From assembly GCF_001570405.1 (NCBI RefSeq), contig NZ_BBYM01000023.1:1-64000 (forward strand): 64,000 nt of DNA, written 5' to 3'. Made by a program: the position numbers and the translations under genes. Shown here one piece after another: positions 1-64,000 of the stretch; position 1 is the first letter of the stretch, and each line of letters starts with the position of its first letter. The notes beneath the pieces were generated by a model that made no database searches, was not told the DNA's origin, and worked only from the letters and a program-made list of their open reading frames with translations. Source of the stretch: Microtetraspora niveoalba. Its GTDB lineage: Bacteria > Actinomycetota > Actinomycetes > Streptosporangiales > Streptosporangiaceae.

Positions 1-1641
1 CGCCAGTACGGTCTCGGCGTCGTCCAGATGACGGGCGGCCGAGGTGATCGTGGCGGCGTACCCGTAGGAGAGGCTGCCCTCGGTCAGCCGGGCGGCCACC
101 TGCGGCAGACGCGACAACTGCCGCGACAGAGTGACGCGCTCCCCGGCCCGCGCGGAGCGGGAGCCGGTCGCCGCCGCCAGCCATGACCCGATCGAACGCC
201 GCCCGAACAGTTGGTGGCCTTTGCCTGCCTCTGCTATCCGCAACCGCGCTGCCAGTGCTGCTTCGGCTAGATCGATCACCCGGGCCAGCGCGACGATCTC
301 CGCCATCGCCACCTCAACATCGACCTCGGCCTCGGCCTCGCCCGGAGAACCTCCCGGAACAGCCCCCAACACGGCCCCGGGCACATCCCGATGCACACCG
401 CCGGGCATCTCCCCCGACGACGCATTCCCCGACGCATCCCCTGACCCAGCGGCCGTGGCGGTGGCGGCGATCCGCTCTACGCAGGCGAGCAGGTCCCGGA
501 CGGCAGGCCGGGCCAACGCCGGGTCGGGCCAGTCACCCGCCCGGGCATCCACATCGCTACCGTCACCATCAGACGCAGCCTCCCGGCCGGCACCAGACTG
601 CCCCTCCCGGCTCGCACCAGTCTGAGCCTCCCGGCCCGCAGAGGGCTGAGTCTCCTGACCCCCACCCGCCTGACCCCGGCCCCGATCCCACTCCTGATCG
701 TCACGCCAGCCCTCGACACGGTCCCGCCACTCGCCGCCGCAGCGCTCGCCGTCCTGCTGCCCATCAACCCGCCGCCCCCGGTCCTCGCCCCGTCGCCCGC
801 CGTCCCGCCGACGGCCGTCCCGGCCGCCGCGCCGGGCGGGGGTGACCGTCGACCGCTGGTTACTGCTGGAGCGACGCCCCTGCCAGATGCCATCCCAGGC
901 CGAAAGACCACCATCGTCATCTTGCGGACACCGCGACTCGTCTTGGCCGCCGGTTCCCGCCCCCGCCCCCGCATCGGCCATCCCGCCGTCGATCGTGGAA
1001 TGCCCTGTAACACCGGACCTCACAGCACCCGGCCCTGTAGCGCCACATGGTGCGGCACCGGGTCTGGTCGGTCCTGACAGCCATACTCCATCGGCCGAGC
1101 CCCGGTCTGCTCCAGACTCTGATCCGCGGCCTTCTCCCTGCTCCGGACTCCGGTCTTCTACCGGGCCGGCGACGCCCATCAGCCGCCGCGCCCATGACAA
1201 CGCAGCATCCCGCTCGCCACCCTCAGACCTGGCGGTGCCGTCCGAGGCCGGATCGAACAAGGACCAGCCCGCCGACGGCACACCGCCACCCTGTCCACCG
1301 CTCGGCCTCCCGCTCTGCCTATCGCCCGGCCTCCCATCGGGCCGGGCCACGGTGGATTGCATGGGCTCGAGACGACCGGCATCGGGAGATGCAGTCTCAG
1401 CGGGAGTGCGGGCGGGTGGGGCCGGAACAGGCGTGCCGGCGCGGCGGGTGCGGGTGCGGGTGCGGGTGCGATCGAGCAGCACGGCACCGTAGGAGTCGCC
1501 GGCGAAGGGGCGGGACCCGTTCAGCGGCTTGTGCCGACGGTGCGACTCCCATCGGGAGGACGTTGACAGCGGGCCGGCGGAGCGCACTGACGGCGAGTCA
1601 CCGGATCGGCCTGAAAGCAGCACGCCGCCAGAAACAATCAC
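1..1641 (-). CDS. DUF222 (13E12-type) domain protein, probable HNH endonuclease family, C-terminus beyond the window edge
   Basis: The frame is open from a GTG at 1641 to the left edge, at least 547 codons. A Shine-Dalgarno AGGGAGG lies 8 nt before the GTG, after an in-frame stop. Residues 1 to about 435 are low-complexity (Gly, Arg, Ser, Asp, Glu), with an RTRTRTRTR tract from a (CGGGTG)n repeat near 1444-1470. From about residue 440 the protein is helical and matches the DUF222 start: EIVALARVIDLAEAALAARL, then LFGRRSIGSWLA, then QVAARLTEGSLSYGYAA. Family members usually end in an HNH nuclease motif; that part would lie left of base 1 and cannot be seen. DUF222 proteins are abundant, often multicopy and poorly understood in actinomycetes. 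The long disordered N-terminus is unusual for the family. Family call good; nuclease activity inferred. Confidence 0.8.
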   Translation of the reverse strand, partial: MIVSGGVLLSGRSGDSPSVRSAGPLSTSSRWESHRRHKPLNGSRPFAGDSYGAVLLDRTRTRTRTRRAGTPVPAPPARTPAETASPDAGRLEPMQSTVARPDGRPGDRQSGRPSGGQGGGVPSAGWSLFDPASDGTARSEGGERDAALSWARRLMGVAGPVEDRSPEQGEGRGSESGADRGSADGVWLSGPTRPGAAPCGATGPGAVRSGVTGHSTIDGGMADAGAGAGTGGQDESRCPQDDDGGLSAWDGIWQGRRSSSNQRSTVTPARRGGRDGRRRDGGRRGEDRGRRVDGQQDGERCGGEWRDRVEGWRDDQEWDRGRGQAGGGQETQPSAGREAQTGASREGQSGAGREAASDGDGSDVDARAGDWPDPALARPAVRDLLACVERIAATATAAGSGDASGNASSGEMPGGVHRDVPGAVLGAVPGGSPGEAEAEVDVEVAMAEIVALARVIDLAEAALAARLRIAEAGKGHQLFGRRSIGSWLAAATGSRSARAGERVTLSRQLSRLPQVAARLTEGSLSYGYAATITSAARHLDDAETVLA

Positions 1642-1684
1642 CGGAGATGCCTCCCTTCACGCTCTGATGACGCGGCCTGCCGCC

Positions 1685-1713
1685 AATATATCGCTCACAC
1701 GTTCTATTTGCAA
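1685..1713 (-). promoter_or_regulatory. Sigma70-type promoter of the DUF222 gene
   Basis: On the minus strand a -35 box TTGCAA (1708-1713) is separated by exactly 17 bp from a -10 box TATATT (1685-1690). Transcription would start near 1678, about 37 nt before the GTG start at 1641. The region is strikingly A+T-rich against its surroundings. No activator site was recognised. Confidence 0.65.
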
Positions 1714-1762
1714 CGGAGAGTAATCAGAGATGTACTGATTGTGCAACACGTCCCGTAATTCC

Positions 1763-1853
1763 GTTCGGGATCGGTTCAGGAACAGTGCGGCACGGACAAC
1801 ACAGCCACGTTCGGGGCCGATTCAGGAACAGCCGGCACGGACAACACAGCCAC
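1763..1853. repeat. Two tandem 45/46-bp copies in an intergenic region
   Basis: Two head-to-tail copies (1763-1808 and 1809-1853) share GGCACGGACAACACAGCCAC and TTCAGGAACAG with a few substitutions. They sit in the 475-bp gap between the DUF222 gene and the histidine phosphatase. Looser echoes (TCAGGAAACGC) follow to about 1990. Reading frames across it are low-complexity and I do not believe them. Confidence 0.6.
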
Positions 1854-2116
1854 GTCCGGGGCCGGCGCCGGCGCCGGCGGACCGGATATCAGGAAACGCA
1901 TCAGGGACGGGCATGCCGCCTTTGAGAACAGAGCAGTCGGCAGCGCCGGTCCCAGGGAAGATCCCATCAGGAAACGCCGGGCTCGGGAACACCGGCCGCG
2001 AACACTCCTACCGGCCTTCCGGAGAGAACGCCACCGAGACCAACCGCCCCGGCCCGGGCTCGCTCCCGCGGCAACGCGAAGCATCCCCGCGACCACTGAC
2101 ACAAGCTGGCTGCCGG

Positions 2117-2653
2117 TCAGACCAGCCGGTACTCCCATCCCTCCCGCCAGCCGAAATCGGCATCCACCAGTTCTTCCAACGGGATGCCGTCGATGAGGTG
2201 ATCGAACGCCCATCGCGTCGCGACGTGTCCGATGACCAGGACCCGGGTGCCGGACCAGCGCAAGGGCAGATCACTAAGAAAGCGACCCGCGCGGTGCACC
2301 GCCTGCCGCCAGCTTTCTCCCCCCGGATAGGGCGTGTCGAGGTGACGGGATCGGCTCTGGTGCACCTGAAGCGCGGGCGTACCGTTCTTGTCGCCGTAGT
2401 CACACTCCCGAAGCCGCCAGTCATGCAGGACCGGGATGTCGGTATCGGCGAACGCCAGAGAAGCGGTCTCAACCGCCCGGGTGAGGTCGGAGGTGAACAC
2501 GGCGGCAAGCCCGTCCTCGCGCCGCCGCTCGCCCAGTTCTACGGCCAGGCGCCGCCCCCGCTCGGACAGGCTCCCGGGTAGCCACCCGGTAGCGAGCCCC
2601 CGCTCGTTGTCCTGGCTCACCGAATGTGTCTCGAACACGACCTCCACCGGCAT
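2117..2653 (-). CDS. Histidine phosphatase family protein (phosphoglycerate mutase-like)
   Basis: A 178-residue single-domain protein of the phosphohistidine phosphatase superfamily. The N-terminal RHG box is replaced by ETHS (residues 8-11), keeping the phospho-accepting histidine but not the usual arginine; the following DNERG...TGWLPG..LS.RGRR resembles an actinobacterial subgroup with this variant. FTSDLTRAVETA carries the conserved arginine, LRECDYGDKNG the acid region, and VIGHVATRWAFDHL near the C-terminus the second catalytic histidine. The substrate cannot be deduced. It stands alone between the upstream repeats and the 44-bp repeat array. The ATG at 2653 gives the expected family N-terminus. 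Confidence 0.85.
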   Translation of the reverse strand: MPVEVVFETHSVSQDNERGLATGWLPGSLSERGRRLAVELGERRREDGLAAVFTSDLTRAVETASLAFADTDIPVLHDWRLRECDYGDKNGTPALQVHQSRSRHLDTPYPGGESWRQAVHRAGRFLSDLPLRWSGTRVLVIGHVATRWAFDHLIDGIPLEELVDADFGWREGWEYRLV

Positions 2654-2774
2654 GACGTCACCCTAACGCCGGCTTCGGCGCACTCCTCTGTTCTTCTCGC
2701 ACGACGGTCGGTCACCGCCTCGACCACGACCGCCTCCGCGAACGGAAACCCGGCCGCGGGGCCATCACTGCAGC

Positions 2775-2950
2775 GGCTCCCCAGAGCCGAAGCCCGGGCA
2801 CAACACCATCACCACAGCCGCTCCCCAGAGCCGAAGCCCGGGCACAACACCATCACCACAGCCGCTCCCCAGACGCGAAACCCGGGCACAACACCATCAC
2901 CACAGCCGCTCCCCAGACGCGAAACCCGGGCACAACACCATCACCACAGC
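2775..2950. repeat. Four perfect-length tandem copies of a 44-bp repeat
   Basis: Copies at 2775-2818, 2819-2862, 2863-2906 and 2907-2950 each contain CTCCCCAGA..CGAA.CCCGGGCACAACACCATCACCACAGC. Copies 1-2 and 3-4 form pairs sharing GAGCCGAAG versus GACGCGAAA. The 44-bp period is not a multiple of three, so it was not selected as coding sequence. There are no unique spacers, so it is not CRISPR. It lies between the histidine phosphatase start and the terminator of the steroid operon. Confidence 0.9.
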
Positions 2951-2960
2951 CGTCCAATGG

Positions 2961-2999
2961 GGGAGGCCCCCGCGCTCGGCTATGGCGCGGGGGCCTCCC
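2961..2999 (-). terminator. Strong intrinsic terminator of the hsaE-G-F-A operon
   Basis: A perfect 15-bp inverted repeat (GGGAGGCCCCCGCGC at 2961-2975 and its complement at 2985-2999) with a 9-nt loop, 25 nt beyond the stop codon of the hsaA-like gene. It lacks a U tract, as is common in high-GC actinomycetes. Confidence 0.8.
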
Positions 3000-3024
3000 T
3001 GGTTCCGTTCGTGACCGGAGGGGG

Positions 3025-4209
3025 TCAGATCATCGAGCGCATCGGGCCGTGGGGCGGCTCGACGTCGAGCTGGGTGAGGGCCGAGACGTGGAAGACCGAG
3101 CCGGGCACGTGGATGGCGTGCGCCAGGCCCATGTGCGCGTCACGCCAGAAGCGCTGGATCGGGTTGTCCATCCGCATGGCGTTGCCGCCCGAGCGGGCCA
3201 CGATCTCGTCCACCGCGCGCACCGCGCGCCACGCGGCCGCGACCTGGGTGCGACGCCCGACCGCGCGCTCGTCGAAGGTGACCTCGCGGCCGGAGGCGAC
3301 GATGTCGTAGATCCGGGAGGCGTTGTCGAGCAGCGCCGACCGGGCGGCGGCGATCTCGGCGGCCGCCTCGCTGATCGCGAACAGCACGTACGGGTCGTCC
3401 TTGATCTTGGTGCCCGTGACCTGTACGCGGCTCTTCTGGTACGCCATGTGGTGCGCGAGGGCGCCCTCGGCGATGCCGATGAGCGAGGCGGTGATGCCGA
3501 GGGGGAAGGCGGCCGAGAACGGCATGTGGTAGAGCGGGTTGGTCAGCCCGGCCTCCTTGGCCGCGGAGCCGTCGACGACCTTGGTGTACTGCAGGGTGCG
3601 GTACTCGGGGACGAACGCGTCCTTGACGATGATGTCCTTGCTGCCGGTGCCGCGCAGGCCGACGACGTCCCAGGAGTCCTCGACGATCTCGTAGTCGGAG
3701 CGGGGCAGGATCAGGTGCATCGAGACGGGCGGCTGGACGGGCTTGCCCTCGTCGTCGCCGAGGAAGCCGCCGAGGAAGATCCAGTCGCAGTGGTCGGTGC
3801 CGGACGAGAACTGCCAGCGGCCGTTGAAGATGTAGCCGCCGTCCACGGGGCGGGCGACGCCCATCGGCGCGTACGGCGAGGCGATCCAGGTGTCCTGGTT
3901 CTCGCCCCAGATCTCCTGCTGCACGCGCGGGTCGGCGTACGCCATCTCCCACGGGTGCACGCCGACGACGCCCGCGACCCAGCCGGTGGAGCCGTCGAGG
4001 CTCGCGATCTTCATCACGGTCTCGGCGAAGTCCCGGGGATGGAACTCGAGGCCGCCGTGGATCTTCGGCTGGAGCATCCGGATGACGTTCGACTCGCGCA
4101 GTACCTTGGCCGCCTGGTCGTCCAGCCTGCCGAGCTTCTCGTTGGACGGACCGAGCGCGCCGAGTTCGTCGGCACGCTGGATTATCGCCTCGAGTACCTG
4201 GTTGGTCAT
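3025..4209 (-). CDS. hsaA: HsaA-like flavin-dependent monooxygenase, oxygenase subunit
   Basis: 394 residues with the acyl-CoA dehydrogenase-like fold of two-component flavin hydroxylases. Family landmarks are [61 protein letters not shown] and, near the C-terminus, [16 protein letters not shown], the same order as in mycobacterial HsaA (394 aa). HsaA uses reduced flavin from HsaB to hydroxylate the ring-A phenol 3-HSA to the catechol 3,4-DHSA in steroid degradation. The ATG at 4209 overlaps the aldolase stop by 4 nt (ATGA), so the two are translationally coupled. It is the last gene before the 2961-2999 terminator. Related enzymes hydroxylate other phenols; the steroid role rests mainly on the neighbours. 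Confidence 0.82.
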
Positions 4210-5237
4210 GCCTCTTCCCGCTTCCCTGCGAGTGCGACTGCGATTTCGATGAGCTGGTCTTCCTGCCCGCCGACGAGCTTGCGCCGCCCGGCCTCGATCA
4301 GGATCTCGGCGCCCGAGACCCCGTACTTGCGAGCCTGACGATCGGCGTGCTTCAGAAAGCTGGAGTAGACACCGGCGTAACCCATGGTCAGCGAGAGCCG
4401 ATCGAGCAGGCACTCCCCATCCATGATCGGCCGCACGACGTCCTCGGCCGCGTCGATGATCTTCAAGGTGTCGATGCCGGTACGGATGCCGAGCTTCTCC
4501 GCCACCGCGGCGAACGCCTCGACCGGCGTGTTCCCCGCCCCGGCCCCGAACCTGCGGGTCGAGCCGTCGATCTGCAGCGCCCCCGCGCGTACGGCGAGCA
4601 CGGAGTTGGCCACCCCCAGACCGAGGTTCTCGTGCCCGTGGAACCCGACCTGCGCGTCCGGCCCCAGCTCGGCCACCAGCGCCGAGATCCGGTCGCTCGT
4701 CTGCTCCATGATCAGCGCGCCGGCCGAGTCCACCACGTACACGCACTGGCAGCCCGCGTCCGCCATGATCCGCGCCTGCTTGGCCAGGACCTCCGGCGGC
4801 TGGCTGTGCGCCATCATCAGGAACCCGACCGTCTCCAGGCCCAGGTCCCGGGCCAGCCCGAAATGCTGGACCGAGATGTCGGCCTCGGTGCAGTGGGTGG
4901 CGATCCGGCACACGCTCGCGCCGTTCCCGGCCGCCTCCCGGATGTCGTCCTGCACCCCCAGGCCGGGCAACATCAGGAACGCGATCTTGGCGCGCTTCGC
5001 GGTCTGCACGGCCGCCTTGATCAGCTCCTGCTCGGGGGTGTGGCTGAAGCCGTAGTTGAACGACGAGCCGCCCAGCCCGTCGCCGTGCGTCACCTCGATC
5101 ACCGGAACGCCGGCGTCGTCGAGGGCGCCCACGATCGACCGGACGTGCTCGACGGTGAACTGGTGCTGCTTGGCGTGCGAACCGTCACGCAACGACGAGT
5201 CGGTGACCCGGATGTCGAGGTCGGCACTGAAAGACAT
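4206..5237 (-). CDS. hsaF: 4-hydroxy-2-oxovalerate-type aldolase (HsaF/DmpG family)
   Basis: 343 residues with a DRE-TIM barrel. [11 protein letters not shown] (residues 12-22) supplies the catalytic Arg17 and metal-ligand Asp18, and [10 protein letters not shown] carries the two metal-binding histidines. The C-terminal region ([25 protein letters not shown]) is the domain that contacts the partner dehydrogenase. The enzyme splits a 4-hydroxy-2-oxoacid into pyruvate and an aldehyde, which is channelled to the acylating dehydrogenase (HsaG). In steroid degradation the substrate is 4-hydroxy-2-oxohexanoate. The hsaG-like gene is 230 bp upstream, separated by a palindromic repeat; the hsaA-like gene overlaps by 4 nt downstream. 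Confidence 0.93.
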
Positions 5238-5267
5238 GAACGATCTCCTTGCTGACTAGTGCTCCGA

Positions 5268-5463
5268 CCGGCGAGGTTTGCCCGGAAGGAGCGGTGTCCA
5301 GGGTGGTGCATCGCAAGGCGGAGGAGGAGCCCGTAGCGGAGCTACGGGCGACATTCCCGGGCCCCGCGGAAACTCCGAGCTTGCGAGGAGTTTCCGTGGG
5401 TGGGGCGACAACGCCGCGAGGTGCCGCCCTGGGCGACGCGACGGGGCAAAGGTCGCCGGGAGG
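5268..5463. repeat. Palindromic REP/MITE-like element between hsaG and hsaF
   Basis: About 195 bp with nested symmetry. The outer arms are imperfect inverted repeats (TTTGCCC...CCAGGGTGGTGCATCGC near 5277-5313 against the complement of 5404-5452). Inside are two hairpins: a perfect 9-bp stem GCCCGTAGC (5329-5349, 3-nt loop) and a 10-bp stem CGGAAACTCC (5367-5396, extendable to about 14 bp with a G-T pair). It carries no reading frame and splits an otherwise compact operon. It may be a non-autonomous mobile palindrome and may also tune the hsaG/hsaF mRNA ratio. Confidence 0.65.
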
Positions 5464-5467
5464 GACA

Positions 5468-6376
5468 CTAGGACGGGACGCGCCCGGAGACGATCCGCTG
5501 CGCGAACCCCTCGCCGACCTTCGTCGCGGCCGCGGTCATGATGTCGAGGTTGCCCGAGTACGGCGGCAGGAAGTCCCCGGCGCCCTCCACCTCCAGGAAC
5601 ACCGCGACGCGGGCCAGCCCGCCGCTCACCGGCGTCGGGTCGTCGAACTGCGGCTCGGCGCGCAACCGGTACCCGGGCACGTACGACGCGACGGACGCGA
5701 CGACATCGCGGATGGAGGCGGCGATGGCGTCCCGGTCGGCGTCCACCGGGATGGAGCAGAACACCGTGTCCTGCATCAACATCGGCGGCTCGGCCGGGTT
5801 CAGGATGATGATCGCCTTGCCGCGCTCGGCGCCGCCGATCGTCTCGATGCCCCGGCTGGTGGTCTTGGTGAACTCGTCGATGTTGGCCCGCGTCCCCGGG
5901 CCCGCCGAGGGGGAGGCCACACTCGCCACGATCTCGGCGTAGGCGACCTCGGTCACCCGGGACACCGCGTACACCATGGGGATCGTCGCCTGACCGCCGC
6001 AGGTGATCAGGCTCACGTTCGGCGCGTCCAGGTGGGCGCCGAGGTTGACCGCGGGCACCACCGCCGGCCCGAGCGCGGCCGGGGTCAGGTCGACGGCCTG
6101 GATGCCGAGCGCCTCGTACTTCGGCGCGTTCACCTTGTGCACGTACGCCGAGGTCGCCTCGAAGACGATGTCGGGCCGCTCGTCCTGGGCGAGCAGCCAG
6201 TCCGCGCCGCCGGCCGAGGTGATCAGCCCGTGCTCCTGCGCCCGCTTCAGTCCGGGGCTGTCGGGGTCCACGCCGATCATCCAGCGCGGTTCGATCGCCT
6301 CCGACCGGAGCAGCTTGTACATCAGGTCGGTCCCGATGTTGCCCGAGCCGACGATGGCGGCACTCGCCTTGGTCAC
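5468..6376 (-). CDS. hsaG: Acetaldehyde/propionaldehyde dehydrogenase, acylating (HsaG/DmpF family)
   Basis: 302 residues. The NAD-binding GSGNIGTDL is at residues 10-18 and the catalytic cysteine is Cys126 in [12 protein letters not shown]. It converts the aldehyde released by the aldolase, with NAD and CoA, to acyl-CoA (propionyl-CoA in steroid degradation). The GTG start at 6376 lies 10 bp after the hydratase stop and has GAGGGTGAG just upstream. The acylating dehydrogenase and aldolase form a channelling complex, which fits their adjacency despite the intervening palindromic element. Family certain; exact aldehyde inferred from context. Confidence 0.93.
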
Positions 6377-6386
6377 TGTCTCACCC

Positions 6387-7184
6387 TCATTCGAATCGAG
6401 CGGTCACGGAGCCGAGCCCGGCGAACTCGGCGCGGAAGACGTCGCCGGGGCGGGCGTCCACGGCGCGGGTGCAGGACCCGGGAAGGATCACGTGCCCGGC
6501 CTCCAGCGTCACGCCGAAGGAGGCGACCTTCCTGGCCAGCCAGGCCACGGCGGTGGTCGGATTCCCGAGGACGGCGTCGGTGTTGCCGCGGGCGATCTCG
6601 GACTCCCCCGACGCGCCCACGGAGTACAGCACCGCCTCGATGCCGGACGGGTCCAGTTCCTTGGGGCTGATCCGGGCCTCTCCCAGCAGCACCCCGGCCG
6701 AGGAGGCGTTGTCCGCGATGGTGTCGGCCAGGCCGATCTTCCAGTCGGTGATCCGGCTGTCGATCAGCTCGATGCTCGGCACGATGTACTCGGTGGCGGC
6801 GAGCACGTCCTGCTCGGTGCATCCCTCACCGGGCAGGGTCGCCCCGAGCACGTAGCCGATCTCGACCTCGATCCGCGGGTAGCAGTACGCGGCGGTGTCG
6901 ACGGGGGTGTCCTGCGACAGGACCATCGTGTCGAGCAGGTGCCCGTAGTCGGGCTCGTCCACGCCCATCATCTTCTGCATGACCAGGGAGGACAGCCCCA
7001 CCTTGTGCCCGTACACGCGGGCGCCGCCCGCGAGACGGCGGCGGATGTTGACGAGCTGGATCTCGTACGCGTCCACGACGTCGATGTCCGGGTACGACTC
7101 GGTCAGCGGGGCGATCGGTTCCCGGTCCCGCTCGGCCGCCCACAACCGGTCGGCCGCGGCCGCGCGTTGTGCCGCCTCCAGCAT
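6387..7184 (-). CDS. hsaE: 2-keto-4-pentenoate hydratase family protein (HsaE-like)
   Basis: 265 residues of the MhpD/TesE/HsaE hydratase family. Typical segments are [20 protein letters not shown] (metal-binding glutamates), SIELIDSRI and a C-terminal [10 protein letters not shown]. The enzyme adds water to 2-hydroxydienoate to give the 4-hydroxy-2-oxoacid used by the aldolase. The ATG at 7184 has a good Shine-Dalgarno (AGGAGG, 7 nt). It is the first gene of the minus-strand operon hsaE-hsaG-hsaF-hsaA, and a candidate operator (7275-7289) lies in its 128-bp leader. Confidence 0.92.
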
Positions 7185-7274
7185 CCACTTCCTCCTGGGT
7201 CGTCGGGCCGTGCCCGTCCGGGCAGGGCTCCTTTGTCAAAGGTTCCAGTCACGGATCACCGGCCGTGCCGCGTC

Positions 7275-7289
7275 TCCCGCTGAGTGGGA
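7275..7289. promoter_or_regulatory. Candidate IclR box upstream of the hsaE operon
   Basis: TCCCGCTGAGTGGGA, a partly palindromic 15-mer extended by one symmetric base on each side (7274-7290). It matches boxes at 10957-10971 (13 of 15) and 12884-12898 (12 of 15). All three lie before genes of the steroid cluster or beside the iclR gene. Confidence 0.5.
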
Positions 7290-7312
7290 GTCGCCGTCGC
7301 GGGGCCGGGAGG

Positions 7313-8347
7313 TCAGGCGTCGAAGGTGACCCTGAGCCGCTCGCTGACCGGGATCGCCTGACAGGCCAGGATCAGGCCGTCGGCGAGATCCTGCTTGTCG
7401 AGGACGGTGTTGTGCTCGAGCGTGACCTCGCCCTCGAGCAGCACGCAGGCGCACGCGCTGCACGAGCCCTCGCGGCAGGAGAACGGCGCGTCCATGCCCG
7501 CGTCGAGCAGCACGTCGAGCAGCTTGTTGCCCCTCGGCCAGGTGACCGTGCGGGTGTCGCCGTCCAGCTCGACCTCGAGCTCGCTGACCGGCCCCTCGTC
7601 GTCGATGACGACGGCGGCGCCGGCGAACGGGTCGCCGGCGAGCGAGGTGAAACGCTCCACGTGGACGCGGCGCTCCGGCACGCCGAGGCGGGCGAGCACC
7701 GCGACCGCGAGGTCCATGAACGCCTCGGGACCGCAGACGAACGCCTGCCGGTCGGTGTACGGCCGGGCGAGCGCGGCCAGCCCGCCGGCCGTCGGCCGGC
7801 CCTGTACCGACTCCAGCCAGTGGACGACGGTCAGCCGGTCGCCGTACTCGGCGGACAGGGCGACCAGCTCGTCCCGGAAGATCACCGAGTGCTCGTCCCG
7901 GTTGGCGTAGATCAGGGTGACCGCGCCGGCCCCCGCGTGCAGGCAGGACTTGAGGATCGACATGACCGGCGTGATGCCGCTGCCTCCCGCGAAGAGGAGG
8001 AAGTCCTGGTCGAGGGAGTCGGGGGTGAACGTGCCGGAGGGCCGCAGCACCTCCAGCGTGTCGCCCTCGGCGACGTTGTCGCAGATCCAGTTCGACGCGT
8101 AGCCGTCCCGCACCCGCTTGACGGTCACCTTGAGCTTCTCTCCCCTGACGGGGGAGCTGCACAGGGAGTAGCAGCGGGCCGCCCCTCCCTCCCGGGTGGT
8201 CGGCACCCGGATCGTGAGGAACTGGCCGGGGCGGTAGCCGAACCGGTCCCGGCCGTCCTCCTCGGGTTCGAGCACGAGCGAGTGCGCGTCGGCGGTCTCC
8301 TTGATGACCTCGACGACCCGCACCCGCAGGGGTCCCGGCTGGGTCAT
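7313..8347 (-). CDS. kshB: 3-ketosteroid 9-alpha-hydroxylase reductase subunit (KshB-like)
   Basis: 344 residues: an FAD-binding domain with RCYSLCSSP (about residues 58-66), an NAD-binding domain with GGSGITPVMSIL (about 113-124), and a C-terminal plant-type [2Fe-2S] ferredoxin with C-x4-C-x2-C in CREGSCSACAC and the fourth Cys in ILACQA. It passes electrons from NADH to the Rieske oxygenase KshA, which hydroxylates C9 of 3-ketosteroids and, with KstD, opens ring B. Similar reductases serve other Rieske oxygenases, so the Ksh role depends on the adjacent KstD. The ATG at 8347 overlaps the kstD stop (ATGA). No kshA is present in the window. Confidence 0.85.
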   Translation of the reverse strand: MTQPGPLRVRVVEVIKETADAHSLVLEPEEDGRDRFGYRPGQFLTIRVPTTREGGAARCYSLCSSPVRGEKLKVTVKRVRDGYASNWICDNVAEGDTLEVLRPSGTFTPDSLDQDFLLFAGGSGITPVMSILKSCLHAGAGAVTLIYANRDEHSVIFRDELVALSAEYGDRLTVVHWLESVQGRPTAGGLAALARPYTDRQAFVCGPEAFMDLAVAVLARLGVPERRVHVERFTSLAGDPFAGAAVVIDDEGPVSELEVELDGDTRTVTWPRGNKLLDVLLDAGMDAPFSCREGSCSACACVLLEGEVTLEHNTVLDKQDLADGLILACQAIPVSERLRVTFDA

Positions 8348-10017
8348 GCCGCGACTCCCGCGGCGTGCCGCGCGGCGATGTAGCCGAAGACGATCGACGG
8401 GCCGATGGTGGCGCCGGGGCCCGCGTACTCGTTGGCCATGACGGACGCCGACGTGTTGCCGGTGGCGTACAGGCCCTCGATCGCCGAGCCGTCCTCGCGC
8501 AGCACCCGGCCGTGCTCGTCGCAGACGAGGCCGCCCTTGGTACCGAGGTCGCCGGCCTCGATCCGGAACGCGTAGAACGGCGCCTTGTCGATCACGTCGA
8601 TGTTCGGGTTCTTCAGCGTGGGGTCGCCGTAGTAGCGGTCGTACGCGCTGTCGCCGCGGCCGAAGTCCTCGTCCTTGCCGTTGCGGGCGAAGCCGTTGAA
8701 CCGCTCGACGGTCTCGGCCAGCGCCCGCGGCGGCACGCCGATCTCGCCGGCCAGCTCCTCGATCGTGTCGGCGCGGAACGCCAGCCCCTGGTCGTAGAAG
8801 TCCTTGGGGATCGGCATCCCGGGGAGGATCTGCGCGAACGGGTAGCGGGCGCGGGCCTTGGCGTCCATCACGAACCACACCGGGACGTGCCCGCCCGCGA
8901 GCTGGTCGTGGACGAAGTTCACGTACGGCGACGACTCGTTGGTGAACCGCCGGCCCTCGGACGACACGATGATCGACGGGGGGATGCAGCGTTCGGAGAC
9001 GAGCGGGATCGTCGCCCCGGCCGGGTGCCGTACGGCGGGCATCCACCAGGCGTCGTCCATGAAGTCGAGCGCGGCGCCGAGCCGCTCACCCGCCCGGATG
9101 CCGTCGCCGGTGTTCTCCCTGGCGCCCATGCTGAAGTCGTCCCGGCCGCCCTCCGGCAGGTACTTGGCGCGCATCTCGGGGTTGTGCTCGAACCCGCCGC
9201 TGGCGAGCAGCACGCCCTTCCTGCCGCGCAGCCGTACGGTGCGGGAGCCCGAGCCGTTCTCGTCCCGGCGCTCGGCGACGATGCCGGTGACGGCGCCGCT
9301 CTCGTCCACGACGAGTTCGGTCATGGTCGTGCGCAACCACAGCGGGACGCCGGCGTCCTTGAGCGCCATGCGCAGCCGGGCGACGAGCGCGCGGCCGCCG
9401 GTCGCCATGTGGCGGCGGCGGACCATGTTGGAGGAGACCCGCCACGCGGCCACGACCGAGGCCCACCGGCCGCGCCAGGTGCGCTTGACCATCGCGAGGT
9501 CGTGGTAGTCCTTGCTGGTGATCCAGAGGCCGAGCGGGCCCTTCATGCTGTTGGGGCGCTGGTACTTCTCGTCCTCGCCGAGCTTGCGGGTGTCGAACGG
9601 GACCGCCTCGATCGACCGGCCGAGCGGGCGGCCGCCCTCCAGCTCGGGGTGGTAGTCGGCGTATCCCTTCGTCCAGAAGAAGCGCATCCACCTGCTCCTG
9701 CCGAGCAGTTCCATCGCCGCCGGGCCGTTGTCGACGTACGCGTCGAGCCGCGCGGCGGGCACCCGGCCCTCGGTGAGCAGGTCGAGGTAGCGCCGGATCG
9801 ACTCGCGGCTGTCGTCGTGGCCCTTCGCCCGCAGGGTGGGGTTGTTGGGGATCCAGATGCCGCCTCCGGAGATGCCGGTGCTGCCGCCGAACATCCTGCC
9901 CTTCTCGACGACCAGGACGGAGAGCCCGCAGTCGACGGCGGTCAGCGCGGCCGCCATGCCGCCGCCGCCGCTGCCGACGACGACCAGGTCGTACTCGCCG
10001 TCCCATCCGGCGCTCAT
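8344..10017 (-). CDS. kstD: 3-ketosteroid delta-1-dehydrogenase (KstD family)
   Basis: 557-residue FAD flavoprotein. Evidence: the dinucleotide fold VVVGSGGGGMAAALTA near the N-terminus, GGSTGISGGGIWIPNN, and the family signature at the C-terminus, GLYATGNTSASVMANEYAG followed by GPGATIGPSIVFGYIAA. KstD introduces the 1,2 double bond of ring A in 3-oxosteroids. The ATG at 10017 overlaps the hsaD stop by 4 nt and its stop overlaps kshB by 4 nt, so the three genes form one tightly coupled transcript. A length of 557 residues is normal. Some members act on 3-keto-4-ene versus 5-alpha steroids; this cannot be decided here. Confidence 0.9.
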   Translation of the reverse strand: MSAGWDGEYDLVVVGSGGGGMAAALTAVDCGLSVLVVEKGRMFGGSTGISGGGIWIPNNPTLRAKGHDDSRESIRRYLDLLTEGRVPAARLDAYVDNGPAAMELLGRSRWMRFFWTKGYADYHPELEGGRPLGRSIEAVPFDTRKLGEDEKYQRPNSMKGPLGLWITSKDYHDLAMVKRTWRGRWASVVAAWRVSSNMVRRRHMATGGRALVARLRMALKDAGVPLWLRTTMTELVVDESGAVTGIVAERRDENGSGSRTVRLRGRKGVLLASGGFEHNPEMRAKYLPEGGRDDFSMGARENTGDGIRAGERLGAALDFMDDAWWMPAVRHPAGATIPLVSERCIPPSIIVSSEGRRFTNESSPYVNFVHDQLAGGHVPVWFVMDAKARARYPFAQILPGMPIPKDFYDQGLAFRADTIEELAGEIGVPPRALAETVERFNGFARNGKDEDFGRGDSAYDRYYGDPTLKNPNIDVIDKAPFYAFRIEAGDLGTKGGLVCDEHGRVLREDGSAIEGLYATGNTSASVMANEYAGPGATIGPSIVFGYIAARHAAGVAA

Positions 10018-10883
10018 GCGTTGTCCTTCCGGGTGAGGAAGGCGAGCACCGCGCTCTCCCAGGCGGCCTTCTGCTCGATCATGACCCAGTGGCCGCAGTT
10101 GGGGAAGATGTGCAGCTCGACGTCGGGGATGGTGCGCATCGGCACGATCGACATGTCCACCGGGCTGACCCGGTCGTCGCGGCCCCACGTGATCAGCGTC
10201 CGGGCCTTGAGCCGGTGCAGCATCGCCCAGTACGGCGGGGCGTCGGAGGCCGCGGCGGCGGCCTGGGTGGCCGCGAACGCGGCCTTGCCGTACATGCGGC
10301 GGGCGCTGGCGAGGGTGTCGGGGTCGGTGGCCTGGGTCCACCGCTCCTCGATCAGCTCCTCGGTGACCAGGGCCGGGTCGTACACCATGGAGTGCAGCCA
10401 CTGGACGAGCCGCTCACGGGTGGGCTCCTCGGTGAACTCCATCAGCAGCTTGATGCCCTCGCCCGGACTGGGACTGTAGAGGTTCCTGCCGATGCCGCCG
10501 ATCGTGACGAGGCGGCGGACGCGGTCGGGGTGGGCGATGGCGACCTGGGCGCCGATGATGCCGCCCATCGAGTTGCCGATCACGTCGACCTGGTGGAGGC
10601 CGAGCCCGTCGAGGAAGCGGACCACCGCCGCGCTCGCGGCGAGCATCGGGTGCTCGTCGGTGGGGTCGCTCACGCCGAAGCCGGGGAACTCCAGGACCAG
10701 GCAGCGGAAGTGCTCGGCGAACACGGCGAGGTTGCCGCGGAAGTTGCGCCAGCCGGTGACGCCGGGGCCGGAGCCGTGCAGCAGCAGCAGCGGCGGGCCG
10801 TCGCCGGCCTCGTGATATCGCAGGACGCCCTTGTCCGTCGCGAGCTCGCGCATCGTCGACTCGTAGGTCAGTTCCGTGGTCAT
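10014..10883 (-). CDS. hsaD: Meta-cleavage product hydrolase, alpha/beta fold (HsaD-like)
   Basis: 289 residues, alpha/beta-hydrolase. HGSGPGVTGWRNFRGNL (oxyanion region, from residue 36) is typical of C-C bond hydrolases of the BphD/HsaD group. The nucleophile is Ser105 in GNSMGG; the acid lies in WGRDDRVSP and the histidine in NCGHWVMIEQ. HsaD cleaves the ring-A meta-cleavage product (4,9-DSHA) to the rings C/D acid and 2-hydroxyhexa-2,4-dienoate, the substrate of HsaE. It is the first gene of hsaD-kstD-kshB, starting 242 bp from the divergent hsaB. Linkage to kstD makes steroid use the best reading over biphenyl-type substrates. Confidence 0.87.
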   Translation of the reverse strand: MTTELTYESTMRELATDKGVLRYHEAGDGPPLLLLHGSGPGVTGWRNFRGNLAVFAEHFRCLVLEFPGFGVSDPTDEHPMLAASAAVVRFLDGLGLHQVDVIGNSMGGIIGAQVAIAHPDRVRRLVTIGGIGRNLYSPSPGEGIKLLMEFTEEPTRERLVQWLHSMVYDPALVTEELIEERWTQATDPDTLASARRMYGKAAFAATQAAAAASDAPPYWAMLHRLKARTLITWGRDDRVSPVDMSIVPMRTIPDVELHIFPNCGHWVMIEQKAAWESAVLAFLTRKDNA

Positions 10884-11124
10884 CGTCCGCTCCGGTCATA
10901 GAAATGTCAGCTTCCTGGGAAGCTAGGCCAGCATCGGCGTCTCCCGCGCGGGGTCATCCCGTTGAGCGGGATGCGGATCTTCCCGTCCCCCGCCCCCGCC
11001 CGGCGTGTTCGACCGCCGGACCGGCCTTCCACTGATTGAGACGGACTTCTGTTCGGGGGGGACCCCGGCCTACGTTCGTTTCCGGAGCCCATCACAATGG
11101 CCTTGACCGAACGAGGGGAAACCC
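10884..11124. promoter_or_regulatory. Divergent control region hsaD / hsaB with inverted repeats
   Basis: The 241-bp gap holds an inverted repeat AGCTTCCTGGGAAGCT (10909-10924) just upstream of hsaD, a candidate IclR box TCCCGTTGAGCGGGA (10957-10971; symmetry extends to 10955-10973), and a weaker copy TTCCACTGATTGAGA (11027-11041) nearer hsaB. The first could be a second operator or an mRNA leader hairpin. Regulation by the neighbouring IclR protein is inferred. Confidence 0.5.
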
Positions 11125-11688
11125 ATGACTACCGAGCCGCTCTCGACGGAGCCCGCCGAAATCGCTCCACCCACCCCACTGGAGCTGCGCCGCGCGATGG
11201 GGGCGTTCGCCAGCGGTGTCACCGTGGTCACCGGGATGGACGACGGCGAGCCGGTGGGTTTCGCCTGCCAGTCGTTCGCGTCGGTGTCGCTCGAACCGCC
11301 GCTCGTGCTGTTCTGCGCCGACCACAACGGCCGCGCCTGGCCGAGGATCCGCAAGTCGGGGCGGTTCTGCGTGAACGTGCTCGCCGAGGACCAGGTGGAC
11401 GTCTGCCGCCGGTTCGGGTCGAGCAAGGGCGTGAAGTACGAGGGCCTGGAGTGGGACCTCTCCCGGTGGGGCGCGCCGGCGCTGCGGGACGTGCTGCTGC
11501 GCGTCCACGCCGAGGTGGACGACGTGCACGTGGCCGGGGACCACGACGTGGTGATCGGCCGGGTGCTCCAGGTGGAGACGGTCGCCGAGCAGCGACCAAT
11601 GATCTTCTTCAAGGGCCGGTTCGGCATCGACGAGGACGAGCCGCAGATCGGGCCGAACGTGTGGGGCTGGGGCGACCACTGGGGGTAG
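11125..11688 (+). CDS. hsaB: Flavin reductase (HsaB-like), reductase component of the two-component monooxygenase
   Basis: 187 residues, the same length as mycobacterial HsaB, of the FMN-binding split-barrel flavin reductase family. Signature segments are LRRAMGAFASGVTVVTG, GFACQSFASVSLEPPLVLFC, RKSGRFCVNVLAEDQ and, near the end, GDHDVVIGRVL. It reduces flavin with NADH and supplies it to the HsaA oxygenase, here encoded 7 kb away on the other strand. The ATG at 11125 is preceded by GAGGGGAAA. It is divergent from hsaD across a region with candidate operators. Confidence 0.85.
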   Translation: MTTEPLSTEPAEIAPPTPLELRRAMGAFASGVTVVTGMDDGEPVGFACQSFASVSLEPPLVLFCADHNGRAWPRIRKSGRFCVNVLAEDQVDVCRRFGSSKGVKYEGLEWDLSRWGAPALRDVLLRVHAEVDDVHVAGDHDVVIGRVLQVETVAEQRPMIFFKGRFGIDEDEPQIGPNVWGWGDHWG

Positions 11689-11736
11689 ACCCGGTGCTCT
11701 CCCGCGCGGGGCGCCGTCCGGCCCCCGCGCGCGCCG

Positions 11737-12627
11737 TCACATCCAGTCGCCGTTCTGGCCGCTCTCCAGGAGCCGGTTCATGGTCTCGGAGGACCACGTC
11801 TGGTCCGGCACGGCGACCATGAGCCGTGCCCTGCGCGGGGTCGCGAGGTCGGGGAAGAGGGCCAGCGACGCCTGCCGCGCGGCGTCGATCACGAGCGGCG
11901 CGACCTTCTCCAGCGGCGTGCGGGGGTCGCCCACGAGGGAGATGCTGGCGACCGGGCCCTCGTAGCCGCGGATCGCCGCCGCCACGCAGGCGATGGTGGG
12001 GAAGCACTCCCCCCGTTCGAAGGCCAGGCCGTGCCGCTGCCGGATGCGGTGCAGCTCCTGGTGCAGGATGCTCATCTCGCCGATGGTCCGGTTGGTCATC
12101 CGGCTGATGGAGCCGCTGATCCGCGACTCGACCTGCTCGGGTTCCAGCCAGGCCAGGATGGCCTTGCCGAGAGCGGTGCAGTGGGCGGGGGCGCGCCCGC
12201 CGACGCGGGACGGGACCGAGGTGGCGAACCTGCCGCCGACCTTGTCGAGGTAGAAGACCTGGGCGCCGTCGAGGACCGCGAGGTGGACGACCATGCCGGT
12301 CTTGATCTGCAGGTCGTGCAGCAGCGGCGCGGCCGCCTCGCGGATCTCCCCGTGGCTGCCGTCCCGGCCGCCGAGACCCAGCGCGCGCTGTCCCAGCCGA
12401 TAGCCGAACGAGGTGTGCTCCAGCCAGTTGAGCCGGACGAGCTGGTCGAGGATCCGGTGGGCCGTGGAGCGCGGGAGGTGCGTGCAGCGCGCCACGTCCT
12501 CCAGGGTGAGCCGGGTGGAGCGGCCGGCGAAGGCGTCCATGATCAAGGTCATCCGCTCGACCATGGAAGGGGGGAGTTCCCGGCGCGCCGGTGCCGCGGC
12601 CTCCGCTGAAGGACTGAGAGCGGTCAT
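11737..12627 (-). CDS. IclR family transcriptional regulator
   Basis: 296 residues from the ATG at 12627, chosen because AGGAGGAC sits just upstream; the frame stays open further but without a better start. N-terminal winged helix-turn-helix at about residues 20-80 (MVERMTLIMDAF, TLEDVARCTHLPRSTAHRILDQL). C-terminal IclR ligand-binding domain (HLAVLDGAQVFYLDKVGG, HCTALGKAILAWL, FERGECFPTIACVAAAI). It lies between hsaB and the divergent LLM gene, inside the steroid cluster, and is the natural candidate to bind the shared 15-bp boxes. Classical steroid clusters use TetR-type KstR, so an IclR controller would be a different arrangement. Inducer unknown. Confidence 0.9.
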   Translation of the reverse strand: MTALSPSAEAAAPARRELPPSMVERMTLIMDAFAGRSTRLTLEDVARCTHLPRSTAHRILDQLVRLNWLEHTSFGYRLGQRALGLGGRDGSHGEIREAAAPLLHDLQIKTGMVVHLAVLDGAQVFYLDKVGGRFATSVPSRVGGRAPAHCTALGKAILAWLEPEQVESRISGSISRMTNRTIGEMSILHQELHRIRQRHGLAFERGECFPTIACVAAAIRGYEGPVASISLVGDPRTPLEKVAPLVIDAARQASLALFPDLATPRRARLMVAVPDQTWSSETMNRLLESGQNGDWM

Positions 12628-12964
12628 AGAGTCCTCCTGGCCAAAACTGAAATGAATTCTTGTTAACGCGAATGTAGCAACGAGACGCGCCGCACGGAAG
12701 AGCGGAAATCCGTCCCGAATGTCATCGGATGACCGGTTCTTGGGGGCCAAGCCGAGGTCACTGCCGCCGTCCCACGCACTCCCCGGCATGGGTGCGCCGG
12801 GGGGACGGGCCGGTCCGGCGGGGGATCCCCCGCTTCGCCGGGGCCGGGGTTTCGGCAACGTTACACCCGGAATTCCGGTCCCGTTCCGCTGACCGGGACC
12901 GCGTCTCGCGCCGGCCCCGCCGTCCCGCTAGGAAGTAGCCGTTCGAGGACGAAAGGTGGGCCGT
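12628..12964. promoter_or_regulatory. Divergent iclR / LLM oxidoreductase control region
   Basis: The 337-bp gap has an A+T-rich stretch next to iclR (12645-12680, with TTGTTAACGCGAATG), a perfect 16-bp palindrome GCGGGGGATCCCCCGC (12818-12833), and a candidate IclR box TTCCGCTGACCGGGA (12884-12898) nested in a larger GGTCCCG...CGGGACC inverted repeat, about 70 bp before the LLM start. I saw no credible reading frame inside. Confidence 0.45.
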
Positions 12965-13846
12965 ATGCGGATCGGGATCGTCACGCCGGTGGTGGTGCAA
13001 CTGCCGGGCGTGCACTCCGAGTGGGAGCGCTCAGCCGGGATCGAGGAGATCGGGCTGATCGCCGAGGCCGCCGACCGGCTCGGATACCACCACCTGACCT
13101 GCAGCGAGCACGTCGGCATCCCGGCCGCCGTCGCCGAGGAGCGCGGGGGCGTCTACTGGGACCCGCTGGCCACGCTCGGCTACCTCGCCGCCCGCACCCG
13201 CCGGATCCGGCTCGCCACGCAGGTGCTCGTGCTCGGCTACCACCACCCCCTCGCCATCGCCAAGCGGTACGGCACGCTCGACCGGATCAGCGGCGGGCGG
13301 GTCACGCTGGGGCTCGGCGTCGGCAGCCTCCAGGAGGAGTTCGAGCTGCTCGGAGCCCCTTTCGAGGGACGCGGGCCGCGCGCGGACGAGGCCATCGCCG
13401 CCCTCCGCGCCGCGCTGTCCCGGCGGGAGCCGGAGTTCCACGGCGAGTTCTACGACTTCTCCGGCTTCGTGGTCGAGCCGCACGCCCGGCAGGAGCGCGT
13501 CCCGATGTGGATCGGCGGCCGGACCGCCCGCTCCCTGCGCCGCGCCGTGGCCCACGGCGACGGCTGGGTCCCGTTCGGCCTCCCCCTCGACCGGCTCTCG
13601 GCGATGCTCGGCGAGGCCGGCCTGCCGGACGGGTTCGAGGTCGTGCTCAGCGCGGGCCGCCCGCTCGACCCGGCCGGCGCGCCCGCCGACGCCGAGCGGG
13701 CGCTGGCCCGGGTGCGCGACGCGGGCGCCACCGTCGCCGGCGTCACCCTCGCGGCGGTCTCGGCCGAGAACTACCGCGAGCAGCTCCACGCGCTGCGCGA
13801 TCTGGGCGCCGCGATGGGCCTCGCCTTCGACCCCCACGACCAGTGA
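12965..13846 (+). CDS. LLM class flavin/F420-dependent oxidoreductase
   Basis: 293 residues from the ATG at 12965, preferred over the GTG at 12956 because AAAGGTGGG is correctly spaced before the ATG. Bacterial luciferase-like TIM barrel: GLIAEAADRLGYHHLTCSEH, LATLGYLAARTRRIRLATQVLVL, RYGTLDRISGGRVTLGLGVG, and PMWIGGRTARSLRRAVAHGDGWVPF. The pattern resembles actinobacterial F420-dependent members, but the cofactor is not proven. It is transcribed away from iclR and followed by two NTF2-fold genes, probably one operon. A role in steroid side-chain or ring chemistry is a guess from location. Confidence 0.85.
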   Translation: MRIGIVTPVVVQLPGVHSEWERSAGIEEIGLIAEAADRLGYHHLTCSEHVGIPAAVAEERGGVYWDPLATLGYLAARTRRIRLATQVLVLGYHHPLAIAKRYGTLDRISGGRVTLGLGVGSLQEEFELLGAPFEGRGPRADEAIAALRAALSRREPEFHGEFYDFSGFVVEPHARQERVPMWIGGRTARSLRRAVAHGDGWVPFGLPLDRLSAMLGEAGLPDGFEVVLSAGRPLDPAGAPADAERALARVRDAGATVAGVTLAAVSAENYREQLHALRDLGAAMGLAFDPHDQ

Positions 13847-13884
13847 GCCCCAACAAGTTCCGGAACGCATCACGGGAGCGCGGA

Positions 13885-14388
13885 ATGACCGAGACCGAGC
13901 AGCGGATCGCCAGGCTGGAACGGCGCCTGAGCGCGATCGAGGACGAGCTGGAGATCACCCGGCTGATCCTCTCGTACGGCCCGCTCGTGGACAGCGGCAG
14001 CGCGGACGCCGTCGCGGCACTGTGGGAGCGGGACGGCGTCTACGACGTCGACGAGCTGCTGATGACCGGCCAGGACGAGATCAGGGCCATGGTCCTCTCG
14101 GACATGCACCAGCGGTGGATCACCGGCGGCTGCGCCCACTTCGTCGGCGCGCCGCACGTCACGGTGACCGGCGACGACGCGGTCGCCACCGGTTACACGC
14201 TGATGATCGTCCGGGACCGGGCGTCCGGCGCCTTCACGCTGCGCCGCGCCACCGCCAACCTGTGGCGGCTGCGCCGGGGGCCGGACGGCTGGCGGGTCAC
14301 CGACCGGACCAACCGCGTGCTCGACGGCCGTACCGAGTCGCCCGAGCTGCTGGCCAGGAAGTTCACCGGCGCCGGGGAGCCCGCGTGA
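13885..14388 (+). CDS. NTF2-fold (SnoaL/ketosteroid-isomerase-like) protein
   Basis: 167 residues. A short coiled-coil-like start (EQRIARLERRLSAIEDELE) precedes a SnoaL-type alpha+beta barrel: EITRLILSYGPLVDSG, VAALWERDGVYDVDELLMTG, HFVGAPHVTVTGDDAVATGYTLMIV, NLWRLRRGPDGWRVTDRTNRVL. The fold is that of delta5-3-ketosteroid isomerase, scytalone dehydratase and polyketide cyclases. Its place beside steroid genes makes an isomerase or dehydratase role possible, but many such proteins are unassigned. The ATG at 13885 has GGGAGCG upstream. Its stop overlaps the next start (GTGA). Confidence 0.8.
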   Translation: MTETEQRIARLERRLSAIEDELEITRLILSYGPLVDSGSADAVAALWERDGVYDVDELLMTGQDEIRAMVLSDMHQRWITGGCAHFVGAPHVTVTGDDAVATGYTLMIVRDRASGAFTLRRATANLWRLRRGPDGWRVTDRTNRVLDGRTESPELLARKFTGAGEPA

Positions 14389-14810
14389 CCTCCGCCGCCC
14401 CCGCCGGGGACCGGGACCGGATCGTGGAACGGCTGGCCGAGCTGGCCTCGGCGCTCGACCGGCGCGACTGGGACGCGATCGGCGCCGCCTTCACCGAGAC
14501 GGCCACCGGCTACCGCCGCACCGGCCGGGCGGCGATCGTCGAGACGGTGCGCGACCACCTGGGCGGCTGCGGGCCGTCCCAGCACCTGCTGGGGAACCAC
14601 CGCGTCGAGATCGACGGGGACCGGGCGCGGTCGCTGACGTACGCGCGGGTCTACCACCAGGGGGCGGGCCCGTTCGAGGGCCGGTCGTACGAATGCCTCG
14701 GCGAGTACGACGACCGCTGGGAGCGCACCCCGGACGGCTGGCGGATCACCTCGCGCGCCTTCCGCATCTCGATCTCGCTCGGCGACTTCGCCGTCCTGCG
14801 CCCCGCCTGA
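14385..14810 (+). CDS. Second NTF2-fold (SnoaL-like) protein
   Basis: 141 residues from the GTG at 14385, overlapping the previous stop (GTGA). SnoaL-like barrel: IVERLAELASALDRRDWDAIGAAFTETATGY, QHLLGNHRVEIDGDRARSLTYARVYHQG, ECLGEYDDRWERTPDGWRI, RAFRISISLGD. Tight overlap with the preceding paralogue suggests the two act together, perhaps as a heteromer; this is inference. No catalytic assignment is possible. A strong hairpin terminator follows at 14829-14865. Confidence 0.78.
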   Translation: MTSAAPAGDRDRIVERLAELASALDRRDWDAIGAAFTETATGYRRTGRAAIVETVRDHLGGCGPSQHLLGNHRVEIDGDRARSLTYARVYHQGAGPFEGRSYECLGEYDDRWERTPDGWRITSRAFRISISLGDFAVLRPA

Positions 14811-14828
14811 CCGCCCGCCGACCGCCCG

Positions 14829-14865
14829 GCCCCCGTGTCCGCGGCCCTGTGGCGGATACGGGGGC
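14829..14865 (+). terminator. Intrinsic terminator after the LLM/NTF2-fold operon
   Basis: A 14-bp stem (14829-14842 with 14852-14865, one G-T mismatch) and a 9-nt loop, 18 bp after the stop of the second NTF2-fold gene and just ahead of the next gene. G/C-rich without a T tract. Confidence 0.75.
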
Positions 14866-14892
14866 GGGGTGTGTCGCCGGTAGTGTGAAACG

Positions 14893-15333
14893 GTGCGCAC
14901 TCGGCGGGAGACCGGCAGGAGCGCGGTCGCGGCGGTGCTGCCCAAGCTCGTCCTGCTCGCGTCCGTGCTGCTCGGCGTCGGCCTGAGCCACGCGACCGCG
15001 CACTTCTGCGGGATGCCCATGACGGGGTCCTCCCTGTCGCACTCCTCCATGCACGGCCCGGCGCCGGAGCGGGCCGGAACGGCGCATCACGCCGCGGCCT
15101 CCCAGACCGCGGCCCCGCAGCAGGAGGGGACGAGCGGCGCCAACCCCTTCGTGCTCTGCCTGACGGCGGTCGCCGCCGTCCTCGCCGCCGCGGTGCTCGG
15201 CCTGATCCTCGTGGGCCGCCCGCCCGCCGGCGTCGCCTTCGGGCGCGAGCGGCCCGCCCGCCTGCCCGCCGTACGCGGGTCGCCGCCGCCCTTCGCCCTC
15301 TCGCTCCGGCGCGTCACGGTCCTGCGCGTATAG
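14893..15333 (+). CDS. Small membrane protein of the copper locus (DUF6153-like)
   Basis: 146 residues from a GTG. The N-terminal hydrophobic segment VLPKLVLLASVLLGVGLSHA (from about residue 16) is followed by a His/Cys/Met-rich extracytoplasmic loop (HFCGMPM, SHSSMHG, AHHAAA), then a second membrane segment LCLTAVAAVLAAAVLGLILVG (from about residue 92) and a basic tail. His/Met content and the downstream multicopper oxidase suggest metal, probably copper, handling. The family name is from memory of similar actinomycete loci and is uncertain. An 83-bp gap separates it from the oxidase. Confidence 0.6.
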   Translation: MRTRRETGRSAVAAVLPKLVLLASVLLGVGLSHATAHFCGMPMTGSSLSHSSMHGPAPERAGTAHHAAASQTAAPQQEGTSGANPFVLCLTAVAAVLAAAVLGLILVGRPPAGVAFGRERPARLPAVRGSPPPFALSLRRVTVLRV

Positions 15334-15416
15334 AGGCTCCCGGCCGGACGGGCGTCGTCGCCCGCCCGGTCCCTCCTGATCCTCTTTCCATCAGCGAACC
15401 GTGAGCGGACTTTCCC

Positions 15417-16958
15417 ATGCCTTCGATCGATCGACGGCTCTTCCTGCGCGCCGGCCTGGCCGCGGCGGGCGGAGCCCTTGTCACCGCGTGCTCCCGCGAG
15501 AGCACCGCCTTCGTCCAGCCGGCCGGCGACGAGGTGCGCGCAGCCGAGGCCGCCCGCCGTCCCGGCCGGGTGCGCGAGTTCCGGCTGGTCGCCCAGGAGG
15601 GGCGGGCCGACCTGGGCGGCCCCACCGTACGCACCTGGATGTACGGCGACCGGCTCCCCGGAGAGCCGATCCGGGTCAGGGCCGGCGAGGTGGTCCGGGC
15701 CCGCCTGACCAACCGGCTGCCCCAGGAGACCACCGTCCACTGGCACGGCCTCGCCCTGCGCAACGACGCGGACGGCGTGCCGGGCGTCACCCAGCCGCCC
15801 GTCCCCTCCGGAGGCGAGCTGGTCTACGAGTTCACCGCCGCCCACCCGGGCACGTACTGGTTCCATCCGCACCACGGGCCGCAGCTCGACCGCGGGCTGT
15901 ACGCGCCGCTCATCGTGGAGGACCCGGACGAGCCGCTCGGCCACGACGAGGAGTGGGTCGTCGTCCTGGACGACTGGCTGGACGGCGTCAGCGGAACCCC
16001 CGACGAGGTGCTCGCCGAGCTCACCTCCATGGCGGGCATGGACCACGGCATGAGCCAGGACATGGACCAGGGCATGGACCACGGCGGCGGGCACGGCGAC
16101 ATGGCGATGCCCTCCCCCTCGGCCAGGTGGCCGCACATGATGATGAACGCGGAGAGCGACCTCCTCGGCGGCGACGCCGGGGACGTGTACTACCCGCACT
16201 TCCTGGTCAACGGCAGGGTCGCCGCGTCCCCGGAGACCCGTACGGCGCGGCCGGGCACCCGGCTGCGGATCCGGCTGATCAACGCGGGCGGCGACACGGC
16301 GTTCCGGGTCGCGCTGGGCGGCCACGCCATGACCGTGACGCACACCGACGGCTACCCGGTCGCGCCCGTGGAGACCGACGCCCTGCTGATCGGCATGGGC
16401 GAGCGCTACGACGTGCTCGTCACCCTCAAGGACGGGGTGTTCCCCCTGGTCGCGCTGGCGGAGGGCAAGCGCGCGCTCGGCCGCGCGCTGGTGCGCACCT
16501 CCGCGGGCGCCCGCGCTCCCGAGGCCGGCGCGCGGCCGTCCGAGCTGGACGGCCGGCTCGTCTCCTACGACGCGCTCGTCCCGGCGGACGCCGTACGGCT
16601 GGGCGGCAGGGCGCCGGACCGCACGATCACGCTGGCGCTCACCGGCAGCATGGCGAAGTACGACTGGGCGATCAACGGGAGGAAGTACGACCCGAAGGTG
16701 ATCGAGCCGGTCCGGCCGGGCGAACGGGTGCGACTGTCCTTCGTGAACCGGAGCCTGATGTGGCACCCGATGCACCTGCACGGCCACACCTTCGCCCTCG
16801 GGACGAGCGGCGTGCGCAAGGACACCGCGATCGTGCTGCCGGGCGCGACGGTGAACGCCGACTTCGAAGCCGACAATCCGGGCATCTGGATGATCCACTG
16901 CCACAACGTCTACCACGCCGAGGCCGGGATGATGAGCCTGCTCGGCTACCAGGTCTGA
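15417..16958 (+). CDS. Multicopper oxidase, Tat-exported lipoprotein
   Basis: 513 residues. The N-terminus has a twin-arginine start (DRRLFLRAG, residues 5-13) and a lipobox LVTAC (Cys25), so it should be exported folded and lipid-anchored. All copper sites are visible: HWH (108-110), HPHHG (about 150-154), HPMHLHGH near residue 447 and HCHNVYHAEAGM near 492-503, the last carrying the type-1 copper Cys, His and Met. A Met/His-rich insert (MAGMDHGMSQDMDQGMDHGG) after residue 200 resembles the cuprous-ion loops of CueO-like oxidases. Likely role: oxidation of Cu(I) or phenolics at the cell surface. An operon with the flanking genes is likely. Confidence 0.93.
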   Translation: MPSIDRRLFLRAGLAAAGGALVTACSRESTAFVQPAGDEVRAAEAARRPGRVREFRLVAQEGRADLGGPTVRTWMYGDRLPGEPIRVRAGEVVRARLTNRLPQETTVHWHGLALRNDADGVPGVTQPPVPSGGELVYEFTAAHPGTYWFHPHHGPQLDRGLYAPLIVEDPDEPLGHDEEWVVVLDDWLDGVSGTPDEVLAELTSMAGMDHGMSQDMDQGMDHGGGHGDMAMPSPSARWPHMMMNAESDLLGGDAGDVYYPHFLVNGRVAASPETRTARPGTRLRIRLINAGGDTAFRVALGGHAMTVTHTDGYPVAPVETDALLIGMGERYDVLVTLKDGVFPLVALAEGKRALGRALVRTSAGARAPEAGARPSELDGRLVSYDALVPADAVRLGGRAPDRTITLALTGSMAKYDWAINGRKYDPKVIEPVRPGERVRLSFVNRSLMWHPMHLHGHTFALGTSGVRKDTAIVLPGATVNADFEADNPGIWMIHCHNVYHAEAGMMSLLGYQV

Positions 16959-16971
16959 AAGGGGACTCGAG

Positions 16972-17835
16972 ATGCTCAAGAAGTTCGGCCTGGCCGCCGG
17001 GGCCCTCCTGCTCGCGGCGGGGCTCACCGGATGCGGTTCGGGCGAGGCGCCGGCGCCCGGGACCACGGCCGCCGAGGCCGCGGACCCCGGCGTCGGGCAC
17101 GTCCACGGCCTCGGGGTCGATCCGGCCACCGGCAAGGTGTACGTCGCGGGACACTTCGGCCTGTTCACGGTCGAGGCCGGGAAGCTGGTCCGCGTGGGCG
17201 ACCGGGACGCCGACCACATGGGCTTCACCGTCGCCGGCCCCGGCACGTTCTACGCCAGCGGGCACCCGTCCGCCGAGGACGTCGCCGCCGGGCAGCCGCC
17301 GCACCTGGGGCTGATCCGCTCGGCCGACGCCGGAGCGACCTGGGACCAGGTGGCGCTCGCCGGGAAGGCGGACTTCCACGCGCTCCAGGTCGCGGGCGCG
17401 AGGGTGTACGGCTACGACGCGCAGACCGGCCAGGTGTGGCGCGGCGACGGCGGGGCACTCACCGCCGAGGCCCGGCTCGACCTGCTCGACCTGGCCGCGG
17501 GAGCCGGCGAGCCGGGCACGGTCTACGCCACCACGCCGGACGGGGTGAAGGTCAGCACGGACGCGGGCCGGACCTTCCGTCCGCTCAAGGGTGCTCCCCT
17601 GCTCTCGTTCCTGGACGTGACCGACGGAGGCGGGCTGATCGGCGTGGCTCCGGACGGCCGCGTACAGGTCACCGAGCGCGGCGGCGGTGCTTGGACGGCG
17701 CGCGGGCGGCTGCCCATGCAGGCCGTCGCCTTCACCGCCGTCTCCGCCGACCGCCTGCTCGCCGCCTCGATGGACGGCAGCGTGTACGAGTCCACCGACG
17801 GAGGCGCCACCTTCGCCACGCTCTACCGCCCGTAA
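16972..17835 (+). CDS. Beta-propeller (BNR/sialidase-like) lipoprotein, F510_1955-type
   Basis: 287 residues, 13 bp after the multicopper oxidase with a good Shine-Dalgarno (AAAGGGGACTCGAG). Signal peptide with lipobox LTGC (Cys21). The mature part has HVHGLGVDPATGKVYVAGHFGLF and repeated Asp-box motifs (SADAGATWDQV, STDAGRTFRPL, STDGGATFATL) of BNR propellers. Similar proteins occur beside multicopper oxidases and are annotated as F510_1955 family glycosyl hydrolases, but no hydrolase activity can be read from the sequence. A hairpin follows at 17857-17884. Confidence 0.78.
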   Translation: MLKKFGLAAGALLLAAGLTGCGSGEAPAPGTTAAEAADPGVGHVHGLGVDPATGKVYVAGHFGLFTVEAGKLVRVGDRDADHMGFTVAGPGTFYASGHPSAEDVAAGQPPHLGLIRSADAGATWDQVALAGKADFHALQVAGARVYGYDAQTGQVWRGDGGALTAEARLDLLDLAAGAGEPGTVYATTPDGVKVSTDAGRTFRPLKGAPLLSFLDVTDGGGLIGVAPDGRVQVTERGGGAWTARGRLPMQAVAFTAVSADRLLAASMDGSVYESTDGGATFATLYRP

Positions 17836-17856
17836 CCCGCGGGATCGCCTCCGCGC

Positions 17857-17884
17857 GGCCCGCGCCCCGGTCACGGCGCGGGCC
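17857..17884 (+). terminator. Intrinsic terminator of the copper locus
   Basis: Perfect 10-bp inverted repeat GGCCCGCGCC (17857-17866) and complement (17875-17884) with an 8-nt loop, 22 bp after the stop at 17835. Confidence 0.7.
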
Positions 17885-17918
17885 GCCAGGCAACGAAGCC
17901 GTGCGCGGTTCGCGCTGC

Positions 17919-18358
17919 TGAACGGTGACGGCAGCGGAACGGAGCCGTGCATGGTTTCGCGCTGCTGAAGAGCGACCGCTGCGCTGCGGCGGGCGGCCGC
18001 TCCGGCGCGCCGTGATAGTTGCGCTCTGCCGATCCCCGCTTCGCGGCTTCGGGCGCGGTGGTACAGGGCACGGTCCTACGCGCGCCGGAGCAACCGCCCG
18101 CACTCCGCTCCGCTCGCCACCGCCCTGCCCCCGTCGCCGTCACCGCACCGTCTCGTCCTCGGCCTGCTTCTCGCCGCAGGCCGGAAACCAGATTCATAGC
18201 TCGCGCCGTCTGAGATCACGCTGCGCTGCGACGGGCGGGTCCTCCGGCGCGCCGTGACAGCTGATCTCTGGTGCAACCGCTTCGCGGCTCCGGGCGCGGT
18301 GGTACAGGGCACGGTCCTACGCGCGCCGGAGGCCCCACCCGCCTCCGCTCCGCTTCCC
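17919..18358 (+). repeat. Left copy of a ~430-bp inverted repeat flanking a four-gene cassette
   Basis: This block reappears in reverse complement at about 22559-22990. Positions 18135-18358 and 22559-22782 look identical over about 220 bp; the outer part has small substitutions and indels. Each copy holds two direct modules of about 90 bp (18000-18090, 18242-18331) bounded by CTCCGGCGCGC and its complement, with an internal CCGCTTCGCGG hairpin and a common core GGTGGTACAGGGCACGGTCC. No transposase is encoded. The near-identity implies a recent duplication or ongoing gene conversion. Confidence 0.88.
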
Positions 18359-18654
18359 GCCCCGGTTCAGTCGCGGCCGTAGCTCACGATCGCTTCGCCT
18401 CCTCGGCTCGGGCTGTATGGCGACGGCATGAGCGAGCCGCCCAGAGAATCGGCAGGTGGGGCCGTGTTGATCGCGTCCCCCCTGGAGGTGGCCTCATATC
18501 GGGTGGTCAGGACGAGGCCCGTGCATCGTAGGCAGGCGCGAACGTGTGATCAAACCGTGGGCGTGCAGGGCGTTGACGAGCGACGCAGGAGAGCACCTCC
18601 GGTTGGGCCACGGGCAGTGCCTCCTGGACGGCGGCGTCCCCTATCTCGGGCCGC
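18359..18654. other. Non-coding stretch between the left repeat and the FAD monooxygenase gene
   Basis: About 295 bp. Short frames on both strands give low-complexity or unrecognisable peptides, and the longest continues antisense into the neighbouring gene. A decayed gene remnant is possible but I cannot support one. Confidence 0.4.
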
Positions 18655-19776
18655 TCACAGCTCCGGGAGCCGGATCGCGTTCTTGACGCGGTCGACCGGG
18701 CTGTCGCCGGTCGGGTCCTGCTCCATGTGCTCGCGGTTCTGCTCGATCAGCCCTTGGTTGAGCTCGACGAACGGCCGCATCCGGGCCTCGTAGGCGGCCA
18801 ACGCCGTTTCGTGGTCGGATCTGCCCAGTTCGGCGGCCAGGACGTACGCGCCGATCAGTGCCAGGCTGGAGCCCTGCCCGGACAGAGGTGAGGCGCAGTA
18901 GCCCGCGTCACCGAGCAGGGTCACCCGGCCGGCCGACCAGCGGTCCATGCGGACCTGGGCCATCGAGTCGAAGTAGAAGTCCGGCGCGCCCCACATCGCC
19001 TTGAGCAGGCGGGGCACCTCCCAGCCCGCGTGCGCGAGGCGTTCGGCCACGAGCCGCTTCTGCGCCTGGACGTCGCGGTGGTCGTACTCGACCGGGTCCT
19101 CGCTCTGGAAGCCGATGTTGACGCGGAGCTCGGCGTTGCCGCGCACGGGGTAGATGGCGCCGCCCACCGTGCCGTCGTTGAACCAGGTCTGCCAGTCCTC
19201 CATGCCCAGGTAGTTGTCTGTCGAGAAGATCGACACGTACGTCCCGAGGTGATGGACGAAGTCGCGCTCCGGGCCGAAGGCGAGCCCGCGCACGTTCGAA
19301 TGCAGGCCGTCCGCGCCGACGACGAGGTCGAAGGTGCGCGGAGCCGACCGTTCGAAGGTGACGTGCGCGCCGTGCTCGTCCTGGACGAGCGAGGTGATGG
19401 AGTCCCCGAAGACGTACTCGACGTCCTGGCGCGTCCTGTCGTAGAGGAGGCCGGTGAGGTCGTCGCGGAGCACCTCCACGTCGTCGCTGTCGAGCCGGCC
19501 GCTGGAGAACGCCACCTCCGTGGACCGCCACAGCTCGTTGCCGTCGCCGTCCAGCATGGACATGCCCTTCATGCGCGTACGGCACCGCTGCAGGTCGGCG
19601 AGGATTCCCAGGCGTTCGGCGACCGTGAGCGCGGCGCCGCGCACGTCGATCGCCTGACCGCCGGGGCGCGGGGCGGGGGCGCGTTCGACCACGGTGACGG
19701 TGAAGCCGCGACGGCGGAGAAGGTACGCGAGCGCGGGTCCGGCGACGCTCGCACCGGAGATGAGGATGGAAGTCAT
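18655..19776 (-). CDS. FAD-dependent aromatic-ring-type monooxygenase (TetX/PHBH-like)
   Basis: 373 residues, group A flavoprotein monooxygenase. ISGASVAGPALAYLLRRRGF (residues 6-25) is the GxGxxG-type FAD fold with Ala/Ser variation; RDDLTGLLYD is the R-D-x-L motif; VVGADGLHSNVR the DG motif; and RVTLLGDAGYCASPLSGQGSSLALIGAYVL the GD motif. Relatives hydroxylate polyketides or antibiotics, including inactivating tetracyclines and rifamycins; the substrate here is unknown. It is divergent from the GntR-TetR hybrid regulator, with operator-like palindromes between them, so drug-induced expression is plausible. Confidence 0.87.
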   Translation of the reverse strand: MTSILISGASVAGPALAYLLRRRGFTVTVVERAPAPRPGGQAIDVRGAALTVAERLGILADLQRCRTRMKGMSMLDGDGNELWRSTEVAFSSGRLDSDDVEVLRDDLTGLLYDRTRQDVEYVFGDSITSLVQDEHGAHVTFERSAPRTFDLVVGADGLHSNVRGLAFGPERDFVHHLGTYVSIFSTDNYLGMEDWQTWFNDGTVGGAIYPVRGNAELRVNIGFQSEDPVEYDHRDVQAQKRLVAERLAHAGWEVPRLLKAMWGAPDFYFDSMAQVRMDRWSAGRVTLLGDAGYCASPLSGQGSSLALIGAYVLAAELGRSDHETALAAYEARMRPFVELNQGLIEQNREHMEQDPTGDSPVDRVKNAIRLPEL

Positions 19777-19813
19777 GGGTCCTTGGTATCCCGGCCTACG
19801 GGCAAGCGCCCAA

Positions 19814-19862
19814 CTGTGCTAGAACAGATGCGCCCGTCCCCGGCTCAGCTGTACTAGGACAG
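19814..19862. promoter_or_regulatory. Paired operator-like palindromes between the monooxygenase and its regulator
   Basis: Two palindromic 14-mers of the form CTGT-n-CTAG-n-ACAG: CTGTGCTAGAACAG (19814-19827) and CTGTACTAGGACAG (19849-19862), 35 bp apart start to start. The second lies 4 bp before the ATG at 19867, so binding would block translation-region transcription of the regulator gene itself. GntR-family operators often have this TGTnCTAGnACA layout; binding by the adjacent hybrid regulator is inferred. Confidence 0.6.
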
Positions 19863-19866
19863 ATCG

Positions 19867-20781
19867 ATGGAGTCCCCCTATCTGCGGATCGCGGCCGAGC
19901 TCCGGCGGCGCATCCAGACCGGCGAACTCGCCCCCGGCGACAAGGTGCCCTCGACCCGCGCCGTCGCCCGTGACTTCAAGGTGGCGCCGGCCACCGCGGC
20001 GCGGGCGCTGGCCGTACTCAAGGAAGAGGGCCTCGCGGAGGCCAGACCGAGGTCGGCGACGGTGGTCGCCGCCACGGTGAGCCGGCCGCGTCGGCGCACC
20101 GGGCGGGTGGAGCTGACACGCGAGGGGATCGTGCGCGAGGGGATCGCGATCGCCGACGCCGAGGGGCTCGGCGCGGTGACCATCCGCGCCGTGGCCGCGC
20201 GGCTCGGTGTCGCGGCGGCGACGGTCCACCGGCACGTGCGGGGCAGGGACGAGCTGGTCCGCGGCATGGCCGATCTCGCCTACGGCGAGTCGCGCTACCC
20301 GGCGGACACGCTCAGCAGGAGGGAGCGGCTGGAGACGGTCGCGCGCACGCTGTGGCAGATCTATCGACGCCATCCGTGGCTGCCCCACCTGACTCCGCTC
20401 GACCGCCCCCTTCCGCTGCCCGGGCTGCTCCAGCACGGCGAGCAACTGCTGCGCGCACTGGACGGCCTCGGGCTCGCGCCCGAGGCCATGCTCACGATCG
20501 AGGTCCTGATCTACGCCTACGTGCAGGGGTTCGCCGTGCACATCGAACGGGAGGCGCAGGCGATGTCGGCCACCGGGCTGTCCAGCGACCAGTGGCTCGA
20601 CGCCCAGGGACGGGCGATGAACGCCCTCGTCGCCTCCGGCCGATACCCCCTGTTCACCAAGACGATCATGCGGCTCGACACGGAAGGCTACGACTTCGAC
20701 CTCGACGACCTCTTCGAGACCGGGCTCCAGGCGCTCCTCGACGGCCTGCGCATCGAGGCTTCCGGGCAGCCCGCGTCCTGA
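19867..20781 (+). CDS. GntR-TetR hybrid transcriptional regulator
   Basis: 304 residues with two DNA-binding modules. Residues 1-72 are a GntR winged helix (YLRIAAELRRRIQTGELAPG, KVPSTRAVARDFKVAPATAARAL). Residues about 80-130 are a TetR helix-turn-helix (LTREGIVREGIAIADAEGLGAVTIRAVAARLGVAAATVHRHV), followed by a tetracycline-repressor-like C-terminal ligand domain (RHPWLPHL, FETGLQALLDGL). Such fusions are known in actinomycetes and usually control an adjacent resistance or efflux gene. Divergent from the FAD monooxygenase, with two CTGTnCTAGnACAG palindromes overlapping its own start region. Which module reads the palindromes is unknown. Confidence 0.88.
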   Translation: MESPYLRIAAELRRRIQTGELAPGDKVPSTRAVARDFKVAPATAARALAVLKEEGLAEARPRSATVVAATVSRPRRRTGRVELTREGIVREGIAIADAEGLGAVTIRAVAARLGVAAATVHRHVRGRDELVRGMADLAYGESRYPADTLSRRERLETVARTLWQIYRRHPWLPHLTPLDRPLPLPGLLQHGEQLLRALDGLGLAPEAMLTIEVLIYAYVQGFAVHIEREAQAMSATGLSSDQWLDAQGRAMNALVASGRYPLFTKTIMRLDTEGYDFDLDDLFETGLQALLDGLRIEASGQPAS

Positions 20782-20786
20782 GGCGG

Positions 20787-21662
20787 TCAGGCCGCCTGTC
20801 GCTTCTTCATCAGCTCCACCAGGCTGGAGAAGCTGTCGGCCGCGTGCCCGGCCTCCATCCCCCGGCGGAACAGCGCGACGACAGCGGCCGGGAGCGCGGT
20901 GTCCACGCCCGCGTCGGCATGCGTGTGCAGGACGTGCTCGACGCTGGCCACGCCCATGGCGAGCCGGTCGACGTCTCCGTCGTGGACACCCGCGTCGATG
21001 CGCGCCGCGTAGAAGTCGAGAAAGCCCGGCATGCTCGTCATGGTGTCGGTGGCGTGCGGGAGGATGTCCGCCGCCTTGAGGCCGCTCGCGTCGGCGAGGG
21101 CGACGGCCTGCCAGTAGCTGAGCATCGACGTCCAGAACATGGTCATGCCTATCTGGTACATCAGCGCCGCCAGGCCGGGGTCCTCACCTCGGTAGTCCGT
21201 TCCGGTCAGCGCTTCCAGAGTGGAGCGGTGCCTCTCGAAGACCTCACGCGGCCCGCTGTAGAAGGTCGACGACTCCGGCCGTCCGATGCCGGAGGGCGGG
21301 ACCGTGACGCCTCCGGAGATGTGGACCGCGCCGCGCTCGGTGACCCAGCGCGCCCCCGCGCGGGTCTTCTCCGGCGTGTCCGAGCTGAGGTTGACGAGGA
21401 CGCGGCCCGGCAAGGCGTCCGCGGCCGGTTCGAGGATGGCGTACATCGCGTCGTAGTCCGTCAGACTCAGCACCGTCAACTCACTTTCGGCCAGCGCCTC
21501 GCCGGCCGTCGCCGCCCGGACGGCCCCTCTCGCCACCAGGGCGTCCGCCTTGCTCGCCGTCCTGTTCCACACGGTCACGGGGTGACCGCGGTCCAGGAAC
21601 GCGTTCACCATCGCCGTGCCCATCGGGCCGAGTCCGATGACCGTCACTGCCTGCCTGTCCAT
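20787..21662 (-). CDS. NAD(P)-dependent oxidoreductase, imine-reductase / beta-hydroxyacid dehydrogenase-like
   Basis: 291 residues. N-terminal Rossmann fold VTVIGLGPMGTAMVNAFLDRGH (residues 6-27) with WNRT, an NADP-type choice; NLSSDTPEKTR and SGGVTVPPSGIGRP follow. The C-terminal helical domain has YQIGMTMFWTSMLSYWQA and DFYAARIDAGVHDG, as in imine reductases, rather than the lysine-containing motif of hydroxyisobutyrate dehydrogenases. Substrate unknown. Its stop lies 6 bp from the convergent GntR-TetR gene and its start is divergent from a TetR gene across an operator-rich gap. Confidence 0.83.
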   Translation of the reverse strand: MDRQAVTVIGLGPMGTAMVNAFLDRGHPVTVWNRTASKADALVARGAVRAATAGEALAESELTVLSLTDYDAMYAILEPAADALPGRVLVNLSSDTPEKTRAGARWVTERGAVHISGGVTVPPSGIGRPESSTFYSGPREVFERHRSTLEALTGTDYRGEDPGLAALMYQIGMTMFWTSMLSYWQAVALADASGLKAADILPHATDTMTSMPGFLDFYAARIDAGVHDGDVDRLAMGVASVEHVLHTHADAGVDTALPAAVVALFRRGMEAGHAADSFSSLVELMKKRQAA

Positions 21663-21673
21663 AGGGAACCTCC

Positions 21674-21735
21674 TAGAACGAACGCTCTATCTAGAGCCTG
21701 GACCCTAACACGGAATTGGAGCGAACGTTCTATCC
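21674..21735. promoter_or_regulatory. Two TetR-type operator candidates in the divergent gap
   Basis: TAGAACGAACGCTCTA (21674-21689) and GGAGCGAACGTTCTATCC (21718-21735), the second in opposite orientation, both built on GA-n-CG-nn-CG-n-TC symmetry. They flank the likely promoters of the imine-reductase-like gene (start 21662) and the TetR gene (start 21750). Autoregulation plus control of the reductase is inferred. Confidence 0.6.
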
Positions 21736-21749
21736 AGTAGGGTTGGGGC

Positions 21750-22376
21750 GTGAGAACCAAGCACCGCGACACGGCCACCGGCCGGGACGACACCCTCGGC
21801 ACCCGCGAGCGAGTCGTCCGGGCGACCTCGGCGCTGATGCAGCGCCAGGGGTTCGACGGCACCGGGATCAAGCAGATCGCCCAGGAGGCCGGTGCCACGC
21901 TCGGTTCGGTCTACCACTTCTTCCCGGGCGGGAAGCAGCAGCTCGCGGTCGCGGCGGTCCGCCACGGCGACCGCGAGTTCGCCGATCTCCTGCGCGAGAT
22001 CCTCGACAGCGAGCCGGACCCCGCGGCGGCCGTCATGGCCTGTACCAGGAGCCTCGCCGAGGGCCTGCGCGAGTCCGACTGGGTCGACGGCTGCCCGGTC
22101 ACGGCCACCGCTCTGGGGACGGCCGGCCGCTTCCCCGACATCCAGCAGGCCGCCGCCGAAGCGTTCGAGCACTGGCACGCCCTGGTCCTCGACAAGCTCC
22201 GCGCCGCCGGCATCCGCGACGAGGACGCCGACGACCTGGCCTGGACAGTGATCAACACGCTGGAGGGCGCCGAACTGACCGCCCAGGTCTCCCGGAGTGT
22301 CAAGCCGCTCGAGGCCGCCGGCCGGCACCTGGCCCGTCTGATCACCCTGTACCAGCAGGCCGCCACAACCCCCTGA
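21750..22376 (+). CDS. TetR/AcrR family transcriptional regulator
   Basis: 208 residues from a GTG. N-terminal helix-turn-helix GTRERVVRATSALMQRQGFDG, then GIKQIAQEAGATLGSVYHFFPGGKQQL (residues 17-66). The C-terminal domain (CPVTATALGTAG, VINTLEGAELTAQVSRS) resembles LmrA/YxaF-type TetR repressors. Divergent from the imine-reductase-like gene, with two operator-like palindromes in the 87-bp gap. It is the last gene inside the inverted-repeat cassette. Confidence 0.9.
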   Translation: MRTKHRDTATGRDDTLGTRERVVRATSALMQRQGFDGTGIKQIAQEAGATLGSVYHFFPGGKQQLAVAAVRHGDREFADLLREILDSEPDPAAAVMACTRSLAEGLRESDWVDGCPVTATALGTAGRFPDIQQAAAEAFEHWHALVLDKLRAAGIRDEDADDLAWTVINTLEGAELTAQVSRSVKPLEAAGRHLARLITLYQQAATTP

Positions 22377-22558
22377 CCACCCCGACCGCGGTCCGGACTG
22401 CGGCCCGGGCCGTTCTCCCCTCCCTGCGCTCCACCCGGTCCGAAAAGCGCCGACGACCCGGCCGAAGCCCACGACACCCGCCCCGAACGCCACCGTGAAG
22501 AGCACGGCAACCTGGTCAGACACGCAGCCCCGAAGGTTGGGCATACGACGGGCGGCGG

Positions 22559-22990
22559 GGAAGCGGAGCGGAGGCGGGTGGGGCCTCCGGCGCGCGTAGG
22601 ACCGTGCCCTGTACCACCGCGCCCGGAGCCGCGAAGCGGTTGCACCAGAGATCAGCTGTCACGGCGCGCCGGAGGACCCGCCCGTCGCAGCGCAGCGTGA
22701 TCTCAGACGGCGCGAGCTATGAATCTGGTTTCCGGCCTGCGGCGAGAAGCAGGCCGAGGACGAGACGGTGCGGTGACGGCGAGGAAGGCAGGGCCGTGGC
22801 GAGCGGAGCGGAGTGCGGGCGGTTGCTCCGGCGCGCGTAGGACCGTGCCCTGTACCACCGCGCCCGAAGCCGCGAAGCGGGGAATCACCAGAGACCAGCT
22901 ATCACGGCGCGCCGGAGCAGCCGCCCGCCGCAGCGCAGCGGTCACCATCCAGCAGAGCGAAACCATGCGTTCCGCCGCCGTCACCGTTTA
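22559..22990 (-). repeat. Right copy of the ~430-bp inverted repeat
   Basis: Reverse complement of the block at 17919-18358. Modules at 22585-22674 and 22826-22917 carry the same CTCCGGCGCGC / GCGCGCCGGAG ends. Its outer end passes directly into the 81-bp tandem array, which the left copy has only once and in degenerate form. Together with the left copy it encloses 4.2 kb. Confidence 0.88.
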
Positions 22991-23127
22991 CGCCGGAGCA
23001 ACCGCCCGCCGCAGCGCAGCGGTCACCGTCCAGCAGCGCGAAACCATGCGTTCCGCCGCCGTCACCGTTTACGCCGGAGCAACCGCCCGCCGCAGCGCAG
23101 CGGTCACCATCCAGCAGAGCGAACCGA
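22914..23127. repeat. 81-bp tandem repeat, 2.6 copies
   Basis: Units start at 22914, 22995 and 23076 (the last partial). Shared text includes CCGCCCGCCGCAGCGCAGCG and CGTTCCGCCGCCGTCACCG, with single-base differences. The period is a multiple of three, so one frame shows a repeated 27-residue pattern, but the surrounding frame is not gene-like. It extends the right inverted repeat outward and suggests slippage at its edge. Confidence 0.8.
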
Positions 23128-23243
23128 GCACGGCTCCGATCCGCCGCCATCACCACCGGGACACGCTGCGCGCGATCGCGGCCGACCTGGCCCGGCTCTA
23201 AACGGCTCGCGGAGCCGGCGGGGCGGATGGCAGGCTGCGGCGC

Positions 23244-23810
23244 ATGGCGCCCCAGTACCAGATCCGTGCCGACTACGACGCTCACACGATCGTCGTCTAC
23301 CAGGCGTACGCGCCCGCGATCGCCGACGCGGCGTTGCGGACGGGCCGCTTCGTCGCGCCGTTCTCGTTCCATCGGATGACGTGGATCAAGCCGTCGTTCC
23401 TGTGGCTGATGCACCGCAGCAACTGGGGCCGCAAACCCGGTCAGGAGCGGGTTCTCGCGGTGCGGATGACCCGGGACGGCTGGGAGGAGGCCCTGTCCCT
23501 GGCCGTGCTCACGACCGCGGACCCGGCGGCCGTGGCCGAGGCGGCGGTACATGTCCAGTGGGACCCGGAGCGCTCGCCGCGCGGGGCGGCGTTGAACCAC
23601 TACAACATCCAGGTCGGCATCGGCCGCCGCCTGGTCCGCACGTTCGCCGACGACTGGATCGTCGGCCTCACCGACCTCACCCCCAAGGTCCACAGGGCCG
23701 CGTCCCTGATCCAGGCCGGGCAGGCCGCGAAGGCCCACCGGCTGTTCCCCCCGGAGCGCGCCTATCCGCTGCCCCGGGCACTGGAGGACCGCCTTTCCCG
23801 GGGTGGGTGA
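23244..23810 (+). CDS. DUF4291 domain-containing protein
   Basis: 188 residues, essentially one domain. DUF4291 landmarks: [83 protein letters not shown] and [13 protein letters not shown]. No molecular function is established that I know of. It is a monocistronic gene just outside the right repeat and converges on the lipase maturation factor gene (73 bp apart). Confidence 0.88.
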
Positions 23811-23882
23811 CCGTCATCGTCAGGAAGGCGGGAGTGGGCCGCGGATGCCTGCTCGCCGGGATGCGGGCCACGTCCGGTGGCC

Positions 23883-25319
23883 TCACCGGCGGGAGCGGCC
23901 CAGCGTGAGCGGCGGGAGGTACTCCTCCACCAGCTCGCGCTCCCACCAGTCGCCGGTCGCCCGCCGCTCCCGCCCGGTGGTGAAGCTGTAGCGGTAGAGG
24001 AGGGCACGGACGAACGTCGGCGGGGCGTCGGGGAACGGGTCGTCCCGCAGCAGCCGCAGCGTCGCCCGGTCGTTCACCAGCAGTTTCCGCACGAACGGCA
24101 CGAGCCACGGGTGCGCGTACGCGGCCGACAACCCGGCGAACCACATCAGCCAGTCCAGCCGCAGGTGGTATGGGGCGAACTGGGGCGGCCGCCGCCGCGG
24201 CGCCCCCGGTTTGCCCTTGAAGCCGTACTCGCGCCACACCGTCTCCGGCGTGACCTGCGGGTCGCGGGTGCCCTCGATCACGACCTCGTACCGGGTCTTG
24301 GTCACGCTGCCGAACGCGCCGTACGTGTTGACCAGGTGGAACGGGTTGAAGCTGGCGTTCATCAGCTGGTGGCGGGACACGAGGTTGCGGGCCGGCCAGT
24401 AGCTGAGCGCGACGATCAGCACGGTGGCCGCCAGGACCACGCCCGCGAACCACGGCGGCACGGCCGTGGGGTGCGGCAGCGGTCCGAGCCCCGCCATGCG
24501 GACCAGGTCGCCCCAGGAGACCACCGACGCCGCGAGCACGACCGTGAGCCAGTTCAGCCAGGCGAAGTTCCCCGACAGGATCAGCCAGAGCTGCGTCGCG
24601 ATCATGACCCCCGCCGCCACGCTCGCGTACGGCTGCGGCGCGAACAGCCCGAACGGCGCGACGAGCTGGGCGACGTGGTTGCCCGCGACCTCGACCCGGT
24701 GCGCGGGCCCGGGAAGCCGGTGGAAGTACCAGCTCAGCGGGCCGGGCATCGGCTGGGTCTCGTGGTGGTAGTACAGGCAGGTCAGGTCCCGCCAGCAGCG
24801 GTCGCCGCGTATCTTGATCAGTCCGGCGCCGAACTCCAGCCGGAACAACAACCAGCGCAGCAGCCACAGCACGAGCACGGGCGGCGCGGCCTCCGCGTTG
24901 CCGAGGAAGATCGCGAGGAACCCGGCCTCGCACAGCAGCGACTCCCAGCCGAAGGAGTACCACACCTGTCCCACGTTGACGATGGACAGGTAGAGGACCC
25001 ACAGGAGCGCCCACAACGACATCGCGCCCCAGAGCGGGACCAGGTCGGCGAGCCCGGCCAGGAGGACCGCCGACAGCAGCGCGCCGCTCCCCGCCACCAG
25101 CGAGAGGAACCGGTCCGAATAGTGGAGGTGGAAGAGGCTCGGCGCGCGGCGGAACGGCACCCGGCGTATGAACGCGGGCACCGGCGTCAGCCCTCTCTCC
25201 CCGAGCAGCGCGGGGAACTGGTTCAGCGCGACAAGGAACCCGACCAGATAGATCGCGGCCAGGCCCCGCTGGAACACCACGCGGCTGAGCCAGTAGTCCG
25301 GCGCGGCGAACCAGTCCAT
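23883..25319 (-). CDS. Lipase maturation factor family membrane protein
   Basis: 478 residues. Evidence: the family hallmark CWRDLTCLYYHHETQPMPGP followed by LSWYFHRLP, then HQLMNASFNPFHLVNTYGAFGSVTKTRYEV, and a C-terminal FAPYHLRLDWLMWFAGL. Multiple membrane segments (around residues 17-34, 70-115, 135-165, 250-275, 315-340). Vertebrate LMF1 folds dimeric lipases in the ER; bacterial members are uncharacterised. The ATG at 25319 starts the typical MDWFAAPDYWLSRVVFQRGLA. It lies 19 bp after the CrtI-like gene, probably in one transcript. Confidence 0.88.
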   Translation of the reverse strand: MDWFAAPDYWLSRVVFQRGLAAIYLVGFLVALNQFPALLGERGLTPVPAFIRRVPFRRAPSLFHLHYSDRFLSLVAGSGALLSAVLLAGLADLVPLWGAMSLWALLWVLYLSIVNVGQVWYSFGWESLLCEAGFLAIFLGNAEAAPPVLVLWLLRWLLFRLEFGAGLIKIRGDRCWRDLTCLYYHHETQPMPGPLSWYFHRLPGPAHRVEVAGNHVAQLVAPFGLFAPQPYASVAAGVMIATQLWLILSGNFAWLNWLTVVLAASVVSWGDLVRMAGLGPLPHPTAVPPWFAGVVLAATVLIVALSYWPARNLVSRHQLMNASFNPFHLVNTYGAFGSVTKTRYEVVIEGTRDPQVTPETVWREYGFKGKPGAPRRRPPQFAPYHLRLDWLMWFAGLSAAYAHPWLVPFVRKLLVNDRATLRLLRDDPFPDAPPTFVRALLYRYSFTTGRERRATGDWWERELVEEYLPPLTLGRSRR

Positions 25320-25338
25320 GATCGTCACCCCCTCGGAG

Positions 25339-26832
25339 CTACTCCCCCGACGTGATCCCGAAGACCCGCCGCAGCGCGGTGCGCGCCGCGTGGTAGCCGC
25401 ACATGCCGTGCACGCCCGGACCGGGCGGGGTGGCGGACGAGCACAGGTACACCGACCGGTCCGGTGTCGCGTACGGCACGATCGCCGGGCGCGGGCGCAC
25501 CAGCAGGCGCAGCCGGTCGCACCGGCCTGCCGCGATGTCGCCGCCCGCGTTATTGCGGTCGCGGCTCTCGATCTCGGCGGGCCCGGCGGCGGCGCGGGCC
25601 AGGACACGCTCGCCGAAGCCGGGGGCGAACCGTTCGATCTGGCGCTCGATCGCCCCGGTGAGGTCGCCGCGCCAGCCGTTCGGCACGTGCCCGTACACCC
25701 ACAGGACGTGCCGGCCGTCCGGGGCCCGCGTCCCGTCGAACAGGCTGGGCTGCGCGGCGATCAGGAACGGCACGGCCGGCGCTTCGCCCCGGTACACGGC
25801 GCGCAGGGCCGCGCCGATCTCCCCGATCGTCGGCCCGAGGTGGACGGTGCCGGCGCGGGCGCACTCCCCGGCCCGCCACGGGACCGGCCCGGACAGCGCG
25901 TAGTCGATCTTGAAGACGCCGGGGCCGTGCGCGTAGCGGCGCAGCCCGGCGGCGAACCGCTCCGGGAGCCGGTCCCCCGCCAGCGCCGCGAGGTCCTCCG
26001 GCATGACGTCGAGCAGGTACGCGCGGGCGGGAGGCAGTTCGGCGAGGCTCGCGACCGGGTGCCCGGTCTCGATGCGCCCGCCGAGCGCGCGCAGGCGCGC
26101 CGCGAGTGCGTCCGAGACCGCCTGCGACCCGCCGCGCGGGAACGGCCAGCCCACGTCGTGGGCGGCGAGCGCGAACAGCAGCGCGACGCCGCCCGTCGCC
26201 GGGGAGCCGAGCGGGGCGATCACGTGCGCGGCCAGCCCGGCGAGCAGGCCGCGCGCCCGCTCCCCCCGGAAGACGCGGGCGAGCAGTGCGGCGGGCGCCG
26301 CCGCGCGCAGGCCGAACCGGGCGAGCAGTAGCGGGTGGCGGGGCGGCCCGGCGAGCGGCGCGCGCAGCACGTCCGGCGCGAGCGCGTCCCACCACCGCCC
26401 GAGGAACGGCCGCACCAGCCTCAGGTACGCCGCGCGGTCCCGAGCCGCACCGCCCGGAGCGGCGCCGCCGACGAGCGAGGCCGCCGTCTCCTCGGCGGAG
26501 CGGGCGAGCACCGCCGCCGAGCCGTCCGGGAACGGGTGGGCGAGCGGCAGCGGCGGCTCCACCCAGGTCAGGCCGTGCTCCTCCAGCCCCAGCTCCCGGA
26601 ACGCGGGCGACCCGGCGCCCAGCGGGTGGACCGCCGAGCAGACGTCGTGGTGGAAGCCGGGGAGGGTCAGCTCCGCCGTCCGCGCCCCGCCGCCGACGGT
26701 CGCCTCCGCCTCGTACACGTGGACGGCGAGGCCCGCCCGGGCGAGCGTGACGGCCGCCGTGAGCCCGTTCGGCCCGGCGCCCACCACGACCGCGTCCACC
26801 TCGGCCCGCGCCCCGGGCCCGGTTCCGGCCAC
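25339..26832 (-). CDS. Phytoene desaturase-like FAD-dependent oxidoreductase
   Basis: 497 residues from a GTG. N-terminal FAD fold [29 protein letters not shown], then [25 protein letters not shown], and a C-terminal [20 protein letters not shown] that closes the FAD site. This is the CrtI-like group of actinobacterial NAD(P)/FAD-dependent oxidoreductases, often called phytoene desaturase without carotenoid genes nearby; none are present here. The true substrate is unknown. Probably co-transcribed with the lipase maturation factor gene. Confidence 0.82.
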
Positions 26833-26902
26833 AGTCCAGCGACTGCCCAGGGGGCCGATCCTTACGCGGCCCGCCGCCGCCCCCGGCCCTCCGCGACCGG
26901 GG

Positions 26903-28954
26903 TCAGGCCGAGAACGTCGCCACGTCCCGGTCGTAGTGGCGGTGGACCTTGATGGCGTCGGCGAACGCCCGGACGAGCGCGTCGCCGGACGCGTCGGGCC
27001 CGACCACGCCCTGGGTGCCCGGCAGCCGGGCCGCCTCCAGCAGTGCCGCGCCCCCGGGCAGCGCGGCGATGGCCTTGCCGTGCTTGAACGCCTCGCGGAC
27101 GAAGTGGACGGCGGGGCCGTCCTCGGCGAGGACGCCTCCGTCGGCGAGCAGGACGGCGTCGTAGAGCACGGAGTTCGTCGCGGTGAGCTGGCGGTCCACG
27201 GGCATCGCGGCGACCGTCCCCTCGTGCGGCGCGATCAGCTCGCAGATCGCCCCCTGGCCCTCCAGCGCCTCCTTGACGGGCGTGAGCGCGCCCGCGTCGG
27301 TGGAGTCGGAAACCAGGATCGCGATTTTGCGGGTGGCGATCGACTCGCGCGCCGAGTTGGCCTGGCTCAGCGCGGGCGAGGACTTGCCGTGGTTGGCCGG
27401 GCCGCCCGCCGGCACCGGCATCCCGAGCCCGAGGGCGACCTGGGTGGCGAGCTCCAGGTCGATCCGGACGAGGTGCTCGACGACCTTCTCCTTGACGTCG
27501 CGCCGCTCCACGTGCCCGAGCTCGAAGAGGAGGGCGTTCACGATGTGCCGCTTCTCCCAGAAGGACATGCTGTTCCAGAAGAGCGTGGCCTGGCTGTAGT
27601 GGTCCTCGAAGCTGGGGCTCCGCTTGCGGATCTTCCGGCCGTCCACCCGCTCCTGGTAGTGCTGGAAGACCCCGGAGAAGTCACCGCTCAGCATCCCCGA
27701 CATCGGGCAGCCGCCGCTGATCGAGTTGATGGAGTAGCTGGTCCTGCTCTGGTGGATCATGTGCTGGTGGTAGCCGTCGCGGTTGTCGTTGTGCACCGGC
27801 GCGACCGGCTGGTTGACCGGGATCTGCGCGAAGTTCGGCCCGCCCAGCCGGATGAGCTGGGTGTCGAAGTACGAGAAGTTCCTGGCCTGCAACAGCGGGT
27901 CGTTGGTGAAGTCGATGCCGGGCACGACGTTGGCGGTGCAGAAGGCCACCTGCTCGGTCTCGGCGAAGAAGTTCTCGGGGTTGCGGTTCAGGGTCAGCCT
28001 GCCGACCGGACGCAGCGGCACGATCTCCTCAGGGATGATCTTCGTAGGGTCGAGCAGGTCGAAGTCGAAGGCGTGCTCGTCCGACTCGGGCACGAGCTGC
28101 AGGCCGAGCTCCCACTCCGGGAAGGCCCCGCGCTCGATCGCCTCCCACAGGTCACGCCGGTTGAAGTCGGGGTCGTTGCCCTGGATGCGCAGCACCTCGT
28201 CCCAGACCAGCGAGTGCGTGCCGAGGAGGGGCGTCCAGTGGAACTTCACGAACGTGCCCCGCCCCTCCGCGTTCACCAGCCGGAAGGTGTGCACGCCGAA
28301 CCCCTGCATCATGCGGAAGCTGCGCGGGATCGCCCGGTCCGACATCAGCCACATGACGAAGTGCAGGGTCTCCGGCTGGCACTGCACGAAGTCCCAGAAC
28401 GTGTCGTGCGCCGACTGCGCCTGCGGGATCTCGTTGTGCGGCTCCGGCTTGATGGAGTGCACGAAGTCGAGGAACTTGATGCCGTCCTGGATGGGGAACA
28501 CCGGCATGTTGTTCGCGACCAGGTCGTAGTTGCCCTGCCGGGTGTAGAACTTGGTCGCGAAGCCGCGCACGTCCCGCACGGTGTCGGCCGAGCCGCGCGA
28601 GCCGGCGACCGTGGAGAAGCGCACGAACACCGGCGTGACCAGCGACGGGTCGCACAGGAAGTCGGCGACGGTGTACTCGGCGAGCGACTCGTACACGCGG
28701 AACTGCCCGTACGCGCCGGATCCCCGGGCGTGGACCACACGCTCGGGGATCCGCTCGTGGTCGAACCGCATGATCTTCTCGCGGAAGTGGAAGTCCTCCA
28801 GCAGGGTCGGCCCCCGCTCCCCGGCCCGGAGCGAGTTGTCGGTGTCGTCGATCAGCACGCCATGGTCGCTGGTGAGCCGGGTGCCCTGGAGATCGACACG
28901 GTGCTGGTCGAGCTGCCGCTGCTTCTCGTCCTTCTCGACGTCCTCGTTGCGCAC
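26903..28954 (-). CDS. katE: Large-subunit catalase (KatE/HPII type)
   Basis: 683 residues, the large-subunit clade. The catalase core spans about residues 15-505: [12 protein letters not shown] with the distal histidine, [31 protein letters not shown], and the haem-tyrosine region [17 protein letters not shown]. From about residue 540 a flavodoxin/DJ-1-like domain follows ([31 protein letters not shown]), typical of HPII. It removes hydrogen peroxide in the cytoplasm. Monocistronic, upstream of the convergent-free gap at 28955-29049. No regulator gene adjoins it. Confidence 0.95.
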
Positions 28955-29049
28955 GGGTCCCCCTTCACGGTTCGTCGCTTCTATCCGTTTGGGGGGACCT
29001 TCGGGTCTATACCCTCGTGCGCCACGTCGGCTAAACAGGATTCAGGCGG

Positions 29050-31742
29050 TCAGCGGAGCGCCGCGATGAGAGCGTCCGCGTCGCGGACGAGCACCGCGCG
29101 CGCGGCCTCGTCGGTCGCCTCGGCCGCCGCGGACCGGAACTTCTCCAGGTGGTGGATCGCCTGGTCCGGGTGGTCCTTGACGTCCTGGTGGTTCGCCGCC
29201 TTCAGGAAGTTGGCGAGTTGGGCGCCCAGCGGGCCGTCGACGGAGAACCTGTCGAGCAGCGCCTCCACGTCACCGAACGACGTGCTCACCGTCAGCGTCC
29301 GGGTCTTCTCGGCGGTGTTGCCCGCCTTGTCGGCCGCGGTCACCTTCAGGACATGCTCGCCGAGCGCCAGCGTGTGCAGGTCGAGCGGCTCGCCCAGCGT
29401 CAGCTTCTCGCCGTCGAGGGTGGCGGCGACCGCGTCGAGCCCCGAGCCGTCGTCCGCGCCTTCGGCGGTGACGGTGACGCGCGCGGCGTCGCCGTACTTC
29501 CCGTCGTCGTTCAGTCCTCCGACGGTCAGCGTCGGCTCGGTGGCGTCGAGTTTCAGGGAGATCTTCTCGGCCTCCTCCTTGTTGCCGGCCTTGTCCGTGG
29601 AACGGAACGCGACCGTGTGGGCGCCGTCCTTCTTGACGGTGAACGGCTCGGTGTAGGCGATCCAGTCGCCGTCGCCGAGGCGGTACTCGGTGGTGGCGAC
29701 GCCCGAGCCCTCGTCGGCGGCCGTCAGGGTGACGGTCACCGGCGCGGTGTGCCATCCGGCCGGCCCCGCCTCCGGGGTGAGCGCGGCGCTGGTCACCGGC
29801 GCCGTCTTGTCCGCTGCGGCGCGGGTGAGGGTGAAGTCGTCGACGTCGAAGTTCGCCCCGGTGAAGACCAGGTACAGCTTCGCGCCACCGGAGGGGAGGC
29901 CGGTCAGCGCCGTGGAGACGTCGGCGTACGACTCCCATCCGCCGGTGTTCGGCACGGTGACGCGGCCGTGCACGGGACCGGTCGGAGAGCCGGTGCGGAC
30001 CTCGAAGCCGCCGCTCGGCCCCGGCGAGGCGACCCGGGCGGTGAAGCCGGTGACCCCGGTCAGGTCGAGGTCGTCGTAGGCCGCCCAGTCGCCCGGGTCG
30101 ACGTAGCCGAGCACGGTCCCGCCGTGTGCCGGGGTGTGCGGGTAGGTCTGCACGCCGTTCGCCTGCGACCAGTTCTCCGCCTGGACGGTGACGTCGCCGG
30201 TGGCCGGCCCGAGCTCCTTGACCCGGATGTTGCGGAACACCACCTCGTCTCCCGCGCCGTGGTTCTGGATGCCCACGTACCCCTGCTGGAGCGAACGGGC
30301 CGGGTCGGTGTTGGTGAAGTCGTTGATCTGGACGCCGTTGAGGAAGACCCGCAGCCGCTCGCCCTCGACCCGGATCTCGTACGTGTTCCACTGTCCCGGC
30401 GGGTTCAGCGCGGCGTCGCGGGCGGCGAGGTCGGCGGACTTGAAGCCGTAGACGGACCCGGTGGTCTTGTCCGGGGCGTCGGTGGCGTCGATCTGGATCT
30501 CGTACCCGTTGTTCACCGCCGACCACGGGTCGTCGGAGGCGGGGAAGCCGACGAAGACGCCGGAGTTGTCGTCGCCGCGCATCTTCCAGTCGAGTTTGAG
30601 CGAGTAGGAGTGGAACTCCTGTGCCTTGTACCAGAACAGCCCCATGCCGCCCTGGGAGGTCAGCGTGCCGTCGGCGTTCGCGAAGCCGCCCGGCCCCGCC
30701 TGCTGCCAGCCGGTCGTGGAGCCGTTGTAGATCGCGGTGTAGCCGGTCTCCGGCCGGCAGTCCGCCTTCGCGTCACCCATCGCGTACGCGATGCCGCCGC
30801 GCAGGTGCTCGCGGAAGGCGGGCTCGGCGAACGACGCCGCGGTGTGCCCGCCGCCGGTGTAGAACGACCGGCCCCCGTCGTACGGCTTGCACCAGGCGAT
30901 GGGGTGGTCGGCGCCCATCTTCCCGCCGGAGTAGGTGGACTCGTCCAGCGTGGCGAGCACATGGGCCGTAGTCCTGGCGTTCGTCCGGTAGTCGTACCAC
31001 TCGTCGGTCCGGCTCCAGGCCGGGCCGAGGTGCGCGGTGGCCGGGTGCGCCCGGTCCTCCACCTTGACCGTGGCCTGCTGGACCGCCGGGTGCGAGGCGA
31101 ACCACGCGCCGACCAGGCCGCCGTACCACGGCCAGTCGTACTCGGTGTCGGCGGCGGCGTGCACGCCGGCGTAGCCGCCTCCGCCCTTGATGTAGGACTC
31201 GAACGCCGCCTGCTGGGTGGCGTCGAGCACGTCGCCGGTGGTGCTGAGGAAGACGACGGCCTTGTACTTCGCCAGGTTGGCGGCGGTGAAGGCGCCCGGG
31301 TCCTCGGTCGCGGTGACGGTGAAGCCCAGGTCCTTGATCGCCTGGATGCCCGCCGGGATCGAGTCGTGCCGGAAGCCCGCCGTACGGGAGAAGACGAGCA
31401 CGTCGCCTGAGCCCCCGGGGCCGCCGGAGGCCGGCAGGACGAACCTCTGGGCGGCGCCGCCGTCACAGCTCCTGATGACGAGCTGGCCGGTGTCGGCGCC
31501 GTCGAGGCACCGGCCGGACTGCGGGTTCTTCAGCGAGCCGCTCGGCCCGGCGGTCCACTGCTGGGCGCCGGTGTTGTTGCAGGTGTAGATCTGCACCTTG
31601 GTGCCGTCGGCCGTGGCGCCGCCCGCGATGTCCAGGCACTTGCCCAGCGCCTTGACGGTCGTCCCCTCGATCGTCCAGACCTGCGCGCCGGTGCCGTTGC
31701 AGGTGTAGAGCTGCACCTTGGTGCCGTTCGCGCTGTTGGCCC
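29050..31742 (-). pseudogene. 3' part of the frameshifted secreted sugar enzyme: ricin lectin, ThuA, DUF1080, CBM6, Ig-like, FIMAH
   Basis: The frame has no start of its own near 31742; it continues the upstream gene after a one-base shift in a C4 tract (31740-31743 on the plus strand; five would join the frames). Order: rest of a ricin-type trefoil (GTKVQLYTCNGTGAQVW, GKCLDIAGGATADGTKVQIY), a ThuA domain (VLVFSRTAGFRHDSIPAGIQ, GGYAGVHAAADTEYDWPWYG), a DUF1080/3-keto-disaccharide hydrolase domain (GYTAIYNGSTTGWQQAG, DDNSGVFVGFP, YVGIQNHG), a CBM6 module, two OmpL47/Ig-like repeats and a C-terminal FIMAH helix bundle (LLDRFSVDGPLGAQLANFL). About 890 residues. If the shift is real, this part is untranslated. 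Confidence 0.8.
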
Positions 31743-34265
31743 CGCGACGTCGACGCACAGGCCGCCGGGGCCGGTGATCGGCCCGACGGCCGGGCCGGGG
31801 CCTCCGGGCTCCTTCAGCAGGGTGAAGTCGTCCACGTCGAACAGCGCGCCCGAGCCGCCGGTGAAGACGAGGAACAGCTCGGTCGTGCCGGACGGCGCGC
31901 CGTTCAGGGGCGCCGAGACGTCGGCGAAGGTCTCCCAGCCGCCGGTCACCGGCACGGACGCCCTGCCGAGAAGGGGGCCGGTGACGGAGCCCGCGCGGAC
32001 CTCGATCGTGCCGCCCACGCCGCCGGAGGAGACCCGCGCGGTGAAGCTCTTCGCGTCGCTCAGCTCGTACGGCTTGAACGAGATCCAGTCCCCGTTGTGG
32101 ACGTCGCCGACCGTCTTGCCGCCGTGCGCGGCCGCCTTGCCGATCTGGGAGACGCCGGACATCGCGGTGTAGTGCTCGGCCTGGCGGTGGCGGGGCTGCA
32201 GGATGTGCTGGGTATGGGTGGTCAGCCCGCCCTTGTCGGTGTATTCGGCGTCGAAGACCGCGAAGATGTTGGCCGCGTCGTCGTGCTCGCCGTCCGAGGG
32301 GATGGTCAGCTCGCCGGAGCAGCCGTTCTTGGACGTGATCTGGTGGCCGTGGCTGTCGTGGCCGAGGACGTACGTCATCGTGACCTTGGCGCAGTCGACG
32401 TCCCCGTCCTCGGGGTCGGTCACCTTGATTTCGAAGGGGACGGTGTCGCCCCAGGTGAAGAGCCGTCCCGGGCCGGGCGTCTCGATGGCGACGGTCGGCG
32501 CGGTGTTGCCGACGGTGATCAGCACGCTGGCGCGGCCCGTGTTGCCGCCGGGATCCTTCACCGTGAGCGTGGCCGTGTACTCCCCGTCCTCGGTGTAGGT
32601 CGTGGTCGGGTTCGGCTCGGTGGAGGACGTCCCGTCGCCGAAGTCCCACGCGTAGGTGAGCGGCCCGCCCTCGGGGTCGGCCGAGCCGGCCGAGGAGAAG
32701 GCGACCGTCAGCGGCGTCCTGCCGGAGGTCTTGTCGGCCTTGGCCACGGCGAGCGGCGCGCGGTCGCGCCCCTTGATGTACTCGATGCGGTACAGCGCGG
32801 AGTTCGCGTCGCCGCCGAAGTAGCCCGAGCCGTAGTCGAGCACGTACAGCGCGCCGTCGGGGCCGAAGGCCAGGTCCATCACCTGCGTGCCGGTCCACGG
32901 GAAGTTCGCGATCTCGCCGCGGGTCCCGTCGGCGGCCACGTCGATCGCCTTGATCCAGCGACGGCCGAACTCACCGGCGAAGAAGTGGCCGTCCAGGTCG
33001 GCCGGGAACTTGACCTGGGAGTCCAGCTCCGGGGCGTAGTGGTAGATCGGGCCGCCCATCGGTGACTCCGACCCGCCGCCGAACTCCGGCGGGGAGCCCT
33101 CGTCGCCCCCGTACTTGATCCACGCGGGCTGCGCGGGCGGCAGCTTGGCCATGCCGGTGTTGCGGAACGAGTCGTTGGCCGGGCCGCCCGTCGCGCAGTC
33201 GTACTTCGGGCCGGAGGGCCCCGACGGGAACGTGAACTCGTTGTAGGTCTCGGCGAGGGTGTTCGTGCCGGTGCAGTACGGCCAGCCGTAGTTGCCGGGC
33301 TTGGTGACGCGGTCGAACTCGACCTGGCCGCTCGGCCCCCGGTTGGGGTCGCTGCTGCCCGCGTCGGGACCGTAGTCGCCGACGTAGACGACGCCGGTGG
33401 TCTTGTCGACGCTCATCCGGAACGGGTTGCGGAAGCCCATGGCGTAGATCTCGGGCCGGGTCTTCGGCGTGCCGGGCGGGAACAGGTTGCCCTCGGGGAT
33501 CTCGTACGTCCCGTCCGGCCTGACCTTGATCCGCAGGATCTTGCCGCGCAGGTCGTTGGTGTTGCCGGCGCTGCGCTGGGCGTCGTACGCCGGGTTGCGG
33601 TCGGGCCGCTCGTCGAGCGGGGAGTAGCCGGCCGAGTCGAACGGGTTGGAGTCGTCGCCGGTGGACAGGTAGAGGTTGCCCTGGGCGTCGAAGTCGATGT
33701 CGCCGCCGACGTGGCAGCACATGCCGCGGTCGGCGGCCACGTCGAGCACCGTCACCTCGCTGGACATGTCCAGCGTCCAGTCCGCCTTCACGGTGAACCG
33801 GGACAGCCGGTTCACGCCCTGCCAGGCGGAGAAGTCGGCGCCGGCCGCCGGTGCGTCCCCGGCGGGGGTGTTCAGGCGCGGCGCGTAGTAGAGGTAGACG
33901 AACCGGTTGGCGGCGAAGCCGGGGTCGGCCGCCACGCCCTGCAGTCCCTCCTCGTCGTGCGTGTAGACGTTGAGCGCGCCGACGACCGTCGTGTTGCCGG
34001 CCGCGTCCGTACGGCGCAGCGTCCCGTCACGCGAGGTGTGCAGCACGGACAGGTCGGGGAGCACGGTCATCGTCATCGGCTCGCCCATCTCGGCCACGCC
34101 CTTGGCCAGCTCGACCCGCTGGTAGTCGGCGGGGTCGACGGCCGCGTGGGCCCGGGCGGGAGCGGCGGCTCCGGTGACCAAGGAGAATGCGGTGAGGCTC
34201 GTGAGAGCCAGGAGTAAGGCGCAGGTCTGCGCGACCCAGCGGGTGGTACGCCGCCTGGAAGACAT
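31530..34265 (-). CDS. 5' part of the secreted sugar enzyme: PQQ-type sugar dehydrogenase, PKD, CBM6, ricin start (frameshifted)
   Basis: From the ATG at 34265 (GAAGGGAAG 7 nt upstream). Signal peptide, residues 1-45 (RRRTTRWVAQTCALLLALTS). Glucose/sorbosone dehydrogenase propeller, about 50-480 (EEGLQGVAADPGFA, YLYYAPRL, DIDFDAQGNLYLSTGDDSNP, MGFRNPFRMSVD, FGPDGALYVLDYG). PKD domain, about 500-585 (YAWDFGDGTSS). CBM6, about 690-810 (HGGKTVGDVHNGDWISF). The ricin lectin begins (GGLCVDVAG), then the frame derails at 31740 and runs about 70 junk residues to a stop at 31530. Likely secreted enzyme oxidising or processing 3-keto-type sugars. The divergent ROK regulator is probably its controller. 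Confidence 0.85.
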   Translation of the reverse strand: MSSRRRTTRWVAQTCALLLALTSLTAFSLVTGAAAPARAHAAVDPADYQRVELAKGVAEMGEPMTMTVLPDLSVLHTSRDGTLRRTDAAGNTTVVGALNVYTHDEEGLQGVAADPGFAANRFVYLYYAPRLNTPAGDAPAAGADFSAWQGVNRLSRFTVKADWTLDMSSEVTVLDVAADRGMCCHVGGDIDFDAQGNLYLSTGDDSNPFDSAGYSPLDERPDRNPAYDAQRSAGNTNDLRGKILRIKVRPDGTYEIPEGNLFPPGTPKTRPEIYAMGFRNPFRMSVDKTTGVVYVGDYGPDAGSSDPNRGPSGQVEFDRVTKPGNYGWPYCTGTNTLAETYNEFTFPSGPSGPKYDCATGGPANDSFRNTGMAKLPPAQPAWIKYGGDEGSPPEFGGGSESPMGGPIYHYAPELDSQVKFPADLDGHFFAGEFGRRWIKAIDVAADGTRGEIANFPWTGTQVMDLAFGPDGALYVLDYGSGYFGGDANSALYRIEYIKGRDRAPLAVAKADKTSGRTPLTVAFSSAGSADPEGGPLTYAWDFGDGTSSTEPNPTTTYTEDGEYTATLTVKDPGGNTGRASVLITVGNTAPTVAIETPGPGRLFTWGDTVPFEIKVTDPEDGDVDCAKVTMTYVLGHDSHGHQITSKNGCSGELTIPSDGEHDDAANIFAVFDAEYTDKGGLTTHTQHILQPRHRQAEHYTAMSGVSQIGKAAAHGGKTVGDVHNGDWISFKPYELSDAKSFTARVSSGGVGGTIEVRAGSVTGPLLGRASVPVTGGWETFADVSAPLNGAPSGTTELFLVFTGGSGALFDVDDFTLLKEPGGPGPAVGPITGPGGLCVDVAGPTARTAPRCSSTPATAPARRSGRSRGRPSRRWASAWTSRAAPRPTAPRCRSTPATTPAPSSGPPGRAAR

Positions 34266-34570
34266 GGCGGGGCTTCCCTTCACTCGGGGGGTGTCGCGTC
34301 CGGGGGTCGGCCGGGCGCGGGGCGGAGAGCGGGGAGGGTGGGCCCGGGTGGCACTCGTCCCGCCCCGCCGTCTCGGCGCGACGGCGGCGCGGGCGTCCGG
34401 GCCCGGCTACAGGGTGCGGCTTACGGGGGCGGTTATCGGCGACATGCGTCGTATGTCGCCCATATTTCGGGAAGCTAAGCCCGACTTACGCCGATTGTCA
34501 ACGAAAGGCACTGATCTGCTGATGTAACATCACGGTGAAGCATCGGGTCCGGACGTGATGGGAGAGGCGC
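34266..34570. promoter_or_regulatory. Divergent control region with a perfect 8-bp inverted repeat
   Basis: The 305-bp gap between the sugar-enzyme gene and the ROK gene has a 23-bp operator-like element at 34438-34460: GGCGACAT, 7 bp, ATGTCGCC. An A+T-richer stretch (CCCATATTTCGGGAAGCTAA, 34459-34478) follows it, a likely promoter zone. The GC-rich part 34290-34430 shows nothing else. Binding by the ROK repressor is inferred. Confidence 0.5.
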
Positions 34571-35773
34571 TTGACGCACGGCACACTGAGCGGGCCCGGC
34601 GGAGGCGCGGCCCCCGGCGCGGGAGCCCTGCTCTCGATCCTCAGGGACGGCCAGGCCCGCACGCGGGCCGAGCTGGCTCAGCTCACCGGCCTGGCGAGGT
34701 CGACCGTGTCCCAGCGGCTCGACGCCCTGATCGACCACGACTGGATCGTCCCGTCCGAGGACACGGTCTCCTCCGGTGGCCGGCCGGCCACCGCGTTCGC
34801 GTTCAACCGCGGCGCCCGCATCGTGCTGTCGGCCGACCTCGGCGCGACGCACGCCCGCCTCGCCGTCACCGACCTCGGCATGGCGGTGCTGGCCGAGCGC
34901 GCGGCCGAGCTGCCGATCGAGCGCGGCCCGGAGCCGACCCTGTCCTGGCTGGTCGACTCGTTCGAGGAGATGCTGGCCGCGACCGGGCATCCGCTCTCCC
35001 AGGTCTGCGGCGTCGGGATCGGCCTGCCCGGCCCCGTGGAGCACGTCTCCGGCCGGCCGGTGAACCCGCCGATCATGCCGGGCTGGGACGACTTCCCCGT
35101 CCCCGAGTGGCTCGGCGAGCGGCTCGCCGCCCCCGTCCTGGTCGACAACGACGTGAACATCATGGCCCTCGGCGAGCACTGGATCGCCAGCCCGGAGGTC
35201 GACCACCTGCTCTTCGTGAAGATCGGCACGGGCATCGGCTGCGGCGTCATCGCCGACCGGCGGCTGCACCGGGGCGCGCAGGGCGCGGCCGGCGACGTCG
35301 GGCACATCCGGGTCACCTCCGCGGGCGACGCGCTGTGCCGGTGCGGCAACACGGGCTGCCTGGAGGCGGTCGCGAGCGGCGCGGCGATGGCCGCGAAGCT
35401 GCGCGCCGCGGGGGTCGACGCCGCCGGCAGCCGCGACGTCGTACAGCTCATCCGCGGGGGCAGCGCGCAGGCCGCCCAGGTCATCCGGCAGGCGGGGCGG
35501 GACATCGGCGGCGTACTCGCCGCGATCGTGAACTTCTTCAACCCGTCGGTCATCGTCGTCGGCGGCGACATCGCCGAGGCGGGCGAGCACGTCCTCGCCG
35601 GGGTACGCGAGGCGATCTACAGCCGCTCACTCCCCCTCGCCACCCAGCACCTGACCATCCGGGCCAGCGAGCTGGGCGACCGGGCGGGCGTCGTCGGAGC
35701 CGCGGTCATGGTGGTCGAGCACGTGCTCGCGCCCGGCACCGTCGATCGCGCGGTCACCCCGGCCGCGGATTGA
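34571..35773 (+). CDS. ROK family transcriptional regulator
   Basis: 400 residues, probable TTG start at 34571 with GGGAGAGG upstream. N-terminal winged helix (LLSILRDGQARTRAELAQLTGLARSTVSQRLDALI, about 20-55), then the ROK kinase-like fold: LSADLGATHARLAVTDLG, GIGLPGPVEHVSG, LVDNDVNIMALGEHW, FVKIGTGIGCGVI, and the zinc motif GHIRV...CRCGNTGCLEAVAS. Such proteins are usually sugar-responsive repressors of adjacent carbohydrate genes, here the divergent sugar enzyme. Catalytic-type Asp (VDNDVN) is retained, so sugar binding is plausible. Convergent with terC, 15 bp apart. Confidence 0.92.
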   Translation: MTHGTLSGPGGGAAPGAGALLSILRDGQARTRAELAQLTGLARSTVSQRLDALIDHDWIVPSEDTVSSGGRPATAFAFNRGARIVLSADLGATHARLAVTDLGMAVLAERAAELPIERGPEPTLSWLVDSFEEMLAATGHPLSQVCGVGIGLPGPVEHVSGRPVNPPIMPGWDDFPVPEWLGERLAAPVLVDNDVNIMALGEHWIASPEVDHLLFVKIGTGIGCGVIADRRLHRGAQGAAGDVGHIRVTSAGDALCRCGNTGCLEAVASGAAMAAKLRAAGVDAAGSRDVVQLIRGGSAQAAQVIRQAGRDIGGVLAAIVNFFNPSVIVVGGDIAEAGEHVLAGVREAIYSRSLPLATQHLTIRASELGDRAGVVGAAVMVVEHVLAPGTVDRAVTPAAD

Positions 35774-35788
35774 CCCGCCGACCGCCGG

Positions 35789-36895
35789 TCACTGCTCGCG
35801 GCGGTCCGTGCCCGCCTCCGCCCCGGTCCCGGCATCCGGCTCCGCCCCGTCCTCGGCGGGGGCGCGCAGGGTGCCCGCGTGGGCGCGGGCGGCGGGGTCG
35901 CGGCGCGACTTCAGCAGGCTGGCCACGGTGGTCGCGGCCAGCACGGCCATGATCACGCCCAGCGAGAGGGGGGTCGGGATCTGCGGCACCGCGTCGCTGA
36001 GCCCGTGCGCCCAGTGCAGCACCAGCTTCACGCCGATGAACGCGAGGATCAGCGCCAGCCCGGTGGACAGGTAGACCAGCCGGTCGAGCAGCCCCTTGAC
36101 GAGGAAGAACAGCGCCCGCAACCCCAGCAGGGCGAACACGTTGGCCACCAGGACGATGTACGGCTCCTCGGTGACGCCGAACACCGCGGGGATCGAGTCG
36201 AGCGCGAAGAGCAGGTCCGTGCTGCCGATCGCGACCAGCACCACGAACAGCGGCGTGACCACCCGCCGCCCGCCGACCCGCGCGATCATCCTGCCGCCGA
36301 CGTACTCGGAGGAGGTCGGCAACACCCGGCGGGTCAGCCGGACCAGCGCGTTGTCCTCGGCGCTCGGGTCCTCGTCGCGGTGCCGGTAGAGCTGCACCGC
36401 GGTCCAGATCAGCAGCAGCCCGAACACGAGGAACATGAACGAGAACAGCGACAGCAGGGCCGCGCCGAGCACGATGAAGATCACCCGCAGCACGAGGGCG
36501 ATCATGATGCCGAAGGTCAGGGCCTTGCGCTGGTACTCGCCGGGCACCGCGAACGTGCTCATGATGATCACGAAGACGAAGAGGTTGTCGACCGAGAGGC
36601 TCTTCTCGACGACGTACCCGGCGAAGTACTCGGCGCCGTACTCCCAGCCCGCGTAGTACGCGAAGACGAGGCCGAAGGCCACCGCGACCGCGATGTAGAA
36701 CACCGACCAGCCGACCGCCTCGCGGAAGCCGACCGTGTGCGGCCGGACCACCCCGAGGGTCAGATCGAGCGCGAACAGGGCGACGACCACTCCGATGGTC
36801 AGCGCCCAGCCGACCGCGGTTACCTCCAGCACCGGGATTTCCTCCACCACGTCCGCGACGGTCCACGCGGGTCGCCCGTCGCCGCTGCTCGGCAT
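35789..36895 (-). CDS. TerC family integral membrane protein
   Basis: 368 residues with about nine membrane helices. TerC signatures: a charged intramembrane motif EKSLSVDNLFVFVIIMS and ATGSTDLLFALDSIPA-like IGSTDLLFALDSIPAVFGVT, each with conserved Asp. The C-terminal tail (about residue 320 on) is polar and probably cytoplasmic. TerC proteins export manganese or other divalent cations, in some bacteria at the translocon to metallate secreted enzymes; tellurite resistance is the historical name. No other ter genes are present. The 100-bp upstream gap holds only the terminator of the next operon. Confidence 0.92.
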   Translation of the reverse strand: MPSSGDGRPAWTVADVVEEIPVLEVTAVGWALTIGVVVALFALDLTLGVVRPHTVGFREAVGWSVFYIAVAVAFGLVFAYYAGWEYGAEYFAGYVVEKSLSVDNLFVFVIIMSTFAVPGEYQRKALTFGIMIALVLRVIFIVLGAALLSLFSFMFLVFGLLLIWTAVQLYRHRDEDPSAEDNALVRLTRRVLPTSSEYVGGRMIARVGGRRVVTPLFVVLVAIGSTDLLFALDSIPAVFGVTEEPYIVLVANVFALLGLRALFFLVKGLLDRLVYLSTGLALILAFIGVKLVLHWAHGLSDAVPQIPTPLSLGVIMAVLAATTVASLLKSRRDPAARAHAGTLRAPAEDGAEPDAGTGAEAGTDRREQ

Positions 36896-36959
36896 GCCAC
36901 GGCGTCGGGCCGGGTGTACGGGGTTCTTCCGCGCTTGTTCGTCCGCCTAACGCGCGCGG

Positions 36960-36983
36960 CCCCGCCGGGGTTCCGGCGGGGCG
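36960..36983 (-). terminator. Intrinsic terminator of the unknown-substrate catabolic block
   Basis: Perfect 10-bp stem GCCCCGCCGG (36960-36969) and complement (36974-36983) with a 4-nt loop, 12 bp past the stop of the GntR gene, the last gene of the minus-strand series. Confidence 0.75.
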
Positions 36984-36995
36984 CCGCGAACCCGC

Positions 36996-37694
36996 TCAGC
37001 GCGTACGGGACATCCCGGCGAGGATGCGCGACATCGCGCCCTCCAGGTGCCCGCGCAGCGCGGTCACCGCGCGCTCGGGCTCGTGCGCGACGCACGCGTC
37101 GAGGATGGCCTGGTGCTCCAGATGGCTGAGGCGCTGCCGCTCCGCGTCCTGGGTGGAGGCGAAGCGGTACCGCTCGCTGTTCTGCCACACCGGCTCGATC
37201 GCCCGCGGCAGCCAGCGGGAGCCGGACGCGTGGTAGATCGCGAAGTGGAACTCGGTGTGCGCCCGGCGGGCCCGGTCGACGTCGCCCCGGGCGAGCAGGG
37301 TCTCGTGCTCGGCGAGGGCCGTCTCCGCGCGGCGCACGTCGTCGGGGCCGATGGCCGCGGCGGCGCGGGCGACGGCCAGCGACTCCAGCTCGATGCGGAT
37401 CTCGTAGGTGTCGCGCAGGTCGGCCTCGCTGAGCTCGCGGACCCTGGCGCCCTTGTGCGGCACGATCTCGACCAGACCGAGCGCCTCCAGCCGGCGCAGC
37501 GCCTCGCGCACCGGCATGGGGCTCATGTCGAGCTGGGCGGCCAGCTCGGTCAGCTTCAGCGGGGACCCGGCCGGCAGGGCGCCGGCCAGGATCATGCCGT
37601 GCAGCTCCGCGGCCGCCGTCTCGGCGAGCGTGCGGCGCGGGCCCGAGTTGTCCGGGGAGAGCTCGAAGAGCCCGCCCCGCCCGCCGCCGCTCAT
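36996..37694 (-). CDS. GntR family regulator, FCD (FadR) subfamily
   Basis: 232 residues. Winged helix at about 20-88 (ETAAAELHGMILAGALPAGSPLKLTELAAQLDMSPMPVREALRRLEALGLV), with the PMPVREALRRLE recognition helix, then an all-helical FCD ligand domain with metal-site residues (YEIRIELESLAVARAA, HTEFHFAIYHASGS, SHLEHQAILDA). The ATG at 37694 overlaps the permease stop (ATGA), so it is the last gene of the transporter operon and probably autoregulated. Likely represses the catabolic block and senses its substrate; candidate sites are at 40373-40389 and 47201-47230. Confidence 0.92.
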   Translation of the reverse strand: MSGGGRGGLFELSPDNSGPRRTLAETAAAELHGMILAGALPAGSPLKLTELAAQLDMSPMPVREALRRLEALGLVEIVPHKGARVRELSEADLRDTYEIRIELESLAVARAAAAIGPDDVRRAETALAEHETLLARGDVDRARRAHTEFHFAIYHASGSRWLPRAIEPVWQNSERYRFASTQDAERQRLSHLEHQAILDACVAHEPERAVTALRGHLEGAMSRILAGMSRTR

Positions 37695-38551
37695 CGGTTC
37701 TCCTCCGCCCACGGGAGCAGCCGCCGCTCGAGGGCGGCCAGGCCGTAGAACAGGACGATGCTGATCAACCCGAGCAACGCCATCGCCGCGAAGGCCAGCG
37801 GTGTGTCGGCGCTGGCTCCCGACTGCACGATCACGAAGCCGAGCCCGGCGTCGGCACCGACGAACTCGGCGATGACCGCGCCGATGACCGCCAGAGAAAT
37901 GGCCACCTTGAAACCCACCAAGACCTGCGGAAGCGCATAGGGGAAGCGCACCTTGAAGAATGCCTGCACCCGACTCGCGTCCAGCGAGCGGACGAGCTCG
38001 ACCAGCTCGGCCGGTGTGGAACGCAGACCGGACGCGGTCGAGATCACAATTGGGAAGAAGCATAGCAGGAAGACCATGACGATCTTCGGGAGCTGCCCGA
38101 ACCCCATCCACACGACGAGGATGGGCGCGATGGCGATCTTGGGCACCGCGTTGACCACGAGCAGCAGCGGGTAGATCATGCGCTCGATCAGCCGCGAGCT
38201 CGCGATCAGCACCGCGATCGGCACGCCGACCACGATGGAGAGCGCGAACCCCTCGACCGTCTCCAGCAGGGTCACCCAGGACTGCGCGAGCAGGAACCCG
38301 GCGTGCTCGGTGAACGCGTCGACGACGTCTTTGGGCGAGGGGACGAGGAACTTCTCGATCGAGAAGACGACCGTCGCCAGCCACCACAGCGCGATGACGA
38401 CGACCATGCCGAGGACGGGGAAGCCCCAGTCGGCCAGCCGTTCGCGGATCCCGGTCCCGCCCGCGCCACGGGCCTCGGCCGGGGCGGCGGCCGCCGGTTC
38501 GGTGCGCGCCCGCGAAGCGTCCACGCCGTTCACTCCACCCACCCCGCTCAT
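37691..38551 (-). CDS. ABC transporter permease, SsuC/TauC/NrtB type
   Basis: 286 residues. A low-complexity N-terminus of about 35 residues, then six membrane helices (WGFPVLGMVVVIALWWLATV at the start). Cytoplasmic permease loop matching the EAA motif: TPAELVELVRSLDASRVQAFFKVRFPYALP, followed by VGFKVAISLAVIGAVIAEFVGADAGLG, characteristic of nitrate/sulfonate/taurine-type importers. Start at 38551 overlaps the ATPase stop by 4 nt. With the upstream genes it forms a complete importer whose substrate is probably the aromatic or heterocyclic compound degraded by the block. Confidence 0.92.
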   Translation of the reverse strand: MSGVGGVNGVDASRARTEPAAAAPAEARGAGGTGIRERLADWGFPVLGMVVVIALWWLATVVFSIEKFLVPSPKDVVDAFTEHAGFLLAQSWVTLLETVEGFALSIVVGVPIAVLIASSRLIERMIYPLLLVVNAVPKIAIAPILVVWMGFGQLPKIVMVFLLCFFPIVISTASGLRSTPAELVELVRSLDASRVQAFFKVRFPYALPQVLVGFKVAISLAVIGAVIAEFVGADAGLGFVIVQSGASADTPLAFAAMALLGLISIVLFYGLAALERRLLPWAEENR

Positions 38552-39318
38552 GCCGTCTCTCCCGTCCGCACGGGCATGAGCAGCTCGTGCAGCTCGGCGC
38601 TGACCTCGGTGACGCGGTCGGCGTGCGCGTTGTGCCCCAGCGTGCGCGGCCGGGGGATGTCGACCTCCACGATCCGGCGCAGCCGTCCGGGGCGGGCGCT
38701 GAGCACGACCACACGGTCGGCGAGCAGCACCGCCTCCTCGATCGAGTGGGTGACGAAGACGATCGTCGTCTCCTGCTCCATGCGGATCCGCTGGAGCTCG
38801 ACCGAGAGCTCCTCCCGGGTGAGCGCGTCGAGCGCGGAGAAGGGCTCGTCCATCAGCAGGACGTTGGGGTTCTGGATCAGGGAGCGGCACAGCGAGACCC
38901 GCTGCTGCATCCCGCCGGAGAGCTCGTGCGGCAGCCGCTTCTCGAAGCCGGCCAGGCCGACGAGTTCGAGCAGCTCGTGCGCCCGCCGCCGGTGGGAGTC
39001 CCGGTCGAGGCCGAGGATCTCCACCGGCAGCAGCACGTTCTCCAGGACCGGACGCCAGGGGAGCAGCGCCGGTCGCTGGAACATGAAGCTGACGTCGCGG
39101 CGCGGCTTGGTCACCGGTTCGCCGGCGACGGTCACCGTCCCGGACGTGGGGGTGAGCAGGCCCGCGATCATCCGGAGCATCGTGGACTTGCCGCACCCGG
39201 AGCGGCCGACCAGCGTCACGAACTCGTTGCGGCGCACCTCCAGGTCGATGTCGTCGAGGGCGTGGACCTGGCCCTGGCGGCCCGCGAAGACCTGGGAGAC
39301 GTGCGAGAGCTGGATCAT
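38548..39318 (-). CDS. ABC transporter ATP-binding protein, SsuB/TauB/NrtD type
   Basis: 256 residues. Walker A GRSGCGKST (about residues 39-47), Q-loop region FMFQRPALLPWRPVLENVLLP, signature LSGGMQQRVSL, Walker B NVLLMDEPFSALD, and H-loop FVTHSIEEAVLLADRV. All catalytic residues are present. It energises import through the overlapping permease. Nine bp separate its start from the binding-protein stop. Confidence 0.95.
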   Translation of the reverse strand: MIQLSHVSQVFAGRQGQVHALDDIDLEVRRNEFVTLVGRSGCGKSTMLRMIAGLLTPTSGTVTVAGEPVTKPRRDVSFMFQRPALLPWRPVLENVLLPVEILGLDRDSHRRRAHELLELVGLAGFEKRLPHELSGGMQQRVSLCRSLIQNPNVLLMDEPFSALDALTREELSVELQRIRMEQETTIVFVTHSIEEAVLLADRVVVLSARPGRLRRIVEVDIPRPRTLGHNAHADRVTEVSAELHELLMPVRTGETA

Positions 39319-39327
39319 CGCGCCTCC

Positions 39328-40344
39328 CTAGCCCCGCGGGGTGACGGCGAAGTCCACGACCTGGTCGGGCGTCACCCCGGCCGTGATCGCGCCCGCCTCG
39401 GTCAGGAGCCTGATGTTGGTCTCGACCCGCGCCCTGTCGACGACGCCGACCTTGCCGTCGGCGGACGGGACGTACGGCGCCATCGCCCGCACCTCGGCGG
39501 CGGCGACGGCCGGGTCCTGGGTGGGCTGGTTCTTCTTGAGGATCTCGCCGGTCTCCTCGGGGTGGGCGACCGAGTACTCCAGGCCCTTCATCAGGGCCGC
39601 GGTGAACTTCCCGACCAGTTCGGGCTTCTCCTTGGCCAGCTTCGCCGAGGTCAGCAGCGCGTTGCCGTACAGGTCGGGGAGCGCGTCGCCGTAGGGCAGC
39701 AGGACGGCGGTCCTGCCCTGGGCGGCCTTCTCGACGAGCGGCTTGCCGACGACGAACTGGCCGATCGCGTCGACTTTGCCGCCGGCCAGGAGCTGCGGCA
39801 GCGCGGGCGGGGCGGAGGGCACGAACTTCACCTTCGCCGCGTCGACCCCGGCGGCCTTGGCGTAGACCGGGAAGGTCACCTGGTTGGTCGAGCCCGGCTG
39901 GTCGGCGACCGTCCTGCCCTCGAGGTCCTTGGGCGCCTTGATGCCGCCGCCGTCGAGGGCCACGATCGCGGCGAGCGACTTCTGCTGCACCATGGCGACG
40001 GCGGTGACGGGCAGCTTCTCCCTGGCCGCGGTGATCAGGACGGTGGTGAAGTCGCCGGCGCCGAAGTCGGCCCGGCCGCTCGCCAGCAGCTTCATGACGT
40101 CGACCGTGCCGCTGCCCGGCTTGATCGAGACGTCGAGTCCCGCCTCCTTGAAGTAGCCCTTCTCCTGCGCCACGTACGCGTACGCGTCGCGGCCGAACGT
40201 GTTGAACGACGTCAGGTACTCGACCTTCTCGGCGGCCGGGGCGCCGGAGCCCCCGTCGCCGGAGCCGCCGCCCGAGCCGCAGGCGGCGGTCACGAGCACG
40301 ACCGCGGTGGCGCCGGCCAGGCGGGCGAACCAGGTGACCTTCAT
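39328..40344 (-). CDS. ABC transporter substrate-binding lipoprotein, NMT1/SsuA-like
   Basis: 338 residues. Lipoprotein signal with lipobox VTAAC (Cys22), then a Gly/Ser linker. NMT1/THI5-like two-lobe fold: AYVAQEKGYFKEAGLDVSIKPG, VDVMKLLASGRADFGAGDFTTVLIT, LEGRTVADQPGSTNQVTFPVYAKAAG, ALLTSAKLAKEKPELVGKF. Relatives bind sulfonates, nitrate, pyrimidine precursors or aromatic acids, so the ligand cannot be named. First gene of SBP-ATPase-permease-GntR. A motif shared with the head of the whole block lies 29-45 bp before its ATG. Confidence 0.9.
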   Translation of the reverse strand: MKVTWFARLAGATAVVLVTAACGSGGGSGDGGSGAPAAEKVEYLTSFNTFGRDAYAYVAQEKGYFKEAGLDVSIKPGSGTVDVMKLLASGRADFGAGDFTTVLITAAREKLPVTAVAMVQQKSLAAIVALDGGGIKAPKDLEGRTVADQPGSTNQVTFPVYAKAAGVDAAKVKFVPSAPPALPQLLAGGKVDAIGQFVVGKPLVEKAAQGRTAVLLPYGDALPDLYGNALLTSAKLAKEKPELVGKFTAALMKGLEYSVAHPEETGEILKKNQPTQDPAVAAAEVRAMAPYVPSADGKVGVVDRARVETNIRLLTEAGAITAGVTPDQVVDFAVTPRG

Positions 40345-40372
40345 TGACACTCCCTTCAATAAGCGCATATCG

Positions 40373-40389
40373 AATATCAAATATCTGAT
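40373..40389. promoter_or_regulatory. Candidate GntR operator before the transporter genes
   Basis: AATATCAAATATC (40373-40385) running into TCTGAT (to 40389), in an A+T-rich island. The 13-mer matches GATATCAAATGTC at 47208-47220 in 11 of 13 positions, and TATCTGAT occurs at both places. The GntR protein of the same block is the obvious binder; this is inference. Confidence 0.5.
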
Positions 40390-40405
40390 GACCGGAAGGC
40401 GTATC

Positions 40406-41395
40406 TCATATTCCGAGACGCCGGACGGGGTCACTCCCGCCCAGGAGGGCCCGCGCGTTCTCCACGCCGGCCCGCCGTACGAACTCGGGCCCGCGGTGGG
40501 CGACCAGCACGGCGGGGTCGTCGCTGCCCATCGGGAACGGCCAGTCGCTGCCGAGGACGATCCGGTCGGCCCCGAAGAGGTCCGCGGCCAGATCGACGAC
40601 GGCCGGGTCGTGGGCGAGGCAGTCGGCGTAGAAGCCGCGGATCGCCTCCCGGAGCGGCGCCGAAAGCGCGGGCACGCCCGGCCGGGCGGTGTCGGCGCCG
40701 CGCTGCCAGCGCCCGAGCACCGCGGGTACACATCCCCCGCAGTGGACGAGGAGGAACCGCAGCCCGGGGTGGCGGGCCGTCACCTCGCCGAAGAGGAGCT
40801 GCGCCACCGCCACGGCCGTCTCGTACGGGTTGCCGAGCAGGTTGGCGAGATAGAACTCCTCCAGCCGCTCGTCGGGGCTCGCCCCCGGATGCAGCAGGAG
40901 CGGGCGGCCGTCCTCGGCCAGGCGGGACCAGAGCGGTTCGAGGGAGGCGTCGGCGAGGCTGACCGACCGGCCTCCGGCGGAGGCCGCGAACCCGGCCCAG
41001 CGCCCCTCGCCCGGCGGTGCCGCGTCGCGCAGCCGGTCGTACTCGGCCGCGGCGACCTCGGGGTGCTCCAGCGGCAGGTACGCCATCGGCAGCAACCGGG
41101 GGCGGTCCGCGACGGCGCGCAGGATCCCGTCGTTCAGGGCGCGGACCCAGGTCGCGGCCTCGTGGGCGGGCAGGTGCTGGCGGAAGAACGGCGGCGGCGG
41201 CGAGACCGCGGCCGCGTCGAGGCCGCGCTCGCCGAGCCACGCCTCCAGCGCCTCGGGGCGGTAGAGCGACGGCGGGCCGACGGGCGCGCCGTCGACGGAC
41301 AGCCGCCCGTCGACGGCGGCCAGGCCCGGCAGCCCGGCCGGCTCGGCGGCGCCCAGGGAGGGCGCCAGATGGGTGTGCAGATCGATGCCGGCCAT
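40406..41395 (-). CDS. Amidohydrolase family protein (ACMSD-like)
   Basis: 329 residues of the PF04909-type amidohydrolases. IDLHTHLAPSLG (from residue 4) gives the first metal motif HxH, LLVHCGGCVPAVLGRW a metal histidine, and VLGSDWPFPMG the catalytic aspartate. Relatives include 2-amino-3-carboxymuconate-semialdehyde decarboxylase and gamma-resorcylate decarboxylase, so decarboxylation of a ring-cleavage product or aromatic acid is likely. Starts 14 bp after the FAH-family gene; the transporter operon follows after a 61-bp gap with a candidate operator. Confidence 0.87.
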   Translation of the reverse strand: MAGIDLHTHLAPSLGAAEPAGLPGLAAVDGRLSVDGAPVGPPSLYRPEALEAWLGERGLDAAAVSPPPPFFRQHLPAHEAATWVRALNDGILRAVADRPRLLPMAYLPLEHPEVAAAEYDRLRDAAPPGEGRWAGFAASAGGRSVSLADASLEPLWSRLAEDGRPLLLHPGASPDERLEEFYLANLLGNPYETAVAVAQLLFGEVTARHPGLRFLLVHCGGCVPAVLGRWQRGADTARPGVPALSAPLREAIRGFYADCLAHDPAVVDLAADLFGADRIVLGSDWPFPMGSDDPAVLVAHRGPEFVRRAGVENARALLGGSDPVRRLGI

Positions 41396-41409
41396 CGCGC
41401 CGGGCCTCC

Positions 41410-42297
41410 TCAGTCGCTGGTGAGCGGAACGTGGACCACGCGGTTGCGCAGCTCGCCCAGCCCCTCGACCCGGGTGACGAGCACGTCTCCCCCGGTGAGG
41501 AAGACCTGGGGGTCGCGCGCGTTGCCGATGCCGCTGGGTGTGCCGGTCAGGACCACGTCGCCGGCCCGAAGGGTCATCCCCCAGCTCAGCTCGGCGATGA
41601 TCCGCGCGAACGAGAACGCGGTCTGCCGGGTGCTCGCGTCCTGGAGCCGCTCGCCGTTGAGCTCGCAGCTGATCGCCAGCGCGTGCGGGTCGGGCACCTC
41701 GTCGGCGGTGGTCAGCCAGGGGCCGAGGGGCATCGTGCGGTCCACGCTCTTGCCCTTGAGCCACTGGCCGCCGTGGGCCCGCTGCAGGTCGCGCTGCGAC
41801 ACGTCGTTGGCCACCAGGTAGCCCGCGACGTGGTCGAGCGCCCGCTCCTCGGGGATGGACCTGCCGTCCCGCCCGATCACCAGGGCGACCTCTGCCTCGT
41901 AGTCCCACTTGGCGGAGATCCGCGGGTCCCAGGCGATGTCGTCGTACGGGCCGATCACGGTGTCCGGGCCCTTGGTGAAGAAGGTGGGGTGCTCGGGCCG
42001 CTCCTTCGGGTCCTGGCCCTCCCGTCTGCCCTTGGACTCCTCGAAGTGGTCCCAGTAGTTCCACCCCGTGCAGAGGACGTCGCGGTTGAAGCGGCGCAGC
42101 GGCGCGGCCAGGTCCAGGCCGTCGAGGGGGCGCCGGGGCGCGGACGCGGCGGCGCGGCGCACGGCGTCGAGCGCCTCCGCCCCGCCGCGTACGACGTCGT
42201 CGACCGAGGGCGCGGCCGCCGGGAGCACCGCGGCCTCGCCGTCCGCGACCACGGCCGTGCGGACCTCGCCGCCGAGCCGGACGGCGGCCAGCCTCAT
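41410..42297 (-). CDS. Fumarylacetoacetate hydrolase (FAH) family protein
   Basis: 295 residues. The C-terminal FAH domain has NRDVLCTGWNYWDHFEES, FFTKGPDTVIGPYDDI, DYEAEVALVIGRDGR, GYLVANDVSQRDLQ, GKSVDRTMPLGPWLTTADEV and GDVVLTGTPSGIG, including the metal-binding Glu and Asp. Members cleave or decarboxylate oxo-acids from aromatic degradation (fumarylpyruvate, oxalocrotonate, acylpyruvates). The ATG at 42297 overlaps the RidA stop (ATGA). Together with the amidohydrolase it probably finishes breakdown of a ring-fission product. Confidence 0.9.
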   Translation of the reverse strand: MRLAAVRLGGEVRTAVVADGEAAVLPAAAPSVDDVVRGGAEALDAVRRAAASAPRRPLDGLDLAAPLRRFNRDVLCTGWNYWDHFEESKGRREGQDPKERPEHPTFFTKGPDTVIGPYDDIAWDPRISAKWDYEAEVALVIGRDGRSIPEERALDHVAGYLVANDVSQRDLQRAHGGQWLKGKSVDRTMPLGPWLTTADEVPDPHALAISCELNGERLQDASTRQTAFSFARIIAELSWGMTLRAGDVVLTGTPSGIGNARDPQVFLTGGDVLVTRVEGLGELRNRVVHVPLTSD

Positions 42298-42704
42298 CGG
42301 CCGTCCCCGTCGTCCACGACCGCGATCGCGTTGATCTCGATCAGGTAGTCCTTGTTGACGAACTTGGAGACCTCCACCAGCGTGGACGCGGGCGCGACGC
42401 CGGTGAAGTACTGCCGCCGCACCTCGTGGATGGCGGCGAAGTCCTCCATGTTCCGCACGTAGACGTCCACCTTGGCGATGTCGTCGAGCGTGCCCCCGGC
42501 GGCCTCCACCGCCGCCTTGAGGTTCTGGCACACCTGGTGGGTCTGCGCGCTGACGTCGCCGACTCCGGTGACGCCGCCGTCCTTGTTGCGGGCGGTCATC
42601 CCGGAGATGAAGACCAGCCGTCCCCGGGCCTCGGTCGTCGTGGCCTGGGCGAAGTGCCCGTTCGGCACGGCCAGCTCGGGACTGCGGATCTCTCGCTTGG
42701 GCAT
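42294..42704 (-). CDS. RidA family (YjgF) deaminase
   Basis: 136 residues from the ATG at 42704, chosen for AGGAG 6 nt upstream; upstream residues in frame are not family-like. RidA motifs: GRLVFISGMTARNKDGG, QTHQVCQNLKAAVEAAGGTLDDIAKVDVYV, APASTLVEVSKFVNKDYLIEINAIAVV. RidA proteins hydrolyse enamines and imines; in aromatic pathways relatives act as 2-aminomuconate deaminases. Its presence suggests a nitrogen-bearing substrate or an enamine intermediate in this block. Confidence 0.9.
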   Translation of the reverse strand: MPKREIRSPELAVPNGHFAQATTTEARGRLVFISGMTARNKDGGVTGVGDVSAQTHQVCQNLKAAVEAAGGTLDDIAKVDVYVRNMEDFAAIHEVRRQYFTGVAPASTLVEVSKFVNKDYLIEINAIAVVDDGDGR

Positions 42705-42748
42705 GGGTGCTCCTGCTTTCTGGGGGTTGGCTGTCGGGAAGCCGCGGG

Positions 42749-43273
42749 TCAGCGGGCGTCGTCGGGGTCGGAGTACCACTCCGGCTGGGTGGGATAGTGC
42801 GGCCCGTCGTACACCTCGAGGAGCACGGTGTCCTCCTCGGCGCGGGTGGGGCCGTGCAGGCTGCCCTTGGGGTTCCAGTAGAAGGAGCCCTCCGTCAGGG
42901 TCAGCCCGGTCGGCACGTACGTGTAGCGGCCACTCAGGCAGAACATGAACTGGTTCGAGGCGTGCGAGTGCCGCGACGGGATGCCCGATCCGCGGGCGAA
43001 GCGCACCAGCGCGATCGAGGCGCCGGTCGCGTCGTCACGCCACAACATCTTGTGCGACAACCCGGCGAGGGTCTTGTCGGCCCATTCCAGGTCGCCGGTG
43101 TGCAGGAGGATCTCCCGGAAGCGGGCCAGCGCCTCGCCGTCCGGGCCGGTCGCCTCCCGCTCGCGGGACCGGTCGGGCGCCTCCCCGGAGTACGCCGCGG
43201 GCTCGGAGAGGTTGTTGTCCCACTCCTCCTGCGAGATCCCCTCCGGGCGGGCGGGGCGGACGCGCTCAGCCAC
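42749..43273 (-). CDS. Cupin domain protein, possible ring- or C-C-cleaving dioxygenase
   Basis: 174 residues. A cupin core lies at about 75-160: GLSHKMLWRDDATGASIALVRFARG, SRHSHASNQFMFCLSGRYTYV, SFYWNPKGSLHGPTRAEEDTVLLEVYDG. Metal ligands HSH (with the following Glu replaced by Gln/Asn) and a later His fit a three-histidine centre as in acetylacetone-cleaving Dke1 and 2,4'-dihydroxyacetophenone dioxygenase. No classical ring-cleavage dioxygenase exists in the block, so this or the next cupin may fill that role. Overlaps the second cupin stop by 8 bp. Confidence 0.75.
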   Translation of the reverse strand: MAERVRPARPEGISQEEWDNNLSEPAAYSGEAPDRSREREATGPDGEALARFREILLHTGDLEWADKTLAGLSHKMLWRDDATGASIALVRFARGSGIPSRHSHASNQFMFCLSGRYTYVPTGLTLTEGSFYWNPKGSLHGPTRAEEDTVLLEVYDGPHYPTQPEWYSDPDDAR

Positions 43274-43631
43274 GGTTCTCCCCCAGGCACTTCAGCTCGA
43301 CCAGGCGGCAGCGGTAGCGGGTGTCGCCGTGGTTGGTGAGCATGTGGATCTCGCCGGGCTCGCGGTAGACCACGCCGCCGACGGCCTCGTGGACCAGCCG
43401 CGGCTCGCCTCCCTTGATCGAGTCGATCCGGTTGTCCGCCGCCTCCAGGGCGATCACCAGGTACGGGTTGAGGTGGTGGTGCCAGGGCTGCGACTGGCCG
43501 GGGGTCAGCTCGATCTCCCAGACGCGCACCTGCTCGTTCTCGAAGACGATCTCCTGGCCGACGGGGCCGAGGGTGACGGGCGCGCCGTCGGGCCCGGTCA
43601 GGGGCTCGTTCGCGGGGTCGGGACCGGTCAT
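43266..43631 (-). CDS. Small single-domain cupin
   Basis: 121 residues from the ATG at 43631 (TGGAGGAAG upstream). Cupin motif: VRVWEIELTPGQSQPWHHHLNPYLVIALE, VVYREPGEIHMLTNHG. HHH plus the later His could bind a metal. Size and sequence do not identify a reaction; it might be an isomerase, a dioxygenase or a binding protein. Its stop overlaps the start region of the larger cupin, suggesting coupled translation. Confidence 0.75.
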   Translation of the reverse strand: MTGPDPANEPLTGPDGAPVTLGPVGQEIVFENEQVRVWEIELTPGQSQPWHHHLNPYLVIALEAADNRIDSIKGGEPRLVHEAVGGVVYREPGEIHMLTNHGDTRYRCRLVELKCLGENRG

Positions 43632-43675
43632 GCTTCCTCCAGTGGTCGGGGTGGCTAGGGACTGGGACTCGTCGT

Positions 43676-45298
43676 TCACGGGGTCAGGGGCGGCCTGCGG
43701 CCGGTGATCCGCTCGTAGACCGCCCCGGCGGCGTCCTCGTCCGAGGCCGGGTCGTAGGGCAGGATCGCCGCGACGTGGGCGTCCGGGCGCAGCAGGACGA
43801 GCGTGTCGGGGCCGACGCCGAAGCGCCGCCGTACCCGCTCGGCCGGGTCGAACAGGGCGCGGTCGCGCAGGCCGGAGTCGTGCGGCGCGTCCCACCGGGA
43901 CACCGCGTAGCGCCGCAGCGCCGGGCTGTCCTGGGCCGGGACGCGCGGGCGGCGCCGGGTGTCGGTGAAGTACAGCGCGACGAACGCGTCCGAGGTGAGG
44001 TCGTGCAGGTGGACCGGGCCGTCCGCGCCGAAGAGCGGCAGGTCGGGGGCGCGGTCCCCGGCGCGCACCGGGGCCGGCTCGTCGCCGGTCTTCACCATCG
44101 ACCAGTCGCCGGTGCCGTCCACGTCGAGGCTGACGCCGAGCAGGCCGCGGGTGAACGCGTTGCCCCAGTTGCCCTCGGTCATCGCGTCGACCGCCTCGCC
44201 GCGGTGGCTCATGTACGCCCGCGCGGCCTCGGCCATCTCGCCGGACCCCTTGATCGCGACCGGCGCCTGCTCGACCTCGTAGCCGGCCAGCAGCGACTCG
44301 TCGGCCCAGCCGCGCAGCACCCAGGCGAGCCGCCACGGGAGGTTGGAGGCGTCGAGCACCCCGGTGTTCAGCCCGAGCGCCCACATCGGCGTGATCAGGT
44401 GGGCGGCGTCGCCCATGAGGAAGACCCGGCCGTCCCGCCACCGCCCCGCCACCCGGTGGTGGACGGTGTAGACGTTGGTGCCGAGCACCTCGATGTCGTC
44501 CACCTCGCCGATGAAGCGCAGCGCCTTGTCGCACAGCTCCCGGTGCGTCGGCTCGGCGGCGTCCCTGGCCAGCGGGTAGAGGAACCGCCAGCAGTGCGGC
44601 TGGCGGACCAGGATCATCCACTCCGACGGGTCGGAGAAGTACGCCAGGTAGGGGTAGTCGCGCGGGTTGCCGACGTCGAGGTCCACCTTGAGGTCGACCA
44701 GCATGTAGCGGTCTTCGAGCGTGTGCCCCTCGACCGTGATGCCGAGCCGTTCGCGGACCTGGGAGCGGCCGCCGTCGCAGGCGAGCAGGTAGCGCGCCCG
44801 CACGGTCGTCTCGCCGTCCGGTGTGTCCAGCGTCAGCTCGACGTGATCGTCGTGCTGGGTGAAACCGGTCAGCCGGTGCGCCATCCGCAGGGCGCCGGGG
44901 GCGCGCCGCTCGAAGGCGCCGCGCAACACCGGCTCCAGATGGTGCTGCGGGATGTTGATCACGAAGGGGAAGCGGGTGTCCTCGGTCAGCTCGCCGGTCC
45001 GCACGCTCAGGGTCGGCTCGTTGGTGACCCGGTCGATCTCGCCGATCTCGTCGATGCGCAGCGACGCCCGCAACACCTCCGGCAGCGCGCCGTACCGGTG
45101 CAGCACCTCGAGGGTGCGGGTGAGGACGGTGCCCGCCTTGGTGTCCAGCGACAGCCGGTCGTCCTCCTCGAACACGGCCACCGGCACGCCGTAGTGGGCC
45201 AGGCCGAGCGCGGTGATGAGGCCGACCGGGCCGGCGCCGACGACCGCGACGGGGAGGATCTCCCCGCCCGCTCCGGCCCGCGTTGTCGTTTCGGTCAA
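43676..45298 (-). CDS. FAD-dependent aromatic hydroxylase (MhpA/PheA-like)
   Basis: 540 residues, group A flavoprotein hydroxylase. FAD fold [22 protein letters not shown] (residues 16-37), middle motif YLLACDGGRSQVRERLG, and RVFLMGDAAHLITPMWALGLNTGVLDASNLPWRL for the FAD ribityl site. A C-terminal thioredoxin-like domain (from about 400: DRAPDLPLFGADGPVHLHDL, DTLVLLRPDAHVAAI) matches phenol-type and 3-(3-hydroxyphenyl)propionate hydroxylases. It should hydroxylate an aromatic ring using NAD(P)H. Follows the SDR gene by 7 bp. Confidence 0.9.
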   Translation of the reverse strand: MTETTTRAGAGGEILPVAVVGAGPVGLITALGLAHYGVPVAVFEEDDRLSLDTKAGTVLTRTLEVLHRYGALPEVLRASLRIDEIGEIDRVTNEPTLSVRTGELTEDTRFPFVINIPQHHLEPVLRGAFERRAPGALRMAHRLTGFTQHDDHVELTLDTPDGETTVRARYLLACDGGRSQVRERLGITVEGHTLEDRYMLVDLKVDLDVGNPRDYPYLAYFSDPSEWMILVRQPHCWRFLYPLARDAAEPTHRELCDKALRFIGEVDDIEVLGTNVYTVHHRVAGRWRDGRVFLMGDAAHLITPMWALGLNTGVLDASNLPWRLAWVLRGWADESLLAGYEVEQAPVAIKGSGEMAEAARAYMSHRGEAVDAMTEGNWGNAFTRGLLGVSLDVDGTGDWSMVKTGDEPAPVRAGDRAPDLPLFGADGPVHLHDLTSDAFVALYFTDTRRRPRVPAQDSPALRRYAVSRWDAPHDSGLRDRALFDPAERVRRRFGVGPDTLVLLRPDAHVAAILPYDPASDEDAAGAVYERITGRRPPLTP

Positions 45299-45305
45299 CG
45301 TCGTC

Positions 45306-46034
45306 TCACTCCTTCGGGTAGGCGCGGTCGCGGCTCAGCAGCGAGCCCGTCATGGTCGCGGCGTCGGAGAGCAGGAAGAGCAGGGGGCCCACGACGTCCT
45401 CCGGCGTGCCGATGCCGGTAGTGCGCAGCCAGTGCTCCCGCTCGCCCCCGGTCGGGTTGGCCGCCTGGAACTGCGGGGTGTCGACGACCCCGGGGGCGAT
45501 GACGTTGACCCGGATCCGGTGCTCGGCGACCTCGGCGGCCAGCGACTTGGCGAACGCGACCAGCGCGCCCTTGCTCGCGGCGTACGCGGACGCCTCCGCC
45601 CGGCCCATGTGGGCGAGGCCCGAGCTGAAGACCACGATCGAGCCGGAGCGGCGCTCGGTCATCGAGGGCAGGACGGCCTGGCAGGCCCAGACGACGCCGT
45701 CGAGGTTGACCCCGAGCACCCGCCGCCACTCGTCGGCCGGCATGTCCGCCACCTTGGTACGCGGCTGGATCGCGGCGCCGGCCACCAGGCCGTCGACGTG
45801 TCCGTGCCGGGCGAGCACCCCGGCCACGGCGGCGGTGACCGCGTCGCGATCGGACACGTCCACGGCGACCTGCTCCACGCCGGGCGCGCCGTCCAGGTCG
45901 GCCGTGTGGAGCACGTCGAGCACCACGGCCGTGCCGCCCGCCGCGCCGACCGCGCGGGCCAGGGCCGCGCCGATGCCGCTCGCCCCGCCGGTGACCACGA
46001 CCACCTGGCCGGTCGCGTCGAAACTCATCCTCAT
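45306..46034 (-). CDS. Short-chain dehydrogenase/reductase
   Basis: 242 residues from the ATG at 46034 with AGGAGGAG upstream; an earlier in-frame ATG lacks this. Rossmann motif VVVTGGASGIGAALARAVG (near residue 11), AGAAIQPRT as the NNAG-like site, catalytic Ser in VVFSSGLAHMG, and YAASK. All active-site residues are present. Probably oxidises an alcohol or a dihydrodiol in the pathway. The upstream dehydrogenase ends 29 bp before it. Confidence 0.9.
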   Translation of the reverse strand: MRMSFDATGQVVVVTGGASGIGAALARAVGAAGGTAVVLDVLHTADLDGAPGVEQVAVDVSDRDAVTAAVAGVLARHGHVDGLVAGAAIQPRTKVADMPADEWRRVLGVNLDGVVWACQAVLPSMTERRSGSIVVFSSGLAHMGRAEASAYAASKGALVAFAKSLAAEVAEHRIRVNVIAPGVVDTPQFQAANPTGGEREHWLRTTGIGTPEDVVGPLLFLLSDAATMTGSLLSRDRAYPKE

Positions 46035-46063
46035 GGTCGTCTCCTCCTGTCGCCCGGCCCGGC

Positions 46064-47158
46064 TCACGCGCCGGCGGGGTCGTCGGCACCGGGCATCGGG
46101 GGCAGCGCGGCCCCCACGTCGGCGGCGGTGCGGCGCAGCGCGTCGAGCACGCTCGCCCCGATCGGCACGCCGCCCGCCAGCGCGGCGGCGCGCCGCTCCG
46201 CCTCGATCTGGCCGGGCAGCAGCACCCGGTCGACGCCCGGGGCGGTGGGCGAACCGGTGACCTCGCCGGTGAGCCGGGCCAGCCGCCCGGCGAACTCGTC
46301 CGGGTCGCCGAAGGCGGCGACGTCCAGCGCGAGGAAGAAGTGGGCGCAGTCGTTGGGCACCGACGTGTCCGCGTAGAGTCCCCGGACACCCTGCCCGAAG
46401 GCGCCCCCGGAGAGCACGCCGGTCAGCACGTCGACGACCAGGGCGAGGCCGAAGCCCTTGTGCCCGGCGGCGGGCAGCAGCATCCCGGCGATGGCGGCCG
46501 CCGGGTCCGTGGTGGGACGGCCCTCGGCGTCGGTGGCCCAGGTCGGCGGGATCTCCCGGCCCTCCTGCCCGGCGAGCCTGATCTTCCCGAGGGCGGCCTC
46601 CGAGAGCGCCATGTCGAGCACCATCGGCGCGCCGTCCGCGACCGGCACGCCCACCGCGAGGGGGTTGTTCCCGACGACAGGGCGGGCACCGCCGATCGCG
46701 GGCATCAGCGGGCGGGTGTTCGCGGCGGCGATCCCGACGCAGCCCTCCCGCGCCGCCGCCTCGACGTAGCGGAACGCGCCGCCGAAGTGGAAGGCGCGGC
46801 GCACGGTGACCGCTCCGACGCCGAAGTCGCGCGCCTTGCGCACGGCCAGGGCCATGGCCTGGTCGCCGGTGAGCTGGCCGAGCGCGTGCCCGGCGTCGAG
46901 CACGGCGACCGCGCCCTTGTCCACGACGACGTCGGCCTGCTCGCGGCGGCTGACGGAGCCGGCCCGCACCCGGTCGACGTACATCGGCACGAGCATGGTG
47001 CCGTGCGAGGCGACGCCGCGCATGTCGGCCTCGACCAGCGCCTCGGCCACGTCCCGCGCGGCGCCCGCGCTGAACCCGGCCGCCGCGAAAACCGCGCCGA
47101 CCGCGTCACGTAGCCAGTGCGCGGGCACGACTCCGTCGTGGCCCGTCGGAGCATTCAC
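46064..47158 (-). CDS. Ldh2-type (malate/lactate/ureidoglycolate) dehydrogenase family protein
   Basis: 364 residues. Landmarks: EADMRGVASHGTMLVPMYVDRVRAG, HALGQLTGDQAMALAVRKARDFGVGAVTVRRAFHFGGAFRYVEAA, GGARPVVGNNPLAVGVP, MVLDMALSEAALGKIRLA and GHKGFGLALVVDVLTGVLSG. These NAD(P) enzymes act on 2-hydroxy or 2-imino acids, the latter including piperideine-2-carboxylate. First gene of the block; an A+T-rich promoter zone with candidate GntR sites lies 43-72 bp upstream. Confidence 0.9.
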   Translation of the reverse strand: MNAPTGHDGVVPAHWLRDAVGAVFAAAGFSAGAARDVAEALVEADMRGVASHGTMLVPMYVDRVRAGSVSRREQADVVVDKGAVAVLDAGHALGQLTGDQAMALAVRKARDFGVGAVTVRRAFHFGGAFRYVEAAAREGCVGIAAANTRPLMPAIGGARPVVGNNPLAVGVPVADGAPMVLDMALSEAALGKIRLAGQEGREIPPTWATDAEGRPTTDPAAAIAGMLLPAAGHKGFGLALVVDVLTGVLSGGAFGQGVRGLYADTSVPNDCAHFFLALDVAAFGDPDEFAGRLARLTGEVTGSPTAPGVDRVLLPGQIEAERRAAALAGGVPIGASVLDALRRTAADVGAALPPMPGADDPAGA

Positions 47159-47196
47159 CCGAAACCTCCCAAAAGTCGCGCTCTTGGGAGAGGATC

Positions 47197-47230
47197 GTCA
47201 AGTATCTGATATCAAATGTCAAGTATCAGA
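47197..47230. promoter_or_regulatory. Candidate GntR operator at the head of the catabolic block
   Basis: GTCAAGTATC occurs twice (47197-47206 and 47219-47228, 22 bp apart). TATCTGATATC and the inverted TCTGATA/TATCAGA halves make the region partly palindromic. GATATCAAATGTC (47208-47220) matches the transporter-operon site at 40373-40385. Confidence 0.5.
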
Positions 47231-47343
47231 ATTCGGCTCCCGGATGGTGGGCGATGTCAGGACGGACGTGCCGGCCGCAACGGTGTCAGACGCGACCGTG
47301 CGGGCCGCGCCCCTTCCGGTCGTGGGCGCGGGTCCCGGCGGAC

Positions 47344-48498
47344 TCACCGGACTCGGCGGAAGAAGGCGCGGACGTCCCCGACCAGCAGGTCCGGCGCCTG
47401 GAGCGCGGCGAAGTGGCCGCCGCGGTCGAATTCCGTCCAGTGCACGACGGCGTGCTCGCGTTCGGCGAAGGCCCGCACGGTGGAGTCTCCGGGGAAGACC
47501 GCCATGCCGGTCGGGACCGGGCAGTGCTCGGACCGCCGTCCCCAGGAGGCGGCGGCCTCCTTGTAGAGGCGCGCCGCCGAGCCGGCGGTGCGGGTCAGCC
47601 AGTACAGCGTGACGTTGGTGAGGATCGCGTCCCGGTCCACACCGCCGACGTCCTCCCCGTACCCGTCGAACCATTCGAGGTTCCAGGCGAGCTGCCCGAC
47701 CGGCGAGTCGAGCAGGGCGTAGGCGAGGGTCTGCTGGCGGGTGCTCTGGATCGCGGCGTAGCCGGACCGCTCCCCCTGCCAGCGGGCGACCCCCGCAAGG
47801 CGGGCGCGTTCGGCGTCGGTCAACCCGTCCGTCTCGGCCGGGTCGCCCGACGGGAGCGCGAAGAACGCGTTCACGTGCAGGCCGGCGACGTGGTCGGGCG
47901 CGGTCCTGGCCAGCTCCGGGGAGATCCGCGCGCCCCAGTCGCCGCCCTGGGCGCCGTACCGCTGGTAGCCGAGGCGGCGCATCAGCTCCGCCCAGGCGCG
48001 GGCGACGCGGGGGACGTCCCACCCGGTCGCCGTGGTCGGCCCGGAGAACCCGTAGCCGGGGATCGACGGGACCACCACGTGGAACGCGTCGGCGGGGTCG
48101 CCGCCGTGCGCGCGGGGATCGGCCAGCGGCCCGATCACGTGCAGGAACTCGGCCACCGACCCGGGCCAGCCGTGGGTGAGGACCAGCGGCAGCGCGCCGG
48201 GCTCGGGCGAGCGCACGTGCAGGAAGTGCACGTTCTGGCCGTCGATGGTCGTGGTGAACTGCGGGAACGCGTTCAGCGCCGCCTCGTGGGCACGCCAGTC
48301 GTAGCCCGTGGTCCAGTAGCCGGCCAGCTCCCTCACCCGGGCGAGCGGCACGCCGTAGGACCATCCGGTGCCGGGGATCTCGTCCGGCCACCGGGCGGCG
48401 GCGACGCGGGCGCGCAGGTCGTCCAGGTCGGCCTGGGGGATGTCGATGCGGAACGGGCGGATCTCGGTCATGGCGTTCATGTCGTCCATGTCATCCAT
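47344..48498 (-). CDS. Epoxide hydrolase family protein (EHN domain, alpha/beta hydrolase)
   Basis: 384 residues if started at the ATG at 48498; a start at 48471 (MTEIRPF) is equally likely and neither has a clear Shine-Dalgarno. N-terminal EHN domain ([33 protein letters not shown]), oxyanion HGWPG, nucleophilic Asp in [11 protein letters not shown], and histidine in [12 protein letters not shown]. Microsomal-type epoxide hydrolases open epoxides to diols. Divergent from a WYL regulator, a pairing often seen in actinomycetes. The repeated MDDMDDM start is odd and favours the internal ATG. Confidence 0.88.
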
Positions 48499-48560
48499 AG
48501 GTTGACCGTAGGAACGATCGCGGTCAGGTTCCGGCCGCGATCGGTGCGAGACTTGGCGGC

Positions 48561-49550
48561 GTGCTGGACACCTCGGCCCGCCTGCTCCGCCTGCTGTCGC
48601 TGCTCCAGACGCGCCGTGACTGGGGCGGCCCAGAGCTCGCGGAACGGCTCGGCGTGTCGGCGCGCACGCTCCGCCGGGACGTGGAACGGCTCCGCGACCT
48701 CGGCTATCCGGTCCACGCGACCCCCGGCGTCGCGGGCGGATACCGGCTCGGCGTGGGCGCCGCCCTGCCGCCGCTGCTGCTCGACGACGAGGAGGCGGTC
48801 GCGGTCGCGGTGACGCTCCGGTCGGGAGCCGCCGGAGGCGTCGCCGGGATCGAGGAGACCTCCGTGCGCGCCCTCGCCAAACTCGAACAGGTGCTGCCAT
48901 CCCGGCTGCGGCGCCGCGTCAACGCGTTCCAGGCGTTCACCGTCGCGATGCCCGGCACGGGCCCGGCCGTCGACGTGGACGTGCTCACCGCGTTGACGGC
49001 CGCCTGCCGCGACCATGAGCGGCTGCGGTTCGACTACACCGGCCACGACGGTTCCGCGAGCGAGCGCTTCGTCGAGCCGCACCGCCTGGTGAGCCGGGAC
49101 GGCCGCTGGTATCTGGTGGCGTGGGACCTCGGCCGCGGCGACTGGCGCGTCTTCCGGGCCGACCGGATCCGGCCCCGCACTCCTACCGGCCCCAGGTTCG
49201 CTCCTCGGGACTTCCCCGGCGGCGACGTCGTCGCCTTCGTCGCGCGGCGGATGGGCGCCGAGATGTGGCCGTGCCGGGCGCGGGTGCGGGTCCACGCGCC
49301 CGCCGAGGCCGTCGCCGGGAGGATCAGCGGGGTGGTGGAGCCGATCGACGACCGGAGCTGCGCGCTGACCGTCTCCGGCGACTCGCTCCGGACCATCGCG
49401 GTGATCCTGGGTTTTCTCGACGAGGACTTCGACGTCGTCGAGCCGCCCGGGCTCGACGAGCACCTCGCCGGTCTCGCCGCCCGCTATCAGCGCGCCGCGG
49501 GCCGCCGGGAGGAGGCATCGGGGACGAGGAGAGCGGGGAAGGGTGGCTGA
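48561..49550 (+). CDS. WYL domain transcriptional regulator (YafY/HTH_11 type)
   Basis: 329 residues from a GTG. N-terminal HTH_11 winged helix ([47 protein letters not shown]), then a WYL domain (about 145-215: [36 protein letters not shown]) and a WCX C-terminal extension ([20 protein letters not shown]). Such regulators respond to nucleotides or small ligands and often control a neighbouring enzyme gene; here the divergent epoxide hydrolase, 62 bp away. Confidence 0.92.
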
Positions 49551-49698
49551 TGATCGTCCCACCGCGCGGTATGTGGGGCGGGCACGCCCGCCTGCGGGCC
49601 GCGCCGATCACTCCCGTAAACTGACGCCCCGCCAAGGGGATGCCCGTGATCGTTCGCGCCTCCCGCGACCACACTGAGGATTGTTCGAGGTGAACGTG

Positions 49699-50115
49699 AT
49701 GCCGGCGGGAGCCGCGCCGCTCGACCTGACCGGGCTCGGCGAGGGATTCGCCGCCTTCTGGCGTGAGCGGCACCTGTGCACGCTGACCACCGTGCGTCCC
49801 GACGGGACACCCCATGTCGTGCCGGTCGGGGTGACGCTCGACCCCGGAGCGGCGGTCGCCCGCGTGATCACCTCGCGGGACTCGCACAAGGCCCGGCTGG
49901 TGGCCGCGGCCGGACCCGGCGGCGCGGCCGTGGCGGTGTGCCAGGTGGACGGGCGCCGCTGGTCCACGCTGGAGGGACGCGCCGTGATCCGGGACACCCC
50001 GGAGGAGGTCGCCGACGCCGAGCGCCGGTACGCGCTGCGGTACAAGGTCCCGAGGGAGAATCCGCGCCGCGTCGTGATCGAGATCCGGATCGCCCGGGTG
50101 CTCGGCAATGTCTGA
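49699..50115 (+). CDS. PPOX-class, probably F420-dependent, oxidoreductase
   Basis: 138 residues from the ATG at 49699 (GAGG 8 nt upstream); GTG 49690 and TTG 49681 are alternatives. Split-barrel flavoprotein fold: GFAAFWRERHLCTLTTVRPDGTPHVVPVGVTLD, ITSRDSHKARLVAAAG, WSTLEGRAVIRDTPEEVADAERRYALRYK. Small members of this type in actinomycetes commonly use F420. The cobL start lies inside its end (8-bp overlap), so it is tied to the cobalamin genes, where no F420 step is known to me. Confidence 0.82.
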   Translation: MPAGAAPLDLTGLGEGFAAFWRERHLCTLTTVRPDGTPHVVPVGVTLDPGAAVARVITSRDSHKARLVAAAGPGGAAVAVCQVDGRRWSTLEGRAVIRDTPEEVADAERRYALRYKVPRENPRRVVIEIRIARVLGNV

Positions 50116-51664
50116 GCCGCCCCACGGCCTCCCCCGCCTCCCCGGCGCTCCCGGCGACGGTCTTCCCACGGCACCTGAGGGGCAGGTGGATCCCGACGTC
50201 CGCGACGGCGGCGGACCTGCCGTCACCGTCGTCGGCGTCGGGACGGACGGGTGGAACGGCCTCGGCCCGGCGGCTCGCGCGGCCCTCCAGGACGCCGAGG
50301 TGCTCATGGGCAGCGCCCGGCAGCTCGGCCTGGTCCCGGAGACCGGCGCGCGGCGGGTGACCTGGCCGTCGCCGCTGCTTCCCGCGCTGCCCGGCCTGCT
50401 CGCCGCGCACCGGGGACGGACCGTGTGCGTCCTGGCCAGCGGCGACCCCCTGTTCTTCGGCATCGGCTCGACGCTGGTCCGCCTCCTCGGCGCCGGCCGC
50501 GTACGAGTGATCCCGCACCTGTCGTCGTTGTCGCTCGCCTGCGCGCGGATGGGCTGGGCGGTGCAGGAGACCGAGGTGGTGAGCCTGGTCGGCCGCCCGG
50601 ACGAACTGCTGCACCCGGCGATCCTGCCCGGACGCAGGGTGCTGGTGCTCTGCTCGGCGAGGGACGCCCCGGCCCGGGTGGCCGCCCTCCTCGCCGCGCG
50701 CGGGTACGGCCGGAGCGAGATGACCGTGCTGTCCGACCTCGGCGGTCCCGGCGAGAGCCGGTCCTCCGGTACGGCGGAGCGGTGGGCGGCTTCCGCCGCC
50801 GCCCACACGGCGTCCGGCTCCCCCGACCGGCCCGGGCAGGCCGGCGTCCTCGCCGCCGCGGCCGGATCGCCCCGCCCGCGGGGACCGTCCCCGTTGCGGG
50901 TGATCGCGGTGGAGTGCCGGGCCGATCCGGGGGTGACTCCGCTACCGCGCGTGCCGGGGCTGCCGGACGACGCGTTCGAGCACGACGGGCAGCTCACCAA
51001 GCGGGAGGTGCGCGCGGTCACGCTGTCGCGGCTCGCGCCGGTGCCCGGGGAACTGCTGTGGGACGTGGGCGCGGGCGCGGGGAGCATCGCGATCGAGTGG
51101 ATGCGCAGCCATCCGGCCTGCCGGGCGATCGCCGTGGAGAGCCGCCGTGAGCGGGCCGAACGCGCGGCGCGCAACGCGGCGGCGCTGGGCGTGCCCGGCC
51201 TGGAGGTCGTCGTCGGAGCCGCCCCCGCCGCGCTCGCCGGGCTCGCGGTCCCCGACGCCGTCTTCGTCGGCGGCGGCGCGACCGTCCCCGGCCTGCTCGA
51301 CGCCTGCTGGGCCGCGCTGCGGCCCGGCGGGAGGCTGGTCGTCAACGCGGTCACCATGGAGTCGGAGGCCGTCGTGGCCGCCTGGTACGGCAGGCTCGGC
51401 GGAGACCTGGTGCGTCTGGCGGTCAACCGCGCGGCCCCGGTCGGCGGCTTCACCGGTTGGCGCGCCATGATGCCCGTGACCGTCTGGTCGGTGGTGAAGC
51501 CCGTGACGGACCCTGACATGGAGCCGGCGTCGGACGTGGAGCCGGAGCCGGACGTGGAGCCGGCGTCGGGTGGGGAGCTTTCGGCGCGGCCGTCGGGACA
51601 GGCGGACACCACGCCGGCGGGACGGTCGGGCGTGCCCCCTCAGCCGGGCGGGCGGAGGAAGTGA
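50108..51664 (+). CDS. cobL: Precorrin-6Y C5,15-methyltransferase (decarboxylating), CbiE-CbiT fusion
   Basis: 518 residues. CbiE tetrapyrrole methyltransferase domain, about 38-235 (VTVVGVGTDGWNGLGPAARAAL, CVLASGDPLFFGIGSTL, VIPHLSSLSLACARMGW). A variable linker follows, then the CbiT Rossmann methyltransferase, about 290-465 (DDAFEHDGQLTKREVRAVTLSRLAP, LLWDVGAGAGSIAIEWMR, VFVGGGATVPGLLDACW). It methylates C5 and C15 and decarboxylates the acetate on C12. The last 40 residues are a Pro/Glu/Ser-rich tail with DVEP/DMEP repeats, beyond the normal family length. Overlaps the PPOX gene by 8 bp; cobM follows after 16 bp. Confidence 0.95.
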   Translation: MSEPPHGLPRLPGAPGDGLPTAPEGQVDPDVRDGGGPAVTVVGVGTDGWNGLGPAARAALQDAEVLMGSARQLGLVPETGARRVTWPSPLLPALPGLLAAHRGRTVCVLASGDPLFFGIGSTLVRLLGAGRVRVIPHLSSLSLACARMGWAVQETEVVSLVGRPDELLHPAILPGRRVLVLCSARDAPARVAALLAARGYGRSEMTVLSDLGGPGESRSSGTAERWAASAAAHTASGSPDRPGQAGVLAAAAGSPRPRGPSPLRVIAVECRADPGVTPLPRVPGLPDDAFEHDGQLTKREVRAVTLSRLAPVPGELLWDVGAGAGSIAIEWMRSHPACRAIAVESRRERAERAARNAAALGVPGLEVVVGAAPAALAGLAVPDAVFVGGGATVPGLLDACWAALRPGGRLVVNAVTMESEAVVAAWYGRLGGDLVRLAVNRAAPVGGFTGWRAMMPVTVWSVVKPVTDPDMEPASDVEPEPDVEPASGGELSARPSGQADTTPAGRSGVPPQPGGRRK

Positions 51665-51680
51665 ACGAGGAGGAACGATC

Positions 51681-52442
51681 GTGACGGACACGCGGACGGG
51701 CGTGGTGCGCTTCATCGGGGCGGGGCCGGGCGCGGCCGACCTCATCACCGTGCGCGGCCTGCGTGTGCTCGCCGCCTCCCCGGTGTGCCTGTACGCCGGG
51801 TCGCTGGTGCCCCGGGAGCTGCTGGAGGACTGCCCTCCGGGAGCTCGGCTGGTGGACACGTCCCGGCTCACGCTGGACGAGATCGTCGCCGAGATGGCGG
51901 CCGCGCACTCCGCCGGGCTGGACGTCGCCCGGCTGCACTCGGGCGACCCGTCGGTGTTCAGCGCGATGGCGGAGCAGATGCGGAGACTGGACGCGCTCGG
52001 CGTGCCGTACGAGGTGGTGCCCGGGGTCCCGGCCTTCGCGGCGGCCGCCGCCGCGCTCAAGCGGGAGCTCACGGTGCCCGGCGTGGGCCAGTCGATCGTC
52101 CTCACCCGTACGGCGGCGCGCGCGACGCCGATGCCGGAGGGTGAGGACCTGGCCACGCTGGGCGCGAGCCGGGCGACCATGGTGCTGCACCTGGCCGTAC
52201 AGCGGATCGAGGCGGTGGTCGAGGAGCTGCTCCCCGCCTACGGCGCGGGCTGCCCGGTCGCGGTGGTGGCCCGGGCGAGCAGGGACGACGAGATGATCCT
52301 GCGCGGCACGCTGGCCGACATCGCGGAGCGGGTCCGCGAGGCCGGGGTGGTGCGCACCGCCGTGATCGTGGTGGGGCGGGTGCTGACCGCGTCGGCGTTC
52401 CCCGACAGCCACCTCTACTCGGCGGACCGATGCCGCGAGTGA
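51681..52442 (+). CDS. cobM: Precorrin-4 C11-methyltransferase
   Basis: 253 residues from the GTG at 51681 with GAGGAGGAAC before it. Tetrapyrrole methylase fold: VRFIGAGPGAADLITVRGLRVLA, VCLYAGSLVPRELL, RLHSGDPSVFSAMAEQM, EVVPGVPAFAAAAAALKRELTVPG, QSIVLTRTAARATPMP, CPVAVVARASRDDE. Transfers a methyl from SAM to C11 of precorrin-4. Its 3' end overlaps the convergent cbiD gene by 28 bp. Confidence 0.95.
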   Translation: MTDTRTGVVRFIGAGPGAADLITVRGLRVLAASPVCLYAGSLVPRELLEDCPPGARLVDTSRLTLDEIVAEMAAAHSAGLDVARLHSGDPSVFSAMAEQMRRLDALGVPYEVVPGVPAFAAAAAALKRELTVPGVGQSIVLTRTAARATPMPEGEDLATLGASRATMVLHLAVQRIEAVVEELLPAYGAGCPVAVVARASRDDEMILRGTLADIAERVREAGVVRTAVIVVGRVLTASAFPDSHLYSADRCRE

Positions 52443-53584
52443 CCGGCGCCGCCCTCGTCGCCGGCCCGGCTCGCCCGCTCTCCGGCGATGCGTACGCCCG
52501 GGCCGCCCTCGGGGCCGGCGCGGCCGACGATCACGCCGGATCTGTCGATGACCACGACGTCCACCTCGACCGGCGCGCCGCGCAGCACGCCGAGCGCGGT
52601 GCGCAGCGCCCGCTCCGCGACCAGGTCGCCGAGCGGGAGGCCGGCCTCCTGGCACAGCCGCAACGCGTGCAGCGCCGTGTTCGCCGCGCGTACCCGCTCG
52701 GCGAGGGCCTGGTCGCCGCCCGCGCCGAGCACGAGCCCGGCGAGCAGGTCGGGGTTGACCTGGGAGCGGCCGGAGTGCAGGTCGAGGTGCCCGTCGGCGA
52801 GCTTGGACAGTTTCCCGATGCCGCCGGCCACGGTGAGCCGCGGCACCGGATGGCGGCGCAGGTATTTCAGGACGGCTCCGGCGAAGTCGCCCATGTCGAG
52901 CAGCGCGTCCTCGGGCAGGCCGTGCAGCTCGGCGGCCACCCGCTCGGAGGTGCTCCCGGTGCAGCCCGCCACGTGTGTGCGGCCGGCCGCGCGGGCGACG
53001 TCCACGCCGCGCCGGATGCTGTCGATCCAGGCCGAACACGAGTAGGGGACGACGACGCCGGTCGTGCCCAGGATGGACAGGCCGCCCAGGATGCCGAGCC
53101 GGGGGTTCCAGGTGCGGCGGGCGAGCTCCTCGCCTCCTTCGACGGAGATCTCCACGAGCACGTCGCCGGTCCCGCCGAAGCGCGCGGCCACCTCGGCGAC
53201 GTGCTCGCGCATCATCCGCCGGGGCACCGGGTTGATGGCGGGCTCGCCGACGTCGAGCGGCAGCCCCGGCTTGGTCACGGTGCCGACGCCGGGCCCGGCG
53301 CGGAAGGTCACGCCGCTGCCGGGGGCGCCGTGCCGTACGGTCGCGGAGATGAGCGCCCCGTGGGTGACGTCGGGGTCGTCGCCCGCGTCCTTGACCACCG
53401 CGGCGGTCGCCTCGGCGTCGCCGAGCCGTTCGCGGGCCAGGGCGAACGCGGGGCGCCGCCCCTTCGGCAGGACGATCTCCACCGGGTCGGGGAAGGCGCC
53501 GGTGAGCAGCGCGGTGTAGGCGGCGGTCGTCGCGGCCGTGGCGCAGGCGCCGGTGGTCCATCCGTGGCGCAGTGGCGTGCTCAT
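52415..53584 (-). CDS. cbiD: Cobalt-precorrin-5B C1-methyltransferase (CbiD)
   Basis: 389 residues. CbiD start LRHGWTTGACATAATTAAY and motifs VTKPGLPLDVGEPAINPVPRRMM, ILGGLSILGTTGVVVPYSCSAWIDSI, HVAGCTGSTSERVA, MGDFAGAVLKYLRR. It methylates C1 of the corrin ring. CbiD is the enzyme of the cobalt-early route, whereas cobG and cobN in this cluster belong to the oxygen-dependent, cobalt-late route; CobF, the aerobic C1-methyltransferase, is not seen. Divergent from cobK (152-bp gap). Confidence 0.94.
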   Translation of the reverse strand: MSTPLRHGWTTGACATAATTAAYTALLTGAFPDPVEIVLPKGRRPAFALARERLGDAEATAAVVKDAGDDPDVTHGALISATVRHGAPGSGVTFRAGPGVGTVTKPGLPLDVGEPAINPVPRRMMREHVAEVAARFGGTGDVLVEISVEGGEELARRTWNPRLGILGGLSILGTTGVVVPYSCSAWIDSIRRGVDVARAAGRTHVAGCTGSTSERVAAELHGLPEDALLDMGDFAGAVLKYLRRHPVPRLTVAGGIGKLSKLADGHLDLHSGRSQVNPDLLAGLVLGAGGDQALAERVRAANTALHALRLCQEAGLPLGDLVAERALRTALGVLRGAPVEVDVVVIDRSGVIVGRAGPEGGPGVRIAGERASRAGDEGGAGHSRHRSAE

Positions 53585-53736
53585 GGCATCGGCCTCGGTG
53601 AGGTGAAGGGGACGTCGGAGGCGGGGCGGACGACCGCGGCCGGCGGGCCGGCGCCCCCGAAAGGGGTCATCGTCCCGGAGCGAACCGTCGCCCCGGGGAG
53701 CATCGCCGATCGGGAAGGGATGACGGAGGTGGAGGC

Positions 53737-54492
53737 ATGACGAGGCGGCTCCTGATCCTGGGCGGCACCGCGGAGGCCAGGGGGCTCGCCGAGCGGCTGG
53801 CCGGGCGTCCGGGACTGCATGTGGTGTCGTCGCTGGCGGGCAGGGTGGCCGACCCCCGGCTCCCGGTCGGCGAGGTGCGCGAGGGCGGTTTCGGCGGGCC
53901 GGAGGGCCTGGCCGCCTGGTTGCGGGAGCACCGCGTCGACGCCGTCGTGGACGCCACGCACCCCTTCGCCCGGCGGATGACCGCCTCCGCCGTCACGGCG
54001 TCGGCCGAGACGGGGGTGCCGCTGCTGGTGCTGCGACGTCCCGGTTGGCGGCAGCGGCCGGACGACGACTGGCGCTGGGCGGCCGGGCTGGAGGAGGCCG
54101 CCGCGCTGCTGCCCGGCCTGGCGGGCGAGGGCGGTCGGGTGTTCCTCACCACCGGCCGCCGCAGCCTGGCCGTCTTCGCCGGGCTGGACGGCCTGTGGTT
54201 CCTGGCCAGGTCGGTGGACCCGCCCGAGCCGCCGATGCCCCGGCGCACGCACGTGGTGTTGTCGCGCGGGCCGTACACGGTGCCGGGCGAGCTGGCGCTG
54301 ATGCGCGAGCACCGGATCGACGTGCTGGTCACCAAGGACAGCGGCGGCGAGATGACCACGGCCAAGCTGGCCGCCGCCCGCGAGCTGGGGCTTCCCGTGG
54401 TCGTCGTACGGCGGCCGCCACCGCCCGGCGGCGTCCCGCTCGTGGACACCGTCGAGGCGGCCGTGGCCTGGGTGGGAGCTCACGCCGGATAG
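53737..54492 (+). CDS. cobK: Precorrin-6A reductase
   Basis: 251 residues. CobK/CbiJ landmarks: RRLLILGGTAEARGLAERLAG, VVSSLAGRVADPRLPVGEVREGGFGGPEGLAAWL, VVDATHPFARRMTASAV, FLTTGRRSLAVFAGL, VLVTKDSGGEMTTAKLAAARELGLPVVVVRRP. NADPH-dependent reduction of the macrocycle. ATG at 53737 preceded by GGAGGTGGAGG. Convergent with cobIJ, overlapping it by 13 bp. Confidence 0.95.
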   Translation: MTRRLLILGGTAEARGLAERLAGRPGLHVVSSLAGRVADPRLPVGEVREGGFGGPEGLAAWLREHRVDAVVDATHPFARRMTASAVTASAETGVPLLVLRRPGWRQRPDDDWRWAAGLEEAAALLPGLAGEGGRVFLTTGRRSLAVFAGLDGLWFLARSVDPPEPPMPRRTHVVLSRGPYTVPGELALMREHRIDVLVTKDSGGEMTTAKLAAARELGLPVVVVRRPPPPGGVPLVDTVEAAVAWVGAHAG

Positions 54493-56078
54493 CGGCGCGG
54501 CGTGTAGACGACGGGCCGCCCGTCCCGCTCGGCGACCCTCGTCGTGGACGAGCCCACGATCAGCAGGCAACGCATGTCGATCTCCGCCGGGTCGAGGGCG
54601 CCCAGCTCGACGACGCGGACGCTCTCGCGCGGGCCGCCGACGTCCCGGCCGATGACGACCGGGGTGTCGGGGGCGCGGTGTTCGAGCAGCAGGTCGCGCG
54701 CGGCGGCCACCTGCCACGTCCGGCTGCGCGACGCCGGGTTGTAGATGGCGAGCACGAGGTCGGCCCTGGCCACGGCGGTGATCCGTCCGGCGACGACCTC
54801 CCACGGTTTGAGCAGGTCCGACAGCGACAACACGCAGTAGTCGTGGCCGAGCGGCGCGCCGGCCCGGCTCGCCACCGCCTGGGCGGCGGTGAGTCCGGGC
54901 AGCACGCGTACGGCGACGCCGGCGAACCTGGGCTCGGCCGCCGCCTCCAGCACCGCGCTCGCCATGGCGAACACGCCGGGGTCGCCCGAGGAGACCACGG
55001 CCACCCGCGATCCGGCGGCGGCCAGCTCCAGCGCGTGCGCGGCGCGCTCGGCCTCGACCCGGTTGTCGGTGGGGTGGCGGCGCTGGCGCGGGTTGGACGG
55101 CACCCGGTCCAGGTAGGGGCCGTAGCCGACCAGCTCGTCGGCGGCGGCGAGGGCCTCCTGCGCCTCGGGGGTCAGCCACGGCCGCCCCGCCGGGCCGAGC
55201 CCGACCACCACCACCTCGCCGACGCCCGCGTGGTCGGTGCCGGGGTGGGCGGCCGCGACCGGTTCCACGCCGGGGCCGGTTCCTCCGGCGCTCGCCGCCG
55301 CGTCGCGTTCGCCCGATCCCCGCGCCGGCCCGCCGGTCCGCGTCACCGGAGCGCCGAGCGGGCTCGGCAGCAGCGCGAGCGAGAAGTACGGGACGGTGGC
55401 CGGGTCCACGTCGGCCAGCGGCTCGACGCGCTGCTTCTCGGTGGTGGCCCGTTCGACGTACCAGGCGTCGTCGAGCCGCCCCGCCTCGGCGAGAGCCGTA
55501 CGGACCTTCTCGAAGGTGCGGCCGAGCTTCAGCACGGCGGCGGAGTCGGCGGCGGCGAGCCGTTCGGCCAGGACGCCGGCCGGGAGGGTGCCCGGCAGCA
55601 CCGTCAGCGTCTCGTCCCGTTCGACCAGCGGGCGGCCCAGCACGGCCGCCGCCCCGCTGACGGAGGTCACCCCCGGCACCACCTCGGTCGCGTAGCGATG
55701 GGCGAGCCGCTTGTGCATGTGCATGTAGGAGCCGTAGAAGAGCGGGTCGCCCTCGCACAGCACGACCACGTCCCGGCCCGCGTCCAGGTGCGCGGCCAGG
55801 CGGGCGGCGCATTCGACGTAGAAGTCGTCCAGCGCGCCCTGGTAGCCCCCGGGGTGGTCGGTGGTCTCGGTCGTGACCGGATAGATCAGCGCTTCCTCGA
55901 TCTGGTCGCCCCGCAGGTACGGCAGGGCCACCGACCTGGCGATGCTGCGCCCGTGCCTGGCGCTGTGGTAGGCGATCACGTCGGCGGCGCCGAGAAGCCG
56001 CGCCGCCTTCACCGTCACGAGTTCCGGGTCTCCGGGGCCGAGGCCCACCCCGTACAGGCGACCGGGCTGTCCGCTCAT
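54480..56078 (-). CDS. cobIJ: Fused precorrin-2 C20-methyltransferase / precorrin-3B C17-methyltransferase
   Basis: 532 residues. CobI domain at 1-240 (LYGVGLGPGDPELVTVKAARLLG, LCEGDPLFYGSYMHMHKRL, VVPGVTSVSGAAA, LKLGRTFEKVRTAL). A 55-residue Gly/Ala-rich linker, then the CobJ domain from about 290 ([86 protein letters not shown]). The fusion is common in actinomycetes. ATG at 56078 chosen because GAGGAGGAG at the end of cobH is 8 nt upstream. Five bp separate it from cobH. Confidence 0.95.
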   Translation of the reverse strand: MSGQPGRLYGVGLGPGDPELVTVKAARLLGAADVIAYHSARHGRSIARSVALPYLRGDQIEEALIYPVTTETTDHPGGYQGALDDFYVECAARLAAHLDAGRDVVVLCEGDPLFYGSYMHMHKRLAHRYATEVVPGVTSVSGAAAVLGRPLVERDETLTVLPGTLPAGVLAERLAAADSAAVLKLGRTFEKVRTALAEAGRLDDAWYVERATTEKQRVEPLADVDPATVPYFSLALLPSPLGAPVTRTGGPARGSGERDAAASAGGTGPGVEPVAAAHPGTDHAGVGEVVVVGLGPAGRPWLTPEAQEALAAADELVGYGPYLDRVPSNPRQRRHPTDNRVEAERAAHALELAAAGSRVAVVSSGDPGVFAMASAVLEAAAEPRFAGVAVRVLPGLTAAQAVASRAGAPLGHDYCVLSLSDLLKPWEVVAGRITAVARADLVLAIYNPASRSRTWQVAAARDLLLEHRAPDTPVVIGRDVGGPRESVRVVELGALDPAEIDMRCLLIVGSSTTRVAERDGRPVVYTPRRYPA

Positions 56079-56083
56079 GCCGT

Positions 56084-56710
56084 TCACTCCTCCTCGCTCG
56101 CGATCGCGTTGACGGCGGCCGCCGCCATGGCGCTGCCGCCCCTGCGCCCGCGCACCACGAGGTGCTCCAGGCCGGACGGGTGCTCGGCCAGGGCCGCCTT
56201 GGACTCGGCGGCGCCGATGAAGCCGACGGGGACGCCGAGCACGGCGGCGGGGCGGCCCGCGCCCTCCTCGACCATCTCCAGGAGGCGGAACAGCGCGGTC
56301 GGCGCGTTGCCGATCGCGACCACCGCGTTGTCGAGCCGGTCGCGCCACAGCTCCAGCGCGGCGGCGCTGCGGGTGGTGCCGAGCCGTTCGGCCAGCTCGG
56401 GAACCCGGGGATCGCCGAGGGTGCAGATCACCTCGTTGTCCGCCGGGAGGCGGCGCCGGGTCACACCGGAGGCGACCATCATGGCGTCGCACAGGATGGG
56501 CGCACCGGCGAGCAGCGCCTCGCGCGCCGCCGTCACGACGCCCGGCGACCAGGCCAGGTCGTCGACCAGATCGACCATGCCGCAGGCGTGGATCATGCGG
56601 ACGGCGACCCGGGCCACGCCCGGCGGCATCCCGCTCAGGTCGGTCTCGGCGCGGATGGTGGAGAAGGACCGGCGGTAGATCTCCGCCCCGTCCCGGATGT
56701 AGTCGATCAC
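56084..56710 (-). CDS. cobH: Precorrin-8X methylmutase
   Basis: 208 residues from the GTG at 56710, which overlaps the cobG stop (GTGA). CbiC/CobH signature: [33 protein letters not shown] with the catalytic His, [77 protein letters not shown]. Moves the C11 methyl to C12, forming hydrogenobyrinate. Confidence 0.96.
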
Positions 56711-58314
56711 TGTCCCTCTCTGGTCGCCGCGACGGCGGCGCTCGTCTGCTCGGCGTCGGCGAACGTACGGCTGACGCCGTCCGCCTCGACGCGGTATCCG
56801 TGCACGGTCGCGATCACGTCCACGACCCGGCCGCGCGGCCGCCCGCAGCGCCGCTCGCAGCCCGCCCAGTGCACGGGGAGCGGGCCGCCGCCAACGGACG
56901 GTGAGCGTACGGCATCGCCCGGAACGTCCGCATCCGCCCGGGGGGCGGGGAGGGCGGCGCGGATGTCGGCGTGGACGTCCGCGAGGGACTTCGCGCAGCC
57001 GGGGCGACCGGCGCAGGCGGTCACGCCGAGCCACGGGGACGCCGGGTCGGTGACCAGGCCCTTCTCCGCGAGCCCGGCCCGCCACGCGTCCGCGGCTCCC
57101 GGCGGCAGGTCGGGCACGACGACCGCGCGCCACGGCGTCAGCCGCACCTCGCCTGCGCCGTCGTCCGCCGCCTCGGCGAGCGCCTCGACCTGGGCCGCCG
57201 TGAGCCGCCCGAGCGGTGCGAGGACGGTGAGGGCGGCCCGGCCGTCCCGCTGCCCGCGCACCCCCACCGCGCTCCCACCGGCCGCGTCGTCGCACGGCCT
57301 GGACGGCTCGGACGGGCGGGCTGCGGCCAGGCGCAGACGGGGTTCGCTCCGGGCGGCGCGGGCCGCGACCCGCCCGGGCCCGTCGACCAGCTCGGAGAGC
57401 CGCCACGCCTGCGAGCCCTGCTCGGCGCGCTCGGCCAGGAACGCCTCCGCCACGGCGAGCATGCCCTCCGTGGCCGCGCCGGCGGGTACGCGCAGCCCGT
57501 GGTCGACCCCGGCGAGCAGCAGCGCGACCTCCTCCGCGTCCCCCGGCTCCGCGGCTCCCGGCTCCGCGGCTCCCGGCCGTACGCCATCCGAACCCGCGAG
57601 CCCCGGGCCCGCGCCCGGCCCGGCGTCCCCCGGCCCCACGAAACCGGGCCCCGCGTCCTCCGAGCCCGCGTGGCCGGGGGCGGCGTCGCTCTCCGGGGGC
57701 GACGGCAGCAGCGTGACGTCGGCTCCCAGACCGGCCACGTCACCGGACCCGTCGTCGAGCGCGAACAGGAACCGCCCGGGCAGGGCGGCGAGCCCGGGAC
57801 GGGCGCACAGCGCGCGGTCCAGCTCCGCCGCGAGCGGGCGTACGTCGAGCACGCTGTCCGGGCTCCGCCCGGCGAGCGCCGAGGCCACGATGTTGCGCGC
57901 CCGCTCATGCGTGGCGGACGGCAGCAGCCCGGCGGCGGCCAGCCGCGCCGCGAAGTCCTGAGCGCCGCCGCGACCGGCAGCGTCCCCGGACCCCGCCGCG
58001 TCTCGGGAGCTCGCGCGGCCCCCCAGGCCGCCGTCCCCGGGACCGGCGCCTTCGCAGGCGGCGCCTCCGGGGCCGGGGGTGGCTTCGGGTGGGAGCGGCA
58101 GGCCGCGCACCTGGAGGTTCGCCCGCGACGTCAGCTCGATCACGCCGGACCCCAGCTCGCGGGCGGCGGCGGCGACCACGCGGAGCTGGTGCGCGGTCAC
58201 GGCGCCGCCGGGAACCCGGATCCGCGCCAGACCGCCGTCCGCGGCGGCGTGGATCTGAAGCGCTCCCGGGCACGCGTCGGGTCCGGAGCGTCCGGAAAGG
58301 TCACCGATGAACAC
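56707..58314 (-). CDS. cobG: Precorrin-3B synthase (CobG)
   Basis: 535 residues from a GTG at 58314; no Shine-Dalgarno is evident. Two nitrite/sulfite-reductase-like repeats and the [4Fe-4S]/sirohaem cysteines [20 protein letters not shown] ... [12 protein letters not shown] near the C-terminus. Oxygen-dependent ring-contraction priming, diagnostic of the aerobic pathway. Two Gly/Ala/Pro/Asp-rich inserts (about residues 85-125 and 205-265) lengthen it beyond usual CobG size. Divergent from cobN; 62 bp from the riboswitch on the other strand. Confidence 0.92.
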
Positions 58315-58375
58315 GCAGAGGATGCTAACGCCCTGTTTCCCGGGGGATGTCCGCCTGGCATAGTGTGATCCCAGG

Positions 58376-58522
58376 CGACGGCACAGGGAGGAAGCCGGTG
58401 TGAAACCGGCGCGGTCCCGCCACTGTAACCGGGGAGCGACCCCCACCGAAGGCCACGGTCCGGCGACGGACGGGAAGGCCGGGGCGAGCGTCGATCCGGG
58501 AGCCAGGAGACTCCTGCCGTCG
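58376..58522 (+). promoter_or_regulatory. Cobalamin riboswitch upstream of cobN
   Basis: Consensus features in order: GGAGGAAGCCGGTGTGAAACC (P3 region), GCGGTCCCGCCACTGTAACC (B12 box), GGGAAGGCCGGGG, and GAGCCAGGAGACTCCTGCC. Closing stem P1 pairs GACGGCA (58377-58383) with TGCCGTC (58515-58521). The cobN Shine-Dalgarno lies about 30 nt downstream, so translational control is likely. CATAGTGTGATC at 58359-58370 may be the -10 region. Confidence 0.93.
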
Positions 58523-58566
58523 TGACGACCACGACCCGGGGCGAGGACCCCGAGGGAGGATTTCGC

Positions 58567-62205
<3,639 letters not shown>

Positions 62206-62388
62206 CATGGCGCCGAGACCCGCTGGGCGCCGGCCGCGCGCCGGCTATCTGGTGCGGTCTCCTTAGCGGCGGGCGATAGACCCGAGCCGAGACCGCTTTC
62301 TCCCCTTTGAGTGCATTGGGTAGTTATGTCACCACTCTGGGTAACACACGTGGGGGACACACACTCTGCACGCCAGCGAGGAGAAAAC

Positions 62389-62961
62389 ATGTCATCAGCA
62401 CGGCATGGCAACGTGACCAGCCCGCAGTCCAGAGCCGGTTTCCACCTCCAGGACTGGCAGGCCGCCGCTCTGGAGGCGGGGAAGTTCTTCCCGGCCATGC
62501 AGGCCGGCCTGCGCGACCCCTACGCCCCGGACGACGTCGCCAACAACACGCCCCCAGTGGACGGGAAGATCGCGAGCGCGGGGCTCGACTTCGCCGCCTC
62601 GCTCGACGAGCCGCGGGACGACTGGACGAAGCACCCGGCGCGCGCGGGCCAGGAACTGGAGATCACCTGGCACATGCACGCACCGCACAAGACCCGCCGC
62701 TGGAACTACTTCCTCACCAGCGGTAGCTGGGATCCGAACAAGCCGCTGGCGCGCTCGCAGTTCGATCCCGCTCCCATCGCCACGATCCAGAACGCGGGCC
62801 AGCCGTTCTGGTCGAGCGACGACCTCATCCCGGACAACCCGACCGTCCACCGCGTCCGCCTGCCCCGGGACCGCAAGGGCTACCACGTGCTCCTCGCGGT
62901 GTGGGAGGTCGCCGACACCGGCAACGCCTTCTACCAGGTCATCGACCTGGACCTCACCTGA
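62389..62961 (+). CDS. AA10-like lytic polysaccharide monooxygenase domain protein without signal peptide
   Basis: 190 residues from the ATG at 62389 (GAGGAG 8 nt upstream). AA10/chitin-binding fold: RHGNVTSPQSRAGFHLQDWQ, ITWHMHAPHKTRRWNYFLTSGSWDPNKPL, HVLLAVWEVADTGNAFYQVIDLDL. AA10 enzymes need an N-terminal histidine exposed by signal-peptide cleavage; here the candidate His is residue 6 after MSSAR, and neither this start nor the longer in-frame upstream sequence has a hydrophobic signal. The second copper histidine (WHMHAPH region) is present. Either export is unusual or the role differs from polysaccharide cleavage. It is an outsider between cobN and cobB. Confidence 0.8.
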   Translation: MSSARHGNVTSPQSRAGFHLQDWQAAALEAGKFFPAMQAGLRDPYAPDDVANNTPPVDGKIASAGLDFAASLDEPRDDWTKHPARAGQELEITWHMHAPHKTRRWNYFLTSGSWDPNKPLARSQFDPAPIATIQNAGQPFWSSDDLIPDNPTVHRVRLPRDRKGYHVLLAVWEVADTGNAFYQVIDLDLT

Positions 62962-62976
62962 CCGCACCGGCTCCGG

Positions 62977-64000
62977 TCAGCCGCGTTCCGGCGTCCCGGG
63001 CGGCGCCGGGGCGCAGGCGGCGACCAGGCGGGCGGCCAGCCCGGGACTGCCGGCCCAGTGCAGGTGGAGGTACGACGCGGCCAGCCGCGGCCCGCCGAAG
63101 CCGTCCGCGCCGCCCCGCCAGCGGAACAGCGGCGGCTCCGCGTGCCCGGGGTCGGCGGCGGTGCGGTGGAACTCGTGGCCGCGATAGCGCTCCCCCTCGC
63201 GGGTCAGCACCGAGTCCGCGGTCGCCACCGCGTCGCGGTAGCCGAGCGTGAGCCTTCCGGTCATCGTCGCGGTGACCGGGAGCCGGCCGCACATGGGGTG
63301 GCCGTCCAGCTCGCGTGCCAGGTACAGCAGCCCGGCGCATTCCGCGACGATCGGCCCGGTGAAGCCGGCCACCTCGCGGCGCAGCGGTTCGTTGGCCGAC
63401 AGCTCGGCCGCGTACATCTCGGGGAAGCCGCCGCCGACGACGACCGCCCCCGCGCCCTCGGGGAGGCGTTCGTCGCGGAGCGGGTCGAACGTCACCACCT
63501 CGGCTCCGGCGGCGGCCAGCAGCTCGGCCTGCTCGGCGTACCCGAAGGTGAAGGCGGAGCCGCCCGCCACCGCCACGACCGGCCGCGGCGATCCCCTCCC
63601 GGCCCGGCGCCCGTGCGGGGACGCGGCACTCCGCGCCGCCCCGGGGCCCGGCGGCTGTGGAGAGGGCGCGGACATCTCGGCGAGCGCAGAGGCGCGGGGC
63701 TCGGCGGCCGGCGGCGGTGTCCAGGGGGCGGCGGCGAGCGGCGGGGCGGAACGGGCGAGCGCGACCAGCGCCTCCAGGTCGCAGGACGCGGCGACCAGCT
63801 CCCCCATCCGGCCGACGGCGGCCACGGCCTCCGCACGGCGTTCGGCGGCCGGGATCAGTCCGAGGTGGCGCGAGGGGGTCGCCACGCCGTCCACGCGCGG
63901 GACCACGCCGAGCACCGGGACGCCGCTCTCCGACAGGGCGGACCGGCAGATCTCCTCGTGCCGCTCGGAGCCGACCCGGTTGAGGACCACCCCGGCCAGC
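62977..64000 (-). CDS. cobB: Cobyrinate a,c-diamide synthase, N-terminus beyond the right edge
   Basis: The frame is open from the stop at 62977 to the right edge, at least 340 residues of a protein normally about 450. Visible: end of the ATP-binding dethiobiotin-synthetase-like domain (LAGVVLNRVGSERHEEICRSAL, VLGVVPRVDGVATPSRHLGLIPA), a Pro/Ala-rich linker, and the class I glutamine amidotransferase domain (VAVAGGSAFTFGYAEQAELLAAAGAEVVTFDPLRDERLP, GGGFPEMYAAELSANEPLR, nucleophile Cys in IVAECAGLLYLARELDG, GHEFHRT, SYLHLHWAG). It amidates carboxylates a and c. The 16-bp convergence with the AA10 gene leaves little room for terminators. Confidence 0.94.
   Translation of the reverse strand, partial: LAGVVLNRVGSERHEEICRSALSESGVPVLGVVPRVDGVATPSRHLGLIPAAERRAEAVAAVGRMGELVAASCDLEALVALARSAPPLAAAPWTPPPAAEPRASALAEMSAPSPQPPGPGAARSAASPHGRRAGRGSPRPVVAVAGGSAFTFGYAEQAELLAAAGAEVVTFDPLRDERLPEGAGAVVVGGGFPEMYAAELSANEPLRREVAGFTGPIVAECAGLLYLARELDGHPMCGRLPVTATMTGRLTLGYRDAVATADSVLTREGERYRGHEFHRTAADPGHAEPPLFRWRGGADGFGGPRLAASYLHLHWAGSPGLAARLVAACAPAPPGTPERG

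Follow-up and report, generated by a model that had tools for sequence, protein, structure and literature searches.

A conserved twelve-gene operon with a very small candidate ring-opening cupin, probably for the breakdown of an aromatic compound

Twelve genes on the minus strand of the window (the whole stretch of DNA analysed, 64,000 nucleotides from Microtetraspora niveoalba) form one unit. Several soil actinobacteria have this operon complete, and distant proteobacteria retain parts of it. Judged from its gene families, its probable function is to take up an aromatic compound, most likely one with a nitrogen ring, which is then hydroxylated and has its ring opened by a very small metal-type enzyme. 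In the fuller reading, held with slightly less than even confidence, the operon has spread horizontally, is probably controlled by the GntR regulator it encodes, and serves to import an aromatic acid and degrade it aerobically; a pyridine- or pyrimidine-like N-heteroaromatic acid is the likeliest substrate.

Results

The twelve open reading frames occupy positions 36996–47158, all in the same orientation on the minus strand. The first (46064–47158) encodes a putative Ldh2-family NAD(P)-dependent 2-hydroxy/2-oxo-acid (or imine) oxidoreductase (Ldh_2, PF02615, E 6e-115), followed by a short-chain dehydrogenase/reductase (SDR; 45306–46031; adh_short, PF00106, E 8.7e-50) and a group A flavin aromatic hydroxylase (FMO; 43676–45298; FAD_binding_3, PF01494, E 1.1e-68), which served as cluster anchor. 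Two cupins come next: cupA (43266–43631), an AzcA-like mono-cupin of 121 residues with no Pfam or NCBIfam family and a candidate ring-opening dioxygenase, and cupB (42749–43273; 174 residues; Cupin_7, PF12973, E 1.5e-15), probably a hydratase/tautomerase or dioxygenase for a step that follows ring opening. A RidA-like protein (42294–42704; Ribonuc_L-PSP), an FAH-family enzyme (41410–42300; FAA_hydrolase, PF01557, E 3.8e-69; putatively an acylpyruvate-type hydrolase, decarboxylase or hydratase) and an ACMSD-like amidohydrolase (40406–41395; Amidohydro_2, PF04909, E 2.1e-25; probably a decarboxylase) precede an NMT1/THI5-like substrate-binding lipoprotein (39328–40344; NMT1, PF09084, E 6.9e-46), an ABC transporter ATPase (38548–39318; ABC_tran, PF00005), a permease (37691–38551; BPD_transp_1, PF00528) and a GntR/FCD transcriptional regulator (36996–37694; FCD, PF07729, E 3.5e-27; GntR, PF00392, E 7.1e-17). 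The ORFs and Pfam matches bear out the twelve same-strand genes and families named in an earlier sequence-only reading, which had also stated that an ordinary ring-cleavage dioxygenase is absent; no such family is among the listed Pfam and NCBIfam matches of the twelve proteins. For 10 of the 12 proteins no listed NCBIfam match reached its cut-off (for SDR and FMO the listing comprised the best 25 of 222 and of 62 matches, respectively), and cupA, cupB and the amidohydrolase had no NCBIfam match at E 1e-3.

An exact copy of the element TTGACATTTGATAT, predicted to be a probable promoter −35/operator site, lies before the Ldh2 gene (47209–47222, minus strand), and two overlapping degenerate copies with 2 and 3 mismatches lie before the binding-protein gene (40367–40387, minus strand). 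These are the sole such sites in the window, 3 in 64 kb where 0.10 would be expected, and they precede the operon's two transcription units. The first 13 bases were found in 7 of 152 loci, every time right before the first cluster gene; the exact 13-mer was present in 4 of 9 loci with upstream sequence inspected (L020, L021, L033, L035), and the element is not universal. The shared element is seen directly in the sequences; binding by the regulator is presumed.

Of 82 FMO-anchored loci, 11 contained the complete set, within 9.8–10.4 kb, and these were all from actinobacteria; at least seven of the twelve genes (FMO counted) were present in 63 of the 82, which had been retrieved by FMO alone. 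At least three of cupB, Ldh2, RidA and FAH were present in 65 loci, proteobacteria among them (core loci). Per-gene identity thresholds for these counts were chosen after inspection of the tblastn table, and genes of loci near a contig end were scored as absent; the locus sample comprised 80 loci, the best 80 of 110 confirmed, with L016 dropped as a duplicate of L050. Around seven FMO paralogues of the same genome, regions of 20 kb contained no partner at the same thresholds (0/7; best sub-threshold match one FAH at 35%). Because all twelve genes recur in 11 loci and at least seven in 63, against none of the controls, the cluster is more than a chance assembly; conserved neighbourhoods had been proposed as a check on it, and in relatives the genes stay together rather than being scattered. 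FMO identity to relatives was 55–88% (next best FMO in the own genome 39%). Ldh2 was present in 64 and SDR in 61 of the 65 core loci, and much of the gene set also occurs in Burkholderiales and Rhizobiales. This last finding speaks against a biosynthetic tailoring or detoxification block in place of a growth pathway, as do the importer with its binding protein, FAH and the amidohydrolase, and among the twelve there is no assembly-line or export gene; such a block would fit the solved FMO relatives, which include RebC, GrhO5, RdmE and rifampin monooxygenase, but is very improbable.

Both cupins carry the three histidines of a non-haem metal cupin: H51, H53 and H96 of cupA are invariant in 55/55 aligned sequences (Tyr57 at the usual Glu position), and H102, H104 and H140 of cupB in 71/71 (Gln108 at that position), with the metal positions placed by the cupin motif. 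A metal at these sites is presumed, and a three-His cupin site also fits hydratases and isomerases. In sequence and fold, the protein nearest to cupA was AzcA (9u8o; TM(target) 0.94, rmsd 0.9, 34% identity). AzcA (PDB 9u8n, 9u8o, 9u8p) differs in that its PDB title presents it as triazine-forming rather than as a catabolic ring opener; a literature search for an AzcA paper found none. cupA proteins have about 100–120 residues, and some relatives contain a tandem of two such domains.

Outside the Kribbella type, every one of the 48 core loci contained one of two genes: cupA in 42, L027 (a second cluster of a Kribbella genome) among them, and a VOC extradiol-type dioxygenase in 6, the latter replacing cupA in some Burkholderiales, and none of the 82 FMO-anchored loci contained both; this exclusivity is a direct count, with the VOC label (like those of c12, StyA, Mo and Rieske) assigned in the tblastn table from one representative sequence. 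Neither gene was found in six incomplete loci outside the core: L007 has cupA on an adjoining stretch, the contig ends within 500 bases of FMO in L061 and L077 and within about 900 in L063, and L042 and L094 have no such explanation. On the FMO tree, the starred branches force at least two changes of the cupA/VOC label (quick method); the changes are few and could be one gain and one reversal. FMO, cupA and importer without the lower genes were present in 9/82 loci. Of the four other genomes of the class that have cupA, two (L017, L018) have it beside an importer, with FMO absent within the 20 kb read. The 17 Kribbella-type core clusters are without cupA and at first seemed to be a counter-example; an unlinked cupA was present in 10/10 of these genomes checked, apart from the remaining cluster genes in all ten places read, and a distant VOC relative (32–38%) in 3 of the 10. 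In 38/38 Kribbella genomes cupA and FMO are either on separate contigs or over 3.5 Mb apart, and one has an additional second FMO-cupA pair, which is linked. Since FMO and cupA are both universal in Kribbella, their co-occurrence there is consistent with the pattern but not an independent test of it.

Its exclusivity with the VOC dioxygenase and AzcA as nearest structure make cupA the best candidate for ring opening, which backs the earlier suggestion that a small cupin may cleave the ring. It is a tentative proposal, open to considerable doubt, that cupA is the first member of a new group of metal dioxygenases that open rings (AzcA-like cupins) and can stand in for VOC extradiol dioxygenases and vice versa. 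The N-heteroaromatic pathway in which they would act would be an undescribed one, present in many actinobacteria and proteobacteria of soil and in each of the 38 Kribbella genomes examined.

The cupB protein matched Cupin_7, Cupin_2 and DUF4437 in Pfam, and its fold search returned generic cupins, the closest including KdgF and diketone-dioxygenase folds. It is rare, occurring in 2/398 genomes of the Variovorax phylum (centre genome included) and in 1/296 of the window's phylum, namely the window's own genome. A 3-HAO identity was rejected for both cupins, given these matches of cupB and the absence of any for cupA. Ring opening by cupB, with cupA and the VOC protein serving a later or accessory step, is unlikely: cupB is more constant (65/65 core loci versus 42 for cupA), is present in the 17 Kribbella-type clusters without cupA, and resembles 2,4'-dihydroxyacetophenone dioxygenase and the diketone dioxygenases in its three-His site and fold, but it occurs together with a VOC dioxygenase in 7/7 loci that have one, also in L101 and L102, and FMO with cupA occurs without it.

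The substrate is probably an aromatic compound, with an N-heteroaromatic one favoured. Of the SsuABC-type importer proposed earlier, the ABC importer stands at superfamily level, and the SsuA family does not (TIGR01728, 85.8 bits versus a cut-off of 163.5). Among solved structures, those closest to the binding protein were 4nmy, an unnamed binding protein (E 1.9e-21), 3ix1 (E 2.4e-17) and THI13/THI5 (E about 1e-12), formylaminopyrimidine/THI5-type proteins being among them. A Mo-hydroxylase large subunit was found in 11/82 loci versus 0.98 expected at the density of the own genome; its absence from the other 71 counts against an N-heteroaromatic substrate. Plasmid searches with cupA and cupB led to three further clusters. 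In Mesorhizobium loti, a 21-kb stretch contains all enzymes except SDR; a Mo large subunit lies among them, and a second one about 2 kb outside the stretch. cupB, RidA and FAH recur together in a Streptomyces plasmid cluster, where a VOC dioxygenase and a cytosine permease accompany them, and in a Gemmobacter cluster, whose further genes include two Mo-hydroxylases and a VOC dioxygenase. Some loci contain StyA-like, Rieske, luciferase-like or P450 genes, and carbocycles or indoles fit as well. An N-heteroaromatic is favoured because of the Mo-hydroxylase enrichment, the kinship of the binding protein with pyrimidine binders and AzcA as nearest relative of cupA; the earlier proposal of a catabolic block for an aromatic, possibly nitrogenous compound is supported, the compound being probably nitrogenous.

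Carrier genera are mostly known as soil or plant bacteria, as would suit the breakdown of nitrogen-free phenolics or of a flavonoid A-ring (FdeE/FdeC or IfcA-like), in which the RidA-like protein merely tautomerises or is accessory. An FMO with an extradiol enzyme resembles flavonoid A-ring breakdown (FdeE/FdeC), where nitrogen is not needed, and this counts against a nitrogen ring. In the available part of PMC11069340, FMO followed by VOC-type ring cleavage, with cupins in the cluster, is the known flavonoid logic of fde/ifc, and a Rid protein without the imine-hydrolase Arg would agree with it; the operon differs in having cupA at the place of the VOC enzyme, and the text of that source mentions none of RidA, fumarylacetoacetate and amidohydrolase. 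The Mo-hydroxylase enrichment, the pyrimidine-binder kinship of the importer, the cupA–AzcA kinship and the cytosine permease of the paralogous cluster oppose a flavonoid route, which is improbable.

The RidA-like protein belongs to the RidA/YjgF fold family (PF01042, E 1.8e-27) and has Ser107 in place of the imine-hydrolase Arg105 in 68/68 aligned sequences, the position being located with the E. coli motif; it therefore lacks the mark of the imine-hydrolysing proteins (RidA, Rid1–Rid3). The Arg105-equivalent is given as that mark in the available parts of PMC4433059 and PMC5619798. The argument that RidA proves an enamine is weakened by the serine. FAH keeps E134, E136, D165 and K183 in 62/62 aligned sequences. 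The amidohydrolase is ACMSD-like in sequence (E 2.5e-28 to human ACMSD, the closest among solved structures) and keeps its metal-site residues (H169, H218 and D284 in 58/58; H7 and H9 in 56, the other 2 having gaps), and the gene is optional in relatives. Because it passes the threshold in only 51/65 core loci, it looks like an entry enzyme and not part of the lower pathway.

The nba/kyn 3-hydroxyanthranilate/2-aminomuconate meta pathway unites enzymes of the cupin, ACMSD-like, RidA and FAH families. The operon shares these families, but is without its 3-HAO family cupin, its ALDH-family semialdehyde dehydrogenase and the RidA Arg, and has FMO and cupA instead. A carbocyclic aminophenol route of this kind, from an aminobenzoate/hydroxyanthranilate-like compound to an amino-muconate-type enamine that the ACMSD-like enzyme decarboxylates, RidA deaminates and FAH hydrolyses, would account for the closest solved structure of the amidohydrolase, for RidA and FAH both passing in 59/65 core loci, for an AndR-like AraC regulator (anthranilate dioxygenase regulator; below cut-off) beside StyA/Mo-type relatives and for an ALDH in the Streptomyces paralogous cluster (best model L-piperidine-6-carboxylate dehydrogenase; below cut-off). 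Against this route, which is rather unlikely, stand the missing 3-HAO match, the Pfam scan with no ALDH among the twelve, the Ser for Arg exchange, the optional amidohydrolase and the Mo-hydroxylases, which would be unexpected; the amino-muconate-like intermediate earlier suggested from RidA and the ACMSD-like enzyme loses its footing on the same exchange, missing ALDH and optional gene.

Discussion

For the favoured N-heteroaromatic pathway, we infer all steps from family chemistry. The NMT1/THI5-kind ABC importer would take up an aromatic acid, which FMO would hydroxylate on the ring and the ACMSD-like enzyme decarboxylate, in either order (cf. PicC). The tiny three-His cupin cupA would open the ring with O2, the VOC extradiol-type dioxygenase doing the same job in some Burkholderiales; cupB may then hydrate or tautomerise the ring-fission product (cf. 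LumY), the RidA-like protein may work on an enamine/imine nitrogen or on a tautomer, FAH would split an acylpyruvate-like product into pyruvate and a small acid, and Ldh2 and SDR would carry out redox steps.

In the open-access full-text literature and family libraries searched, no described pathway had the same gene set, in agreement with the earlier statement that the combination matches no recognised pathway. The 4-hydroxypyridine pathway kpi of Arthrobacter IN13 shares a flavin hydroxylase, an unconventional ring-opening dioxygenase, an FAH-family last step (proposed in kpi) and an N-heteroaromatic substrate, but its ring opener KpiC is an Amidohydrolase_1 protein (PF01979), followed by an alpha/beta hydrolase, and the available part of the source describes it without RidA, Ldh2, cupin or NMT1 importer (PMC7356986); the operon has only Amidohydro_2. 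The picolinate pathway pic of Alcaligenes and Bordetella likewise combines hydroxylation with decarboxylation by an amidohydrolase-family enzyme (PicC, acting on 3,6-dihydroxypicolinate), but as far as the source was available it has picB1–B4 versus a single FMO gene and a PicD/E/F/G lower pathway to fumarate (PMC10142695); neither the Mo-hydroxylase PicA nor the PicD/E/F/G families are among the Pfam matches of the twelve. In the lumichrome/riboflavin pathway lum of Nocardioides simplex, the small cupin LumY is a dienedioate hydratase after ring fission, comparable to the role proposed for cupB, and the cluster contains the FAH LumV with a Mo-hydroxylase and extradiol logic; it differs in its P450, thiamin-dependent decarboxylase, Rieske and extradiol enzymes and aldolase, and the available part of the source describes it without a group A FMO (PMC12746152). 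Identity with the lumichrome pathway was rejected on these different enzymes, and lum is kept as a precedent for a cupin hydratase.

If the favoured reading is true, a hitherto undescribed pathway for nitrogen-ring compounds would be widespread in soil, and aromatic rings would be opened by a protein of barely more than 100 residues. The cupA/VOC swap would imply that two unrelated small genes perform one and the same reaction on what a single hydroxylase produces. The operon's own regulator and binding protein are handles for finding the compound.

Gene content, apparent transcription units and probable promoter element

Each of the twelve block genes is an open minus-strand frame; they run from Ldh2 (46064–47158) down to the GntR regulator (36996–37694), and for most of them the intervening gaps are a few bases or overlaps. 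The block is apparently split into two transcription units, one from Ldh2 to the ACMSD-like amidohydrolase (AMH) and one from the importer binding protein to GntR. An epoxide hydrolase (EHN + Abhydrolase_1; 47344–48480, minus, the same strand as the block) lies ~190 bases upstream of Ldh2; the neighbours outside the block are a WYL/HTH regulator (48561–49550, plus), a TerC membrane protein (35789–36895, minus), a ROK regulator (34571–35773, plus) and a GSDH-PKD-CBM6 protein (31530–34283, minus). The family assignments of the sequence-only reading were borne out by family searches for the twelve genes and sharpened for the importer and one cupin, cupA. The importer, described there as SsuABC-type, is an ABC importer, but its binding protein is NMT1/THI5-like, below the SsuA cut-off, with 4nmy (unnamed), 3ix1 (a formylaminopyrimidine binder) and THI13/THI5 as nearest solved relatives.

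Allowing up to 3 mismatches, the 64 kb contain three copies of the putative promoter/operator element TTGACATTTGATAT against 0.10 expected: an exact one before Ldh2 (47209–47222) and two overlapping ones before the binding-protein gene (40367–40387). Its first 13 bases were found in 7/152 fetched loci, each time at most ~100 bases before a match to the first cluster gene; this 13-mer is not universal, being present in 4 of the 9 loci inspected for upstream sequence. The GntR protein may bind the element.

Conservation and spread

The genome_contigs collection was scanned with an alignment of the group A flavin aromatic hydroxylase (FMO); of 110 confirmed loci the best 80 were taken, and Agrobacterium and Mesorhizobium plasmid loci were added to give a counting set of 82. 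When conserved neighbourhoods were searched in this set (best 80 of 110 plus two), the complete twelve genes were found on one strand within 9.8–10.4 kb at 11 loci, all actinobacterial; at least seven of the twelve were present at 63, at least three of cupB, Ldh2, RidA and FAH at 65 (the core loci), and all four at 58. Gene order varies from group to group and content is constant; proteobacterial loci have the enzymes in common with the block, with a different binding protein (c22). Seven 20-kb control regions around FMO paralogues of the M. niveoalba genome contained zero partners at the same thresholds. The block is thus real: a conserved catabolic operon of which the sources searched give no description. 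The main idea of the earlier reading, a catabolic block for an aromatic compound, stands.

The next-best FMO of the M. niveoalba genome is 39% identical. At E 1e-100 the FMO is patchy (9/200 genomes of the family, own genome counted; 0/3 other genomes listed under the same genus), and cupA was found in 5/296 genomes of the class, own genome counted. Copies occur in Actinomycetota, Burkholderiales and Rhizobiales, and two are plasmid-borne, which makes horizontal spread likely.

cupA and the extradiol-type dioxygenase

cupA has no family match in Pfam or NCBIfam; its closest relative in sequence and, for a cupA model of pLDDT 91.5, in fold is AzcA, for which the PDB title describes a triazine-forming cupin and literature searches returned no paper. 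Three histidines are invariant (55/55), the usual Glu position is Tyr, and some relatives are proteins with two cupA-like domains.

Leaving aside the Kribbella type (17 core clusters without linked cupA), 48 core loci remain: 42 have cupA without a VOC extradiol-type dioxygenase (EDO), 6 have EDO without cupA, and 0 have both or neither (Fisher 8e-8, kinship ignored). L064, an EDO locus outside the core set and the seventh in all, has no cupA either, and the two genes occur together in 0/82 loci (best 80 of 110 plus two). Six loci outside the core have neither: for L007 cupA is on an adjoining stretch, for L061, L063 and L077 the sequence ends close to FMO, and no such explanation applies to L042 and L094. 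EDO belongs to the Glyoxalase/Dioxygenase superfamily; its matches to the HpaD and catechol 2,3-dioxygenase models show kinship but stay under the cut-offs, and an extradiol signature pattern is matched by 2/7. On a quick FMO tree (84 rows), the starred branches require the cupA/EDO label to have changed at least twice, by two gains or by one gain and one reversal.

FMO, cupA and importer occur without the lower genes in 9 of the 82 loci (L022, L024, L052, L070, L073, L084, L087, L090, L099), and L054 has FMO and cupA. In Acrocarpospora (L022, L023, L024), the surroundings of FMO include a P450-family gene and an additional SDR. In two genomes of the same class (L017, L018), cupA (60–62% identical) adjoins an importer of the block's kind (ATPase 73–74%) and FMO is absent from the 20 kb read around it; this is another setting for a cupA-type cupin and counts against tight FMO–cupA coupling.

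The 17 Kribbella-type clusters contain neither cupA nor EDO, and all 10 genomes checked carry cupA (44–46% identical) elsewhere; in ten 20-kb stretches around it, other cluster genes were not found apart from weak SDR/ATPase matches (30–37%). In 38/38 Kribbella genomes searched, FMO was present with cupA on another contig or >3.5 Mb off. A distant VOC relative occurs in 3 of the 10 checked (32–38%) and in the window's own genome (29%, E 7.5e-5).

Lower pathway enzymes

cupB has a 3-His site with Gln at the Glu position in 71/71 sequences (model pLDDT 91.6). Because it accompanies EDO in 7/7 EDO loci, its step more likely follows ring opening; in role, LumY of the lumichrome pathway, a cupin acting as a dienedioate hydratase (PMC12746152), is a precedent. 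In FAH, E134, E136, D165 and K183 are invariant (62/62). Ser34-Gly35 and Glu123 are retained in the RidA-like protein, whose Arg position is occupied by Ser107 (68/68); by criteria in PMC4433059 and PMC5619798, a RidA without that Arg is predicted not to be a canonical imine hydrolase, and ~10% of RidA proteins have Ser there. AMH keeps the ACMSD metal-site residues and passes the threshold in just 51 of the 65 core loci. With this and Ser107, the argument from these two proteins for an amino-muconate intermediate is not supported. AMH and c12, a CrtO/CrtI-like FAD oxidoreductase, are nearly exclusive in the core loci (both 3, AMH alone 48, c12 alone 11, neither 3), and AMH may be read as an entry enzyme by analogy with PicC (PMC10142695).

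Entry routes and substrate

A Mo-hydroxylase large subunit lies in the fetched stretch of 11/82 loci (best 80 of 110 plus two), against 0.98 expected from the M. niveoalba genome density (five per 8.47 Mb). On the M. loti plasmid, a 21-kb stretch holds cupA, cupB, Ldh2, RidA, FAH, FMO and AMH and, between these genes, one Mo large subunit, with a second ~2 kb beyond; SDR was not found at this cluster. This excess and layout, with the importer and AzcA kinship, point to a nitrogen-ring substrate. Other loci add StyA-like monooxygenases, Rieske oxygenases, P450 or luciferase-like enzymes, which argues against a firm call; the core may thus take several substrates, all leading to one hub compound, and the window type, with importer, AMH and GntR, is one entry version among these. 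Seven block relatives (L025, L028, L029, L036, L038, L039, L041) lack AMH and importer, and all seven have a StyA-like monooxygenase, a CrtO-like FAD oxidoreductase, a Mo-hydroxylase FAD subunit and an AndR-like AraC regulator.

Paralogous clusters lie on a plasmid of Streptomyces NBC_00525 (L101, 6597–16772: HpaB-like hydroxylase, VOC dioxygenase, RraA-type aldolase, cupB, ALDH, RidA, cytosine permease, flavin reductase, HsaA-like protein, FAH) and on Gemmobacter fulvus plasmid p1 (L102, 1827–13833: two Mo-hydroxylases around VOC dioxygenase, cupB, RidA and FAH), the latter probably an N-heterocycle pathway. cupB matches were also seen on S. coelicoflavus and S. anthocyanicus plasmids.
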